A stretch of 64,000 nucleotides of DNA from an uncultured Colwellia sp. (GCA_913058245.1 CAJXQJ010000003.1:124001-188000), one strand, 5' to 3'; positions 1 through 64,000 are shown, counted from the first letter of the stretch. Notes: generated by a model from the sequence alone, not told the origin. A program made the numbers and translations.

Positions 1-666
1 AAGTGTATCGAATAAATTGAAGTGAGGGTGTTTACCTTGCTCTTGTTGTTCTCGTGAGACTTTATGCCACTCAAAATCGAAATTATCTGGCTGTTTTATA
101 TCTCTTTCACCACGATTATCAATATAAGTAACTTGCTGGTCAGCATCAATACCCCAGCGAAATACTCGTATGTCATCAAGCCGCTCACCAATACGAAAGA
201 CCGCAAATACTTTACTTCCTTGTCTATAGACATGGGCTAAAAAAGTTTTTTTATAGTAGGTATACAGCTCATCAAAATCTCTAATGAAATCAGGGTGCTC
301 AAGAAAACTGCCTTGCATAGGCATATCAACAATTTCAACTTCATCACCGTTATCTTTAAGTTGATGTAGACTGAAAACATCTGCAACAGTAATGTTACGC
401 TTTAAGCCCAGAAAAACGTTGTAACCAAATAGTAAGGTATCGCCAATGGCTGCTATATCCCTAGCAACACAATTGTGTTCTGTACGCACTCGAACGCGTG
501 CATCGACTTTCATATCAGTTGAGCCAAACGTTGTAATACGTTCGTCATTTAACTGTTTAATTTGCGTATTTAGATCACTACCTAAAGCTGATAATCGGCG
601 CTGAATTAGTTCGTATGAACCGCCTTCAGCAACCGCTTGATTGGTGACACTTTCCTTACCTGTCAT
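1..666 (-). CDS. N-terminal part of predicted DNA-repair-type ATPase (DUF3686-like), runs off left edge
   Basis: Open reverse frame from ATG at 664-666 to the window edge: MTGKESVTNQAVAEGGSYELIQRRLSALGSDLNTQIKQLNDERITTFGSTDMKV...; adjacent to yqiK-yqiJ in the same orientation. Family call is from memory. Confidence 0.65.
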   Translation of the reverse strand, partial: MTGKESVTNQAVAEGGSYELIQRRLSALGSDLNTQIKQLNDERITTFGSTDMKVDARVRVRTEHNCVARDIAAIGDTLLFGYNVFLGLKRNITVADVFSLHQLKDNGDEVEIVDMPMQGSFLEHPDFIRDFDELYTYYKKTFLAHVYRQGSKVFAVFRIGERLDDIRVFRWGIDADQQVTYIDNRGERDIKQPDNFDFEWHKVSREQQEQGKHPHFNLFDTL

Positions 667-743
667 GTAAAACTCCATGAAACTGTTATGCAGCTATTTG
701 GGGTAAATAGCTGCATTTTACTTACTGTTTTATTATGAATTAA

Positions 744-2726
744 CTACTTCACGCCCGAAGTTTTTTGACTACCTAGGTTCAACAAACTTGCCAATGCACC
801 TTTTTGTGTTTCATCGGCATTGTTTAGTGTAGAAAGAAGTTTTGCCATATTGAAATTTTTCATTGTTTCACTGGTTTGGGAAGCCCCTGCTAGAACGCCA
901 CCTAAATCATCCATGATATTACGATCGCCGCTTAGGTGCTCTTTAAATAGCTTTTGAACGGTTTCACTTTCGTCAACTAAACCATCAATCGATTTGCCCA
1001 CAGTAATTGATTTCATAAATTGACGTAAGAATTCGCCGTCACCGCCCATAATATTGATGTTAGCTTCACTCAATGCAGTAGCTAATACATCAGCTTGTTT
1101 CTCTGCTAAGTCAACACTGTTGTCTAATTTCGCTAGTGTTAATTCTCGTTCTTGGTTTAAACGCAATCCAAAGGTTTCAAAATCTCTTGCTTGTTCTGAC
1201 ATTGCATTAAGCACTTCTTGTTTTTCACGCAAGCCTGTAGCTTCTGCTAGAGATTTTTCTTCAATACCTTTTGCTTCCGCTGTCAGTTTAAGTTCAAGCG
1301 CTTTAGCTTCTGCTTCACCTTGCCTTTCATGGGCATCAGCTTGTGCTAAAGTTATTTGTGCTTCAGCTAAACCTTTAGAAGCAGCTTCAGCCTGATCACC
1401 TTCAGCTAGTATTTTCTTAGATTCAGCTTGCTTACTTGCGGCTTTCAATTCAGCTTCAGCAATGGTTTGCATCTTTCTCGCTGTATGTTCAGCGGCTTGC
1501 TCTTGAGCTTTTGCTGACTCAATATCTTTAACCAATGCTTCCTCAGCTTCAGCTTGTGCTTTGATAACTTGTTCATCTTTCTGGCGATTAGCTTCAGAAA
1601 CCACACGCAAATCTTTAATGCGTTCTTCTTCTTCAGCTACGTTTTTTTCAACCGCAATGCGTTCACGCTGTACTTCAGCAATGTTCTTACGCTCAACTTC
1701 TAACGCTTTTTCTTTATCAATGCGTAGTGTTTCCACTTCTTTCTGACGGTCTATTTCCTCTACTTGACGAGCACGAGTTACTTTCTCTTCCTCTATAGCA
1801 ACTGCTCTAAAGCGATTTTGCTCTGCAATGTCCGCTTCACGTTGTTTATTCTCTTCAGCAACTGCGACTACCTGTTCTGTATCGATTCTTGCTTGTTCAG
1901 ACTTGCAGCGTTCTTCTTCAACAATTTTTGCCGTTTCTGCTTCTTCACGCGCTTTAACAGAAGCTATTTCACGCTCTTGTTTGGCTTGTGCATCGGCTAA
2001 TTGACGTTCAAGCTCCAAGTTCTTTTCTTCTGCTTCAATGTCTTGACGCTTTATTCGAACTTCTTCTTGTCTTTTTAAATCATTCGTTTCAACACTTTGT
2101 TGTGCTGTTAACTCAGTGATACGCCTAATACCTTCTGCATCCATAATGTTATTTGGATCTAAATCATTGATAGAAGTTTGCTCAAGAAAGTCTATCGCTA
2201 CATCTTCAAGAACGTAACCTGATAAATCTTGCCCAATAACTTCTTTGATTTTGTCCCTGAAAATATCACGCTGAGTAAATAGCTCGGTAAAGTTTAATTG
2301 CTTGCCTACTGTTTTAAGGGCTTCTGAAAATTTCGCTTCAAACAGCTCTTGTAATGTTTCTGGATAAGAAGAACGATCACAACCAACTTGTTTTGCAACG
2401 CGTAAAATGTCTTCTTTGGTTTCATTTACTCGAATATAGAAAGTAATGATGATATCTGCTCGAATATTATCTTGGCAGATCAGTCCAGAACGGCCTTTAC
2501 GCTCGAGCATCATACGTTTCGTTGAAATATCCATAATTTCTTTTTTATGGATGACAGGGATCACCATGCCACCAGTGGTACTTATCTCAGGTTCAGCCCT
2601 AAGTTTATTGATGATCAACGCTTGGCCTTGCTCAACTTTGTTATAAAATTTTGCGACCATGATCAAAAGTGAAAAGACGAAAAGTACGCCAATCCCAATA
2701 GCTAGATAAAGTGGTTCCATTACCAT
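744..2726 (-). CDS. yqiK: Flotillin family protein, YqiK-like
   Basis: 660 aa; N-terminal TM then band-7 region (VEQGQALIINKLRAEPEISTTGGMVIPVIHKKEIMDISTKRM) and a long Ala/Glu coiled coil. Confidence 0.93.
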   Translation of the reverse strand: MVMEPLYLAIGIGVLFVFSLLIMVAKFYNKVEQGQALIINKLRAEPEISTTGGMVIPVIHKKEIMDISTKRMMLERKGRSGLICQDNIRADIIITFYIRVNETKEDILRVAKQVGCDRSSYPETLQELFEAKFSEALKTVGKQLNFTELFTQRDIFRDKIKEVIGQDLSGYVLEDVAIDFLEQTSINDLDPNNIMDAEGIRRITELTAQQSVETNDLKRQEEVRIKRQDIEAEEKNLELERQLADAQAKQEREIASVKAREEAETAKIVEEERCKSEQARIDTEQVVAVAEENKQREADIAEQNRFRAVAIEEEKVTRARQVEEIDRQKEVETLRIDKEKALEVERKNIAEVQRERIAVEKNVAEEEERIKDLRVVSEANRQKDEQVIKAQAEAEEALVKDIESAKAQEQAAEHTARKMQTIAEAELKAASKQAESKKILAEGDQAEAASKGLAEAQITLAQADAHERQGEAEAKALELKLTAEAKGIEEKSLAEATGLREKQEVLNAMSEQARDFETFGLRLNQERELTLAKLDNSVDLAEKQADVLATALSEANINIMGGDGEFLRQFMKSITVGKSIDGLVDESETVQKLFKEHLSGDRNIMDDLGGVLAGASQTSETMKNFNMAKLLSTLNNADETQKGALASLLNLGSQKTSGVK

Positions 2727-2787
2727 GTGTTTTTCCTCTTATTTGAAACAGTAGCCACTTGGTCGTGGCCAAATAAATTGTGATTAT

Positions 2788-3414
2788 TTAGGGTGTATAG
2801 GGTGCGACAATATAGGCATGGTTTTCTTGCAAATATTTAATAACCAAAACTTTGTCACCCATTGTTAAGGTGTGCTGTGGATCGCAACGTACATCAACTA
2901 AAAGCTCTGCTCCGTCGTTGAATAAGCGAGCTTGACCAAAATTTTCGTTTACCTTACTTGTGGCAATAGTTGCGTCTTTACCAACGAGGTGGTTGCTAGT
3001 AGTTGCCTCGACACTTTTAAACATTCCTTTTAAAGGACGAATGGCGATTGCCGTAATTGGTAGTGAAATTAGAAATATAGCGAAACTTGCAACTGCTCCC
3101 ATTAAGTAATACAGCCAGCCATCTGGCAGCCATGTTAATAAATAGAACTGTAGATAAAAGCTAATTAGCCAACACAGAAGAATAATAATACTGATCACTA
3201 ACGTGAAAGGTACGCCAGTTAATCCAAAGGTGAGCATTAGCCCTGTTAATCCGCCAACTGAAATATCAACGTCAGCGTCAATGTCGGTATCACCGCCAAA
3301 ATCCAAATCAATTAGACCTAACATACCAACAAACCAATAAACTACAACAATACCGAGTAGAGCCGAGTAGATTACGGTGGGAAATTGAGTGGCGACTTCC
3401 AACAGTTGTTCCAT
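2788..3414 (-). CDS. yqiJ: YqiJ-like membrane protein with C-terminal OB-fold (NfeD-like)
   Basis: 208 aa, several TM segments, C-terminal beta-rich domain; upstream of yqiK; AAGGA ribosome-binding site before ATG. Confidence 0.85.
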   Translation of the reverse strand: MEQLLEVATQFPTVIYSALLGIVVVYWFVGMLGLIDLDFGGDTDIDADVDISVGGLTGLMLTFGLTGVPFTLVISIIILLCWLISFYLQFYLLTWLPDGWLYYLMGAVASFAIFLISLPITAIAIRPLKGMFKSVEATTSNHLVGKDATIATSKVNENFGQARLFNDGAELLVDVRCDPQHTLTMGDKVLVIKYLQENHAYIVAPYTP

Positions 3415-3472
3415 AGTTCATCCTTAAAACAAATAGCCAACAGTAACTATTTTATACATTCTTGCTTTTGAG

Positions 3473-3519
3473 AATTACTATACGCCTTTGACATAATATG
3501 TCAAAGGCGTATAGTAATT
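3473..3519. promoter_or_regulatory. 47-bp perfect palindrome containing two mirror-image sigma70-like promoters
   Basis: AATTACTATACGCCTTTGACATA-A-TATGTCAAAGGCGTATAGTAATT; + strand TTGACA 3488-3493, 16-bp spacer, TATAGT 3510-3515; identical on - strand. Confidence 0.75.
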
Positions 3520-3683
3520 ATTGCCTTTTAGGAGCAAAAATTAGCATATCCCACTTCATAAATCATCTAAATAAATTGTAATTATGCTTGGGGAGAGTGG
3601 ATTTACTAATGACATACCTAACGCAATAATTATATGATAGTTTTAGATATTTTAGCGTACTAGAAATTGATAAGGATATAAAA

Positions 3684-4232
3684 ATGAAATGTACTAGCTG
3701 TAAAGAAGGGAGCTTAATCCCTAGTTTTATTGAAGGCCTATTTCGAGCTCATACGTGTTCAAACTGTGGTGGTAATTGGATATTGACGGAAGATTATATT
3801 GCTTGGAAAGAACGTAATCCGCAGTTTTCTTTTAATGATAGTATTCACTGTGAAATTGACGAAACAACTCAAGCGATATTATGCCCAATAACAGGCACTA
3901 TTATGCGTAAGCTTCGCCTTTCAACTACTACAGAACATCGCATTGATTATAGTGCAAGTGTTGGTGGTATATGGCTTGATAAAGGTGAATGGGAGTTGTT
4001 AAAAAATGAAGGGTTAGCGGGTTCACTAAACGCGGTGTTAACAGCTCACTGGCAAAGAAATATTCGTATTAATAGCGCAAAAGATAATTTCAGTGAAATT
4101 TATCAAGACAAGTTTGGTAAAGAACCGTATGAGAAGGTTAAGAATGTAAGAGAGTGGTTATATCAACAGCCAAATAAAGCAGACTTACGAGCTTATTTAC
4201 TAGCAGAAGATCCATACTCGGCTGAAAAATAA
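3684..4232 (+). CDS. zf-TFIIB (zinc-ribbon) domain protein
   Basis: CTSCKEG...CSNCGGNWI and CPITGTIM...GGIWLDKGEWELL motifs. Confidence 0.8.
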   Translation: MKCTSCKEGSLIPSFIEGLFRAHTCSNCGGNWILTEDYIAWKERNPQFSFNDSIHCEIDETTQAILCPITGTIMRKLRLSTTTEHRIDYSASVGGIWLDKGEWELLKNEGLAGSLNAVLTAHWQRNIRINSAKDNFSEIYQDKFGKEPYEKVKNVREWLYQQPNKADLRAYLLAEDPYSAEK

Positions 4233-4257
4233 TTAGAAATATTAAGGGGAGGGGTAT

Positions 4258-4677
4258 ATGAGAGGCGCAGGCGGAACTTCTGGTGGTTTAGGTAGCTTTT
4301 TTATCGGTCTTATAATGATGTGCGGTGGTTTTTATATGTTATTAAATGCCATAACAGTAACATCAAGCTTCGGTATGGGAACAAGGTTATATGGATTTTC
4401 AGCCATGGGAGGCAGTTATAATGTCACCAGTGGCATGATTATGATTCCTTTTATTTTTGGCGTTGGGCTGATTTTTTATAATAGTAAAAACATCTTCGGT
4501 TGGATTTTATCTGTTGGTTCAATCACAGGTTTAATTTTTGGTGTTATTTCTTCTATTCGATTTTCATTTAAAACCATGACATCGTTTGATCTTATTGTCA
4601 TTTTGATATTAGCTATTGGCGGTTTAGGGTTATTTTTACGGTCCCTTAAAGCATTGGATGAACGCTTGCCAGATTAA
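4258..4677 (+). CDS. Small multi-TM membrane protein of unknown function
   Basis: 139 aa, four hydrophobic segments, glycine-rich N-terminus; 25 nt after the zf-TFIIB gene. Confidence 0.7.
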   Translation: MRGAGGTSGGLGSFFIGLIMMCGGFYMLLNAITVTSSFGMGTRLYGFSAMGGSYNVTSGMIMIPFIFGVGLIFYNSKNIFGWILSVGSITGLIFGVISSIRFSFKTMTSFDLIVILILAIGGLGLFLRSLKALDERLPD

Positions 4678-4699
4678 ATGCTGTTATTATTCTGACGTA

Positions 4700-4997
4700 T
4701 TTTGCAAGAAAGTAATGACCTTGTCTTAGATGTCGGTAAATATGCCATTGACACCAAGATCGATGTAGTAAATGCGTAAAGCTCTTCAACACTCTCTGCT
4801 AATCTGGAATTTGTCCTTTGTCTGCTCGAAATGTGTAAGGATGGACTACCAAGCCAGCTTGGTGAGCGGCTTCAAGTAGGCCATTTGAATATGGAGAGTT
4901 GTTGCTGACATTTATTAACATGGGTTTCCATGGCCTTGGTGATAAATTAATGTTTCGCATCAACTGTTCATTGCAATTAATTGTACAAATTTAATTC
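4700..4997 (-). pseudogene. glpQ: Degraded 3' part of glycerophosphodiester phosphodiesterase (GlpQ)
   Basis: Reverse-strand translation with stops/frameshifts: KFVQLIAMN ... LLEAAHQAGLVVHPYTFRADKGQIPD* ... EELYAF / YIDLGVNGIFTDI*DKVITFLQN, matching the GlpQ C-terminus. Confidence 0.85.
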
Positions 4998-5105
4998 GCT
5001 GTAACTCATTTGAATCAAGGCTTTCTATTTATACTGCTGCAGCCAAAGTGTTTTAATGTTTCTATTAAGGCTCATTGATAGCAATAGGCATAAATGAAAA
5101 GAAAG

Positions 5106-5140
5106 TTAGCTCCCTATATTTGTATATATTAGGGAGCTAA
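5106..5140 (-). terminator. Hairpin downstream of the aspartyl protease gene
   Basis: TTAGCTCCCTA ... TAGGGAGCTAA, 11-bp perfect arms; T-rich tail on - strand. Confidence 0.55.
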
Positions 5141-5184
5141 TGTAAATGGAGCATTTAGTTATTCATAAGATAATTTCTGACTAT

Positions 5185-6423
5185 CTACAATGCGGAATAA
5201 CCAATCACTTTCTCAGTGACTATTTCGAAACATAAATTATCTCTTTGAATGCAGACTTGTTTGATACCTGGCGTTGCAGATATGTTTAACATGTGCGAGG
5301 TTGTTATTTCTGTTGTTGGAATATTACTAATTTTCGTTACTAAATCACCTACTTTTAAATTGTGTTTACTCACAGGAAAGTTAGGAAATATATAGCGAAT
5401 AACAAATTCTCCACTCCGTATTTTTCGTAACTCTAGACCCAGTAAATTGTATCGCATACTGATTTTTTTTTGTGGCTCTAGGTACATTTTGTCGTTCGGG
5501 TAGTCGATCACGGTTTTGTATTGGTTTAATAGGGCGTTGCCAATTACCCAAAAATCGTCTTCATCCTCATCTTTGCTTGGGATCAAGTTAGTTTTAATGT
5601 TCGGGATTTTCAAACTGCCTAATCTAAGAGCAGGTAAAGTTACGCGCTCATGTTCTACTTTTCCGTTTAGGCCAAAATCTGCAGCGGTTATGCTCTCGGA
5701 ATCAATTACGATATTTCGGTTTTCAGTAAACTGGGAGGAAACTTTTAAATAGTGTCGGCTACCAGTGTCAATTATAAAGTCGCCCGTGGCGTTTTCTTTT
5801 TCATTAAATACCAGTGTACCTTCAATAGATATTTTACTGAGGAAGGTATCTATTTCGAATGACTCTGTATGCTGGTTTGCTTGATAGGATTGTGTACCGA
5901 CAGTGATTGAGTTTTTAGATTTATCGAATTGCCAAATAAAATGTTTCAGCATATCGTGACCAATTACACCATCGATTAAGGCTTCATCTGCTCTTAAAAA
6001 ATAGGGGCTTGTTGATATTGGTATATAGGCCGCTTTTAGGCCATTAAATTGCACTTCTGCCATATTAAAACTATCAATATCGGTTTGGTAAGCTTTGGTA
6101 CTTTCTTCTTCTCCCCAACCTGAGAGTGATAATGGAAAACCTTCGGGTAGCTTCATTGCTTTAACTTTTGGGGTGTCAAAAAGTATTAAGAAACTCGCGC
6201 CGGTATCTATTAAAAAAAGCAATTCTTCACCGTTAACGTGGGCGTTAATGTAAGGCTTTTCACCCAAAAAACTTGCTTTTAATGCAATGGGTTGAGTGCT
6301 ATTAATCACCGGTTTTACATTGGAATTAATTTGCATCATACGCAGTGAATTTAAAGTGTCACAGCCGCTTGCTGAGATAAGCGTAATAGCAATTAAGCTG
6401 CTTAAAAATATGTGCTTTAGCAT
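5185..6423 (-). CDS. Retropepsin-like aspartyl protease lipoprotein with C-terminal PDZ-like domain
   Basis: Lipobox-like SASGC; two DTG motifs (LFLIDTGASFLILF, DFIIDTGSRHYL); C-terminal PDZ-like region. Confidence 0.8.
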   Translation of the reverse strand: MLKHIFLSSLIAITLISASGCDTLNSLRMMQINSNVKPVINSTQPIALKASFLGEKPYINAHVNGEELLFLIDTGASFLILFDTPKVKAMKLPEGFPLSLSGWGEEESTKAYQTDIDSFNMAEVQFNGLKAAYIPISTSPYFLRADEALIDGVIGHDMLKHFIWQFDKSKNSITVGTQSYQANQHTESFEIDTFLSKISIEGTLVFNEKENATGDFIIDTGSRHYLKVSSQFTENRNIVIDSESITAADFGLNGKVEHERVTLPALRLGSLKIPNIKTNLIPSKDEDEDDFWVIGNALLNQYKTVIDYPNDKMYLEPQKKISMRYNLLGLELRKIRSGEFVIRYIFPNFPVSKHNLKVGDLVTKISNIPTTEITTSHMLNISATPGIKQVCIQRDNLCFEIVTEKVIGYSAL

Positions 6424-6566
6424 ATTGATATTTTATAAATATAGGGTGATAAGTAGTAAGTTATTACTGTTGTTGTGAAATTTATGTGAAAAATACAATA
6501 GGGTAATGATACTAAGCTTATTTTTTATTGCCGTCCTTGGCTTTATTCAATATGTAACTAATGGAT

Positions 6567-7517
6567 TTATGCTGACTGCATCTTATACATAGTGGTTATC
6601 TGCTCTTTAATAGCACTGGTGAAATTTTTATAAAGTGGCGCATAGCTTGATGTGAGTTCTGCTCGTGCTTGCGTAATAATTTCATTTGGTTTTTTACCTG
6701 CTTGATATCCGCTTTTTACTAACTGCCAAACATGAGTTAATAATTTTGCATCTCGTTTTACAGACTCAACCGTGGTTACATTGCCATGGCCAGTAAGTAC
6801 TACATCAGGATTTAGTTTTATTACCTTATTGAGTGTGGCAATTAAATTCGGAACATTAGCATCAGGGATTATAATTGGCATCCAATCTGAACTTAGTACA
6901 TCGCCACCAAAAACAACTTTTTGCTTTGGTAACCACATCAATACATCACCTTCCGAATGGCCGTTATTGGAAAATATAAATTCAATATCCATGTTGCCTA
7001 GGCTGCGCTTTTCAATGCTAGTTAATAGTTTTGACGGGTATAAAAGTTGGCTATTGCCTGTAATGCCTTTTGTCATACGTGCGAAAGCTTTAACATCATC
7101 TTTACCATATTTGTTCATGGTATTAGCGGCTTGTTTTTTGGCGATAATTTCTGTGTTATCGTCGGCAATTCCTGCATTTCCTAGCCAATGATCAGCATGG
7201 CTATGCGAGTTAACTATCCAGCGAATGGGTTGATTGGTGACAGTTTTGATTGCGGCTTTAATGCTTTTACCTATGGCTTCTGATGAACCGGTATCAAATA
7301 CGAGTACGCCTTGTTCCGTTACAAAGAAATAACTATTTGAATTCCAACCCTTATTTTCAGCGGTAGGCAAGCCAAATGATGGTGAAATAATACTGTAAAT
7401 ATTGTGGCTAACCATTTCTGGAGAAAATTTAAAGTCGTTATTTTGTGCCCAGGCATTACTGGAAAATAGTGTGATAAGGCCAGTAAAAAAAAGCGCTTTC
7501 CTAATATGCATTAACAT
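6567..7517 (-). CDS. Secreted MBL-fold metallo-hydrolase
   Basis: Signal peptide; HSHADHWLGN zinc motif; downstream GHG. Confidence 0.88.
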   Translation of the reverse strand: MLMHIRKALFFTGLITLFSSNAWAQNNDFKFSPEMVSHNIYSIISPSFGLPTAENKGWNSNSYFFVTEQGVLVFDTGSSEAIGKSIKAAIKTVTNQPIRWIVNSHSHADHWLGNAGIADDNTEIIAKKQAANTMNKYGKDDVKAFARMTKGITGNSQLLYPSKLLTSIEKRSLGNMDIEFIFSNNGHSEGDVLMWLPKQKVVFGGDVLSSDWMPIIIPDANVPNLIATLNKVIKLNPDVVLTGHGNVTTVESVKRDAKLLTHVWQLVKSGYQAGKKPNEIITQARAELTSSYAPLYKNFTSAIKEQITTMYKMQSA

Positions 7518-7773
7518 TATTCCCTATAAAATCAATTGAATAATTACTATTCATCAAGCTGTAACAGAATGATGATGTTGATTTTTATAGCAAGGACGTT
7601 ACTTAAAATATATGCGTTATAGATGAATTAGCGATTTCTTACGTTAAAACAGCTTTTCATCAGTGTTTGTAGCATTTAGTTGCAATTACAATCTTAGGTA
7701 CGCGATTAATCATCAATCAATTTGCATTCATCGAACATAATTAACCTTATCAGTGTGGTGTATGAATGGTAGG

Positions 7774-10014
7774 CTATTTCTCAATCTGTCGGTTTTTTTG
7801 CAGTAGTTCATGCCATCTTTGTTCATTCCCACCGGCTTTTTTATACATTGCTTTTAAGGTATGTTCACTAAAAATATTGTCGTTGTAGTCAGGTAACCAA
7901 CCGTTTTCAAATAATCGTTCAATCGTTAACTTAAGTTGTTGATGTTGTTCAATTAAAGCATACCAATAGACTTTCTCTTTATCACTAGTTAGCTGTTTTT
8001 TACTAGAAAAATAATTCGTCAATTTTTCAATAATCTGTGATTTAGTATCGAATTGCAGAGTATCACCTAACAAAGTTGCTAGAAAAATGAATTGCCCAAC
8101 ATTCTCACTCTTTATCTCGGTATTTACGTTAATAGTCGGAAAATATTGACGAAACTTTGTTAGCGCTTCGTCTGATAATTTCATATTTTTAAGTGCAGAA
8201 ATGTATGGCATTGCATATATTGCAATATCGGGTGCAAGTTCAAGGCGAGCGGTTAACTTTTTTAATGCTTGCTCATGTTTTCCCTTTGCCATCGCAAGTG
8301 CGCTTTGGCTATAAAATAGAAAGCCGGGGTTCACCTCATCTTGGTTAATATTAGTGATCAGGTTTTGGGCTTTTTCTACATCGCCTAAGCTTAGCCACAC
8401 TAATGCCTGCGTAAGTTGGTAAACTCTATGATTGGCAATATTGCTTGGCTCAGTGCTAAGCCATTGTATAAATGCTTGCGCTCTTTTTGTATTTAGCGGA
8501 AGAAAATCAAGCTCTTCAATCGCACGATGTGAGTAATGTGGCTCAATAATTAGTGCTCGTTGATAATAGCTTCTCGCTTTTTCAACTTGTCGCATGTTTA
8601 GGTATGAATAAGCAAGTCCACGAATAATAATCGGAGATAAAGGGTCTAGTGAAAATGCGCTTTTTGATGCTTTTAGTGCCTGGCTGTATTGCCCTGTTTG
8701 GCGAAGGAATTTGCTACGAAAGTAATGTCCCATAGCATAATTTGGCGCAACTTTAGCTGCGCGCTTAAACAATTGTTCTGCTTCCTCAAATTGGCCTAAA
8801 TCGTTAAGTAAAATGGCTTGTGTAGTCAACACTTCACCATTGTTGGCATTGATTTCCAAAGCTTTGGTGACTAAAGGTTGGCAATTTTCATGGGCTTGTG
8901 AAGACGTTAACTTGCTATAAACAGATAGATAAATATGTGTATGGCAAAGACCAATTAATGAACCAAGGTGATTGGGTGATTGTTTGAGAATTTTTTGATA
9001 CAGAACTTTAGCTTGGTTCAATGCCGATACATTACGTTTGTCCCATAGATGGCGTGCCAATATATAGCTTTCGTAGTGAGGGTCTTGTTCAGGAGCTACT
9101 GAGGCTTTGATTGTTGTATTTGTTGGTAGTAGGCGTGCAACAAGCGCTTCAACAATAGTGTTTTTTAGTACCAGCATGTCGGTTTTTTTTGCTTTAAAGT
9201 TTTGTGCCCAAATAATTTCGTTGTTTTCTTGATTAACAAGCTGCACTGACGCTAACAAGGAGCTATTGTATTGCTGAATACTTGTTAATAAACGAGTTTT
9301 AGCTTCAATTGTCTCAATATCTTTTCGTAAATAGATAAATTTTAACTTAGTCTGTGACACTAAATCGCTGATTAATAATTGGTTAAATGAACTTAAAGAT
9401 TCAATTTTAGGTTGAGTGAGGTTGTTTGTTGGTAAAACAGCAATAGTAAGCAGTTGCTGTTCATTCGCTGTTTCTTTTGATGAATAATACCAACCAGAAA
9501 GGACAAGCAAAGCGAATGTTATTAGGCCGGCGAGGGTAATAACGTTGCTTCTTTTTAAGTGTTTTTTTTCTAGCACTTTATTTGTTGATGGTTTTTTTTT
9601 ACTTTTTATTTGTTCTAAGTTTTGCTTTGGCTGTAACAGTAGGCGATAGCCTTTGCCTGAAATACGTTCAATATGGTCAATGTCAGTTTGGTGGCAATTC
9701 AGTGCTTTTCTTAGTTGAGCTATCGCCTGATAAATTGAGCTATCAGAAATAACGCGTTGTGGCCAAATGGCATCAGCGATATCGGTTTGGCTGACTGGGC
9801 GGCCATGATTCTTAGTTAAATACACACAAAGAGCCATAACTTTTGGCGTTAACTTCTGAATGCTTGGTTGGTCAGTATACTCTGACGCTTTGTCTTCATT
9901 AATCCACTTTATGCTATTTAGTGCTGGCGTGATAAGCCATGGCCCTAAAATAAAAGGTTGCTGGTAGTTAATGTCACTTTGGTTTTCGGCATTCAATTGG
10001 TTAATGTCCATCAA
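7774..10014 (-). CDS. CadC/ToxR-like membrane winged-helix transcriptional regulator with TPR repeats
   Basis: N-terminal wHTH (LTPKVMALCVYLTKNHGRPVSQTDIADAIWP...ISGKGYRLL), one TM, periplasmic TPR region. Confidence 0.88.
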   Translation of the reverse strand: MMDINQLNAENQSDINYQQPFILGPWLITPALNSIKWINEDKASEYTDQPSIQKLTPKVMALCVYLTKNHGRPVSQTDIADAIWPQRVISDSSIYQAIAQLRKALNCHQTDIDHIERISGKGYRLLLQPKQNLEQIKSKKKPSTNKVLEKKHLKRSNVITLAGLITFALLVLSGWYYSSKETANEQQLLTIAVLPTNNLTQPKIESLSSFNQLLISDLVSQTKLKFIYLRKDIETIEAKTRLLTSIQQYNSSLLASVQLVNQENNEIIWAQNFKAKKTDMLVLKNTIVEALVARLLPTNTTIKASVAPEQDPHYESYILARHLWDKRNVSALNQAKVLYQKILKQSPNHLGSLIGLCHTHIYLSVYSKLTSSQAHENCQPLVTKALEINANNGEVLTTQAILLNDLGQFEEAEQLFKRAAKVAPNYAMGHYFRSKFLRQTGQYSQALKASKSAFSLDPLSPIIIRGLAYSYLNMRQVEKARSYYQRALIIEPHYSHRAIEELDFLPLNTKRAQAFIQWLSTEPSNIANHRVYQLTQALVWLSLGDVEKAQNLITNINQDEVNPGFLFYSQSALAMAKGKHEQALKKLTARLELAPDIAIYAMPYISALKNMKLSDEALTKFRQYFPTINVNTEIKSENVGQFIFLATLLGDTLQFDTKSQIIEKLTNYFSSKKQLTSDKEKVYWYALIEQHQQLKLTIERLFENGWLPDYNDNIFSEHTLKAMYKKAGGNEQRWHELLQKNRQIEK

Positions 10015-10177
10015 ACAATATTCAATATCAGTGTTTTTATTCTATAACAGCACATAGTAAGTTACTGATTTTAAATTATTAAGAAAAAAATTAGATTTAA
10101 ATTAGAAAGTGATTAAGTAATTATTTTATGGCTAGTGCAACCTGACGCAAAATTATTCATTAAGCAGCAGAGGATTC

Positions 10178-11647
10178 ATGAAATATATTATTTTTCTATT
10201 TATTATCTTTAATATTTTTACAAAACAAAGTCAGGCCAACGACTTAATTATTAAAAACGTTACCGTAATTAATCCTGTTGATAACAATAGCATTTTAACA
10301 CTTGAGCACCAATGGCTTTTAATTGAAGACGGTGTTATTAAAAAAGTATCTACAACTGCAATTGAAGCAATTGAAAGTACCAAAGAGATTGACGGAACTG
10401 GTAAATTTTTAATTCCGGGACTAATGGATAGTCATGTACATACGGGCACTATGCCAGGAGCAAATGCGGATTACCTAGAAACTAAGCCGTTGCAGCAAGC
10501 CTACTTAAAGCAGCAACCGAGGAGTTATTTATATCACGGTATTACCCAGATATTGGATCCTTCACGCACTCCTGCATCGGTTGAGCTATTTAATCAGGCC
10601 GCGATTAAACCTGATCTTTTGTTTTGTGGTGCCGCGCCTATTATTGGTGGTTATAATCTGCTTGGCGCCGATTTAGCGCAAGCAATACAACAGCGAAAAT
10701 ACTTTATTTATCAGCCTGAAAAAGATGGTTTACCGCCGAAAGGATTTGATGCAAAACAGCATTCTCCGGAAAGTGTGGTAAAGCGCATCGCAGAAGATGG
10801 TGCTAAATGCGTTAAGGTCTATATTGAAGATGGTTTTGATTTAGCTTCACATTGGCCTTCAATAGATATGAGTACCTTAAAGCGAGTACGAAAAGCGGCG
10901 GATAAATATGGAATAAAAGTAATTGCTCATGCTAATGCTGTCGATATGCAGCGCATTGCTGTAGATGCCAACGTTGATGTGTTAGCTCACGGTATGTGGA
11001 ACTGGTTAACACTTAAAAGTGATAACGGTTTACCTGCAAAAATTCAACAAATTGCTGACGATATACTAGAAGGTAAAATCGTATACCAGCCAACACTTAA
11101 TGTTATGCGCAGCCTTCGAGATGTTACTGTTGCAGGACATATGGAACATCCAGATTACAAAAATGTTGTATCAGCTGATGCACTTGATTGGTATGCCAGT
11201 GAAAATGGCCAGTGGTTTAGTAAAGTTATGGTTGAAGGTTATGATAATTTACCTCTTGCTCAAATTCATCGTCGCATGACATCAGTGCTAAATAACGGTG
11301 AACGCGTGCTTCAATACCTCTACAAAAATGGTTTGCCTTTGGTATTAGCAACAGATACGCCTCCTGCTCCAACTTATGCTTCGCAACCTGGTATTTCTGC
11401 CAATTGGGAGCTTAAGCATATGTACAAGTTAGGTGTAAGTTTGCCACATATATTAGCGGCGGCAACGATTAACAACGCGAAGGCTTTTAATGTTGAGAAA
11501 AGTTATGGCTCTATAGCGCCTGGTAAAGTTGGTAACTTCTTATTGCTTGATTCAAATCCGCTAAAGTCCATTAAAGCTTACGATCAAATAAATACGGTTG
11601 TGTTACATGGCGTTAGCCATAAACGAGATGTATTTAAACTGAAGTAG
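10178..11647 (+). CDS. Amidohydrolase family protein, secreted
   Basis: Signal peptide; FLIPGLMDSHVHTG; VIAHAN; ATDTPPAP; APGKVGNFLLLDSNPL. Confidence 0.9.
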   Translation: MKYIIFLFIIFNIFTKQSQANDLIIKNVTVINPVDNNSILTLEHQWLLIEDGVIKKVSTTAIEAIESTKEIDGTGKFLIPGLMDSHVHTGTMPGANADYLETKPLQQAYLKQQPRSYLYHGITQILDPSRTPASVELFNQAAIKPDLLFCGAAPIIGGYNLLGADLAQAIQQRKYFIYQPEKDGLPPKGFDAKQHSPESVVKRIAEDGAKCVKVYIEDGFDLASHWPSIDMSTLKRVRKAADKYGIKVIAHANAVDMQRIAVDANVDVLAHGMWNWLTLKSDNGLPAKIQQIADDILEGKIVYQPTLNVMRSLRDVTVAGHMEHPDYKNVVSADALDWYASENGQWFSKVMVEGYDNLPLAQIHRRMTSVLNNGERVLQYLYKNGLPLVLATDTPPAPTYASQPGISANWELKHMYKLGVSLPHILAAATINNAKAFNVEKSYGSIAPGKVGNFLLLDSNPLKSIKAYDQINTVVLHGVSHKRDVFKLK

Positions 11648-11660
11648 ACATTCACTCATC

Positions 11661-11710
11661 AAGTGATTAAGTTTGCTATTCACTTAGTCACTTCAGTATT
11701 TTGTTTTTGT
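11661..11710 (+). terminator. Terminator-like hairpin after amidohydrolase gene
   Basis: AAGTGATTAAG ... CTTAGTCACTT then a T-rich tract. Confidence 0.55.
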
Positions 11711-11772
11711 GCTTAAAAATTGATTTTAGTGCCTTTTGAAGTGTTTCTTATCGGATAAATGTGCGTATATCA

Positions 11773-12387
11773 TTAAATAGGAATGCGCAGTAAGTTAAGG
11801 ATATTACCGTCGTTCATTGACATTAACCATACAAGTGCACTGCAATTGATGATTACAGTAGCCCAAAAAACTATTCTAAAGCTTTTCTTTTGAGATTTAT
11901 GTCGCAGTGTTTGTTGGGCGATTATTGCACCTGGCCATCCCCCTATTAAGGCAAGCAGGTGTAGTGTTGATTCCGGTGTACGCCAAGCATTACGCTTTGC
12001 TTTTGACTTATCGAATGCGTAGACAATAAAGGTAATAAAGCTAGTGCTTGAATAAAATAAAACTAAATTTACTGGCAAATAGTTCATCAGAGTGGCAATT
12101 GTCATCAATACAAGAAATATTGAAGCAAAATAAATAGAAAAAGCATTACTTTGCTTGGCTTTTCTTTTGATTAGTTTCTCACCTGAAAATGTCGCTTGAA
12201 CAGCGCACGAGCGACCTTGCTTATCTTTGGCGATAGAAAAAGTAATCACATCATTCAATTGCGGTACGCGAATTCTATTTGTAAAAGCACGTTTATGAAT
12301 AAATACTTGCTTGCCACCCCCATTAGGTGCAATAAAACCGTATGCTTTATCACTATTCCATTTAGTTAGGTTTCCCTTTAAACGCAT
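11773..12387 (-). CDS. Cold-shock domain plus DUF1294 membrane protein
   Basis: MRLKGNLTKWNSDKAYGFIAPNGGGKQVFIHKRAF (CSD) and C-terminal YAFDKSKAKRNAWRTPESTLHLLALIGGWPGA (DUF1294). Internal ATG at 12387 preferred over track start 12612. Confidence 0.88.
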   Translation of the reverse strand: MRLKGNLTKWNSDKAYGFIAPNGGGKQVFIHKRAFTNRIRVPQLNDVITFSIAKDKQGRSCAVQATFSGEKLIKRKAKQSNAFSIYFASIFLVLMTIATLMNYLPVNLVLFYSSTSFITFIVYAFDKSKAKRNAWRTPESTLHLLALIGGWPGAIIAQQTLRHKSQKKSFRIVFWATVIINCSALVWLMSMNDGNILNLLRIPI

Positions 12388-12403
12388 ATAGATTGTGCAC
12401 CTA

Positions 12404-12703
12404 TTATGATTGCTCGTCGCTACAACATTCATCTTGCAAAAATGCGATGACCGATAAAAATTTTTCGTATTCAACGACACAAAATAGCGTTCTTCCTTCT
12501 CGGCGCTGGGTAATAAGCCCTGCCGAAGCCAAGCTCGATATATGATGAGACAAGGTTGAACCGGGAATCGATAATTCTTCTTGAACCACACCAACGGCAA
12601 TACCTTGCTCACCAGATTTTACTAAGCGCTTGAATATAGCAAGGCGAGTAGGGTGGCCTAGTTCTTTTAAGGCCTTGGCAACAATTTCAATATCCATAAT
12701 CAA
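12404..12703 (-). CDS. ArsR/SmtB-family transcriptional regulator
   Basis: 99 aa; LKELGHPTRLAIFKRLVKSGEQGIAVGVVQEELSIPGSTLSHHISSLASAGLI; divergent from a permease. Confidence 0.92.
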   Translation of the reverse strand: MIMDIEIVAKALKELGHPTRLAIFKRLVKSGEQGIAVGVVQEELSIPGSTLSHHISSLASAGLITQRREGRTLFCVVEYEKFLSVIAFLQDECCSDEQS

Positions 12704-12730
12704 TACTCCGACAACATGTTCGATAGCTTA

Positions 12731-12799
12731 TATTTCCATATTACTAGAAATATATTGACAAGGAAAGTTTAAAGTCTATAATTCGACAAATCTAGAAAT
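12731..12799. promoter_or_regulatory. Candidate ArsR-type operator region
   Basis: TATTTC-N10-GAAATA (12731-12752) and repeated CTAGAAAT at 12744-12751 and 12792-12799. Confidence 0.4.
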
Positions 12800-12807
12800 G
12801 TAGTTTT

Positions 12808-13734
12808 ATGGTGGTTGTTATGATTATTACGCAAGAAATGGTGTTTGATACCTTAAATATGTTTGCCTTTTTGGCTGTTGAGTTAACGTTACTCTTTTTA
12901 TTGATCAGCTATATTGTTGGTGTATTGCAGGAATATATTCCGCCAAGCAAGATTCAAAGTATATTAAGCAGTAAAAATGGTAAGGGTTATATTGTTGCTG
13001 GATTCTTAGGCGCTATTACGCCTTTTTGTTCTTGCTCAACCATTCCTTTTTTAAAAGGTTTACTTAGAGCAAAAGCGGGCTTTGGTACTATGATGGTTTT
13101 CCTATTTGCTAGCCCATTATTGAACCCGATCATCATTGGCTTATTTGCAGTGACCTTTGGCATGAAAGTAACCGTGTTCTACTTTGTTATCGCGATGGGT
13201 GTTTCAATTGCGGCTGGTTATTTACTCGAAAAATTGGGCTTCGAAAAATACATTAAACCAGAAGCTTATATTGAGCCAGAAAGTAAAGGTTGCGGGAGTA
13301 GCTGTGGTAGCAAAGCAAAAGAAGTAAGCAAATGGCTAAGAATTTGGTATAGCACCTGGGCGGACTTCAAAAAAGTATTACCATACCTTATTGGTGGTAT
13401 TGCTGTTGGTTCTATGATCTATGGTTTTATGCCGACAGAATTAGTAGCAAGTATTGCCAGCGAAGATAACCCATTTGCAATTCCGGTTGCTGCTGTAATT
13501 GGCATTCCTTTATATATTCGTGCAGAAGCTGTTATTCCATTAAGTGCAGCGTTAGCAGCGAAAGGCATGGGGTTAGGCGCAGTAATGGCATTAATCATAG
13601 GGAGTGCAGGCGCAAGTTTAACGGAAGTTGTATTGCTAAAATCAATCTTTAAAAACAAAATGATTTTGGCATTTATCACGGTCATTTTGTCAATGGCAGT
13701 TGGTGCTGGATATTTATATACCTACCTATTTTAA
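12808..13734 (+). CDS. Permease of the UPF0718/ArsP-like family
   Basis: TPFCSCSTIPFLKGLLRAKAGFG and FASPLLNPIIIGL motifs; CGSSCG loop; two membrane halves. Confidence 0.85.
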   Translation: MVVVMIITQEMVFDTLNMFAFLAVELTLLFLLISYIVGVLQEYIPPSKIQSILSSKNGKGYIVAGFLGAITPFCSCSTIPFLKGLLRAKAGFGTMMVFLFASPLLNPIIIGLFAVTFGMKVTVFYFVIAMGVSIAAGYLLEKLGFEKYIKPEAYIEPESKGCGSSCGSKAKEVSKWLRIWYSTWADFKKVLPYLIGGIAVGSMIYGFMPTELVASIASEDNPFAIPVAAVIGIPLYIRAEAVIPLSAALAAKGMGLGAVMALIIGSAGASLTEVVLLKSIFKNKMILAFITVILSMAVGAGYLYTYLF

Positions 13735-13746
13735 TTGACCTTGGTA

Positions 13747-13840
13747 TTAGGGCGTATTGCTCTTTGTGGTATAAATTTTTTTCGAATTAAGCGTGATTTA
13801 ATCAGGTCAAAAATATACATCAAAGATTAACACGCCCTAA
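13747..13840. mobile_element. MITE-like non-autonomous element
   Basis: Ends TTAGGGCGTATTGCTCTTTG and (RC) TTAGGGCGTGTTAATCTTTG, 17/20 identical inverted; flanking TA/TA; 94 bp, no ORF. Confidence 0.6.
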
Positions 13841-13936
13841 GCTAAATAAAAGCTGCTGCGTTAAAGCGGAAGCTTTTACTGTTTGTAAATTTGTTGCTCA
13901 AAATCATCATCGGTAAAACTTAAGTAAGGTAATTCA

Positions 13937-14689
13937 ATGCAAAAAATATTATTAGCAATTGGTTGTTTTTTGATGTTTTCTCGCTTGGCAAACGCACAAG
14001 AATTTGCGGTTAAAATTTCTCAGGCCGAACAAGCTAGTGTTATTGAAAAAGTACATAGCATTAAGCCTAATTGGCAGGTAGTTGCTGTTGAGAAAAGTCC
14101 GCTAAAAGGTTTTTATCGTGTTGATATCAGCGGTGGTGAAACCATTTATTTTTCTAGTGAAAATGGTTACTTTTTTCAAGGCCCTTTATTGCAACATCAA
14201 GATAATAGTGCGCTTGATATTACAGAAAATAATGCCCGTAAAAAGCGACTTCAGTTGATTACTGACATCGCTTTGGAAAGCACTATTATTTACCGCCCAA
14301 AAGGGGAAGTAAAAGCGGTTGTTTATGCTTTTATTGATGTTGATTGTGGAGCCTGCCGAGACTTACATCAGCAAATACCTGCAATAAATGAGCTCGGCAT
14401 TGAAGTAAGGTATTTAGCCTACCCAAGAGCCGGATTACAATCGCAAACCTATCAGAAGATGACATCGGCCTGGTGTGCCAAACAGCCTAAAGAGGCACTT
14501 GAAGACTTAATGATTAATACGCGCTCGCCATTAAATTTATGTGCTCAAAGCCCCGTTGCCGAACATTACAAACTTGGCCAGTTAATGGGCTTAAGAGGAA
14601 CACCAGGTATTATATTAGCCAACGGCTCGTTATTGCACGGATATAAAACAGCAAACGAGTTAGCTAGGGTTATACTTGCCAGCAATTGA
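13937..14689 (+). CDS. DsbC-like periplasmic thiol:disulfide interchange protein
   Basis: Signal peptide; VYAFIDVDCGACRDLHQQIPAINELGIEVRYLAYPRAG; LRGTPGIILANG. Confidence 0.85.
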   Translation: MQKILLAIGCFLMFSRLANAQEFAVKISQAEQASVIEKVHSIKPNWQVVAVEKSPLKGFYRVDISGGETIYFSSENGYFFQGPLLQHQDNSALDITENNARKKRLQLITDIALESTIIYRPKGEVKAVVYAFIDVDCGACRDLHQQIPAINELGIEVRYLAYPRAGLQSQTYQKMTSAWCAKQPKEALEDLMINTRSPLNLCAQSPVAEHYKLGQLMGLRGTPGIILANGSLLHGYKTANELARVILASN

Positions 14690-14699
14690 TAAAAGTTAG

Positions 14700-15149
14700 C
14701 TAAGTTTTCTGTTTTGCTTTTCTTAACTTCAAACCATCGTTTAAATTTAATGACATCAAAGTGATGTTAATCAAACCTGCGGTGAGTTCAAGTGCTTGCA
14801 CTAGATAGAATGTCGTATCAAAAATATTAACTATTGCTAATGAGCGTAAATAAATAGCTGAAGGAATAAGTATGAAAATACCGTTAAGTGCGATGAAAGG
14901 CATACGTTTTTTCTTTTTGCCTATAACACCACTTTTAGCGTTAGGCGCTAATTTATTACCTATTATTCCAGTTGTTGCCATTAAAGGAATCAATAACCAA
15001 ATAGCGTAGAAGATATAAGTTTTAACTGTAACAATTTGCTGCTTATCACCGAATAGCTCTGAAACTAAAGTACTAATAAAAAATGTTGTGATTATTAGTA
15101 GTGCAAGCGTAGCGGCAACAGCGTGAATTTTTACCATATTTTGTCTCAT
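14700..15149 (-). CDS. Membrane protein of unknown function
   Basis: 149 aa, four TM-like segments; 13 nt downstream of the cytochrome c' gene. Confidence 0.65.
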   Translation of the reverse strand: MRQNMVKIHAVAATLALLIITTFFISTLVSELFGDKQQIVTVKTYIFYAIWLLIPLMATTGIIGNKLAPNAKSGVIGKKKKRMPFIALNGIFILIPSAIYLRSLAIVNIFDTTFYLVQALELTAGLINITLMSLNLNDGLKLRKAKQKT

Positions 15150-15162
15150 AATTTATCCTTAT

Positions 15163-15588
15163 TTACCAAAGTGAACGATATTTCATATGACATGAGCGAC
15201 AAGCTGAGGTCGCGGTGTCTAGGGCATTTTCTATGCGTTGGCCGTTTTCAGTTTCACTGACTGTTGCAAGATGTTTGAAACTTAACGACCATTGAGTTAA
15301 ACGATAATCAAAGTTTTTCCAGTCTTGCCATATTTTATTTTTGCTGCGACCTTCTCCTTTACTGCTTTTTGGAAAAAGTTTTTTTAGCTGTATAACATCT
15401 TGCTCTAACTTGAGCGCTAAATTCGCGACTTGCGGCCAATCTCCTTCATCTACTCTGTCTTCAAGCAATTCAACGTTATTTTCAATATGCTCGAAAAGCT
15501 GTTGGCGTTGCTCAGTAATGACTTGTTTGGCGTAACTAGGCTGTATTAGCAGAGATGTTAATACACCAACAATTGCCCATTTATTCAT
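15163..15588 (-). CDS. Cytochrome c'-like c-type cytochrome
   Basis: Signal peptide; C-terminal CRSCHMKYR haem motif in a helical protein. Confidence 0.8.
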   Translation of the reverse strand: MNKWAIVGVLTSLLIQPSYAKQVITEQRQQLFEHIENNVELLEDRVDEGDWPQVANLALKLEQDVIQLKKLFPKSSKGEGRSKNKIWQDWKNFDYRLTQWSLSFKHLATVSETENGQRIENALDTATSACRSCHMKYRSLW

Positions 15589-15680
15589 TTGATGCCTCTT
15601 GGAATTACCTAAATTGTGATGACATATTAACTTGCGTTTGCTATATTTGCAAATGCAACATTATCATTTGTGAGTTAGCT

Positions 15681-16298
15681 ATGTTAAAAATATGGGATCT
15701 ACCAATCAGGGTTTATCATTGGCTTCAAGCCATTTTGTTCATTGGGTTGGTTGTTACTGGTTATGAATTCATTGGGGCGGAGCAAGCACATTTAGTGCTG
15801 GGGCTTGCGCTGTTTATTGCATTACTGTGGCGTATTATTTGGGGTATTGTCGGTAGCGACACGGCACGTTTTGTAAATTTTTTGCCGTCATTTCAGCAAT
15901 TAATACGATATGTGACTAAGCAACAAGATCATTATGTTGGCCATAATCCACTTGGCGCATTAATGGTGGTTTTGCTCATTTTTCTCTTACTGTTACAGGC
16001 TGTTAGTGGTGTCTATATCTCTGAATTTATTGATGGAAAAGGTATACTTGGCCGCAACGTTTTTAGGGCTTTTGAAACGTTTCATACCTTAAACGCTATA
16101 TTTTTAACGGGATTAAGTGTTATTCATATATTGGTGATTTTCGTTTATCAATTACAGGGTAATCCCTTGATCAATGTTATGTTTACAGGCCATAAAATGA
16201 TGCCTAGTAACTTTTATCAACCTAAAATGATGAACAACACAAATGCCTTGCTTGTATTAGCAGTATGTATTGTGCTGGTAATACTGCTAATAAGTTAA
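15681..16298 (+). CDS. Cytochrome b/b561-type membrane protein
   Basis: MLKIWDLPIRVYHWLQAILFIGLVVTGYEF; internal ATG preferred over track start 15555. Confidence 0.85.
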   Translation: MLKIWDLPIRVYHWLQAILFIGLVVTGYEFIGAEQAHLVLGLALFIALLWRIIWGIVGSDTARFVNFLPSFQQLIRYVTKQQDHYVGHNPLGALMVVLLIFLLLLQAVSGVYISEFIDGKGILGRNVFRAFETFHTLNAIFLTGLSVIHILVIFVYQLQGNPLINVMFTGHKMMPSNFYQPKMMNNTNALLVLAVCIVLVILLIS

Positions 16299-16316
16299 AT
16301 TATAAGGAGAATATTT

Positions 16317-16772
16317 TTGACAGATCATCAACCTGAGCTGCCTCGACATACGAGTTTTGGCTGGTTAATTGCCGTTTTAGGTGCTGATATGGCCCATGCG
16401 CTGGATAATCGTTTAAAAGAAATAGGTTTGAATATAAGTTTGTGGCCGACGCTATTCGCATTATGGGAAGAGGATGGCTTAACACAGTCTGAGCTTACTA
16501 GCCGATGTAATACTGCGCATTATACAACGACAAGGTTATTAGATTCATTGGAAAAAATGGCGCTTGTTGAGCGGCGTCCTCACCCTACTAGTAGACGAGC
16601 ACATTTAGTATATTTAACCGAAAAAGGCCGTGAATTAGAAGCTACAGCCGTACCGTTGGCAAAAGCATGCAATGATGAATTTTTATCAGGATTATCTCCG
16701 GCAGAAAGAACGCAAATTCAAAGTTTAATCCACAAAATAATAATTAATCGCAACCCAGCGCTACCAAGTTAG
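16317..16772 (+). CDS. MarR-family transcriptional regulator (TTG start)
   Basis: LTQSELTSRCNTAHYTTTRLLDSLEKMALVERRPHPTSRRAHLVYLTEKG; AAGGAG before TTG. Confidence 0.9.
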   Translation: MTDHQPELPRHTSFGWLIAVLGADMAHALDNRLKEIGLNISLWPTLFALWEEDGLTQSELTSRCNTAHYTTTRLLDSLEKMALVERRPHPTSRRAHLVYLTEKGRELEATAVPLAKACNDEFLSGLSPAERTQIQSLIHKIIINRNPALPS

Positions 16773-16842
16773 CGGTCACTTTTGTTGCTAATGTTATGAA
16801 ATGAATTAACAGTTTTAACTATCTTGGTTAATTTTCCTATAT

Positions 16843-16877
16843 AAACCATCTTGTAGCATATCAAGGTGGTTTTTTTA
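16843..16877 (+). terminator. Rho-independent terminator of marR-like gene
   Basis: AACCATCTTG...CAAGGTGGTT followed by T-run. Confidence 0.75.
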
Positions 16878-16881
16878 TGGG

Positions 16882-16918
16882 TTCAGCAAAACTTCAGGTT
16901 TTTTTCATATTCAATTCA
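16882..16918. promoter_or_regulatory. Four phased TTCA repeats, 11-bp period
   Basis: TTCA at 16882, 16893, 16904, 16915; 61 nt upstream of the esterase ATG. Confidence 0.5.
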
Positions 16919-16975
16919 ATTAATTAAATCATTTTATTTGCAAGCTAGAGGCTGGTAAATAAAAGGAATAATAAG

Positions 16976-18106
16976 ATGAATTTTAAGTTTTTTGTTGTAA
17001 CTCTGTTGCTCAGTTTTAGCTTTTACACCTTAGCAGAAGCTGACAGTCAATTATTAGATATCAGTATCGATTCAAAAATAACAAAGCAATCGTTAAGCTT
17101 CAAATTGAGCCTACCTAACGGTTATGAAAACGCGCCAGATAAGTTTTATCCGGTATTTATTACCACTGCTGGCGGTAGCAGGATAGAAAGTTTAACATCG
17201 CAAGTGAAGTGGTTGAGCCATGTTGATTTTGCGCCAATTCCCCAAGTAATTTTATTAACTATTCCGGATATTAAATATGCAAATAAAGATAAGTTCACTT
17301 CGGCCGCTGGGCAAGAAAGTGCGACGTTAGCACAGGTATTGCGCGATGAAGTATTACCACATATAGACAATACCTATCGAACCAGTGGCTATAGAATAAT
17401 AGAGGGCTTTTCTAGTTTTGGTCATTTTCCATTGTATATGCTGCGCCATCACTCAGATGTTATAAATGCCTTTTTTATTTTTAGTCCGGCATTAGGGCTT
17501 GATAAATCAGGGCTTGTTGCTTCTCTTGATGATAACTGGCAGCTTTCATCTAAAAGACACCATTATCTATATTTAAGCTTAGGAACATTTCTTGAAAATC
17601 GTCAACACTTCGAGCAGGCGAAAGCGTCACTTAATAAGCTTGCGAAAACACCGCGTACACAGTTTGAGTTTGCGGATCTCAGTAAAGACAATTATTTGTC
17701 GGGTCCGACTATTGGCTTAATTAAGGCTTCACAATCGACTTTTGCTGACTTACAGCCTGACTACACAATTTTTCACGATGAAGGTGAAGTTGCATTAACG
17801 CGATACTTTAAAAAGCTTAATGAAAAATATGGCGAAGAGATTGACTTGAAAAACAAGCTAGTTGATTTAAGTTTTTCGTACGCTAATAGCGATAAATTCG
17901 ACCAAGCAATAGCACTGATGAAAAGTGTAGTGGCAGAAGACCCTACCGATACACTATTGTATATACGCCTTGCACAAGTTCAGATTAAAGCTAAGCGTAA
18001 TGGCGAAGCAAAGCTATCACTAAACAATGCATACAAACTTGCCAGTGCTAGTGACAACGAAGAAGCACAGTCTTATATCAAACGTATGCAGGCTGATCTT
18101 AATTAG
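16976..18106 (+). CDS. Secreted alpha/beta-hydrolase (IroE/Fes-like esterase) with C-terminal TPR
   Basis: EVLPHIDNTYRTSGYRIIEGFSSFGHFPLYML...; C-terminal TPR-like repeats. Confidence 0.8.
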   Translation: MNFKFFVVTLLLSFSFYTLAEADSQLLDISIDSKITKQSLSFKLSLPNGYENAPDKFYPVFITTAGGSRIESLTSQVKWLSHVDFAPIPQVILLTIPDIKYANKDKFTSAAGQESATLAQVLRDEVLPHIDNTYRTSGYRIIEGFSSFGHFPLYMLRHHSDVINAFFIFSPALGLDKSGLVASLDDNWQLSSKRHHYLYLSLGTFLENRQHFEQAKASLNKLAKTPRTQFEFADLSKDNYLSGPTIGLIKASQSTFADLQPDYTIFHDEGEVALTRYFKKLNEKYGEEIDLKNKLVDLSFSYANSDKFDQAIALMKSVVAEDPTDTLLYIRLAQVQIKAKRNGEAKLSLNNAYKLASASDNEEAQSYIKRMQADLN

Positions 18107-20117
18107 TGGTTTGTAATTGCACCAATTGCTGCCGTTCTGCAACAAAGTTATCACTTAGCATGCTGTGTTTAACGGCAGAATAATCGGTCATAAAAAGGGC
18201 GTTAATATCATAATGCCCTATAACTTGAGCGGTGTCGGCAATTGGGTCAAACTGCCAAACATTAAGGTTTTTGTCCTGAAAATATAGGGCATAGTTGCCT
18301 TTAGCATCGGCTCGCCAGAAATAGCGCCATTGTAATGTTAGCGGTGGCAAGCTATTAATGTTCGCTTGCTGGCCATCAACATACTTTTCTAGTTGGCCGA
18401 TGGCATTATTGGTGATGAAGGTATTTTCGCTAACATTTTGCGCCCAGTTAACTTCTCTTTTTAGTAGAGTTTGCCACTTTTGTGTTTCAAGATTGAGGGA
18501 CAATAATTGGTGTTCATTGGCGACTTTAGCGCTTAGTAATACTTGTTGATCATTAGCTTGATAAAGGCGTAATGGTGTTAAATTAAGTTTTAAATCGACT
18601 GCCGCCAACCCTTTGGCTTGTAGCCATAATGTTTCATTGCTAATAAACAATAAAGCGTTGTCGTTAAATACCGAAATATAGTCTTCAACTGGCGATGTTA
18701 TATTGCTAACTTGCTGTATACCTTGGTTATTATGTCGCCAAATTTGTGATAAACCCGAGCGATTTGATAGGTAATAAATGTCACTACTTTCACTGCTGTA
18801 TTTTGCTTTGCTCTCTAAGTAGTTGCTTTCGCCAATATTCTTATCAATATTGCCAGTTAATAAACGTTCTCTAACGCTCCAGTTTTGCTGCCCTAAAATG
18901 GCGAGGTAGTTATCGGCACTAATGGCGAGTATGTCATTTATTTTTTGCATGCCCGAAAGTTTCAATTGATTAGATTTGCCATTGAGCATTATGGTTTGTA
19001 TGGAATCATCGTTAATTAAGGCGAGTTTTTCAGCTGTTAACCAACGTACTTTCGCTGTGATGAAGTGTAAGGATAAAGTCTTTGTATATACCTGCTTAAA
19101 TGCATTATTTCCTGTTGTAAAACTAAATACCGTCAATACGCCATTGGCAATAATGGCTAAGTTATTATCGAAAACATCGTAGTGCTCAATATGTGTAGTG
19201 TCTAGCTGAAGCTGTTTCTTCACCATGGTGCTGGTGTTTAATGTAAATAAGCGGTTATTTCTATTTTTATCGGTAGCTAAGTAAACGAGATAAGTGTTGT
19301 TTAACCAAGTAGGTGAATGTTCAAAATACTTACCACACGGCAATAATGGCTTTTCAATATTCGTGTTTAAGTTGAAGTTACTTAGCTGAATACACTTTTT
19401 TTTGCTTGCTGCATGTTTTGATCGTTTACCGTATGTGAGGTGTTTGCCGTTACTAGCAAGTGTGATGGCGCCATAAACATTTAAATTACTGGCTAAGGTT
19501 TTAACATTTGCCGAATCAAGGCGCTGTTTTTGCAAACTTTGCAAGTAATCTCTGTCTTCAGAATTGTTTATGAGGCTGTTATTTTTCACCAGATAATAAA
19601 TATCTTGTGTCGCTTTGTTGAATGCCACACTTTGTACAATCTCACCTTGTACGGTAATTGGTGTTATTTTTTTAACTGTTATGTCACTAGCTGGCACTTG
19701 ACGATATATGAGCAGAAATATTACCGGTAAAAAAAACAGTAAGGCAAGCAATAGCATGGCTTTTGGTAGTACGTTATCTCTTTTAGGTGTATTGGTAACT
19801 TCTACGTTGTTTTCTGCATGATAAATTAAACTGTAACCTAATTTCGGGTGGGTTTTTATTGCTTTTTGGTTACGACCATCATCATCGAATAATTTTCGTA
19901 GCTGGGTTATGGCTTGTTGAATGGTATTAGGGCTTACCACAGTATTTTCCCATACCGTATCAAGCATGTGCTGTTGAGAAACAATATTGCCCTGAGCGTG
20001 TGCTAATAGTTTTAAAATAGCGAGGTGCTTGGCCTCAATTGGCTTAGTAACATTGCTTTTGCTTAATTCGGCTCTAGCCCAATTTATTACCCAGCCATTT
20101 ACAACTATTTTGTTCAA
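18099..20117 (-). CDS. CadC/ToxR-like membrane winged-helix regulator with periplasmic beta-propeller-like domain
   Basis: N-terminal wHTH (LAILKLLAHAQGNIVSQQHMLDTVWENTVVSPNTIQQAITQLRKLFDD...THPKLGYSLIY), TM, WD40/TolB-like C-terminus. Confidence 0.87.
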   Translation of the reverse strand: MNKIVVNGWVINWARAELSKSNVTKPIEAKHLAILKLLAHAQGNIVSQQHMLDTVWENTVVSPNTIQQAITQLRKLFDDDGRNQKAIKTHPKLGYSLIYHAENNVEVTNTPKRDNVLPKAMLLLALLFFLPVIFLLIYRQVPASDITVKKITPITVQGEIVQSVAFNKATQDIYYLVKNNSLINNSEDRDYLQSLQKQRLDSANVKTLASNLNVYGAITLASNGKHLTYGKRSKHAASKKKCIQLSNFNLNTNIEKPLLPCGKYFEHSPTWLNNTYLVYLATDKNRNNRLFTLNTSTMVKKQLQLDTTHIEHYDVFDNNLAIIANGVLTVFSFTTGNNAFKQVYTKTLSLHFITAKVRWLTAEKLALINDDSIQTIMLNGKSNQLKLSGMQKINDILAISADNYLAILGQQNWSVRERLLTGNIDKNIGESNYLESKAKYSSESSDIYYLSNRSGLSQIWRHNNQGIQQVSNITSPVEDYISVFNDNALLFISNETLWLQAKGLAAVDLKLNLTPLRLYQANDQQVLLSAKVANEHQLLSLNLETQKWQTLLKREVNWAQNVSENTFITNNAIGQLEKYVDGQQANINSLPPLTLQWRYFWRADAKGNYALYFQDKNLNVWQFDPIADTAQVIGHYDINALFMTDYSAVKHSMLSDNFVAERQQLVQLQTTN

Positions 20118-20279
20118 TACTGTTCCTGTAACTTTCTCACTTTACGTTTGAGCGAATTAGTCTGCTTGATTATGCTAGTGATAGCAACAGTAACCATTTC
20201 GACAAAGCCTTGATATAGGTGTATTAAACGCTAGCATAAGTTATATGTTGTTTTATTATTTCGAAGCAGGAAAACTCTT

Positions 20280-20978
20280 ATGAATGAATCTGACGTTTTT
20301 GAACTCTTAGCAGCCAATAAGAACGATCGCGGGATAGATAATTGGCGTAAACTTACAGACACTCAAGGTTTAGAAAGTTTTGGCATTGGCTTAACGGTAT
20401 TGCGAAAGCTGGCAAAGAAAATTGGGAGAAATCATGAGCTAGCACTCGTGCTTTGGGACAGTAGAAATTACGACGCTAAAGTTATCAGTTTACTTATTGA
20501 TGATCCTAAAAAAATTAGTCGAGCTCAAGTTGAGCAACAGGTTGAAGGGTTAGGAATTGGTTTATTAACTCATGTATTTAGTTCATGCGATGCAACGTTA
20601 GCTAAGGCGCCGTTTGCTTTTGAACTAGCTAGAACTTGGATGAAAAGTGATGATGCGATTCGGCGTCAATGCGGCTTTGGCTTGGTTTATGAATTTTCTA
20701 AAAACAAGCGAAATAAAAACTTTACTGATGAATTTTTTTTCGACTGCCTTTCTCTTATAGATGAACAGATTGCACATGAAAGCTCTAGTGTTCGTATGTC
20801 GATGGGCAGTGCATTAATGGGTATTGGGAAGCGTAATTTAGCGCTCAATACCGCCGCTATTAAAATAGCTAAAGTCGCTGGTTCTATTTCCTTTGGCGAT
20901 GGCCATTGTGAGCCGTTTAACGTTCTTAAACATATTGATAATGAAACGTTATTGAAGAAACTGCATATGCAGAAATAA
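20280..20978 (+). CDS. DNA alkylation repair protein (AlkD-like HEAT repeat)
   Basis: Helical repeats with ELALVLWDSRNYDAKVISLLIDDP and SSSVRMSMGSALMGIGKRN. Confidence 0.8.
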   Translation: MNESDVFELLAANKNDRGIDNWRKLTDTQGLESFGIGLTVLRKLAKKIGRNHELALVLWDSRNYDAKVISLLIDDPKKISRAQVEQQVEGLGIGLLTHVFSSCDATLAKAPFAFELARTWMKSDDAIRRQCGFGLVYEFSKNKRNKNFTDEFFFDCLSLIDEQIAHESSSVRMSMGSALMGIGKRNLALNTAAIKIAKVAGSISFGDGHCEPFNVLKHIDNETLLKKLHMQK

Positions 20979-20981
20979 TCG

Positions 20982-23021
20982 TTACTCTACTATTGTTAAT
21001 GTACGTTTCCAGATACTGGACTTTTCCTGTTCAGTAATTCTATAGGACAATTTACTTTCATCGTGACTAACAGAGAAAAAGGAAAATTTTGGTTTATCGA
21101 ATGTCCAGCGTATGTCTTCCTTTTTTGAGTTTAAGTTCATACTGATAATTGAATTGGCTCTCCAAAAGTAGACATTGTCATTACGTAGTTGCCATTTAAT
21201 CCAGTCGGTAATTTTGAAATCTTCGTTGATTTTTGTTTCGATGTTATTTTTTACATCGAATAAAAACAAGCCTTTTTGACTGTATTTACTTAAAATAATT
21301 GAGTCAGTTTCGGCGTGATATTTAGCGCTATAGCCACCTTTTTCTGTAAGTTTATCAGAGGCCAAAGAGATCAAATTTACACGCCATAATTGCCAATCAC
21401 CACTCTGGTCACTACTGACTATTGCATATTGGTTATCTATTACGTCGACATAATGAATATTCTTCAAATTCACTTGTAATTCTTGCCATTCTTGTTGATT
21501 TACCGTGTACTTAAAGAGCTTTGAATTAATACTGGCTAAAATAAAGCTGTCATCTTTAGCAAATGTCAGATTGCCAAAGTGTTTTATTTCTTCTGGAAAA
21601 TGTAACTTAAAAGTTTTACCGTCTTCATCTAACAAATGAACTTGTAGTTCACCGTTATCTGTTGATAAATAGGTTATTGCATTTGATATATTTGCATAGT
21701 TAGGCAAAAAATTTATATGAGTGGAATGAGTAAGTGCTTTTGTAGGAGTACCCACAGCTTGTTGGTAAATATTCTTGGTCGCACTGAACTTAACATAGGA
21801 CAATTGTGATAAGTTTGGGGCGAAATTGCCTTGCGTTATATCTTCTTCTTGAATTAAATCATCTAACTCTCGGGTTGTAAGATTATATGTCGAAAACCCA
21901 CCTTGTTTGGAGATGAGTAAAGTTTCTTTATTTACCCAAGAAACACTCCCTACCCCTTGAAAACTATCGAATGTCTCTTCTTTTCTTGGCTGATTCAATT
22001 GGATTGTTTTGAGTAGCGCACCGCCATCTGGTTGGTATTCGAATATTGCCATTTTTTCATTGTTAGGTGATAGGGCGAAAACATAATCACCACGTGTATT
22101 TCCGTCCTGATTTGTGTGAGTAAGTTGCTGTACTCTCATTGTATCTAAGTGAATGCTTTTAACGGTATACGGACGTGACACCTGCTCACGGTGGTTGAAA
22201 TACAATTTTTTTGAGCTTTTATTATATGCTAATTGAGTCAAAGCCCGTTTCGCACATTCAGTTATTTTCCTTATGCTCTTATTGGCAATATTCAGTTCAA
22301 TAATCTCACAGTTTCTATCTGTTAAATTATCAAATCGGCTGGCGAATATAGTTTCGGCATCTTTAAATACAGCATATGTATAGTAATAGTCGTCGCTTGT
22401 TAGTTTTAGTGCGCTTTTATTAGCTTGTTGTAGCCATAACTGTACGTTTCTATTTGCCGCTGAGCGATGCAAGAAAACCATTTGCCCATTTTTATATACT
22501 TGAGGCCTGAACGCATTGCCTTTTATAACCGTTAAAGGTGATGCGCTTGCAATTGAGAATGAAGCCTTAGTATTTGTCAGTGGTTGCTTAAAATTTATCA
22601 GTAAGAGAATTGCAATGAGGGGTATTAAAAGCAAAGCAATAGGCAAAGCTTTCTTAGCTGCTTTTGATAGAGGCTTTTTTCTATGAATATTGTTTTTAAT
22701 AGAGACTACTGGTTGCACGTCAATATCGGCATTAAACTGATAACCAACTTTACTAATAGTAACTATTAATTGAGGTTTTTTAAGATCTGCTTCGATTATC
22801 TTTCGTAATTCGCCGATGGCACGATTAATTGCTGCATTACTAACAATACGACCTGCCCAAACTTTTTCGATCAACTCATCTCGAGAAATTGCTCGCCGAG
22901 GGTTCTTACAAAAAAAACAAAGTAGTGAGAATATTTTCGGTTCAATTTCAACTCTTTGACTATTTTGCGTAAGTAAAAAGTTATTTTCATTTAGTGAAAA
23001 TGAAGCAAATTTAAATAGCAT
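20982..23021 (-). CDS. CadC/ToxR-like membrane winged-helix regulator with periplasmic beta-propeller-like domain
   Basis: N-terminal wHTH (EPKIFSLLCFFCKNPRRAISRDELIEKVWAGRIVSNAAINRAIGELRKIIE...ISKVGYQF), TM, propeller-like C-terminus. Confidence 0.87.
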   Translation of the reverse strand: MLFKFASFSLNENNFLLTQNSQRVEIEPKIFSLLCFFCKNPRRAISRDELIEKVWAGRIVSNAAINRAIGELRKIIEADLKKPQLIVTISKVGYQFNADIDVQPVVSIKNNIHRKKPLSKAAKKALPIALLLIPLIAILLLINFKQPLTNTKASFSIASASPLTVIKGNAFRPQVYKNGQMVFLHRSAANRNVQLWLQQANKSALKLTSDDYYYTYAVFKDAETIFASRFDNLTDRNCEIIELNIANKSIRKITECAKRALTQLAYNKSSKKLYFNHREQVSRPYTVKSIHLDTMRVQQLTHTNQDGNTRGDYVFALSPNNEKMAIFEYQPDGGALLKTIQLNQPRKEETFDSFQGVGSVSWVNKETLLISKQGGFSTYNLTTRELDDLIQEEDITQGNFAPNLSQLSYVKFSATKNIYQQAVGTPTKALTHSTHINFLPNYANISNAITYLSTDNGELQVHLLDEDGKTFKLHFPEEIKHFGNLTFAKDDSFILASINSKLFKYTVNQQEWQELQVNLKNIHYVDVIDNQYAIVSSDQSGDWQLWRVNLISLASDKLTEKGGYSAKYHAETDSIILSKYSQKGLFLFDVKNNIETKINEDFKITDWIKWQLRNDNVYFWRANSIISMNLNSKKEDIRWTFDKPKFSFFSVSHDESKLSYRITEQEKSSIWKRTLTIVE

Positions 23022-23047
23022 TATTATTCTTAATTATTGTTTTTGTT

Positions 23048-23087
23048 GGCATTATCAATTCATTATTATTTCATTACTTCTTCATTA
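23048..23087. promoter_or_regulatory. Four phased CATTA repeats (three TTCATTA), 11-bp period
   Basis: CATTA at 23050, 23061, 23072, 23083 between regulator 20982-23021 and hydrolase 23145. Confidence 0.55.
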
Positions 23088-23144
23088 TTGCTCTTTTTTT
23101 AGGTCTTTAACAAGCTGTTTGTAATTATTTTATTGGAGAAAGTC

Positions 23145-24065
23145 ATGAACAGAAAAATAAGTAAAAACTTTAGAGTTTTGGTTGGTAGTTTCGCAGTTAT
23201 TTTGATGGTGTCGGCATGCAGTGGAGGCTCAGATGGTGATAAGTCGCCTGCACCTGGTCCTAGTCCTATACCTACACCACCGTCAAATACAACATCATGT
23301 GGTGGGGTAATCATTGGAAATGAGCAAAACTGTATTACTGTAGATGATCGTGAAATCATATCCTACGCTACTAATACCACAGAACAATATTCTGGCATTG
23401 CAATATTTTTACATGGAGCGCCAGGGAGTCCTGGAAAAGTATCTAATATATTTGGCAGTAAAATGCTCGCTGATAAATTTAACCTTGTTGCCTTATCACC
23501 TCAAGGCAATAGCTCTCCTTACGAGTGGAATAGCTCAAATAAGTTGACAGGCACTACTCCTGATGTCGACTTTTTACTTGCGACTATTGATGATGTACAA
23601 GGGCGATATTCTTTTAATGACGACAAAGTTTACATTTTTGGCTATTCAGCAGGCGGCTTTATGGCATACAAGTTAGCTTGTCAGGCTCCCGAGCGCTTAA
23701 CGGCAGTTATTGCTCTAGCCGGGCAATTTCGAGGAGATTTTGATGCATGTACAACGTCAACTCCAGTTAACCTGCATCACTTACATAGTACGATTGATAG
23801 CGATGTTCCTTTTGATGGAAGAGACAATGGTGATATTGCATCTGTGCCTGATACTATGTCATTTTGGCAGCAAAAAAATGGTTGCAGTGCCGAATCGGAA
23901 GAAGTCATTCAAGGTGGAGTAACAGCAGCCAGCACACAAACGAGTACAGAAAAATATACTGGGTGTACAAAGTCTGTGGCTCTTTCGACGTTAGATGGGG
24001 TGACTCATGAAGATGAATATGTCGCGGAGAGTTTACTGGCTACATATGAATACATTTTTGAGTAG
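23145..24065 (+). CDS. Poly(3-hydroxybutyrate) depolymerase-like secreted esterase lipoprotein
   Basis: Lipobox VSACSGG; VYIFGYSAGGFMAYKLACQAPERLTAVIALAG; ATG 23145 with upstream GGAGA. Confidence 0.82.
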   Translation: MNRKISKNFRVLVGSFAVILMVSACSGGSDGDKSPAPGPSPIPTPPSNTTSCGGVIIGNEQNCITVDDREIISYATNTTEQYSGIAIFLHGAPGSPGKVSNIFGSKMLADKFNLVALSPQGNSSPYEWNSSNKLTGTTPDVDFLLATIDDVQGRYSFNDDKVYIFGYSAGGFMAYKLACQAPERLTAVIALAGQFRGDFDACTTSTPVNLHHLHSTIDSDVPFDGRDNGDIASVPDTMSFWQQKNGCSAESEEVIQGGVTAASTQTSTEKYTGCTKSVALSTLDGVTHEDEYVAESLLATYEYIFE

Positions 24066-24220
24066 AGGGTATCTAAAATCATAATTATTAAGGTATTGTC
24101 ATTCGGCGAAGTAGTATTTATTGGACTTAGTCACCAAATAAGAAATTCTTCCAAAGCCTAATGAATTTGAATCAAGAGTAGCGAGGTAATACCTGCGCTA
24201 CTCTTAATTAGTTAATGCAC

Positions 24221-25459
24221 TTACATCAACTCCCAAACTTCCCAGCTGGCAAATTGGTTTTTCTTGGCAAGTTTAATTGCTAGTTTTTGATGTTTTTCGG
24301 CTAAATCTTGTCGATTAATACTGCTATAGTAAACACTCATTTGTTTATGCCAACCAGGGTAACTTTCACCCTCTGTTTTAATATTATTTAATAATTGTAA
24401 TGCTTTAGCGTGATCTTTCTTTTTATTAAAGCCGTTAGCTAAATGAATGCTCACCATAGTGAATGATTCAGGAAAATCCTTTTGAATATCAACTAATATT
24501 TCATCTACTTGCCTTATTTGCTTTGACCAAAATAAATATTTATTAAATTGGTAGCCATGCAACCATTCAAACTGAAAGCCAGCCCATTGTTGTTGCTGTT
24601 TTTTAAAGTGCGCTAGCACTTGCCTATAGTCACCAATAGCTAACATGTCGGTACCATCAATAGCATAGTTTGGTGCTAAAAATTGTAAGCCGTCATAAAG
24701 CGCCGGTAGCGCGGTGGTAAAGTGATTTTCATTCGGAAAATGCTTAAATTGCCATTTTAAAGCAGGCTTGGCAAACGACTCAAATACTTGCACGAGTTCA
24801 TCAACTCCCATATCTTCCTCGTTGGCTAGAGAAATGAACACGGGTGCTGAAAGCTTGTTTTGTTTTAATAGTGGCGTTAGTTTGTTAGGCAAACTTTTGT
24901 TGTCGAACCATGCACTTGGGCTCATAGCGAGAAAAGCATTAAAGGGTGTATCTGCTTGCATCATACTATAAAGGGTGAATATACCACCGAGTGAATACCC
25001 AGATAAGGCTTTTTGTTGATTAGTGCGGTAAGTGCTATCAATCAAAGGTAATAATTCGTCGGTTAGATATTGTTGAAGTTTGTTAGCGTCGCCAAATGCT
25101 TGATCTTTACTATCAGGCCATGTGGTAGTTTTTAGATAGTCATCGCTACCTTGGTTTGCAACGCCAACCACTATCATTGGCGGTATCTTCCCCATTCTTG
25201 TTAGGTTTTTAACTACTGCCGATACATGTTGAAACTGAAAATCTGCGTCAATAACGAAAAGGCTAGGGTACTGTCTTTCGGTTAACAAATAACGCTCTGG
25301 TAGTGACACCATATAACGCCTTTGCTCCGAAAATATTGTTGATGCATGCTGAAATTCGTGACCTCTAATTATGGGGTTGCCAAGTTTTTGAGTTTCATTG
25401 GCAAAAGAAGAAAAGCTCAGTATTGTTAACGCTACTAATGGCAGTAAAAGTCTGTTCAT
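24221..25459 (-). CDS. Secreted IroE/Fes-like esterase with C-terminal TPR-like region
   Basis: Signal peptide; LLPLIDSTYRTNQQKALSGYSLGGIFTLYSM; NENHFTTALPALYDGLQFL. Confidence 0.85.
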   Translation of the reverse strand: MNRLLLPLVALTILSFSSFANETQKLGNPIIRGHEFQHASTIFSEQRRYMVSLPERYLLTERQYPSLFVIDADFQFQHVSAVVKNLTRMGKIPPMIVVGVANQGSDDYLKTTTWPDSKDQAFGDANKLQQYLTDELLPLIDSTYRTNQQKALSGYSLGGIFTLYSMMQADTPFNAFLAMSPSAWFDNKSLPNKLTPLLKQNKLSAPVFISLANEEDMGVDELVQVFESFAKPALKWQFKHFPNENHFTTALPALYDGLQFLAPNYAIDGTDMLAIGDYRQVLAHFKKQQQQWAGFQFEWLHGYQFNKYLFWSKQIRQVDEILVDIQKDFPESFTMVSIHLANGFNKKKDHAKALQLLNNIKTEGESYPGWHKQMSVYYSSINRQDLAEKHQKLAIKLAKKNQFASWEVWELM

Positions 25460-25535
25460 GGGATTAGCAAAATCCGTTGTCTGTTAAATCAGAAAGAAAC
25501 AGTATCAGAATCGTTTCAAAAGACAGTATTAATTC

Positions 25536-25562
25536 GGTGAAGTATTGGTGAAGTTTGGTGAA
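25536..25562 (-). promoter_or_regulatory. Three phased TTCACC repeats (- strand), 10/11-bp period
   Basis: GGTGAA on + at 25536, 25547, 25557, upstream of esterase 24221-25459. Confidence 0.45.
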
Positions 25563-25808
25563 TCTACTTAAAAAACAATAATTAAATTGATTAAAGGGTA
25601 GCAATAGTAATTGTAAATTTAATCCAAGTTGCTACTTGTTTTTGGTGCGATTGCTATTGTGTGAATTAGTGCTAGCACCACTTAAATAGAAAATTGACCG
25701 CTACTATAGTTTTCAGGCTATTCACATCTTTCATCGTTAAAGTCGTAGAAGTTGAATAAAAATGATGATGATTGAAACTAAATAACCTCTATAGGTAGGA
25801 AAATAGCA

Positions 25809-27161
25809 ATGAGAAAATTATTAGTGTTGGTTTTGGCTTTATATATAGTGTTAAGTGAAGCTAGTGCCGCTAACAATCCCCAAGGCATCAATGGCACCTG
25901 GCAAGGACCTTTGCTGATCACTGAGAATAAATCTATGCAGCTAATTGTACATTTTATTGCTAATGATAAAGGCTACAAGGCCACCCTTGATGTTCCCGAA
26001 CAGAATCAATACGGACTTGAATTTAATCAAGTTAATGTAGATGGTAACGAAGTAAATTTGGCGTTGAGCGCTGCGAACATAAACTATAAGGCGACATTAA
26101 AAAATAATGTGCTTGAAGGGACTTATTCGCAAGGTACTTTTAATGCACCACTAAATTTAAAGCGAACTTCAAAACCCGTTGCACGTCAAAAGAAACCTCA
26201 GGAGCCAGAGAATAACGCATTGTTCCGTCATGAGTTGGTGACATTTCCGAGTTTAGACGGTCAACATCAGTTATCAGGTGTTTTGAGTTACCCTAAAGGC
26301 AGTGCATCTCATGTGGCAATTTTGTTGTCAGGCTCAGGCCCGACCACTCGAGATGCTGATGTATTTGGTCATAAAGTATTTACGGTTATTGCAAAACAGC
26401 TTAATGAGTTAGGTGTTGCCGTGTTACGTTATGATGACCGAGGCGTGGGTAAATCAACAGGTGATTATGCGTCAGCAACCAGTGCTGACTTTGCTAATGA
26501 TGCCAATGCAGCCTACCAATTTTTGTCTAAACACTCACTATTATCACAAAGTAAAATAGGTTTTATTGGCCATAGTGAAGGTGGATTAATTGGCGCGATA
26601 GCAGGGGCTAACAATCCGCAATTAGATTTCTTAGTGAGCCTAGCTGGGTTGGGTACTAGCGGTGCCGATATCCTAATTGATCAATCTTATTACATACAAA
26701 AACTGTTGGGCATGGATGAACAGGCACTAATGGCGTCAGACAAAGTTCAACGTGAGATTATCGGGGCAATTAAAGCGGGTATTTCGAAAACGGCACTCGT
26801 TGATTTAATGAAAAGAAACGGCATTTCTCCGCAACAAGCAAATGCTCAGACTGAGCAAATGACATCGCCTTGGTTTGAATTTTTTATAAAAACCGACGCA
26901 AAAAAATACTTAACTCAGCTTCGTATGCCAGTGCTGGCGCTAAATGGTGAACTCGACTCACAAGTATTAGCAGAAAAGAATATTGAAGGTTTTGAGCATG
27001 CTCTTCAAAACGGTCGCTTAACAACAAAAATTTACCCGCGCTTGAATCACTTATTTCAACCTGCGAAAACTGGCTTACCTAGCGAATATGCAGAAATTGA
27101 TATTACCTTTTCAGCAACGGTTAGCAGTGATATTGTTCAATGGTTAAAGTCACTTAGTTGA
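25809..27161 (+). CDS. Secreted alpha/beta-hydrolase (S9-like)
   Basis: Signal peptide; LRYDDRGVGKSTGDY; IGFIGHSEGGLIGAIAG; C-terminal LNHLFQ. Confidence 0.88.
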   Translation: MRKLLVLVLALYIVLSEASAANNPQGINGTWQGPLLITENKSMQLIVHFIANDKGYKATLDVPEQNQYGLEFNQVNVDGNEVNLALSAANINYKATLKNNVLEGTYSQGTFNAPLNLKRTSKPVARQKKPQEPENNALFRHELVTFPSLDGQHQLSGVLSYPKGSASHVAILLSGSGPTTRDADVFGHKVFTVIAKQLNELGVAVLRYDDRGVGKSTGDYASATSADFANDANAAYQFLSKHSLLSQSKIGFIGHSEGGLIGAIAGANNPQLDFLVSLAGLGTSGADILIDQSYYIQKLLGMDEQALMASDKVQREIIGAIKAGISKTALVDLMKRNGISPQQANAQTEQMTSPWFEFFIKTDAKKYLTQLRMPVLALNGELDSQVLAEKNIEGFEHALQNGRLTTKIYPRLNHLFQPAKTGLPSEYAEIDITFSATVSSDIVQWLKSLS

Positions 27162-27181
27162 TATTAAGACATGAAATTATT

Positions 27182-28228
27182 ATGGATAATCAAAAAAAGC
27201 AATTTAATACGCTATTTTGGCTGCTACAGCTTGGTGGTTGGAGTCTCTTTACCTTAGCAAATTTATTTGGTCGTAAATACTTTGTTTACTTCCACATATC
27301 AGAGTTAATTAATTCTTTGGTGCTTGGTGTGAGTTTAGTTATATCGACCTGCCTACTGAGGGTGTTTTATCAGCGCTATCTTAAAAGTGATAAAATTTTT
27401 CACGCCTTAGTGCAAATCTTATTAGGTTCTATTGTTGCGGGGCTTGTTACTATGGCACTTTATGCCGCAGTCATTATCCCCAATCAAAAAGCTATTTTTA
27501 ATGTTGAAAGTGACCTGGTTTGGCAACAAATATTATTAGGTTTACCAATGATCATGTTTCTTGTTGTTGCGTGGTCGGCACTGTATGCGACAGTTAAAAA
27601 ACAGCGGTTGTTAAAGCAGGCAAGACGGAGGCAAGCGTTTTTAGATCGCTCACTTAAAGATGCTCAATTAGACGTGTTTCTTAGTCAAATTAATCCACAT
27701 TTTATTTTTAATGCCATTAATAATATTCGTGCGTTAATTTTGGAAGATTCAGATAAAGCGCGTGATATGCTGGCAAATTTATCAGAAGTCATGCGTCATA
27801 CTATGAAAATCGATAAAACTGCCGTGGTCACACTCAGTAATGAATTAGAAGTGGTTAAACAATATGTCGCGTTAAACAAACTGCAATTTGAAGATAAGCT
27901 GCAAGTAGATTTTAATATCGAACAGGAAACGCTATGTTTATCCCTGCCGCCAATGATTTTGCAATTAATGGTGGAGAATGCCATTAAACACGGCATAGGT
28001 AAACTCAAACAAGGAGGGAAAATTCAGATTAATAGCCATCATAAATCTGATATGTGGTATATCAGTGTTGAAAATAGTGGTAGTTATGAGCCTCCTAATG
28101 AAAGTGGCACTGGCATAGGTATGAATAATATTAAGCAACGATTATTACTAGTTTTTGGACAACAAAGTCAGTTTAGCGTAAAAGCTTCTGAATTTGGCGT
28201 GTTAGCCCAGGTTAAAATTCCCTTATAG
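27182..28228 (+). CDS. LytS/YehU-type membrane sensor histidine kinase
   Basis: QINPHFIFNAINNIRALILED and GTGIGMNNIKQRL. ATG 27182 or upstream TTG 27158 possible. Confidence 0.9.
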   Translation: MDNQKKQFNTLFWLLQLGGWSLFTLANLFGRKYFVYFHISELINSLVLGVSLVISTCLLRVFYQRYLKSDKIFHALVQILLGSIVAGLVTMALYAAVIIPNQKAIFNVESDLVWQQILLGLPMIMFLVVAWSALYATVKKQRLLKQARRRQAFLDRSLKDAQLDVFLSQINPHFIFNAINNIRALILEDSDKARDMLANLSEVMRHTMKIDKTAVVTLSNELEVVKQYVALNKLQFEDKLQVDFNIEQETLCLSLPPMILQLMVENAIKHGIGKLKQGGKIQINSHHKSDMWYISVENSGSYEPPNESGTGIGMNNIKQRLLLVFGQQSQFSVKASEFGVLAQVKIPL

Positions 28229-28245
28229 TTTGAAACGGACTTTCC

Positions 28246-28962
28246 ATGATTAAAGCAATGATTATCGAAGACTCTCGATTGGCAAGACTGGAGCTAAGCT
28301 CGCAAATAAAAAATATCAACGATATAACCGTAGTTGGTGAAGCTGATAATGTTGAAGCGGCGGTGAATGTGTTTCATCGGTTGCAACCAGAGCTAGTTTT
28401 TCTCGATATTGATTTACCCGACGGTACAGGCTTTGACTTTCTAACCCAACTTGCACATACACCGTATGTTATTTTTACTACAGCTTTTGAAGAGTATGCG
28501 CTTCAGGCGTTTGATAATGACGCCATTGATTATTTATTAAAGCCTTATACTCTACAACGGCTAACTCAGGCATGCGATAAGGTAAAAAGCAAAGTTGATG
28601 ACGAGTCGGTCCAAGTGAATAGTGCCATGAGTCTAACGAGTCAATTTTTTGTTAAAGACGGAAATCATTGTTGGTTAATCAACCTTGAACAAGTAGAGCG
28701 TTTTGAAGCCATGGGAAATTACACTCGAGTTTACTTTGAAGATAAAAAGCCTATGGTTTATCGAACACTTGCACAAGTTGAAGCGCGTTTACCTAAACAA
28801 AATTTTTTCCGTATAAGCCGGCAAAATATAGTGCAGTTAAATAAAATCTCTAATGTCGATTTATGCAGCTCTGGAGGCCTAGAGCTGACGCTACAAAGTA
28901 GTGCAATTGTCGAGGTTTCTAGGCGCCAAGCAAGCGTTTTTAAATCTCTACTTTCATTATAG
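28246..28962 (+). CDS. LytTR-family response regulator
   Basis: Receiver (MIIEDSRLARLEL, LVFLDIDLPDGTGFDFL) and LytTR (FFRISRQNIVQLNKI). Confidence 0.93.
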   Translation: MIKAMIIEDSRLARLELSSQIKNINDITVVGEADNVEAAVNVFHRLQPELVFLDIDLPDGTGFDFLTQLAHTPYVIFTTAFEEYALQAFDNDAIDYLLKPYTLQRLTQACDKVKSKVDDESVQVNSAMSLTSQFFVKDGNHCWLINLEQVERFEAMGNYTRVYFEDKKPMVYRTLAQVEARLPKQNFFRISRQNIVQLNKISNVDLCSSGGLELTLQSSAIVEVSRRQASVFKSLLSL

Positions 28963-29102
28963 TGTTCATTTTTGTGATAAATCCGTCATAAATTTGAGGT
29001 TCGTCAAGGCATTAAATATTGTTTGAGATAGACTAGGCTTAAGTTAGTGTTTATAACACAGCAGGTAAGTTATATATTTTTAAACGAGTTAGGCGATAAA
29101 AA

Positions 29103-29474
29103 ATGAAAAAATACACTCTAGTTTTGTCAGCATTGCTAATGCTTTTAGTGGCTTGTACACAATCGGTTAATGTTAAGCTCGACCCTGAAGTAACAGTATT
29201 TTTAAGCGATGCGAGTGATAAAACTATGCGTTTAAGTGAGCAAAATTCTGAATATGTATTACTTAAAGAGTGGTTGGTTACACATAAAGATAATTGGCTC
29301 ACCACCTCAGGTAAATACTCAGGAGGGGTTTATTTAACCTCTGGCGAATTTGGTATTCAGGTTACTGACTCAAAAGTGGTGCTATATACTGATATTACGA
29401 CAACACCGACTGCAATTTACGCACAAGAAATTGAACGTAGCGAGTTAAAATCGTTAAAAATGTTGGGTAAGTAA
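29103..29474 (+). CDS. Small lipoprotein of unknown function
   Basis: Lipobox LLVACTQS; 123 aa. Confidence 0.65.
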   Translation: MKKYTLVLSALLMLLVACTQSVNVKLDPEVTVFLSDASDKTMRLSEQNSEYVLLKEWLVTHKDNWLTTSGKYSGGVYLTSGEFGIQVTDSKVVLYTDITTTPTAIYAQEIERSELKSLKMLGK

Positions 29475-29692
29475 CTAAGTCGCTTGAGCGGTTATAAATT
29501 GTAATTCTATTCTTAAATTTGGTAAGTATATTCTTTTAGTCGCCACTATTTAGACGAAACTAATAGTGGTATTACTTGCTGCTTGCACTATCTTGTAACG
29601 GCAACCTCATTATAAATTTTAAATATTTTCGTCTTTTTAAAGCTCACTTCGTCTTAAGGGTATAAATTATTTAAATAGAAGTGAGATATAAA

Positions 29693-30391
29693 ATGCTTAA
29701 AATTATTAGTTTTAAAATTTGCCCTTTTGTTCAACGTGTTACGGCGGCTCTTAATGCCAAAAATGTCCCTTATGAAATAGAGTACATTAACTTAAAAGAT
29801 AAACCTCAATGGTTTTTAGATATTTCGCCAAATGGCCAGGTACCAGTATTAGTAACCGAATCAGGTACTGCGTTATTCGAGTCAGATGCGATTACTGAAT
29901 ATATTGAAGATGAATATGGCGCCATTGAAAGCGATGTAACGAACGAACAAAGAGCTATAGATAGAGCATGGAGCTATTTAGGAACCAAACACTATTTAGC
30001 GCAGTGTGGCACTATGAGTAGCAAAGACGAAGAAGTGTTTAAACAAAAATCAGCGAAACTCATTTCTGTATTTGCAAAAGTTGAGCAGAAGCTTTCTGGC
30101 AGCAATAAGTTCTTCAAATCAGATCAGTTAAGTAATGTTGATATTGCTTGGTTACCATTATTACATCGCGCCAATATTGTTAAAAATCACACAGGCTTCG
30201 ACTTTTTATGTGGATTGCCAAAAATGCAGGCATGGCAGGTAGCTTTATTAACTTCAGGCGTTGCTGAGAATACGACATCAGCTGACTTTGAAGCGCTGTT
30301 TACTGACTTCTACCTAACAAATACCTTTTTAGGGACAGGTAATAGTCAGCAATCAAGCAGTAGCTGTGGTGAGTCAAGTTGTTGTGGTTAA
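29693..30391 (+). CDS. Glutathione S-transferase family protein with Cys-rich C-terminal tail
   Basis: KICPFVQRVTAALNAKNVPYEIEYINLKDKPQWFLDISPNGQVPVL; tail SSSSCGESSCCG. Confidence 0.88.
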   Translation: MLKIISFKICPFVQRVTAALNAKNVPYEIEYINLKDKPQWFLDISPNGQVPVLVTESGTALFESDAITEYIEDEYGAIESDVTNEQRAIDRAWSYLGTKHYLAQCGTMSSKDEEVFKQKSAKLISVFAKVEQKLSGSNKFFKSDQLSNVDIAWLPLLHRANIVKNHTGFDFLCGLPKMQAWQVALLTSGVAENTTSADFEALFTDFYLTNTFLGTGNSQQSSSSCGESSCCG

Positions 30392-30430
30392 TTTTCTAAT
30401 CTGTAATTAGAGTAATTTCAATTAATGCTG

Positions 30431-30464
30431 AAACTAGCATCTATTCTTGTGATGGTGCTAGTTT
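30431..30464 (+). promoter_or_regulatory. Hairpin abutting the sigZ Shine-Dalgarno
   Basis: AAACTAGCA...TGCTAGTTT directly followed by AGGAGG and ATG 30479. Confidence 0.45.
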
Positions 30465-30478
30465 AGGAGGTTTGAGCG

Positions 30479-31021
30479 ATGAATGTAGAGTCAGTTTGGC
30501 GTGAGTATCAAGCGAGTTTAAAGGGCTTTTTGCATAAAAACGTGGCAAGTCCTGATGATGTCGATGATCTATTGCAAGATATATTACTGAAAAGTTATCA
30601 AAACTTGCATCGAATTCATGATAGCAAAAAGGTAAAAGCTTGGTTATTTCAAATAGCGAATAACACTATTATTGATTTTTACCGCCGACGTGGCAGAAAC
30701 CAAAAAGTTGAAAAAGAAGAGCTTTGGTATTCTCAAAGTGATAAGAGTGTTTTACAGCAACTTTCACTATGTGTTGTCCCTTTTATTAGTGCCTTACCTA
30801 AACAAGAAGCTGAGTTACTCACAGCAATCGAGATCAATGGTGTCTCACAAAAAGAATATGCAGCGCAACATGGCATTAAATATTCAACATTGAAATCTCG
30901 AGTACAAAAAAGCCGACAGTTGTTATTTAATTTATATAGTAATTGTTGCGACCTATCATTAGATGAACACGGCAATCTTATCGAATTTCAAGAAAAAACA
31001 AATAAATGCCAGCAGTGTTAA
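30479..31021 (+). CDS. sigZ: ECF RNA polymerase sigma factor, SigZ family
   Basis: DDVDDLLQDILLKSYQNLHRIHDSKKVKAWLFQIANNTIIDFYRRRGR; C-terminal CCDLSLDEHGNLIEF...CQQC. Confidence 0.85.
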   Translation: MNVESVWREYQASLKGFLHKNVASPDDVDDLLQDILLKSYQNLHRIHDSKKVKAWLFQIANNTIIDFYRRRGRNQKVEKEELWYSQSDKSVLQQLSLCVVPFISALPKQEAELLTAIEINGVSQKEYAAQHGIKYSTLKSRVQKSRQLLFNLYSNCCDLSLDEHGNLIEFQEKTNKCQQC

Positions 31022-31965
31022 TAGTCCAGTTCTAGTGCAGATAATACATTAATATCAACTAGTTGCTGCAATACTGTATGGCACTTTTTTCTAAAGTGAT
31101 CTCGTAACAATCTTACTGCTGGAGTTATTGATTGACGACTTGGGCAAACTAGCCAAAGCTCAGTATTTTTCGGCGAATACTCAGGGAGTACTTGGACTAA
31201 ATTTCCGGAAATCAAATCACTTGCAACATCAAGTGCTGACTTTGTTGCTAATCCATGACCTGCTACGCACCAACGTCTGACAATGTCTCCATCATTGCCA
31301 GCTCTGTTGCCTTTCATTTTAATTTTAAATGTCTCGTTGTTATGTGAAAAATCCCAAACATCGTGAATTATGTCGTGAAGTTGATAGAAAAGGCCGTTAT
31401 GTGTCATTAAATCGCGCGGGTGCTTAGGTAAGCTGTGTTGTGCTAAATACGCTGGGCTTGCACAAAGTAACCTCGGTGTATTGCAGACTTTAAAACCGTA
31501 CATATTGCTATCGGCTGGCGAACCGTAGCGCAAACATATATCAACAGAATCCCGATAGAAATCAATGTTGCTGTCATTGAGGTTAACTTTTAAAGTAATC
31601 GCTGGGTGGCTTTGCATAAATTCATCTAACCAAGGCATAACTACATTTCGCCCTAAATCAGAAGAAATACCTATGCGTAATTCACCATCAACAATATCTA
31701 AGTCATCTTTTACATTGAGCTTGGCTTGTTCCAACATATTAAGTGCTTGCTGGCATTGTGGCAAGTATCGCTCGCCGGCATTACTGACTTTTAAGCTGCG
31801 GGTTGTTCGGATAAATAATTCCACCCCTAAGGCTCGCTCAACGCGCTTAATCGCTGCACTTGCGGTAGCTGCTTGCATATCTAAACTGTTAGCAGCAGCA
31901 GAAATACTGCGAAACTCTGCCACTTTTAATACCATTTTTAAATCTTCTATTTGCATTATTATCAA
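31018..31965 (-). CDS. LysR-family transcriptional regulator
   Basis: LKMVLKVAEFRSISAAANSLDMQAATASAAIKRVERALGVELFIRTTRSL. Confidence 0.93.
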   Translation of the reverse strand: MIIMQIEDLKMVLKVAEFRSISAAANSLDMQAATASAAIKRVERALGVELFIRTTRSLKVSNAGERYLPQCQQALNMLEQAKLNVKDDLDIVDGELRIGISSDLGRNVVMPWLDEFMQSHPAITLKVNLNDSNIDFYRDSVDICLRYGSPADSNMYGFKVCNTPRLLCASPAYLAQHSLPKHPRDLMTHNGLFYQLHDIIHDVWDFSHNNETFKIKMKGNRAGNDGDIVRRWCVAGHGLATKSALDVASDLISGNLVQVLPEYSPKNTELWLVCPSRQSITPAVRLLRDHFRKKCHTVLQQLVDINVLSALELDY

Positions 31966-32081
31966 ATATATTTTGGTAATGTATAAAATATTATGCTGTT
32001 TATCTGTGGTAAATCAAGCGCTATTATTTGCTGGAATTAGTAATTCAATGAACGAATAAATTGAAGAGTGAGATGCAAAAT

Positions 32082-32372
32082 ATGAGTAAACTAACGATAG
32101 TGGCAAATATTAAAGCCAATGCTGATAAAGTTGAATTGGTTAAAGCTGAACTGCTAAAACTTATTGATATAACTCGCGGCGAAGCAGGTTGTATTAACTA
32201 CGATTTACACCAAGATCACGAAAATCCAGCGCACTTTATGTTTTATGAAAATTGGCAATCACGTGATTTATGGCAGGCACATATGAATAATGAGCACTTA
32301 GCTGAATATCTAAGGGCAACAGAAGGTGCAGTCGCTGAATTTACGTTGAATGAAATGAATCACATCAGCTAA
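32082..32372 (+). CDS. Antibiotic biosynthesis monooxygenase (ABM/YgiN-like)
   Basis: MSKLTIVANIKANADKVELVKAELLKLIDITRGEAGCINYDLHQDHENPAHFMFYENWQS. Confidence 0.88.
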   Translation: MSKLTIVANIKANADKVELVKAELLKLIDITRGEAGCINYDLHQDHENPAHFMFYENWQSRDLWQAHMNNEHLAEYLRATEGAVAEFTLNEMNHIS

Positions 32373-32393
32373 ATATTATGAAGTTAGCTTAAT

Positions 32394-32425
32394 AAAAGCC
32401 TTTCACTGGAAGGGCTTTTATTTAA
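32394..32425 (+). terminator. Rho-independent terminator after ABM gene
   Basis: AAAAGCC...GGCTTTT followed by ATTTAATT. Confidence 0.6.
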
Positions 32426-32577
32426 TTAAAATATCGTATTGGTAAAAATAAGGTTAATTCCCTATGTGTCGGTACAAAATATTTTATTATTAAAAACGAA
32501 GTTCCAAGTTAGCCGCACCATTGTGTTATGCTGTCAGCCATCAAAGAATATATTATTGGTTTGTTTGGAATTAATTC

Positions 32578-33627
32578 GTGACTTTACTTTTTATCTATTT
32601 GGCCATAGCAATTGGCGTGTCATTCTTATGCTCAGTACTCGAAGCTGTTTTATTGTCGATAACTCCGAGTTTTGTTGAACAAGTTCAATCAAAAAAGCCA
32701 AAAGCTGGGGCAGCACTAGCAAAAGTTAAAACACGGTTGGATGAGTCATTGTCTAGCATTTTAATTTTGAATACTTTTGCTCATACCATGGGAGCTGCTG
32801 GTGTTGGTTCTCAAGCTATTCAAGTATTTGGCGAACAATGGGAAACCTTGGTCGCGGTTTTACTTACCTTAGCTATTTTATATTTTTCAGAGATTATTCC
32901 TAAAACCTTAGGTGCTACATTTTGGCGTGGTTTAGCAGTTCCTTCAGCCCATATTATTACTTGGTTGGTGAGGATAGTATATCCGCTAGTTTGGATTTCC
33001 ACGCGATTAACCCGTGTTTTTAAGCGAGGAAAAGAAAATGAAATTACCCGCGAAGAAATTATTGCACTAGCATCATTAAGTCATAAAGATGGCAGTTTGT
33101 TTTCACAAGAAAATGAATACCTGTCGAATATGTTGAAATTACGTGAACTGCGTACAGCACAAGTTTACACCCCACGTACGGTCGTTCATATGCTACACAA
33201 AGGCACGACTGTTACCGAAGCGCTAAATCATGAACAAACAAGCCAATTTACCCGGATCCCGGTTTACGATAAAACTGTTGATGATATCAAAGGCAAAGTG
33301 ATTAAAGGTGATCTTTATGAAGCTGAAAGAAACGGTCAGGGCGACGAAATTATTGGTCATTTTATGATCCCACTTACGCGCGTTTCTGAAAAGCTCCCAG
33401 TGCAGCAGTTGCTAGATATGTTTATTAAGAACCATATACATATGTATTTAGTCGAGGATGAGTTTGGTCAAACTGCCGGTGTTGTTACCTTAGAAGATGC
33501 CATAGAAACATTGCTAGGCCGTGAAATTGTTGATGAAAGCGATGCTGTAACGGATATGCAAGCGTTAGCGCGAGACAAGTACCGAGAACGCCTACGTACA
33601 ATTAAACAACAAGGTGATGACGAGTAA
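32578..33627 (+). CDS. CNNM/CorC-type transporter (DUF21 + CBS pair), GTG start
   Basis: DUF21 membrane region (FSEIIPKTLGATFW) and CBS domains (VYTPRTVVHML, AGVVTLEDAIETLLGREIVDE). Confidence 0.9.
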   Translation: MTLLFIYLAIAIGVSFLCSVLEAVLLSITPSFVEQVQSKKPKAGAALAKVKTRLDESLSSILILNTFAHTMGAAGVGSQAIQVFGEQWETLVAVLLTLAILYFSEIIPKTLGATFWRGLAVPSAHIITWLVRIVYPLVWISTRLTRVFKRGKENEITREEIIALASLSHKDGSLFSQENEYLSNMLKLRELRTAQVYTPRTVVHMLHKGTTVTEALNHEQTSQFTRIPVYDKTVDDIKGKVIKGDLYEAERNGQGDEIIGHFMIPLTRVSEKLPVQQLLDMFIKNHIHMYLVEDEFGQTAGVVTLEDAIETLLGREIVDESDAVTDMQALARDKYRERLRTIKQQGDDE

Positions 33628-33695
33628 TTTAAGCTGACTTCACTTTTTACTGCCGACTATGATTAATCATGTCACGAGTAATATCAGATCAATAC

Positions 33696-33730
33696 TTGAC
33701 TTATATGCGACAGTTGTCGCATTATGTCGC
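33696..33730 (+). promoter_or_regulatory. mltD promoter with BlaI-like operator between -35 and -10
   Basis: TTGACT 33696-33701; TGCGACAGTTGTCGCA 33706-33721; CATTAT 33720-33725; extra half-site ATGTCGC 33724-33730. Confidence 0.6.
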
Positions 33731-33775
33731 TTCTGTAATTAAGCAATAAGCGACCAAGTGCGCAATTAAAATAAT

Positions 33776-35110
33776 ATGAATGCTCATTTAGTGAAAATAC
33801 TTCTGCCTTTAGCTTGCGTGTTTTTAATAACAGCGTGTCAGCAAACCCCTGTTTTACCAGCAACAATTGACGAAGCAAATAGTGCGAAACCTCAAGTACC
33901 CGAGGACAAACCACAGCAGCTGACCAAGACTGAAACTCCCGCCCCAATCGTTTATGAAGATATTTGGCTACGTATCCGCGACCAACTGACGTTTACTGTA
34001 CCGGATAATCAGGAGGTAGCAAAATGGCGAGCGTATTACTTACGCCACCCAAATTTTATGGTGACTATTTCTAAGCGTGCGAAACCATTTCTTTATTATA
34101 TAGTTGAAGAGATAGAGCGCCGCAATATGCCAATTGAATTAGCGCTTCTACCTATAGTAGAAAGCTCCTATCTTCCTTATGGTGTTTCTCATAAAAGTGC
34201 CGCCGGCTTGTGGCAGTTTATGCCTGTTTCGGCAAAACGATTTAATTTATCACGTAATTGGTGGTACGACGGTAGACGCGATATTGTTACATCAACGACG
34301 GCGGCACTCGACTATTTTCAGTTTTTTCATCGTACACTTGGGCAGGATTGGCTAAATGCTATTGCCGCCTTTAACTCGGGAGAAGGGCGTGTTGGAAGAG
34401 CAATTGCGAAAAATAAAAAAGCAAACCAAGCGATTGATTTCTGGTCTTTAAAGCTACCTTCAGAAACCACAGCCTATGTACCTAAACTATTGGCCATTAT
34501 TGATATATTACAGCGCGCTGAAGAACTAAAATATACCTTTACCCCTATTTCTAATATGCCTGTTGTAACAACTATTAGTCTTGAGGAGCAACTCGATTTA
34601 ACATTAGCTGCACAATGGATGAATATTGAGGGCAAGCATTTAGCACGACTCAATCCTGGTTTAAATTTTGGTGTAACACCCCCTGAAAAAGCACATCAAC
34701 TATTAGTGCCACTAGCGTCAGCAGATTTATTACGTGATAAGTTAGCTTCGACTGATAAGGCAGATTGGTTGAGGTGGCACAAATATCGGGTTAAGTCTGG
34801 CGATACCTTAAGTGAAATATCAGCTAAATATTCAACAAACGTAGCAAGAATAAAGCAACTAAATAAACTCACCTCAAACCAGATTCGTATAGGGCAAACA
34901 TTAGTTATGCCATTAACTAGTCAAATTATTAACTTAGCTGACTATACTCGATATGGTACAAAAAGACGCTATCATGTGGTTAAAAGCGGCGATAATCTCT
35001 GGGATATCAGTCGTAAATATAAAGTAAAAGTGCAAGATTTAGTGCGTTGGAACAAACTGGCAAGCAATGGCTTATTGCAACCTAAACAAAAACTCAAAGT
35101 GTCACTTTAG
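33776..35110 (+). CDS. mltD: Membrane-bound lytic murein transglycosylase D with LysM repeats
   Basis: Lipobox LITACQQ; LALLPIVESSYLPYGVSHKSAAGLWQFMPVSAKRFNL; two LysM (YRVKSGDTLSEIS, YHVVKSGDNLWDIS). Confidence 0.95.
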   Translation: MNAHLVKILLPLACVFLITACQQTPVLPATIDEANSAKPQVPEDKPQQLTKTETPAPIVYEDIWLRIRDQLTFTVPDNQEVAKWRAYYLRHPNFMVTISKRAKPFLYYIVEEIERRNMPIELALLPIVESSYLPYGVSHKSAAGLWQFMPVSAKRFNLSRNWWYDGRRDIVTSTTAALDYFQFFHRTLGQDWLNAIAAFNSGEGRVGRAIAKNKKANQAIDFWSLKLPSETTAYVPKLLAIIDILQRAEELKYTFTPISNMPVVTTISLEEQLDLTLAAQWMNIEGKHLARLNPGLNFGVTPPEKAHQLLVPLASADLLRDKLASTDKADWLRWHKYRVKSGDTLSEISAKYSTNVARIKQLNKLTSNQIRIGQTLVMPLTSQIINLADYTRYGTKRRYHVVKSGDNLWDISRKYKVKVQDLVRWNKLASNGLLQPKQKLKVSL

Positions 35111-36321
35111 TTAAGCAACATCGGCAAAGTTGTTGCTGATATACACCAGAGTACGGCCCATAATGGTGAACGATGCCAAATAGAGATAATGGCAAAAGCT
35201 ATAGTCGCAATGGCAAGGTCGATATTGCTAGCGATACTTACCTTAATAATTGGATCGTATAGTGCAGCTGCCAAAATGCCGACAACAGAGGCATTTATAC
35301 CTGTTATAGCATTGGTTACTGCAGGTTTTGAGGCTATGCTTTGCCATAACGGTAGAGCGGCAGAAAGCAAGAGAAAGCCAGGCAAAAACATCAATAATAG
35401 TGCCGTAGTGGCACCAAACCATAGGTTATGATCAGTTGGTATTATAGCGCCTAAATACGCGGCAAAAGCGAACATTGGCCCCGGTATCGCTTGAGCTGCA
35501 CCATAGCCAGCTAAGAAATCCGCTTGAGTTACCATACCATTGGTAACCACAGCATTTTCCAGCAAAGGAAGTACGACATGCCCGCCGCCAAATACCAACG
35601 ACCCAGCGCTATAAAAAGTTTGTGCTATTAAGAGTAAATTCGACTGTGTTGATATTGTTAGCAACACCAAAAATAAAGCGATAAAAGCAATAATAAGCCC
35701 AAAACTTGTGCGCCTGCCAAAGTTAATGTTCATTTGATCACTAACGTCGATACTCGCACCTCGACAGTATTTAATACCGACAATTGCTGCAACTAATATC
35801 ACAAGTATTTGCATGAATGACTGCTCAAACATTAACAAAGCGCACATAGTTGCGATAGTGAGCCCTTTAGTTTTTATGTCGAAACAGAGCTTTTTCGACA
35901 TCCCCAGTATTGCATCCGCAACAACAGCGCATGCAACAAGTTTTAATCCATGAATAGTGGCATCAAACAATTCTCCTGAAAATAATTCCAATGCGGAAGC
36001 AAAGGCTATCAATAGAAGTGCTGACGGTAGAGTAAAGCCTGCGAAAGCCGCTATGGCACCAGTCCACCCTGCTTTAAGTAGGCCAATAGCAAAACCTAAT
36101 TGGCTACTTGCTGGCCCTGGAATAAATTGACAAATAGCTAAAAGCTGGCTGAAAGTGTTTTCTGATAACCAGCGCTGTTTTTCAACGAACTCTTTGTGAA
36201 AGTAGCCAATGTGAGCGATAGGTCCACCGAATGACGTCAAACCGAGTTTGAGAAAAATAAAGAACACATTCCAGAAATTGCCTGAATGTTTATTAAGTGC
36301 TTTATCACTGCTTCTTTGCAT
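35107..36321 (-). CDS. chrA: Chromate transporter family protein (two-domain CHR)
   Basis: FLKLGLTSFGGPIAHIGYFHKEFVEKQRWLSENTFSQLLAICQFIPGPASSQLGFAIG; second half FGGGHVVLPLLE...QAIPGPMFAFAAYLG. Confidence 0.93.
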   Translation of the reverse strand: MQRSSDKALNKHSGNFWNVFFIFLKLGLTSFGGPIAHIGYFHKEFVEKQRWLSENTFSQLLAICQFIPGPASSQLGFAIGLLKAGWTGAIAAFAGFTLPSALLLIAFASALELFSGELFDATIHGLKLVACAVVADAILGMSKKLCFDIKTKGLTIATMCALLMFEQSFMQILVILVAAIVGIKYCRGASIDVSDQMNINFGRRTSFGLIIAFIALFLVLLTISTQSNLLLIAQTFYSAGSLVFGGGHVVLPLLENAVVTNGMVTQADFLAGYGAAQAIPGPMFAFAAYLGAIIPTDHNLWFGATTALLLMFLPGFLLLSAALPLWQSIASKPAVTNAITGINASVVGILAAALYDPIIKVSIASNIDLAIATIAFAIISIWHRSPLWAVLWCISATTLPMLLN

Positions 36322-36345
36322 AAGAATGAACCAAGAAAATCACGC

Positions 36346-36379
36346 ATTATATGACATTCATGTGACAATTAGATGACAA
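36346..36379 (-). promoter_or_regulatory. PhoB-box-like promoter facing chrA
   Basis: - strand TTGTCAT-CTAA-TTGTCAC-ATGA-ATGTCAT: three half-boxes, 11-bp period, with TATAAT (36346-36351). Confidence 0.6.
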
Positions 36380-36502
36380 GTTGTCACACGGGTGTTTATT
36401 TTACATAGATTTAAATAGTGTTAAAAATATCAATTAGATCGAGTCACTGGTGATAGTATTAAAACCAGTTAACATTGGAATAGCTTAACAAAAAGGATAG
36501 TT

Positions 36503-37864
36503 ATGAAAACTAATATAATAAAAACAATTGGTTTGGCTACTATGCTGCTGACCACGTTAGTACTTGATGCTAATGCAGTGAGCATAAAGAATTATGATGC
36601 TGTAATTGAAAAATACGTAAAAGATACCGGTCCTGGTGTTGCGGTTATTGTGACTAAAAACGGTAAAACGCTTTATAAAAAAGCGCGTGGTTTGGCAAAT
36701 ATTGAATTGCAGGTTCCATTAAAAACCAACAGTGTTTTTCGTTTAGGCTCTATCACAAAACAGTTTACCGGTGCTGCAATTATGATGTTAGTTGAGCAAG
36801 GTAAATTATCATTATCAGATGATTTACATAAGTATGTGCCCGACTTTCCAACTGAAAATAACAAGGTAACAATAAGGCATTTATTAACACATACGTCAGG
36901 TATTGCCAATTATACAGAAGACGAAAATATTTGGCTTAGAGAGCTGCAAACGCCGACGACGCTTGATGACATGATCATTCGTTTTGCAAAACATCCTATG
37001 GCATTGAAAGTTGGAGAAGCCAATCGCTATTCAAACACTGCTTATGTTTTATTGGGTAAAATAATTGAAATTGCTAGTGGTAAAACATATGCGGAGTTTA
37101 TTGAGCAAGATATATTTGCCAAACTAGCAATGAAAAATAGCCAGTATGGTGGTTTGCAGATTATTCCTAACCGCGCAAATGGCTACTCTGCGAGTAAAGA
37201 AGGTTACGTAAATGCTAACTTCATCGATATGATGTGGCCACATGCGGCGGGTTCGTTGTTATCCACGGTTGATGATTTAAATATATGGTTTAAAGCATTG
37301 CGCAATGGCCAGTTAATATCAGCAGAGAGCTATAAGTTAATGACCTCACCCATGAAGCTAAATGACGATAGTATGTCAAATTACGGCTTTGGCTTAGGTA
37401 TGTTTAAGCTTAATAAATACGATGCTGTTGGTCATGGTGGCGGTATTCATGGTTTTGCTACTCATGCTTTTTATATTCCTAGTGAAGATCTTTATGTTGC
37501 GGTTCTGAATAATTATGACGCAGGTAACCCAAGTGAAATTTCCAGAGTGTTAGCGGCCGTTGCCCTTGAAATTCCTCTGCCTAAATTTGAAAAAATTGCT
37601 TTTAATAAACAGCAATTAACGCCAATGATGGGAAGTTATAAGCTTGCATCGGGTGATATTCGCAAAATTTTTATAGAAGACAATAAAGTTTATTCGGTGC
37701 GTGGGGACGGACATAAATGGCAAGTTTATCCAATGTCGGATAATGGATTCTATTACGATGGCAGCTTGAGTTATTTCACTATCGACAAGAATGCTAAAGG
37801 CCAACAAGTTATGAATTTTTACAGTGATTTAGCCGAAAATCCAGACGTTGCAGTTAAACAATAG
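36503..37864 (+). CDS. Serine hydrolase, beta-lactamase/class C PBP-like
   Basis: Signal peptide; SITK (FRLGSITKQFTG), YSN (NRYSNTAYVLLG), HGG (GHGGGIHGF). Confidence 0.92.
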   Translation: MKTNIIKTIGLATMLLTTLVLDANAVSIKNYDAVIEKYVKDTGPGVAVIVTKNGKTLYKKARGLANIELQVPLKTNSVFRLGSITKQFTGAAIMMLVEQGKLSLSDDLHKYVPDFPTENNKVTIRHLLTHTSGIANYTEDENIWLRELQTPTTLDDMIIRFAKHPMALKVGEANRYSNTAYVLLGKIIEIASGKTYAEFIEQDIFAKLAMKNSQYGGLQIIPNRANGYSASKEGYVNANFIDMMWPHAAGSLLSTVDDLNIWFKALRNGQLISAESYKLMTSPMKLNDDSMSNYGFGLGMFKLNKYDAVGHGGGIHGFATHAFYIPSEDLYVAVLNNYDAGNPSEISRVLAAVALEIPLPKFEKIAFNKQQLTPMMGSYKLASGDIRKIFIEDNKVYSVRGDGHKWQVYPMSDNGFYYDGSLSYFTIDKNAKGQQVMNFYSDLAENPDVAVKQ

Positions 37865-37886
37865 GTAGCGTTTTATAGCCGTAGTA

Positions 37887-37910
37887 ATGCCGCCTCTGCA
37901 AGCGGCATTT
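37887..37910 (+). terminator. Hairpin after serine hydrolase gene
   Basis: ATGCCGC...GCGGCAT then TT; short T tract. Confidence 0.45.
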
Positions 37911-38011
37911 CATTCTAAACTGCAAACAAATATCTAGCCTTTTAATATTACCGACTACCTTCAACTTTGAAATTTATATTTACATTTATTAAAAATCAAT
38001 TATTTGCATTA

Positions 38012-38041
38012 AGTGTATTGGTGGTATATAACACTATAGTG
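38012..38041. promoter_or_regulatory. Candidate YtrA-type autoregulatory operator
   Basis: AGTGT (38012-38016)...ACACT (38031-38035), overlapping palindrome CACTATAGTG (38032-38041). Confidence 0.35.
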
Positions 38042-38068
38042 AGTGATAAATAACCAAGGAAAATAACA

Positions 38069-38431
38069 ATGCCAACACAGTGGGATCCAGATACACCCAT
38101 CTACATTCAGCTGTATCAGCAAGTGCTCTCTAGAATACTCGATGGCTATATCATCGAAGGAGAGGCGTTACCTTCTGTTAGAAAGGTTGCAGCAGAATAT
38201 CAATTGAATCCAATTACTATTTCTAAGGCGTATCAAATGCTACAGGACGAAAATATAGTTGAAAAACAACGTGGTAAAGGGTTGTTTGTCAACCATGGCG
38301 TACAAGACATTATTTTGAATAGGGAGCGAGAAAGTTTTTTAACTTCTCAATGGCCAAAAATAGTGGAGCAAATCAACCGATTAAAGCTTTCAACTGATGA
38401 CTTGTTACAACCAATTGAGGAGGCTAAATAA
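38069..38431 (+). CDS. GntR-family regulator, YtrA subfamily
   Basis: DTPIYIQLYQQVLSRILDGYIIEGEALPSVRKVAAEYQLNPITISKAYQMLQDE; 120 aa. Confidence 0.92.
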   Translation: MPTQWDPDTPIYIQLYQQVLSRILDGYIIEGEALPSVRKVAAEYQLNPITISKAYQMLQDENIVEKQRGKGLFVNHGVQDIILNRERESFLTSQWPKIVEQINRLKLSTDDLLQPIEEAK

Positions 38432-39288
38432 TGACAACATTAATCTCTATCAAGGGCTTGAGTAAAAGCTATGGGAAGAAAAAGGTAGTATCGGATATTA
38501 ATTTAACAGTAAGCGCTGGACAAATACTAGGTTTAGTTGGGCCAAATGGTGCTGGTAAAACTACTTGTTTGCAATCGATGTTAGGCTTATCTGACTTCGA
38601 CGGTAGTATTGATGTAATGGGTTATGATCCTCGAAAGCAACGTGCAGAAATGCTTAATGACGTTGCCTATATATCTGATGTGGCAGTGTTACCTAGATGG
38701 TTAAAAGTGGAACAGGCTTTGAGTTATATGGCTGATGTACATGGCAACTTCGACCGTGAGAAAGCTGAACATTTTTTGTCAAAAACCAATATAAACTTAG
38801 CCTCAAAAGTTAAAACTTTATCAAAAGGTATGGTTACACAGCTGCACCTTGCACTTATTTTAGCGATAGATGCCAAAATATTGATACTAGACGAGCCGAC
38901 ATTAGGGTTAGATATTTTGACTAGGCATCAGTTTTATAACCACTTGCTGGAAGACTTTTATTCGGATGAGAAGTGCATTCTTGTTACCACTCACCAAATT
39001 GAAGAAATTGAGCACATTCTGACAGATGTTGCTTTTATTCAAGACGGTAAATTGGTAATAAATGAAAGTGTTGAAGCCATGCGAGAGCGTTTTAAATTAG
39101 TTGCTGTTACTAACGACAAGCTAACTCAAGCGCAAGAACTGAAACCAATACACACCAATAGTTTAATGGGCTTAACAACGATGTTGTTTGATCGCTCAAG
39201 TGGTGAAGAATTACAAACGCTGGGTAATATTAGTGCGCCTAGTTTGGCTGATATTTTTGTCGGAGTGATGACCAAGGAGGCTGTGTAA
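38431..39288 (+). CDS. ABC transporter ATP-binding protein
   Basis: Walker A GPNGAGKTT; LSKGM signature; ILILDEPTLGLD. Confidence 0.95.
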   Translation: MTTLISIKGLSKSYGKKKVVSDINLTVSAGQILGLVGPNGAGKTTCLQSMLGLSDFDGSIDVMGYDPRKQRAEMLNDVAYISDVAVLPRWLKVEQALSYMADVHGNFDREKAEHFLSKTNINLASKVKTLSKGMVTQLHLALILAIDAKILILDEPTLGLDILTRHQFYNHLLEDFYSDEKCILVTTHQIEEIEHILTDVAFIQDGKLVINESVEAMRERFKLVAVTNDKLTQAQELKPIHTNSLMGLTTMLFDRSSGEELQTLGNISAPSLADIFVGVMTKEAV

Positions 39289-40196
39289 TGAGTATTGCAA
39301 CATTTAACATGAACATTAAAAAAGAGCTTTGGGAATTTAATAAACTACTTTTTTGGGTACCCGTCATTATTATTACTATGATGGTTGCTGCACCGCTTTT
39401 GCAATTATTGATCATCGAAGATTATCAGATGAATGCTATGTTTGATGGTTTAGCACAATTGCAGCACCATGCCTTAGATGAAGAGTTTACGCGTTTTAGT
39501 TTTGTGGCAATATCTGGATTGTTTGTACCTTTTATGGTGGTGGCGTTACTGGTGCAGCTTTATTATTTTTTGGTTTGTCTGTTCGATGAAAGAAGGGATT
39601 TATCCATTTATTTTTGGCGTTCTATGCCGGTTTCTGATCTTTCAACAATTGCTTATAAACTATTTACCGGAGCCTTTGTCATTCCTGCCGTGTTTATGCT
39701 GGCAGCAACGGTCACATTAATAATTGCAGCATTACTTGCTTTTATTGCTTGTATGATACTTTCAGTAGGGTTTGATATTTCACTGTGGCATATTTGGGGA
39801 AGCTTTAATTTTTTCAGTAATTTAGCTTTAACATGGTTGAGCCTAGTGCCGTTTATTTTATGGCTATTTCCACTATTTGCTTGGTTAATGCTGGCGTCAA
39901 TGTTTGCAAATAAAGCACCTTTTTTATGGGCGTTATTGCCTGTAGTTATTGTTATTTTAGTGGAAGCCTTTGTTGTTCATTACTTTAATTTAGAATCTCA
40001 AATGTTTGCTTCACTATTACTGGACTATTTTGGTATTAGTGATGATACCTTACGTAGTAACTTTACTCATGAAAATGCAATGCATTTAATGCCTATTAAG
40101 GTATTAATGTCGAAAGTGAGTATTGTGGCTTTAGCGATAGGAGCTGGGCTAATGTACTTAACCTATTGGCTAAGGGTGAATAGAAGCCACGCGTAA
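39288..40196 (+). CDS. ABC transporter permease
   Basis: Multi-TM, 1-nt overlap with ATPase stop. Confidence 0.85.
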   Translation: MSIATFNMNIKKELWEFNKLLFWVPVIIITMMVAAPLLQLLIIEDYQMNAMFDGLAQLQHHALDEEFTRFSFVAISGLFVPFMVVALLVQLYYFLVCLFDERRDLSIYFWRSMPVSDLSTIAYKLFTGAFVIPAVFMLAATVTLIIAALLAFIACMILSVGFDISLWHIWGSFNFFSNLALTWLSLVPFILWLFPLFAWLMLASMFANKAPFLWALLPVVIVILVEAFVVHYFNLESQMFASLLLDYFGISDDTLRSNFTHENAMHLMPIKVLMSKVSIVALAIGAGLMYLTYWLRVNRSHA

Positions 40197-40215
40197 TTAC
40201 TTACTAAAATGATAT

Positions 40216-40255
40216 AAAAGCCAATTTAATTGTTATAGATTACATTGGCTTTTTT
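40216..40255. terminator. Bidirectional Rho-independent terminator
   Basis: AAAAGCCAAT...ATTGGCTTTT, 10-bp perfect arms, T-run both ways, between convergent genes. Confidence 0.8.
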
Positions 40256-40268
40256 GTTGCGAGAAACT

Positions 40269-41420
40269 TTATAACGCCGAAGTTTTTAGTTTTTCTTGGT
40301 ATTGTGTTAGGAATTTTCTATGGCGCTTTTTATGCCAAGTAAGCATATTGTCAGCGATAAGTACTGCTGACTTTTGATATTTTACCGCTAACAGATAATT
40401 ACCAAGTTTTGCATAGGCTTTTGCTAGATTATGGTAACTATAAGCATCGTTTGGATATAGCTCTAAGCTTTGCTGTAAAACTGATAGTCCTTTTGTTTGA
40501 TCAACATCGAGTAAATAAAAACCTAATTGATTGATGGAATTTTTCGGTGAAACTTCAAAGCCGTATTTTTGCTTAGAAAGATATTTAAAATGCCTAATAA
40601 TTGCTGGTACCCCTTGCTGAGATATTACTGATTGTGGCGCAAGCCCTTGATGAATATCGTCAAATATTTTTTCGATGCCGAAAACAGTTGCGAGGGGAGG
40701 TAATGACATAAAATAATGGTCATTAAAATTCTTGTAGTGCCAATCTAGTAGTGTGGGTGCTGAAGTCTCGATTATTTTTTTCAGGTTCTTATAGTCTGTT
40801 AGTTGATGTTCTTCTTTAATGCCAGTCCCATGGCTAAACAATAACATGCGGGGTTTATCATTGAGTTTGCTTAACTTATTTTTAGCGGTTGAGAGAATGG
40901 CAACATAATCATCTTTTATTTCTGGGCTAGTAGCAATATAGGCGTTTGCCATATTAGGTTTATTGATCAAGCCAGATAATACTATGGTTGCGTTTGTTCT
41001 AAAGCCGCTCATGATTCGATAGCCATTAGTGCGGTATTTATTGTCGACAGCGGTAAATAGCTGTTCGTCAAAAAAGTCTAATAATGGCGTGGTTTTACCT
41101 GTTTCATCGAATATCATACCGATACGGTTACCGGGTGCTGGTGTAACAATAATGGTTTGTAACCAGGGCCATTCGCCGTTGTGACTCATCCATTGATGCA
41201 TACCACTTAAATAGGAGTTTGCATAATGATGAAAATCAAACATCATGGTGTACGACTTGTCGGTATTTTTAGCGTAGCCTGAAGGCAATGTAACGTTAAA
41301 TTTTAATGGCTCTGAAAATTTGGGATGTGCAATTTCTACGATTTCAAGCGTACTGTTGGCTGTTGCAACTTGGCTAAACATTCCAACTAACAGTAAGGCA
41401 AACGTTATAAATCTTCTCAT
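40269..41420 (-). CDS. Secreted esterase-like protein with C-terminal TPR
   Basis: Same architecture as 16976-18106 (LFTAVDNKYRTNGYRIMSGFRTNATIVL; TPR NDAYSYHNLAKAYAKLGNYLLAVKYQ). Confidence 0.75.
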   Translation of the reverse strand: MRRFITFALLLVGMFSQVATANSTLEIVEIAHPKFSEPLKFNVTLPSGYAKNTDKSYTMMFDFHHYANSYLSGMHQWMSHNGEWPWLQTIIVTPAPGNRIGMIFDETGKTTPLLDFFDEQLFTAVDNKYRTNGYRIMSGFRTNATIVLSGLINKPNMANAYIATSPEIKDDYVAILSTAKNKLSKLNDKPRMLLFSHGTGIKEEHQLTDYKNLKKIIETSAPTLLDWHYKNFNDHYFMSLPPLATVFGIEKIFDDIHQGLAPQSVISQQGVPAIIRHFKYLSKQKYGFEVSPKNSINQLGFYLLDVDQTKGLSVLQQSLELYPNDAYSYHNLAKAYAKLGNYLLAVKYQKSAVLIADNMLTWHKKRHRKFLTQYQEKLKTSAL

Positions 41421-41578
41421 TATTTTCCCTAATATTGATTCACACTAATCTCTCTAGTCTGCTTTAACTAAACGTTATATTCAATGTTTTGATTTTTATA
41501 ATGATTTTGCAGTGAACCAGATTATCTTTCGCAACGTATTCTTAGCTAGGTCTAATCATTTTATGTAGAGCAAACACC

Positions 41579-42103
41579 ATGAAAATCATCATTGTAATTT
41601 TTTCATTATTAATAAGTGCATGTGGCACTGTGTATCCAAATAAAGATATCACCGGACAAGCTTTTCCAATTGTCGAAGGGCAATCATTGGAAGAAAAAAG
41701 CGTCATTATCCCAAGTGATTTCTCTGGTGATATGACCTTGCTACTAATTGGTTACAAGCAAAACTCACAGTTTGATATTGACCGCTGGCTAATAGGTTTA
41801 GATATGACGAAAACGCGAGTCAATGTATATGAAATACCGACTATCCAAGGTTTAGTGCCCCAAATGTTCAGTACCGTTATCGACAATGGTATGAGAGCTG
41901 GAATTCCTAAACCTATGTGGAAAGGAGTTATTACTGTTTACGGCGATGGTGAAAGAGTTCAAGCATTAACAGGTAACGAAAATGCCGCCAATACTCGAGT
42001 AGTATTGTTAAATGAAAAAGGAAAAATTTTGTATTTTTACGATCAAGGGGTTTCTGTTGCGGCGCTTAATGAAGTGAGAGCTGTGCTTGCAAATCACCGT
42101 TAG
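41579..42103 (+). CDS. Small lipoprotein of unknown function
   Basis: Lipobox LLISACGTV; 174 aa. Confidence 0.65.
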   Translation: MKIIIVIFSLLISACGTVYPNKDITGQAFPIVEGQSLEEKSVIIPSDFSGDMTLLLIGYKQNSQFDIDRWLIGLDMTKTRVNVYEIPTIQGLVPQMFSTVIDNGMRAGIPKPMWKGVITVYGDGERVQALTGNENAANTRVVLLNEKGKILYFYDQGVSVAALNEVRAVLANHR

Positions 42104-42215
42104 TAGAGCATTCGGATGATAATATGGTCAGCCGAAATTGGCTATTAAAGCCAGTGTTTTAGTATTTTTGATTAAACGAATTATCGACGAGTTTTGAAGA
42201 TAAAGTTCCTCAGAA

Positions 42216-42255
42216 GAACTTACGTTAATATAGGTAGCCCTATTCACGTAAGTTC
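42216..42255. terminator. Inverted repeat between convergent genes
   Basis: GAACTTACGT...ACGTAAGTTC, inner partial pairing; no clear T tract. Confidence 0.4.
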
Positions 42256-42275
42256 GATAATCATGCTACATCTTA

Positions 42276-43424
42276 TTAGTTAACAGCAAGTTCTAATATT
42301 TCACGACTTTGCGTTAAGGTAATGGCTTGATGCTCACCAAGTTTAACCATGTTGTGCGATTCAAGTTGAGTAATCACGTCATTGACTGCTTTTGTTTTAT
42401 CGCCGCCATGTTCGGTCAGTTGTGTTGCAACATTGAGGCTATGGTAGAAAGCTTCAATAGCATCAATAGTGCGTTCTGCTAGATCGTCACCAGCAGCTAA
42501 AGCAAAAACATTACTGCCTAATTGTTCTAACTTAGCTTTTTTCACTGCCAGTTGATTACGCAATAATGATGGTTGGATTATCGCCAATGAACGTGCATGG
42601 TCTACACCATATAAAGCCGTTAGCTCATGTCCAATCATATGGGTTGCCCAATCATGTGGCACACCAGCACCAATTAAACCGTTTAAGGCTTGATTGGCGG
42701 TCCACATTAGGTTTTCGCGCCATTGCAAGGTTTCTCGCTGATCATATTGCTCGGCTAACACTAATAAATTCTTTAATAATGCTTCAGCGTAACCGTCTTG
42801 AACCATAGCGCCAGTTGGTAGCGTTAAATACTGCTCACAAATATGTACCCAAGCGTCGACTAGGCCGTTAATTAACTGACGTTCTGGCAGTGTTTTCATA
42901 GCATCTGCATCAAGCACTGCAAACTTTGGTTGTACAGCAGGAGAGAAGAATGGCAGTTTATCTTGCGTTTCTGCGCGAGTAATTACCGATGCAGCATTTG
43001 ATTCCGAACCTGTCGCTGGCAGTGTAAGTACTGCGCCGATGGCAACAGCGTCTGTAACATTATGCTTGCCTAATAATATGTCCCAACCTGCGCCATCATA
43101 ACGTGCAGTTGCGGCAACGTATTTCGCACCGTCGATTACTGAGCCTCCACCGACAGCCAAAATAAAATCAATATTTTCAGCTTTTACTAAAGCAACGGCT
43201 TTATCTAATGTTTCCATGGTCGGGTTAGGTTCTACACCTGAAAATTCCAACCAAGAATGATTTGCTAATGCGCTTTCAACTTGCTGGTAAACACCGTTTT
43301 TCTTGATAGAGCCGCCGCCATAAATCACTAACACTTTACTATTCGATGGAATGGCATCGCTAATACTGGCTATTTTACCTTGGCCGAAGTGGATTTGTGT
43401 TGGGTTAACGTATGAAAATTCCAT
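42276..43424 (-). CDS. yqhD: Iron-containing alcohol dehydrogenase, YqhD-like
   Basis: MEFSYVNPTQIHFGQGKIASISDAIP; LAVGGGSVIDGAKYVA; DWATHMIGHELTALYGVDHARSLAIIQP. Confidence 0.92.
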   Translation of the reverse strand: MEFSYVNPTQIHFGQGKIASISDAIPSNSKVLVIYGGGSIKKNGVYQQVESALANHSWLEFSGVEPNPTMETLDKAVALVKAENIDFILAVGGGSVIDGAKYVAATARYDGAGWDILLGKHNVTDAVAIGAVLTLPATGSESNAASVITRAETQDKLPFFSPAVQPKFAVLDADAMKTLPERQLINGLVDAWVHICEQYLTLPTGAMVQDGYAEALLKNLLVLAEQYDQRETLQWRENLMWTANQALNGLIGAGVPHDWATHMIGHELTALYGVDHARSLAIIQPSLLRNQLAVKKAKLEQLGSNVFALAAGDDLAERTIDAIEAFYHSLNVATQLTEHGGDKTKAVNDVITQLESHNMVKLGEHQAITLTQSREILELAVN

Positions 43425-43589
43425 GAAGTACCTCGTCTAATGATTATCTTGTTATCAAATAACTACTTTATTGCTTGCATATTACTCTCCCCTGCAGCCT
43501 TTAAATAGAGTATTAGTCGATATTTATTGCCTATTCGTGTAGAGTTTGGTTTTTGTTTTTGTTAGACAGCCTTTAAGGTAGCTAAAATT

Positions 43590-44495
43590 ATGCAGCAGCT
43601 AGTGAGCGCTATGCAGTGTTATGCAGATTTAAAATCACTAAATAACTTGTCAGGTTCACATCGAACAGTTATTGATGGCGTTAAGTTTTATCGCGCTGCT
43701 CAAAGCAGTTTTCGGCAACCCTTGTTGTATCAATCTGGCATTATTGTGATGGCGCAAGGACATAAGAATATTTATGTTGGCGAGAACTGTGTGCGATACG
43801 GTGCTGGTGATTATTTAGTGCTTGGTGTGCCTATGCCATTAGAATGTGAAGCATTTACGGCCCAAGGGTTACCCTTATTAGGCCTAGCAATTGATGTGAA
43901 CTCACACACTTTGCATAAACTAGTTGCGCAAATAAAGGAGCAAAACGATAAATTTGCAACTGATAGTGCTCAAGACAATACGAAAGAGAGAAATCAGCTG
44001 GACTTTGGTATTAAATCTAATACGTTAGGCGAGCAATTGCATGAAACAATATTGCGTTTATTAAAGGTTTTGCAAAATGACGCTGAAGCGAGAATTCTTG
44101 GGCCAGCTATCGTTGAGGAAATAGTCTACCGCGCATTAATTGGTAAAAATGGTCATATTCTTTTTGATCTTGCTCATCATGATGGGCATTACGCACGCAT
44201 TGCTCGCGTGCTAGATACACTGCACAAGCGCTACGCTGAAACGATATCAGTAGAATATCTAGCAGAACTTGCTCATATGAGTGTTTCGGGTTTTCATAAA
44301 GCTTTTCGGCAAGTAACGAAAGAAACACCGCTACAATATCTGAAAAAAATTCGATTGAATAAAGCAAAAGATTTAATTGTTTCTGATGGCAAGCAAGCAA
44401 CAGAGGCGGCGATGTTAGTTGGTTATACTAGCCCTTCACAATTTAGTCGTGAGTTCAAACGTCACTTTAATGCAACCCCTAAGTCTGTGATTTGA
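43590..44495 (+). CDS. AraC-family regulator with AraC_N domain, YqhC-like
   Basis: C-terminal HTH LAELAHMSVSGFHKAFRQVTKETPLQYLKKIRLNKAKDLI...GYTSPSQFSREFKRHF; divergent from yqhD. Confidence 0.9.
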   Translation: MQQLVSAMQCYADLKSLNNLSGSHRTVIDGVKFYRAAQSSFRQPLLYQSGIIVMAQGHKNIYVGENCVRYGAGDYLVLGVPMPLECEAFTAQGLPLLGLAIDVNSHTLHKLVAQIKEQNDKFATDSAQDNTKERNQLDFGIKSNTLGEQLHETILRLLKVLQNDAEARILGPAIVEEIVYRALIGKNGHILFDLAHHDGHYARIARVLDTLHKRYAETISVEYLAELAHMSVSGFHKAFRQVTKETPLQYLKKIRLNKAKDLIVSDGKQATEAAMLVGYTSPSQFSREFKRHFNATPKSVI

Positions 44496-46012
44496 AGCTT
44501 GCTGCTGTAGTCTTCTAGCATCGAATACAGAAATTCTAGCTTAGTGGTTTCGATATTATTTTTTGCTTGCTGAAACAACTGTTTAGCCGCTTGATGTTCT
44601 CCTTGCTGATAAAGCACATATGAAAGATGTAATGTATTTGAGTTGGTGCCAATCGGGCTTTGTGTTATTTGATTAAGCTTAATGGCATTTTGAAAAGCTT
44701 GTGCTGATTCAGCGAGTGAGTTTTTGGCTAAGTAATGCAAGCCTCTAGCCTCGGCAATACTGGCTTTTATATACCACTCTGGCGCTGTATCAATAGCTTT
44801 TGATGCATGTTCAAAATACTGCTCAGCTTGCTGCCATAACTTTTGATGAGAGGCAATACGAGCTTTAATTAAATCTATATCAGCTTGATTTTGTTGGTTA
44901 ATAGCATGGATTTTTTTGGTCGTATCAATAAGTGTTTTTGCTTTTTGGTATTGTTTTTCCCACAAATAAAGTTTACTTAGGTATATACCTGCAATAACAG
45001 AGTTGGGATTTAAAGCTAAGTAACTTTCAAAAAAACTGATGGAAGATTGCCAATCTGCTTCGTAGCTGATCATTGCTTGAGCAAATAATGCATCACTGAA
45101 TTCTTTTGCTGGCTCATCTGCACTTCTTTGTAGTGGCTGTTTGGTAAAGTCAGCAATTTTTTGTGCGAGCATATTGAGGGCGGCTTTGATATCAGTATTA
45201 AGAATTACCCCTTGTTTTACATCATTTTTAACATGAAATTTATAGGCTAATTTATAGTCAGAAATATTACCATGCAATTCAGTTTCAATAATCAAGCTAG
45301 CACCAGAAGTACTGAACAGTTTATTGATGTCAGCTGAGGTAAAGTGTCTGCTTAGTCCCGCGGTATGCATAAGCTCGGGAATACGAATACCATCATGAAT
45401 ATAAATAGATGCAGGCAGTGCCTTTAATTTAGCAATAACTTGCTCCATGCCGCCAAGGTAAAGCCAGTCATGTTCTCCGTATGCAATTTTATGTTTTACT
45501 GGCAACACAATAATGTTTTGTTCAAACGCTGTGACCGCCTCTGATGTTTTATTGTCAGGGATATGGCTATCACTATTAAACATTTGCGCTAATATGAGCA
45601 ATAACAAGCATAAAACCGTTAAGGCAATGGCAAACCTACGCCAATATAGTTGAAAAACTGTTGGGGAGTTTTCGTCTGGGTTATTACTTTTAGCTTTTGA
45701 GCCCTTATCTACAGGCAATGGAATTAGTGCTGCCGTGAAAGCATAGCCTTTACGAGGGTGATTTTGAATTATATTGCTGTCGGCAAATAGCTGACGAATT
45801 TCTCTTATTGACTGAAAAATTACCCCATCATCAACATTAACATCATCCCAAATTACCTCGAGCAGTTCATTTTTAGTAATAACTTTCCCGCTTCTCTCGG
45901 CTAAATACATTAATACTGTCAGTGTTTTAGGCCGAATATGATGGCTGACATCAGCACCTGACAATGTACGGGTTTGTAAATTTAAAACATAATGATTAAT
46001 TTGATAAAGCAT
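44462..46012 (-). CDS. CadC/ToxR-like membrane winged-helix regulator with TPR-like periplasmic region
   Basis: wHTH (IRPKTLTVLMYLAERSGKVITKNELLEVIWDDVNVDDGVIFQSIREIRQLF...HPRKGYAFTA), one TM, TPR-like C-terminus. Confidence 0.87.
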   Translation of the reverse strand: MLYQINHYVLNLQTRTLSGADVSHHIRPKTLTVLMYLAERSGKVITKNELLEVIWDDVNVDDGVIFQSIREIRQLFADSNIIQNHPRKGYAFTAALIPLPVDKGSKAKSNNPDENSPTVFQLYWRRFAIALTVLCLLLLILAQMFNSDSHIPDNKTSEAVTAFEQNIIVLPVKHKIAYGEHDWLYLGGMEQVIAKLKALPASIYIHDGIRIPELMHTAGLSRHFTSADINKLFSTSGASLIIETELHGNISDYKLAYKFHVKNDVKQGVILNTDIKAALNMLAQKIADFTKQPLQRSADEPAKEFSDALFAQAMISYEADWQSSISFFESYLALNPNSVIAGIYLSKLYLWEKQYQKAKTLIDTTKKIHAINQQNQADIDLIKARIASHQKLWQQAEQYFEHASKAIDTAPEWYIKASIAEARGLHYLAKNSLAESAQAFQNAIKLNQITQSPIGTNSNTLHLSYVLYQQGEHQAAKQLFQQAKNNIETTKLEFLYSMLEDYSSKLQITDLGVALK

Positions 46013-46156
46013 TCGACAGCATAAGGTGAATTTTTATTTATTAATTCAATATTATGCGGACAATTATTATGAATTAATAGCGCAATTTTTCTTGCTTAGC
46101 TTTTGGGCAGTATAAAATATTGCTGATTGATAACTGCCGCTTTTGTTAAGCCTGTA

Positions 46157-47821
46157 CTATTTCTTCGCTCTGGCTTTACCAATAAGTGCGTAGGTAAATT
46201 CATTATTAAGTTTTACGCTACCGTTGCGCACGGTCAGTGCTGTATTAGAGTAGTGATCAAATACTTGCTCACCGTTTGCGTATAGCTTGTAAACCGAAAT
46301 TGTTTTAGCACCAATAGGTAAATCTTTTGCCAGCAGTACTGACGGGCTGCCGCTAAGTTCCCGCTTGAAAATATAGGGTGTTTGGCTTAATTGTTTATGG
46401 GTACCTGAGCCGACCGCATCATAGTTTTGTCGAAAACGACCAAGCTTTTGCCAATGTGCCAATATCGCTTGAGTTTTTGGTGCTTTTAGATCTTGCCAAT
46501 TCATAGGTGTGCGCATATTAGCATCACCATAAGCACCTACTGCATACATAGCGCGAGACAGTTCATCGCCATAATAAATTTGCACGCCCCCCGGAGCTAG
46601 CATGAGTTTGAAAGCAGCCTCGAATGCTTGCTTACGGTTACGATCATATGAATTTTGATCATCGTGAGAGCCGATATAGTTTAAAATACCTTTGCCATCG
46701 AGTTCATGGCTTAACGCCTTGGCATAATTTGAAAATAACTGTTCTGGAGATTGCTTTACATCGTTGACGAAGCTCATATTGATTAAAGCGTCAAAGCCAT
46801 GATCAAAAAAGTTTACTTGTTTATCGCCATAGTCGTACGATAAGCCGTCTTTGGCGGTATTTCCATGACCATTTAGACCCCAGTGATATACTTCACCAAC
46901 CATATAAAAAGGTAAATCATCTTGTACTTTTTGAGGGTTGTTACGTTTCCAAGCTTGCAAGGCTAGCTGGCTTTCCCTTTTTAATACCTGCCAAATTTCA
47001 GCTTCTACGTGTTTAGCTGTGTCCACTCGAAAGCCATCAACGCCGTACTCTCTTACCCAATCAGTTAACCACTTAACAATGTAGTACTTTGGTGCTCGAG
47101 GATATTTGGTTCGTTCGAAAAAGCTAGCTAGTTCGGCAAGTTCTTGCTCTAAGCGGCCTTCTTTTTGCCATTTTTCTAGCAATTGTGTAGGTAGTTCAAC
47201 TTCGGTTTTTGATTCTGTTCGAACGTCAGTCAATGATGTGGCTAAGGCACATTGGGTGTTTTCTTGATAATTGTGCCACTGGCAAACGGGTGTCGTTCTA
47301 ATCCAGCTTTCTGGCCAAGCCCAGTCAGCTTGGGTTTCAGGACCAGTATGATTGATGATCACATCAAGCAGTACTTTGATACCTTGTTGACGAGCTGTTT
47401 CGATCATCTGCTTTAAATCGTCCTCATCGCCAAAATTTGCATCGACAGCGGTCCAGTCTTTTGGCCAATACCCATGATATGAGTATGTAATGCCATCAGA
47501 CTCGTCATAACCATGAACTTGCTCAATTAACGGTGTCATCCAAATTGCGTCAACCCCTAAACGATTAAAATATCCTTGCTGTAACTTTTCGGTGATGCCT
47601 TTAATGTCACCACCTTCAAAGCCACGCAATTTCGCCGTTTTTTCAGTGCGATTATAGGCTTGGTCGTTGCTAGGGTCGGCGTTATTGAATCGGTCTGTGA
47701 GCATGAAATACACAGTAGCATTTTGCCAAAAATGTGCTGTTTTGGCCTGCGTAGTAAGGGTAAAAATACTAAATAGAAAGGGTAAAAGCCATATGGCTTT
47801 TGTCGTAAGTTTTAATGACAT
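46157..47821 (-). CDS. Secreted alpha-amylase family (GH13) glycosidase
   Basis: VYFMLTDRFNNADP; KVLLDVIINHTG; VDGFRVDTAKHVE; MVGEVYHW; YIGSHDDQN. Start at 47821 preferred over 47878. Confidence 0.93.
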   Translation of the reverse strand: MSLKLTTKAIWLLPFLFSIFTLTTQAKTAHFWQNATVYFMLTDRFNNADPSNDQAYNRTEKTAKLRGFEGGDIKGITEKLQQGYFNRLGVDAIWMTPLIEQVHGYDESDGITYSYHGYWPKDWTAVDANFGDEDDLKQMIETARQQGIKVLLDVIINHTGPETQADWAWPESWIRTTPVCQWHNYQENTQCALATSLTDVRTESKTEVELPTQLLEKWQKEGRLEQELAELASFFERTKYPRAPKYYIVKWLTDWVREYGVDGFRVDTAKHVEAEIWQVLKRESQLALQAWKRNNPQKVQDDLPFYMVGEVYHWGLNGHGNTAKDGLSYDYGDKQVNFFDHGFDALINMSFVNDVKQSPEQLFSNYAKALSHELDGKGILNYIGSHDDQNSYDRNRKQAFEAAFKLMLAPGGVQIYYGDELSRAMYAVGAYGDANMRTPMNWQDLKAPKTQAILAHWQKLGRFRQNYDAVGSGTHKQLSQTPYIFKRELSGSPSVLLAKDLPIGAKTISVYKLYANGEQVFDHYSNTALTVRNGSVKLNNEFTYALIGKARAKK

Positions 47822-47886
47822 AGTGTAAAAAATCTCGAGTGATAAAAAGTACTGTTTTTTTACACCTGTCGGGCTCAAAAACTAAC

Positions 47887-47911
47887 TTAAAACTTCTTAA
47901 AAAAACTTAAA
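47887..47911. promoter_or_regulatory. ToxR-box-like triple direct repeat TNAAA-N5
   Basis: TTAAA-ACTTC-TTAAA-AAAAC-TTAAA at 47887, 47897, 47907, upstream of the amylase. Confidence 0.45.
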
Positions 47912-48144
47912 GCATTGATTTGTTAATGACTTTGAACTGTGGTGAGAACAGCAAGCTAGTTGGTGATTGCCTTTGTTCTGCATTGAATACTGATGAAATT
48001 CGCTAATTGATGACAAATAATTTGCAGTTGGCTTGTTACGAAAAAGTATCTTGTACGAGATTAACAGCAATAAAGGCGACAAATTTTTAGTTTGCAGGCG
48101 CTTGGTAAAAGCTAACAGTAATTTTGCATGATCATATAAAAACT

Positions 48145-48203
48145 ATTAATTGCGACAAATGTCGCAATTAATACTTGTACTTTTGTGACTAATGTCGCAC
48201 TAT
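48145..48203 (+). promoter_or_regulatory. Two tandem BlaI-type operators and promoter
   Basis: ATTAATTGCGACAAATGTCGCAATTAAT (48145-48172, 13-bp arms); TTGTAC 48175-48180; TGTGACTAATGTCGCA 48184-48199; CACTAT 48198-48203. Confidence 0.7.
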
Positions 48204-48235
48204 GGTGTTTATGAGCATTGAATTGGTGATAAAAC

Positions 48236-48616
48236 ATGCAACCAACAGCACCTGAATTAGAAATACTGAAACTACTTTGGCATAAGCAACCACGCACTGC
48301 ACGTGAACTTCATGATGAAATTGAAGCGATTTTGGATTGGAGTTACTCGTCAACCCGAAAAACGTTAGAGCGTATGGGGGATAAAGGTTTTGTTGAAATA
48401 GAGTCGCAAGGTAATAAAAAAATTTATACCGCTAAACTTGAAAAAGTATCAACCTTAGCGGCCTTTGCCCAAGACTTTGCAAAGCGAGTTTTTGAGTTAG
48501 ACACTCCGCTCCCTGTTGCTATGTTTAGTGATAGTCGTTTGGTAAATGATGACGAAATAGCTGATTTAGAAAAGTTACTAGAAAAACTTGCCGCCGAAAG
48601 TAAAGGGCGAGAATAA
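48236..48616 (+). CDS. BlaI/MecI/CopY-family repressor
   Basis: PTAPELEILKLLWHKQPRTARELHDEIEAILDWSYSSTRKTLERMGDKGFV. Confidence 0.92.
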   Translation: MQPTAPELEILKLLWHKQPRTARELHDEIEAILDWSYSSTRKTLERMGDKGFVEIESQGNKKIYTAKLEKVSTLAAFAQDFAKRVFELDTPLPVAMFSDSRLVNDDEIADLEKLLEKLAAESKGRE

Positions 48617-48619
48617 TTC

Positions 48620-50041
48620 ATGTTAACCATTCAAACGGTGTTAGTAATTTCATTAAGCTTGATAGGTTTTATTTCTTGGAGCTTGTTACTCGTTTTACTT
48701 GCGAAAGTAGCGCAGCGCTATAGTCAAACGATGACTAATTGGTCGCGCTTTTGGTTGCTCATAATTGCTATTGCCATTATGCCTTTGCTTCCTATATCTA
48801 TTCCTGTTACTCATACCGTGTTACCTGAGGCACTGTTAAGTGGAATTACTAGCTCAGTTGAACCCTTGTTGCAGCAGGCATCTATCGTTGATATTAGTAA
48901 TCAGAAAATAGCATGGTTTAGTGTTGTTGCTATGCTATTGGGGTTTATCTTTGCTTTGAGTTCCTTGGCATTAGTCCGGACATTGTACAATTTAAGTAAA
49001 CTCAATAAATTAGTATTGGCTGCGCCACAACTGACTAACCTTTCAGCTTTTAGCCAGCAACAGCAGTCATATTTCAAGCAAAAAAATATTAATGTGTATT
49101 TGCTTAATTCACATGGTTGCGCTTTTGTTTTTGGTTTTTTAAAACCTTGCCTAGTGTTATCAGAGAAAACATTAGCATTGCCTCCACAGCAATTACATTT
49201 ACTTATTGAGCACGAGCTTTGCCATATTAAGCGTCACGACCCTAAGGTGTTAATTTGCTTACGCATACTTTCCGCAGTGTGCTGGTTTAATCCAGCGATA
49301 TCTTATTTTACTCAGCGCTTTTTAATCTCTATGGAGTTAAATTGCGATGCAGAAGTGTTGACGTTGAGGCCGCAGGATAAGTTACCTTATGCTGAGACTT
49401 TACTCGCTAGTATTAAACTAAATCGTGATGAATATAAAGCTCAACTTATGCCGTATTTCTCAGGTTCGTCAGTAGAAAAAAGAGATATGGAAGCGAGAAT
49501 TCGAGCAGTAATGAAGAGTAAAAATCATGGCAAAATCTCGTCTGTACAACTAATAGTTTTAGGCTTAATAACTTTATTTTTACTTGCTGGCGCAGTGTTA
49601 GCAAAACCAATGTTTACTAAGCAAATATTGAAGCCAAATGAAAGTAATATGCTATTACCTGTGCAAGGTGCGCGCATTTCATCGGGCTTTGGTGAGGTGA
49701 ATAGTTTTAGAGGGCCGAAACAACATTTAGGAATTGATTTCGCTATGGCAAAGGGGAATGCTGTGGTTGCAACTATGTCGGGAATAGTAGTTATTGCCGA
49801 TGCAAAAACTTTGCACGGCAATTATGGCAAAGTTGTATTAATTGAACACGACAATAAGTTGCAAAGTTTATACGCGCATTTGGATGAGATTACAGTACAA
49901 GCAGGTGATTACTTAATTGCCGGACAAAAATTGGGTACAGTTGGTACAACAGGCAGGGTGACGGGCCCGCATGTTCATTTTGAACTGCTTAAGAATGGTG
50001 AGCGTGTTAATCCAACTACTTATTTAAATTTATCGAATTAG
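48620..50041 (+). CDS. BlaR1-like M56 metallopeptidase fused to C-terminal M23 (LytM) peptidase domain
   Basis: M56 HELCHIKRHDPKVL between N-terminal TMs; M23 HLGIDFAMAKGNAVVATMSG...NGYGKVV-like NYGKVVLIEHDNKLQSLYAHL...GPHVHFELLKNG. Confidence 0.93.
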   Translation: MLTIQTVLVISLSLIGFISWSLLLVLLAKVAQRYSQTMTNWSRFWLLIIAIAIMPLLPISIPVTHTVLPEALLSGITSSVEPLLQQASIVDISNQKIAWFSVVAMLLGFIFALSSLALVRTLYNLSKLNKLVLAAPQLTNLSAFSQQQQSYFKQKNINVYLLNSHGCAFVFGFLKPCLVLSEKTLALPPQQLHLLIEHELCHIKRHDPKVLICLRILSAVCWFNPAISYFTQRFLISMELNCDAEVLTLRPQDKLPYAETLLASIKLNRDEYKAQLMPYFSGSSVEKRDMEARIRAVMKSKNHGKISSVQLIVLGLITLFLLAGAVLAKPMFTKQILKPNESNMLLPVQGARISSGFGEVNSFRGPKQHLGIDFAMAKGNAVVATMSGIVVIADAKTLHGNYGKVVLIEHDNKLQSLYAHLDEITVQAGDYLIAGQKLGTVGTTGRVTGPHVHFELLKNGERVNPTTYLNLSN

Positions 50042-50048
50042 TGTTGTT

Positions 50049-50711
50049 ATGATGAAACTAAAATTAATATTGAGTTTACTGGCCGTGATCGCAACGAATG
50101 TGTGGGCAGGAAAAGTGCATGACCACTTTCCAGAGCAAGTAAATACTAATGAGCACTATGTGTTTTATTCCCATGGCTTAATCGTGGAAGGAGAAAATGC
50201 AACTCCGGTGAGTCCACGTTGGGGAGTTTATGATTTCCCCGCGGTTAAAAAGGCATTACAAGATAAGGCATATCACTTGATTGCTTATCACAGGCCAAAA
50301 GGTACAAATCCAAGAGCGTTTGCCGTTAAGCTAGCTGCTGATATTGATAAACTAGTTAAGCGGGGTGTGCCTTATAAAAATATAACAGTGCTAGGCTTTT
50401 CGCGTGGCGGTGAAATAACGGCGCTCACATCGAACATTGTTGCGTCGAATGATATGAATACTATCATTTTAGCGGCATGCGCTGGCTGGCTAATGAAAGA
50501 CCAAAGCATTAAATTGCACGGTAGGGTGTTTTCAATTTATGAAACCTCTGACGGTGTTGGCTCGTGTCAGCGCTTAGTAGATAGAAGTCCCACAGTGGCA
50601 AGCTTTACAGAAGTCGCTATCTCTACTGGTGAAGAACATGGCGCTTTTTACAGGCCAATTCCTGAGTGGGTTGAGCCAGTAAAAAAGTGGCTAAAAAATC
50701 CTCGAGGTTAA
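50049..50711 (+). CDS. Secreted alpha/beta-hydrolase-like protein
   Basis: Signal peptide; ITVLGFSRGGEITALTSN nucleophile elbow; 7-nt gap after the M56-M23 gene. Confidence 0.75.
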   Translation: MMKLKLILSLLAVIATNVWAGKVHDHFPEQVNTNEHYVFYSHGLIVEGENATPVSPRWGVYDFPAVKKALQDKAYHLIAYHRPKGTNPRAFAVKLAADIDKLVKRGVPYKNITVLGFSRGGEITALTSNIVASNDMNTIILAACAGWLMKDQSIKLHGRVFSIYETSDGVGSCQRLVDRSPTVASFTEVAISTGEEHGAFYRPIPEWVEPVKKWLKNPRG

Positions 50712-50719
50712 TATGAACG

Positions 50720-50746
50720 GTGGCTTTTATTTGAGAAAAAAGCCAC
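50720..50746. terminator. Hairpin between convergent genes
   Basis: GTGGCTTTT...AAAAGCCAC, 9-bp perfect arms. Confidence 0.5.
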
Positions 50747-50761
50747 TGCAAATGAATGACC

Positions 50762-51403
50762 TTATTGTCGCAATGCCTCCATATCAGCAATGATCTCTTC
50801 AAGTTTCTTAAACTCGCGACCGTAAATTGGTTTCATATCTAGCTGATAAATGGCACTGGCAAAATAAGACAATAAAAATGCTATTAATACCACACCGACA
50901 CTAAATACTATTGGCACACCAAATAGCACCGGTATATTTGGAAAGTCCATTTGAAAACCTTGAATAATTGACTGACCTACCGCGGAAAAACCAAACTGTG
51001 CGATACAAGCTAGAAATATGGCCGGATATACAAACTGATATATTCTTGTGTACTGAGCAATTAAGTTTTTTAGCCAAGTATCAAATGATTTAATGTACTG
51101 ATAACTGCTGGTTTTCTTATCTAAATGTTCGAGAGTCGCAAGCTGTTTTTTTCCGAGCCAAACCAACATTAATAAAATAGCAGAGGTGAAGACAGCTAAA
51201 GCTGGCATGCCTAAAGCGCTTAGTACAATGAGGATTGCTATCGCACCGATCGCAATGGCAATGATATTAATTTTAAACATGCGATGTAGTTTATCGACAA
51301 TGTTATTTGATTTCTGATTGTATAAGTCGTTAATTTTAGGCGCGACAAGTGCTTTATCGTCGATAAAACCTTGCTGCCAAATTGTTTCTATTGATTTAGT
51401 CAT
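50762..51403 (-). CDS. Membrane protein, probable anti-sigma partner
   Basis: 213 aa with TM pairs; directly abuts upstream ECF sigma gene. Confidence 0.6.
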   Translation of the reverse strand: MTKSIETIWQQGFIDDKALVAPKINDLYNQKSNNIVDKLHRMFKINIIAIAIGAIAILIVLSALGMPALAVFTSAILLMLVWLGKKQLATLEHLDKKTSSYQYIKSFDTWLKNLIAQYTRIYQFVYPAIFLACIAQFGFSAVGQSIIQGFQMDFPNIPVLFGVPIVFSVGVVLIAFLLSYFASAIYQLDMKPIYGREFKKLEEIIADMEALRQ

Positions 51404-51895
51404 TTAATCGCTCTCCATGTTAAGTATTTTATTTAACCGCTGCTTTATTCGAGTGATACGCACGCCGATATTGTTGGCATTTGAGCCGATAATATCGGCA
51501 ATTTCGTGATAACTTTTCTCTTCTAAATACAGTAAAGTCAGCGCTCTGTCGGTTTCCGAAAGCTGGCGAATGGCAGTGTAGAGTTGGTTAACTGATTCAT
51601 CAGCAAAATGCTGGCTGTCTGTAATAGCCTCAGCTGGTAATGTGTCAGAAGCAAAATACTGATTTTTATTATCTTTCTTTTTTAAGTAGGTTAAACAAAC
51701 ATTTAAGGAGATTTTATAAACCCAGGTAGACCATTGTGATTTTTCTTTAAAATTGTCGCGGCTACGCCAAATTTGCAGGCAGACCTCTTGGTAATAATCT
51801 TCAAAATCTTCTTGTGAATTGGTATATGCACGACAGATTTTAATTATAATTCCAGCATAAGGCAGTATGAATGCCGTATAAAAATCACTTCCCAT
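51404..51895 (-). CDS. ECF sigma-70 family RNA polymerase sigma factor
   Basis: DFEDYYQEVCLQIWRSRDNFKEKSQWSTWVYKISLNVCLTYLKK; LSETDRALTLLYLEEKSYHEIADIIGSNANNIGVRITRIKQRL. Confidence 0.92.
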   Translation of the reverse strand: MGSDFYTAFILPYAGIIIKICRAYTNSQEDFEDYYQEVCLQIWRSRDNFKEKSQWSTWVYKISLNVCLTYLKKKDNKNQYFASDTLPAEAITDSQHFADESVNQLYTAIRQLSETDRALTLLYLEEKSYHEIADIIGSNANNIGVRITRIKQRLNKILNMESD

Positions 51896-51998
51896 GTTTT
51901 AAGTTCTCACCCTAATTCGATTGTTATTTTTACTTATAATCAGTTAGTGGTAAAAAACTGAAAACATTACACCGGCAGTGAAATTATTTTTTAATTAC

Positions 51999-52730
51999 TT
52001 ACTTGCCACCGGCGATATCGATGAATGTACCTGTGATATATGAGGCCTCGGTAGATAGAAGCCAAGCAATACTGTTAGCGACTTCTGCTGCTGTGCCACC
52101 TCTTTTTAAAGGGATTTGTGGGCTTAGACGTTGTATTCTATTTGGTTCGCCGCCATCAGCATGCATTTCAGTATCAATAAACCCTGGTCGTACAGCATTT
52201 ACACGGATGTTACGTTCAGCTAATTCTAACGACAAACCCTTAGTAAGAGAGTCCATAGCTCCTTTTGAGGCGGCATAGTCAATGTATTCATTTGGGGCGC
52301 CTATTCTTGAAGCTGCAGATGACACATTGACAATTGCGCCGCCACTTGGCATCTGTTTTATCGCTTCTTTACAACATAGAAAGCAGCTAGTGACATTGGT
52401 GATTAATACCTTGTTAAACCGCTCGACAGATAAGTCTGCCAAGGTAGATTGAGTAAATAAAATACCGGCATTATTCACTAAATGCGTTACCTTACCGTAT
52501 TGTTTATTAATCGCTTGAAAAAGTTGGATAACTTCATTTTCTTGCGATACGTCAGCAGCAAAAGCGAATGCAGTTCCTCCTTGAGCTTCAATTTCAGCAA
52601 CTACTTGCTGAGCAGTTTCAGCGTTTGTATGGTAGTTAACACAAACTTTATAATCCTGCTTTGCAAGTAATTTTGCTGTGGCAGCACCTATACCTCGTCC
52701 AGCGCCAGTAACTAATGCGACTTTGTTCAT
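51999..52730 (-). CDS. SDR-family oxidoreductase (FabG-like)
   Basis: ALVTGAGRGIGAATAKLL; NNAG; YAASKGAMDSLTKGLSLELAERNIRVNAVRPGFIDTEM. Confidence 0.95.
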   Translation of the reverse strand: MNKVALVTGAGRGIGAATAKLLAKQDYKVCVNYHTNAETAQQVVAEIEAQGGTAFAFAADVSQENEVIQLFQAINKQYGKVTHLVNNAGILFTQSTLADLSVERFNKVLITNVTSCFLCCKEAIKQMPSGGAIVNVSSAASRIGAPNEYIDYAASKGAMDSLTKGLSLELAERNIRVNAVRPGFIDTEMHADGGEPNRIQRLSPQIPLKRGGTAAEVANSIAWLLSTEASYITGTFIDIAGGK

Positions 52731-52992
52731 CTATTTATCCAATGAAAATATAAAGCATTAGCGTATGTGAGATTTTAATCGTTTACTAGCTTTACCGCAT
52801 TTTGATAAGTGCTAAAAATTTTACAATATTGAGGTAAGTCACATTTTGTTCAGAAATGTATTGTAATACGCGGTATTTTCTTGCGCTTATTTGTTCGGCA
52901 GTTAAGAATTAGCAAAGGAAAAATTAAACAGTGCAACTCAGTTACAAGTTTAGCTTCGTTGTGATGTCAGTTACTATTTTAAGGTAATAGTT

Positions 52993-53454
52993 ATGAGAAT
53001 ATGTATAAGTTTTTGTTTTCTGTTCTGGTCAATTATTGGACTCTCTGCTGCGGCCAATGCACAAGAACAAACAGCGGATAAGCCAGCCAGAAAAGTAACA
53101 GTACAAGTTAATATTTCTCCTGAGTTAATGCCTAATGACGCGGATGACTGGGTGTTATATGTTTATGCATCTAAGCCTGGCGCACGTTTACCTTTGGCAA
53201 ACTTTAAAGGTAAATTATCGCAGCTGCCTAGTGAAGTCGTGCTACACCAAAGCATGTACTTATTGCCACATTTAACCTTACAACAAGCTGAAAATGTGGT
53301 GATTGTTGCTAAAGCAACTAAGAGTAAAAATCCACATCAAAAAAGTTCTGATGACATCATTGGTTATTCTACACCGGTTAACTTCGCAACTGGTCCGCAT
53401 CAGTCGGTAACTATGAGCATAGATCAACACGATAAAGCGCTACCGAAGAAATAA
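52993..53454 (+). CDS. Stand-alone protein resembling the C-terminal domain of CcmI/CycH
   Basis: Signal peptide then VTVQVNISPELMPNDADDWVLYVYASKPGARLPLANFKGKLSQLPSEVVLHQSMYLLPHLTLQQAENVVIVAKATKSKNP. Confidence 0.6.
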   Translation: MRICISFCFLFWSIIGLSAAANAQEQTADKPARKVTVQVNISPELMPNDADDWVLYVYASKPGARLPLANFKGKLSQLPSEVVLHQSMYLLPHLTLQQAENVVIVAKATKSKNPHQKSSDDIIGYSTPVNFATGPHQSVTMSIDQHDKALPKK

Positions 53455-53550
53455 TAAAGCAATAGATCGCTCAGTAAATATTGTATAGCGAGGCAAAATA
53501 CTTAGCTTTGCTATGCAATAAATTGACAAAAATAAAATTTTAGCCCAGTT

Positions 53551-53567
53551 CTTAACCTCGCTTTAAC
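53551..53567 (+). promoter_or_regulatory. PmrA/QseB-like response-regulator box
   Basis: CTTAAC-CTCGC-TTTAAC (YTTAAN-N5-YTTAAN) upstream of the RND operon. Confidence 0.5.
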
Positions 53568-53602
53568 GCCTCACTCGCTACACTTTCGCCATATTATTAA
53601 TT

Positions 53603-54961
53603 ATGGGGCGAATTGTGAAATTTTCACCAGTATTTATTATCTCGCTAAGTTTTTGTTTTATTAGCGCATGTTCAACATTCGAAGATGTAACTTTTGATCA
53701 ACAAGCTAGCGCTCAGCTAAAAAGCCTTGCGAAAAGCAGCATTGATCTAAGCAATGAGCCACAAGCCATTGCCTTATCTGAGTTATTAGCAATTGACGAA
53801 GCTAATGCCTTAATTGCTAGTGCCATGGCAAATAACCCGAGTTTACAACAAACCTTGTTGACCCTAAAAACCGCAGAGCAACAATTAACGGTTACTTCGT
53901 CATCGCAATGGCCAAATATTTCAGCAGGCCTAAATGCCAATAAATCTGAGGCGAGCACGGCAAACTATAGCGCTAGCGTTGATGTTGCTTGGACCCTTGA
54001 TATTTGGCAGCAACTTGCTAATGCCAGTAGTGCGGAACAAGCGAATGTTGCTGCCAGTGCGTATGCCTATCAAGGTGCGAAAAATTTACTTGCTGCTAAT
54101 GTGATGCAAGCCTATTTAGGCTTAGTACAAACCAGCCAGTTAATCGCCATCGAGACAGTGCGCGTTAAGGCTTATCAAACCAATGAACAAGTGATTATTG
54201 ATCGCTATCGTAAAGGACTAATTGAGTTAAATGAGCTTGATACCGCCAAATCGTCAACACAAAGTAGCCAAGCTACATTGGTTGATTATCAAGCACAATA
54301 TCAACAAGCATTAAGAAACATCGTACTTTTAACCGGTGTGACTGAAAATTCACTTAATTATCGTGAAGTTTACCCTGAAGTGATGATGCCGCTAGAGAAA
54401 GTTTCAGAGCAAAGTTTAGGTCGACGCCCTGATTTACAACAGGCGTATCAAAATATTATTGCCAGCCAGTATCAACATAAAGTGGCGTATAAAGCGTTAT
54501 TACCTAGCTTGTCACTAACAGCTTCAATTACCAATAGTGATGCCAACTTACATGACGCGCTTTTTGGTAGTAATGCTTGGCAGCTGCTCGGGCAATTATC
54601 AGCGCCAATTTTTAATGCTGGCAAGCTGACCAGTGAAGTAGAGATTGCAAAGTTTTCTGCTGAAAAAAGCTACTGGAATTTCCAAGAAAAGTTACTTTCA
54701 GCGGTTAATGAGGTGGATAACGCTGTTGCTCAAGAACAAGCGATTAGCAAACGGTTAGTGCTAACTAAATCAGCTCTTGCGAGCGCTAAGCGCAGCGAAC
54801 AAACGTATACCTCACGATATCGCCAAGGCACAGTGTCGTTAATAGACCTGCTACAAATTCAACAACAAACATTTTCATTACAAGCACAAGTTACGCAATT
54901 AACTTACGAGTTATTAAACAACCGCATTACCTTAGGGCTTGCGTTAGGCTTAGGAGTATAG
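53603..54961 (+). CDS. TolC-family outer-membrane efflux lipoprotein (NodT-like)
   Basis: Lipobox FISACST; paired helical repeats; RYRQGTVSLIDLLQIQQQTF. GTG at 53615 is an alternative start. Confidence 0.9.
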   Translation: MGRIVKFSPVFIISLSFCFISACSTFEDVTFDQQASAQLKSLAKSSIDLSNEPQAIALSELLAIDEANALIASAMANNPSLQQTLLTLKTAEQQLTVTSSSQWPNISAGLNANKSEASTANYSASVDVAWTLDIWQQLANASSAEQANVAASAYAYQGAKNLLAANVMQAYLGLVQTSQLIAIETVRVKAYQTNEQVIIDRYRKGLIELNELDTAKSSTQSSQATLVDYQAQYQQALRNIVLLTGVTENSLNYREVYPEVMMPLEKVSEQSLGRRPDLQQAYQNIIASQYQHKVAYKALLPSLSLTASITNSDANLHDALFGSNAWQLLGQLSAPIFNAGKLTSEVEIAKFSAEKSYWNFQEKLLSAVNEVDNAVAQEQAISKRLVLTKSALASAKRSEQTYTSRYRQGTVSLIDLLQIQQQTFSLQAQVTQLTYELLNNRITLGLALGLGV

Positions 54962-54963
54962 GT

Positions 54964-56136
54964 ATGCCAATTATCAATAAAAAATCACTTGCTACTGTGG
55001 CAGGGTTAACCAGTATTTTTCTTGCAATTACGATCAATGGTGCCTTGTCTGCCAATCAGCAAAAAACACCGCCGCCAAAAGTAGCACCACAATATCCTGT
55101 GGTGTCGGTGACAGCAGTTGCCCCTATTAGCCAACGGGCTTCTGTTACCGCTTATGGTGAAGTTAAATCACGTAACCAATTAGCATTAACTTCGCAGGTT
55201 AGTGGTCGAGTCACATATTTGTCAGACAAGTTCTTAACCGGTAACACCTTTAAAAAAGGCGAGTTGCTAGCGGAAATTGAACCTATTGTTTATCAACAAG
55301 CATTGGCAAATGCGCAAGCGAATTTGGCGGATGCTAAATTAGCCTTAGCACAAGAGCAGCTTAATAGCAGCCAAGCGGAAGAAGAATGGCAGCAGTCTGG
55401 TTTAGCTGGCGAACAAGCATCAGATTTAGTACTGCGTAAGCCACAATTAGCTGCCGCGAAAGCAAAGTACACTATGTCAGTTAAAGAAATGGAAAAGGCA
55501 CAATATGACTTAGCACAAACGAAACTACGTGCACCATTCGATGCCTTGGTGGTTTCTAAACAAATACAAGTGGGCAGTAATGTGCAAACAGGCACAACCC
55601 TAGCGGATCTTTATGATATTTCATTATTTGAAGTGGCTTTGCCGTTATCAGCCCAACAATGGCAACTTTTGCCGAAGACTAAAAATGATTCGCAACAATT
55701 TGCAGGTATAGAAGTTACATTAACTGATGAGTCAACACAAAAACAATGGCCAGCCTTGGTTGATCGCGTTGAACAGCATATTGACGCGCAAAGTCGTCAG
55801 CGTTCGCTGGTTGCCGTTGTTAAACAACCAATTGCCTTAGCAGAGCCGCTATTTCCAGGTTCATTTGTTAAAGCCAATATCCACGGGGAACAAATAGAGC
55901 AACTATGGCAATTACCCGCATCGGCATTAGTAGACAGTAATACCGTTTGGCAGGTTAATGATGAAGGCCTGCTTAATTACCTATCGGTAAAGGTGATGTT
56001 TTCACAGAACAATGCCGTTTATGTGCAACCGATTGACACCGCAGCTATAAGTAAGTCAGCAAAAATTGTAAACCGGCCACTGGCTAGTTATTTAAAGAAT
56101 ATGAAGGTAGAAGCTAAAGTAGAGGAGTTACTGTAA
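54964..56136 (+). CDS. RND efflux periplasmic adaptor subunit
   Basis: ALTSQVSGRVTYLSDKFLTGNTFKKGELLAEIEP; AQTKLRAPFDALVVSKQIQVGSNV. Confidence 0.93.
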   Translation: MPIINKKSLATVAGLTSIFLAITINGALSANQQKTPPPKVAPQYPVVSVTAVAPISQRASVTAYGEVKSRNQLALTSQVSGRVTYLSDKFLTGNTFKKGELLAEIEPIVYQQALANAQANLADAKLALAQEQLNSSQAEEEWQQSGLAGEQASDLVLRKPQLAAAKAKYTMSVKEMEKAQYDLAQTKLRAPFDALVVSKQIQVGSNVQTGTTLADLYDISLFEVALPLSAQQWQLLPKTKNDSQQFAGIEVTLTDESTQKQWPALVDRVEQHIDAQSRQRSLVAVVKQPIALAEPLFPGSFVKANIHGEQIEQLWQLPASALVDSNTVWQVNDEGLLNYLSVKVMFSQNNAVYVQPIDTAAISKSAKIVNRPLASYLKNMKVEAKVEELL

Positions 56137-59100
56137 TGACACCTGCACACCACCAACGCGGTATAATCGCTTGGTTTGCTGGTAATTCAGTTGCCGCAAA
56201 CTTGCTGATGTTATCCATCATCTTTCTTGGCTTAATGTCGTTTAATCAATTGCGCAAAGAGGCATTTCCACCTTGGGCGACTGACTCTATTCGTATTTCT
56301 ATGACTTACGATAGTGGCGATGCCAAGCTTTCTGAGGAAGGTATTGCAATAAAAATTGAGGAAGCACTAGCGACAGTACAAGGTATTAAGCGTGTTACGT
56401 CAACTTCGAATGCTAACGGCAGTAATGTTACCGTAGAAACAACGTCTAGCTACGATCTTGATATTTTATTGCGTGATGTAAAAGCGAAAGTAGATGCGAT
56501 TTATAATTTTCCTGCGGCAGCGGAAAAGCCAAGCATCGAGAAGATGACGCAATTGAATCACGCTTATTCTATTAAGATTTTTGGCGATAGTGATCGCACA
56601 GCATTGCAAGCCATTGCCGAACGTTTAAAAGTTGATTTATTAGCGCAACCTTCCATTTCAAATGTGTCGATAAAAGGCAAAGCTGAGCCGATGATGTCGA
56701 TTGAGCTAGACGAGCAAAAACTACAAGCTTATAACTTATCGTTTTCGGATGTTGCTGATGTGGTTAATAGTGAATCAGCAACCGCCATTTCTACCAGCTT
56801 ACGTAACGCAGATAAAGTGGTGCGTTTAAAAGTTGCCGAACAGGCTTATCAGCAAAAAGAGTTTGCCAATATTCCGTTAGTTACTTTGGCTGATGGTAGT
56901 CAAATTCGTTTAGGTGATATTGCGAAAGTTAACGATAATTTTGCCGATGATGTTTTTGTGGTTGGTCGTTACAACGGTAAACCTGGCATTGGTGTAGAAA
57001 TTAATGTCGACGATAATGGCGATGTTTTAAAAATAGTTGAGCAGGCCAATAACATTGTCAGTAAATGGCAAGAAAGTGCATTACTACCACAAAATGTTGT
57101 GATGGAAACTTGGAACGATGGCGGCACGTTAATACGTGATCGTTTAGCGCTATTGGTTAAAAATGCTTTATCAGGTATTGCGCTAGTTTTTATTGTTTTA
57201 GCTATTTTTCTAAACTTACGCGTCGCGTTTTGGGTAACAGCAGGTTTGCCTTTTATTTTCTGTGGTACGTTATTTTTCATGACCGACAGCTTTACTGGCA
57301 TGACGATTAATGAAATGACTACTTTTGGTTTTATTCTCGCACTCGGTATTGTTGTAGACGATGCAGTGGTGGTCGGCGAAAGTATTTACGCAACCCGAAA
57401 AGCACAGGGCGATTCGATTAAAAGTACTGTGGTTGGCGCACAAAAAGTGGCGGTACCAACCATATTTGGTGTGTTAACCACAGTGGCAACTTTTATTGCC
57501 CTCGCTAATGTTGAAGGCGGCATGGGGCAGGTGTACTCACAATTTGCCGTTATTGTGACTATTTGTTTATTACTTTCAGTGGTGGAATCAAAGTTAATTC
57601 TACCGTCACATTTAGCACATTTAGATACTCATAGGAAAACAGGCACAGCGGGTTGGAAAAGTATTTGGCCACGTATTCAAGATGCTGCTGACAATGGTTT
57701 ACAGTGGTTTAGCGATAAAGTTTACCAACCAGCAATTAAATTTGCGGTGAATTATCGCTATGGTGTGCTTTGTGGTTTTATCGCTATTTTTATTTTAGTG
57801 ATTGGCATGCCGACTAACGGTGGTGTGCGGGTGGCATTCTTCCCAGATATTCCTGGTAGTGTTATTGAAGCGAATGTTTCAATGCAAAATGATGCCAGCT
57901 TTGGTCAAACCAATAAAAACCTGAATGCACTTGAGCTTGCCGCGCAAAACACCGACCAAGAGTTGATGGCGAAATATAGCCAGCAAGGGACGGGCATTGA
58001 TACCATTGAAGTGATCGGCGAAAGTGACTTAGCAGGCTCTATTGTCGTTGAACTTGATGAAGCAGCACCTTATGGTTTAAATGAATTTGCTCGTGTTTGG
58101 AAAGCACAAGTGAAAATGCCAGAAGGGGTTCGAAAATTAGATATTCGCTCTGGTTTTGGTGGTGGCGATAACTTTAAAGTTGAATTGAAAGCTTGGAATA
58201 CCGACACTATTCGTGCTGCAGGTCAGGAAATAAAATCGGCTATATCACAAGTGGCGGGTGTGAGTGGTATTGATGATAATTTTGACTCAGGCCAAGCACA
58301 ATTGCGTTTTGAGTTAAATGAACAAGGTTTAGCATTAGGGCTTACGACACAAGCTTTATCTCGTCAGGTGCTTCAAGCATTTGGTGGCGAAATTGTACAA
58401 AGTTATCAACGTGGTAAAGACGAAGTGAAAGTAAGAATTCGCTACCCTGAAAAGCAACGTCAAACCGTTGATGATGTAATGAAAGCCAATGTTCGATTAA
58501 ATGATGGCCAAGTCGTGCCATTGGCATTAGTGGCAAAAGTAACCTCTGAATATCAACAAAATGACATTACCCGTATTTCTGGTTTACCGGCAGTATATGT
58601 CAGTGCACAAGTTGATAAGGACATTATTTCTTCTAATGAGTTAGTGCTTGAGCTGGAAAAAGAGCTTATTCCTCGCTTAGAAAATATGTACCCTGATCTG
58701 GCTATTCACTTTGCTGGTGAGGCAGAAGAGCAAGCTGAAACGACTAATTCGATGACGCGCTTATTTATTATGGCAATGGCGGCGATCTATATCTTATTGG
58801 CTATTCCATTACGTTCATACGTACAGCCTGTAATCATCATGATGGCTATCCCATTTGGCTTAGTTGGCGCTATTTTAGGTCATTGGCTAAATGATATGGT
58901 ACTGAGTGTTTTATCATTTAATGGTATTGTGGCCTTAAGTGGTGTGGTGGTGAATGATAGCTTATTACTCGTTTCTCGTTTTAATGCGTTGAAGCAGCAA
59001 AAAGCTAAGGTGTCAGAAGCCATTATTGAAGCCTGTACAGGACGATTACGCGCGGTATTGTTAACCTCAATAACAACTTATGCTGGCTTAATGCCATTGT

Positions 59101-59300
59101 TGAGTGAAACATCAACACAAGCGCAATTTATTATTCCTGCGGCAGCGTCATTAGGCTATGGTATTTTATTTGCGACCTTTATTACTTTGTTATTGGTGCC
59201 GTCATTATTAATGATGCATCAAGATGCAATAAACTTAATCGACCGTTTTAAACAAAAAATCAGTGGAAAACGTCGAGAGGAATTGGTGCATGAGCATTAA
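56136..59300 (+). CDS. RND efflux transporter permease (AcrB/MMPL-like)
   Basis: 1054 aa; GIVVDDAVVVGESIYATRK; FNGIVALSGVVVNDSLLLV. Confidence 0.95.
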   Translation: MTPAHHQRGIIAWFAGNSVAANLLMLSIIFLGLMSFNQLRKEAFPPWATDSIRISMTYDSGDAKLSEEGIAIKIEEALATVQGIKRVTSTSNANGSNVTVETTSSYDLDILLRDVKAKVDAIYNFPAAAEKPSIEKMTQLNHAYSIKIFGDSDRTALQAIAERLKVDLLAQPSISNVSIKGKAEPMMSIELDEQKLQAYNLSFSDVADVVNSESATAISTSLRNADKVVRLKVAEQAYQQKEFANIPLVTLADGSQIRLGDIAKVNDNFADDVFVVGRYNGKPGIGVEINVDDNGDVLKIVEQANNIVSKWQESALLPQNVVMETWNDGGTLIRDRLALLVKNALSGIALVFIVLAIFLNLRVAFWVTAGLPFIFCGTLFFMTDSFTGMTINEMTTFGFILALGIVVDDAVVVGESIYATRKAQGDSIKSTVVGAQKVAVPTIFGVLTTVATFIALANVEGGMGQVYSQFAVIVTICLLLSVVESKLILPSHLAHLDTHRKTGTAGWKSIWPRIQDAADNGLQWFSDKVYQPAIKFAVNYRYGVLCGFIAIFILVIGMPTNGGVRVAFFPDIPGSVIEANVSMQNDASFGQTNKNLNALELAAQNTDQELMAKYSQQGTGIDTIEVIGESDLAGSIVVELDEAAPYGLNEFARVWKAQVKMPEGVRKLDIRSGFGGGDNFKVELKAWNTDTIRAAGQEIKSAISQVAGVSGIDDNFDSGQAQLRFELNEQGLALGLTTQALSRQVLQAFGGEIVQSYQRGKDEVKVRIRYPEKQRQTVDDVMKANVRLNDGQVVPLALVAKVTSEYQQNDITRISGLPAVYVSAQVDKDIISSNELVLELEKELIPRLENMYPDLAIHFAGEAEEQAETTNSMTRLFIMAMAAIYILLAIPLRSYVQPVIIMMAIPFGLVGAILGHWLNDMVLSVLSFNGIVALSGVVVNDSLLLVSRFNALKQQKAKVSEAIIEACTGRLRAVLLTSITTYAGLMPLLSETSTQAQFIIPAAASLGYGILFATFITLLLVPSLLMMHQDAINLIDRFKQKISGKRREELVHEH

Positions 59301-59967
59301 TGTTTTATTAGTTGAAGATGATATCGATCTTGCATCGACAGTGGTTGATTACTTAGAAATTGAGAGTATTAACTGTGATCATGCCGCTAATGGGATTCAA
59401 GGTTTATCGTTAATTGAAGCTAATGATTATCAAGTTATTTTATTGGATTTGAATTTACCAAAACTTGATGGTTTATCGGTTTGCCAGAAGGTCAGAGAAA
59501 GCAGTAATGATACACCCATTCTAATGTTAACTGCTCGCGACTCACTTGGTGATAAAGTTGCAGGTTTTGACGCTGGTACAGATGATTATCTTGTTAAGCC
59601 ATTTGAGATTGAAGAGCTACTGGTTCGTGTTATTGCCTTATCTAAACGACGCAGTGGCCAAGCAAGTACCTTAAATGTTGGCGAGCTAGCACTAGAGTTA
59701 AAAGCACGCAGCGCAAGTTATGCGGGTGATGCCATTAAGCTAACGCCAATCACCTTTAAGTTATTAGAAAAGTTAATGCGAGAAGCTGGGAAACCGGTCT
59801 CACGGGCAGCATTAATGCAAGTGGTTTGGGGTGATGAGCAGCCAGATAGCAACAGTCTAAAGGTGCATATTCATCATCTGAGAAAACAACTTGAGAAGGT
59901 CGGGGCTGATTTGGCTATTGAAACAGAAACGGGTTTTGGCTTTGTTTTACGCGAAAAATCAGCTTAG
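59290..59967 (+). CDS. OmpR-family response regulator
   Basis: INVLLVEDDIDLASTVVDYLE; LLDLNLPKLDG; C-terminal wHTH; ATG 59290 overlaps RND gene by 11 nt. Confidence 0.94.
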   Translation: MSINVLLVEDDIDLASTVVDYLEIESINCDHAANGIQGLSLIEANDYQVILLDLNLPKLDGLSVCQKVRESSNDTPILMLTARDSLGDKVAGFDAGTDDYLVKPFEIEELLVRVIALSKRRSGQASTLNVGELALELKARSASYAGDAIKLTPITFKLLEKLMREAGKPVSRAALMQVVWGDEQPDSNSLKVHIHHLRKQLEKVGADLAIETETGFGFVLREKSA

Positions 59968-59984
59968 GAAGTAGAGCGATAGAA

Positions 59985-61256
59985 ATGAGTATTCGAACCT
60001 ATATTTTTGCCTTACTAACCAGTTTTGTGCTGCTAATAGCGGTGATATTGTCTTATCAAAGTGCCCGGCTATTTATTGGCTCATTTGGTATGGTCATTGA
60101 AGATATGATGCTACAAATTGGTCAAGAATATCCTAACAATGGCGAAGTAGAACAAACCATTCTTGAATACCATGTCACCACCGATTGGCAAAAAGTTCCA
60201 CAACCTGTCCGTAATTACTTTCCGGAAATTCCTGAGGAAACTGAAGAACTACATTCTAAATTTGTTGATTGGGCATATATTGCGCCGCCGAAAAAAATCT
60301 ACTCATTGTTAGTGTTAAACAGAGATGGTAAACAGGTTTTTGTGTCACGCTTTAATGAAAATATTCATGATGAAATGGCGGCAGAGCATGAAGATGATTT
60401 TTTTATTGATCCCATGGTGATTATTATTTTGGTGGGCTTATCCGGTATCATCATTTTTATTTTAGTACTGCTTTATGTCTTTAAGAAAATTGCTGTGCCA
60501 GTTGAGTCATTGCAGGCGTGGGGGAAACAGTTAACCTTAGCTGATCTAGAAAATAACCAGCCTGATTTTAAGTTTAGAGAGTTAAATGAACTGGCTAATA
60601 TTATTCATAATAATTTAGCGTCAGTGGCTGAATCAGTAAAACGTGAACAAGCTTTTTTAAGTTATGCTAGCCATGAGTTAAGAACACCTATTGCAGTATT
60701 AAGAAGTAATTCTGCTTTGCTGGAAAAAGTAAATTCGTCGCCATCAGACAAAGAGCGAGAAATTCGAAATCGTATTCAGCGGGCAAGTTTAACCATGAAG
60801 TCGATGACTGAAACATTGTTATGGTTAAGTCGAGAAGGCGATATTGATATGCCTATCGAAGATGTCAGCCTCGGCGATTTAATGCAAAATAGCCAAGCTG
60901 AATTACGTTATTTGTTAGCAGGTAAGTCAGTTGAAGTAAATATTTGTACAGACCAAAGCCTTGTTGCTATCGCTCAGGTGCCAACAATAATCGTGTTAAA
61001 TAATTTAGTTCGAAATGCCTTTCAGCATACACAAAGTGGTCATGTTGATATTTTGCAGCGCGGCAATGAAGTGATTATTAACAATGTTGAACATGATACG
61101 CACGAGCTTGCAAATAGTGACGGAGAGTTAGGGTTTGGTTTAGGTATGCAGTTGGTTGAAAAACTCACCACGCAGTTTGGCTGGCCATTTACTGTTAGCC
61201 AAGGGAAAAGCGGTTACCATGTCAGCATCATTTTTGAAAACCATGTAGCTAGCTGA
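59985..61256 (+). CDS. Membrane sensor histidine kinase
   Basis: FLSYASHELRTPIAVLRSNSALLEK; GFGLGMQLVEKLTTQFGW. Confidence 0.94.
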   Translation: MSIRTYIFALLTSFVLLIAVILSYQSARLFIGSFGMVIEDMMLQIGQEYPNNGEVEQTILEYHVTTDWQKVPQPVRNYFPEIPEETEELHSKFVDWAYIAPPKKIYSLLVLNRDGKQVFVSRFNENIHDEMAAEHEDDFFIDPMVIIILVGLSGIIIFILVLLYVFKKIAVPVESLQAWGKQLTLADLENNQPDFKFRELNELANIIHNNLASVAESVKREQAFLSYASHELRTPIAVLRSNSALLEKVNSSPSDKEREIRNRIQRASLTMKSMTETLLWLSREGDIDMPIEDVSLGDLMQNSQAELRYLLAGKSVEVNICTDQSLVAIAQVPTIIVLNNLVRNAFQHTQSGHVDILQRGNEVIINNVEHDTHELANSDGELGFGLGMQLVEKLTTQFGWPFTVSQGKSGYHVSIIFENHVAS

Positions 61257-61314
61257 TTCAATAATCAGCTAATAATTTAGCCGATTATTGAATTATGTTA
61301 CTTGCCACTTTAGA

Positions 61315-61659
61315 TCACTTATAAGTGAAAGTTACTTTGTCCATTTCAGCAACAATGCCTTGATTTGAAGGTGTAAAAGTGACCCTTTGGGTTTTGGCAA
61401 TTGCATTGACTAATATTATCTCAACATCACCTTCCATAACGGTTTTGCCTTTTTGAAAAGAGGCATGACTGGATTTTGTTGATAAATTGCCATTAGCAAA
61501 GGCAATTCTGACATTTCCCGAGTAGATATGCGATTTACTGTCTAGTGAGATTTTTTGTTCGTTGGCGGTAATTTCCATTTCATTTGCCGAGAGCTTATTG
61601 GTTAAAACAACACTTGATAAAATGACTGTGACGAGCGTTAACTGTTTAAATAATTTCAT
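61315..61659 (-). CDS. LptA/OstA-like periplasmic protein
   Basis: Signal peptide; EMEITANEQKISLDSKSHIYSGNVRIAFANGNLSTKSSHASF. Confidence 0.75.
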   Translation of the reverse strand: MKLFKQLTLVTVILSSVVLTNKLSANEMEITANEQKISLDSKSHIYSGNVRIAFANGNLSTKSSHASFQKGKTVMEGDVEIILVNAIAKTQRVTFTPSNQGIVAEMDKVTFTYK

Positions 61660-61781
61660 CTTGATTCCCTACCTAGATTAATTAAATACGACTTAAGCTT
61701 CATACACCATACTAAATTTATCATTGTTGGGTATAGTCAATTTTGCATTATCACAATAACTTCATAAAAATATTTCGGCGG

Positions 61782-63410
61782 TTATTGCGCTTTAAAGCCA
61801 ATCCTAAAACCACCCCAATGTTTGCCATTAATGATGATCGGTACTGATACATCGTGCATGATTTCGCCGGTATCTCGTTTATAAGTCTGTAATAAAAATT
61901 TATTAGTATGTTGACCACAACGAATGCCTGTGGCGTCATCAAAAATTCGTTTAGTTCGATTATGAATAGTGTCTATTTCGACGTCACCAGTAAGCGGCTC
62001 TGAAAAGCAAAGGTTGTGTGTAGGGAAGTAACCATTGATATCAACAGCTCCGGCATAAATAACTTCAGAGTGATGTTGTAAAATAGACTCTTGTATTTCA
62101 GGCAAATATTTATCAGTAAAACTGTCAAAAGGAGAATTATACTTTTGCGGGTTAGTATCAGCTATTTTGCTATAACTAAAATCAAATAAAGCTTGTGCGC
62201 TTATTTCATTGCTTGCCATTTTCTCATTAAATAAAACTGAAACTTTCGTTGCAGACTCTATTGCGATAGTAGATATTTTCTCGATTAAAGAGCCGGTTTT
62301 AAATTCAGATAATTCAACAAATATTGATTCAGTATTTTGACAAAGCCCAGTGGCTTTCTTTGAGACTAAATGTGTCTCTTTACTCTTACCGACTAAAAAC
62401 TCGTGTAAATTGGTAATTGCTGAAGATATTTCAGCACTAGTACTGGTTTGTTCTTGCAAAGCGCTATTAATATGATCGCTAGCATCTGCAGAGTCTGTCA
62501 TTTGTTGTTTAATATCGCTAAGTGATATCGATAGTGTTCCCATACTTTCAACAATATGGCGGCTTTGTTCGACAACTTGTTCCATGACATTGGTGGTTGA
62601 TTGTGATTCTTGATTAATTTGATTAAGCATTTTGCCTATTTGCTCAGTAGCTTCGGCCGTTTTTGAGGCTAAAGCTCTTACTTCATCGGCAACGACTGCA
62701 AAGCCACGTCCCTGTTCGCCAGCGCGAGCGGCTTCAATCGCGGCATTTAATGCCAGTAAATTAGTTTGTCCTGATATGCCATCGATAACATTAGTGATGT
62801 TTTGAATCTCAGCCGCTTTTTTTGAAAGCAGCGTAATCTTTTCTGCGGCACTAACAACATCGCTATTTAACTTATTAATGACGGTTACGTTATTGGTTAA
62901 ATGTTGTGATCCATCAGCTGTTGCAGCCATCGCTTTGTTTGATTGTAATGACGCTATTTCTGCGTTGTCAGACATCACCTTAATGCTGTTTGACATTTGC
63001 TCTGCTGCACTAGCAAGTCTGTCAACGTCATTGCCTGATAGCTCGATTGCGTGACTCAATTTATCTAAAAAAAAGCTAACCTCCGCGGCATTAATGGCAA
63101 GTTCACTGGCTTTATTGTCGATATTTTTACCAACGGTTGCATGATGCTGTGCGTATTGATCTAGAGACTCTGCAAAAGTGCCTATGGTAGTTAATTGTAG
63201 CGAATTTGAAACTAGATTTTGTTGTCGTTGTTCACTATTTATGACCGTGTTTTTGATAAAAATCAGCAATAATATGCACGTAGTAATAAATGTTCCAAGC
63301 GCATGCCAGACCAACTGGCGAGTAAGTGATTCTAGTATGATTAAAACTATTGAGGTAATCGCTGCTAGAGTGCAGGCCGAAAGAAATAATTTTTGCTTGG
63401 AATTTAACAT
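61782..63410 (-). CDS. Methyl-accepting chemotaxis protein
   Basis: [44 protein letters not shown] hairpin; C-terminal [13 protein letters not shown]...[10 protein letters not shown] module. Confidence 0.94.
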
Positions 63411-63537
63411 ATGCTAACACCGCTTGTTTGTTAGAACGAATATCCGTATCGAACAATTACGGTAGTCAGCTAAGAGGGGCTTGGCAATCCTACTTTAGTC
63501 GTGAATTTAGTGATTAAACAGGCATGAGCCATTATGA

Positions 63538-64000
63538 CTAAGTTGCATTATGTTGAAATTTTCCCTGTTGTAAATACTGAATAACTTGTGAAATTACGGC
63601 GTCATTTCGCATCATAAAAACATGAGTGGTTGGCATTTCTATATGATCATTCATACCGTCAACTTTAGTGCGTTCAACTGATACTTTACCGTCGTCAGTA
63701 CTGGGGATCAACGATGATAAAACCAAGTTAATACTTTGTGTTCCTGCAATAACGCCAACGTCGAAATTAGCCTTGCCAAGTTGATTTGGTAAACTTAATG
63801 CCCCGGTACCTAACTGTGCACCAGCTTCGCCATTTACAAAACTAAAACCGGGCAGGTGACTCAGCTTATCAACAATTTCGGTGCCTTGATTAGGGGGCCC
63901 TAACATCACCACTCTATTGAGGTTATCGATACTGTGATTGCTGAGAAATTGTCGCACTAAAATACCGCCCATTGAATGAGTGACAAAGTTTACAGGTAAA
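63538..64000 (-). CDS. Alpha/beta-hydrolase (lipase-like), N-terminus beyond right edge
   Basis: Open frame to edge: LPVNFVTHSMGGILVRQFLSNHSIDNLNRVVMLGPPNQGTEIVDKL. Confidence 0.85.
   Translation of the reverse strand, partial: LPVNFVTHSMGGILVRQFLSNHSIDNLNRVVMLGPPNQGTEIVDKLSHLPGFSFVNGEAGAQLGTGALSLPNQLGKANFDVGVIAGTQSINLVLSSLIPSTDDGKVSVERTKVDGMNDHIEMPTTHVFMMRNDAVISQVIQYLQQGKFQHNAT

Follow-up and report, generated by a model that had tools for sequence, protein, structure and literature searches.

An inverted-repeat operator shared by a BlaI/M56-M23 operon and a distant MltD-like gene points to a common BlaI regulon in an uncultured Colwellia

We analysed a 64,000-nt stretch (the window) of the genome of an uncultured Colwellia sp., a marine gammaproteobacterium (GCA_913058245.1, CAJXQJ010000003.1:124001-188000), in which two plus-strand loci are of concern here. 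The first is a gene for an MltD-like lytic transglycosylase of 444 amino acids (33776-35110), with a lipoprotein signal and lipobox, an SLT domain with an ES motif and its catalytic Glu (Pfam, 1.3e-21), and two LysM repeats (2.4e-31). The sequence-only reading had named this gene mltD; membership of the MltD-like family stands, and the equivalog assignment does not (PRK10783, 346 bits against an NCBI cut-off of 508), so the protein is a paralogue, which for brevity we still call mltD. A longer, canonical MltD is found in relatives as well. Members of the window's MltD family, with copies 60-75% identical, are rare, occurring in 9 of the 397 genomes of our family sample, and the repressor described below occurs in five of these nine genomes versus 46 of the 388 others (p = 0.002).

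The second locus, about 13-14 kb further on, begins with the gene for a BlaI-family repressor of 126 amino acids (48236-48616, plus strand). Its Penicillinase_R match (9.4e-24; 84.4 bits against a Pfam cut-off of 22.6) and its match to MecI structures (1e-7) place it in the family, while it falls below the NCBI equivalog cut-offs for BlaI (46.9 of 180 bits), MecI (31.2 of 250) and CopY (CopY_TcrY, 55.7 of 121.95). The recognition helix, SSTRKTLxRM, is invariant in 47 of 47 sequences. The Phe at P1′ of the bond that is cleaved in MecI is also invariant, P1 being mostly Met and not Asn. The repressor gene is followed by that of a 473-residue M56-M23 fusion (48620-50041, plus strand), a membrane protease with a C-terminal LytM-type peptidoglycan peptidase, and, 7 bp downstream, by a third operon gene for a predicted secreted alpha/beta hydrolase (50049-50711, plus strand), whose Abhydrolase matches are weak and under the cut-off and whose homologues come after the M56-M23 gene in relatives. 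Adjoining the blaI cassette on the minus strand is a gene pair (50762-51895) consisting of an ECF sigma factor (51404-51895) followed by a 213-residue protein without a family match. In an uncultured gammaproteobacterium (L169) the same pair lies immediately upstream of blaI, and two sister species of the window (G013 and G015) retain it without the blaI cassette.

The M56-M23 protein combines strong matches to Peptidase_M56 (1.3e-31) and Peptidase_M23 (1.8e-30). Both zinc motifs are intact in 47 of 47 homologues, the M56 motif reading HELCH in the window and HExxH throughout, and the M23 ligands of the HxxxD and HxH motifs (H369, D373, H451 and H453) are invariant across 32 aligned homologues. 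The BlaR1 structure 8EXP aligns with residues 10-322; the C-terminal penicillin-binding sensor domain is absent from the protein, with the M23 domain in its place, and the score against the NCBI BlaR1 equivalog is 60 bits (cut-off 400). In a structural model (mean pLDDT 80), N-terminal helices, a helical protease domain and a helix at 308-327 lead to a separate LytM fold, which matches ShyA, Csd3 and LytM in Foldseek. Matches of the full model are dominated by M23 domains, and the likeness to BlaR1 comes from sequence comparison, not from Foldseek. Without the penicillin-binding sensor domain, the protein lacks a defining feature of the BlaR1 class, yet it is likely to work in a BlaR1-like manner, and, going by BlaR1 topology, its M23 domain would face the periplasm. 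For the same reason, the inducer cannot be carried over from BlaR1. M56 domains in M23 proteins are known from database surveys, where they make up <1% of M23 proteins and no role of M56 has been shown (PMC9662197).

The two loci share an operator-like inverted repeat. One copy, TGCGACAGTTGTCGCA (33706-33721), lies upstream of mltD, and two, TGCGACAAATGTCGCA (48151-48166, distal) and TGTGACTAATGTCGCA (48184-48199, proximal, 33 bp from the distal one), lie upstream of blaI, all read on the plus strand; the sequence-only reading had left this difference in number unremarked. Around the distal copy, the palindrome extends without a mismatch to 30 bp (48144-48173). Direct reading of the sequence and a pattern search both confirmed these three palindromes, which the sequence-only reading had reported, and the search also bore out its statement that the window holds no further exact TGYGAC-N4-GTCGCA, intergenic or otherwise. 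Throughout the searched genome (G000, a 2.96-Mb assembly, 67% complete), these are the only three exact sites, all before the mltD and blaI loci, and a reversed control pattern has 0 exact matches. Outside these loci, every site in the genome with one mismatch (L004-L008) falls within an ORF, and we did not retain these as targets; the G254:C1 site (L204) likewise falls within an ORF. We scored the sites with a matrix built from 102 blaI operators of relatives, leaving out the window's own genome. The mltD site scores 27.1 bits, whereas the real operators have a median of 25.4 and the highest score reached in 3 Mb of order-3 Markov simulation is 15.6; the distal and proximal blaI sites score 28.4 and 22.4 bits, and the next best score in the window is 7.4. 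Indeed, the mltD operator, a palindrome that is perfect except at its centre, is identical letter for letter to blaI operators of relatives (e.g., G409 and G334). Looking by eye for a second operator 33-34 bp further upstream, we saw none.

A consensus scan places the mltD operator within the spacer of a promoter, TTGACT-18-CATTAT (33696-33725, plus strand), with its −35 at 33696-33701 and its −10 at 33720-33725, the latter overlapped by the last two bases of the operator. The sequence-only reading had put the operator between −35 and −10 at both loci; for mltD the scan agrees, whereas it missed the blaI promoter, which is recognised by eye only as a probable, weaker TTGTAC-17-CACTAT on the plus strand, with its −35 at 48175-48180 and a poorly matching −10 at 48198-48203. 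Most orthologous blaI promoters have CTTG here, some 9-11 bases ahead of the proximal operator, and the mltD promoter shows the same geometry.

Across relatives, the motif follows the repressor. Wherever the neighbourhood could be read (about 45 genomes), BlaI is followed by an M56-M23 fusion and preceded by the same operator. An inverted repeat with the ACANNTGT core was present in 54 of 54 blaI upstream regions, some sites being one base off; positions 2, 4, 5, 11, 13 and 15 are invariant and positions 6 and 12 nearly so (TGYGACANNTGTCRCA). Including that of the window, 50 of the 54 regions hold a pair of operators (47 with a distance of 32-34 bp, three with 47 bp), and the four with a single operator, as at mltD, are all from Colwellia. 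We counted a genome as carrying BlaI if it matched the window's BlaI at E<1e-18, a threshold that 50 further family genomes pass, giving 51 genomes with and 346 without. The pattern TGYGACANNTGTCRCA occurs in 47/51 of the former and 18/346 of the latter (Fisher p = 3e-41, a value that overstates the case because the genomes are not independent samples). The 18 matching genomes without BlaI have mostly one site apiece, and all eight of the sites inspected lie inside genes. A perfect TGCGACAATTGTCGCA precedes folD in G060 (L246 7236-7251), which belongs to another family and lacks a BlaI ortholog, and we leave this intergenic site as chance or the site of another regulator. In one subgroup (L209, L210 and L194), the operators stand 47 bp apart with an esterase gene divergently upstream, an arrangement that suggests a shared two-way control region.

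The strongest evidence for a link between mltD and blaI is gene order. In seven relatives, namely Colwellia piezophila (L178), four other Colwellia (L172, L174, L179 and G065/L180), a Psychrobium (L175) and the uncultured gammaproteobacterium (L169), mltD lies inside the blaI operon, in the order operator-blaI-M56/M23-(hydrolases)-mltD on one strand. A class D beta-lactamase gene directly precedes mltD in three of them (L172, L174 and L179); the L174 protein scores 271 bits (cut-off 250) and the other two are 94% identical to it. These genes, from deep-sea Colwellia, encode OXA-2/OXA-20-like enzymes and stand between the hydrolases of the blaI operon and mltD (L172 9070-9903, L174 9069-9902, L179 11092-11925). 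In C. piezophila, the class D beta-lactamase is matched over part of its length by a short ORF and nothing more. In one genus, a PF00144 beta-lactamase-family protein, class C-like or AmpH-like and below both NCBI cut-offs, comes directly after M56-M23 (L190, L191, L215, L216, L222, L223, L225, L226, L228, L229 and L232). ShyA/MepM-like M23 peptidases are also part of the blaI-operon cargo of relatives. Together, the class D, PF00144 and M23 cargo fits a wall-damage or beta-lactam response and indirectly supports a role in cell-wall stress for the system.

In the window, mltD stands apart from blaI with its own operator, an arrangement met in this genome only. The sister species G013 and G015 have mltD at the same syntenic place and no blaI, the blaI cassette being missing from the matching region beside the ECF sigma factor gene. 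Their mltD promoters keep the −35 TTGACTTAT, as in the window, and the box is degraded at the otherwise invariant GAC/GTC bases (5.5 bits in G013, −4.2 in G015). In the mltD tree, the window copy groups with those of G013 and G015 (100/99) within a group that includes operon-linked copies (92/97); the BlaI alignment, at 122 columns, is too short for placing the window's blaI copy. Most simply, mltD would have moved out of the operon in the lineage of the window, taking a copy of the operator along, and the box would have been lost where blaI was lost, a reading that rests on a single event in one sister pair. The mltD promoter is operator-free in four relatives, so regulation by BlaI would not be essential to mltD.

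An esterase gene follows M56-M23 in many blaI operons. In three genomes (G174, G211 and G278) it is found away from the operon with its own operator pair, 33-34 bp apart (L203 4957-5006 in G174, L192 2325-2374 in G211 and L202 4724-4772 in G278); the blaI operons of G174 and G211 are without an esterase, and G278 has an esterase copy both inside and outside the operon. Cargo genes can therefore stand either in the operon or under an operator of their own. The detached esterases of G211 and G174 adjoin a divergent alpha/beta hydrolase gene and a sigma-factor-like gene.

Because the same operator stands in both promoters, and because relatives have mltD inside the blaI operon, sometimes beside a beta-lactamase, one BlaI-family repressor very probably controls both its own operon and the MltD-like gene. 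The regulon that the sequence-only reading had proposed thus gains support from a motif that tracks BlaI, from operon linkage in seven relatives and from loss of the box at mltD in two sister species without blaI. Against it stand the single operator at mltD and the one genome in which a detached, operator-bearing mltD is found; in Clostridium thermocellum, paired sites seem to be required by two BlaI proteins (PMC8457756), although the four Colwellia blaI operons noted above also have a single operator. The single site, the degraded box in both sister species and the grouping of the window mltD with theirs would also fit a box left over from the exit from the operon and no longer meaningfully regulated by BlaI. 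We consider this quite unlikely, since the site is not decaying, being perfect outside its centre and above the median working operator, since one dimer bound between −35 and −10 should block the polymerase, and since the sister species without the box are also those without blaI.

The geometry of the palindrome raises a different issue, as TGYGA-N6-TCRCA has the layout bound by CRP and the CRP-S half-site has TGCGA at its core (PMC6728893), so that the mltD palindrome could be a CRP or Sxy-dependent CRP-S site, TGCGA-N6-TCGCA, with a coincidental likeness to the blaI operators. However, inner bases that CRP does not need (C at position 6, ACA/TGT) are near-invariant in the operators and present at mltD, the motif follows BlaI and not the whole family, a site in the promoter spacer has the position of a repressor and not of an activator, and the looser pattern TGYGA-N6-TCRCA gives only the same three matches in the window; such a site is very unlikely. 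A real operator could also be bound by another BlaI-family protein, as G000 has two further such genes (contigs C5 and C7; 28% and 21% identical). This is highly improbable, given that the motif goes with orthologues of the blaI gene in the window and that the C7-type paralogue occurs in the 16 same-genus genomes searched, all without a blaI-type operator and with 0 or 1 pattern match each (inside genes in the two inspected, G003 and G015); a distant paralogue (L013) is preceded by a classical TTACATGTGTAA-like box instead. Single sites do arise by chance, as the 18 genomes without BlaI show. For the mltD palindrome, chance is an extremely improbable explanation: the inspected sites in those genomes are all in coding sequence, no simulated site comes within 11 bits of that of mltD, and chance would have had to place the site in the very promoter whose gene belongs to the one family kept by relatives within the blaI operon. 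Further BlaI targets or a competing regulator may be absent from the 67% complete assembly.

Under the shared-repressor reading, and by analogy with the BlaI/BlaR1 family for DNA binding, repression and cleavage, a dimer of the 48236-48616 product would bind TGYGACANNTGTCRCA. In the non-inducing state it would repress blaI, M56-M23 and the hydrolase gene through the two operators that flank and overlap their promoter, and the MltD-like gene through the one operator between −35 and −10. Disturbance of the peptidoglycan would change the state of the M56-M23 protein, the periplasmic M23 domain most likely reading peptidoglycan and not beta-lactam, a signal to which the domain content points. The cytoplasmic M56 protease would then inactivate BlaI, as BlaR1 does, and the blaI operon and mltD would be switched on together. 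We give this whole explanation, comprising shared BlaI repression, M56-M23 sensing and joint induction, a probability of about 0.82. More tentatively, and at somewhat less than even odds, M56-M23 may be a peptidoglycan-reading anti-repressor in which M23 senses the wall, through cross-links or the products of failed cross-linking, and the protease destroys BlaI.

Both the BlaI-BlaR1 switch and the control of unlinked genes by a BlaI have precedents. With BlaI-BlaR1/MecI-MecR1 of Staphylococcus and Bacillus licheniformis, the system shares a Penicillinase_R repressor gene adjoining an M56 protease gene, inverted repeats that overlap the promoter of its own operon and are bound by the repressor (here predicted), beta-lactamase genes in the operons of several relatives, and the Phe after the MecI cleavage bond. 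It differs in its Gram-negative hosts, in the predicted targeting of a lytic transglycosylase, in its operator (GACANNTGTC as opposed to TACANNTGTA) and in a sensor that is an M23 peptidoglycan peptidase where theirs is a penicillin-binding domain. The inner part of the operator fits the CopY consensus RNYKACANNTGTMRNY at YKACANNTGTMR (PMC7253601), whereas here G and C flank the ACANNTGT core, the targets and partner are cell-wall enzymes and M56-M23, and the CopY_TcrY score is below its cut-off. Mycobacterium tuberculosis Rv1846c (PMC12565901) and C. thermocellum BlaI_0696 (PMC8457756) likewise control their own operon and unlinked genes; in the accessible parts of these reports, the targets differ (blaC, cell division, ATP synthesis or hypothetical genes), and neither a lytic transglycosylase nor an M56-M23 sensor is described. 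AmpR-AmpC and BlrAB also link the state of the peptidoglycan to beta-lactamase or hydrolase expression (PMC3660660), but AmpR is a LysR-type activator and BlrAB a two-component system, neither with a membrane-protease anti-repressor. Unlike the surveyed M56-M23 proteins (PMC9662197), the one described here can be connected with a repressor and with its operator and target genes. We found no description of an M56-M23/BlaI system in Gram-negatives in the open-access literature, a weak negative as subscription papers were outside its scope, and what appears to be new is a BlaI system whose sensor has an M23 peptidase replacing the penicillin-binding domain.

Little is known of how Gram-negatives without AmpR or BlrAB couple wall damage to the expression of beta-lactamases and hydrolases, and our analysis suggests that Colwelliaceae and their relatives use a route based on BlaI. 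With this system, the idea that M23 domains serve as wall sensors can be put to a simple test, and its sharply defined operator lets regulons be read straight from genomes. If M56-M23 is indeed a peptidoglycan-reading anti-repressor, Gram-negatives would have, next to AmpR and the two-component systems, a third kind of induction of beta-lactamases and wall hydrolases, and the cargo of its regulon stays in the operon or under operator copies of its own.
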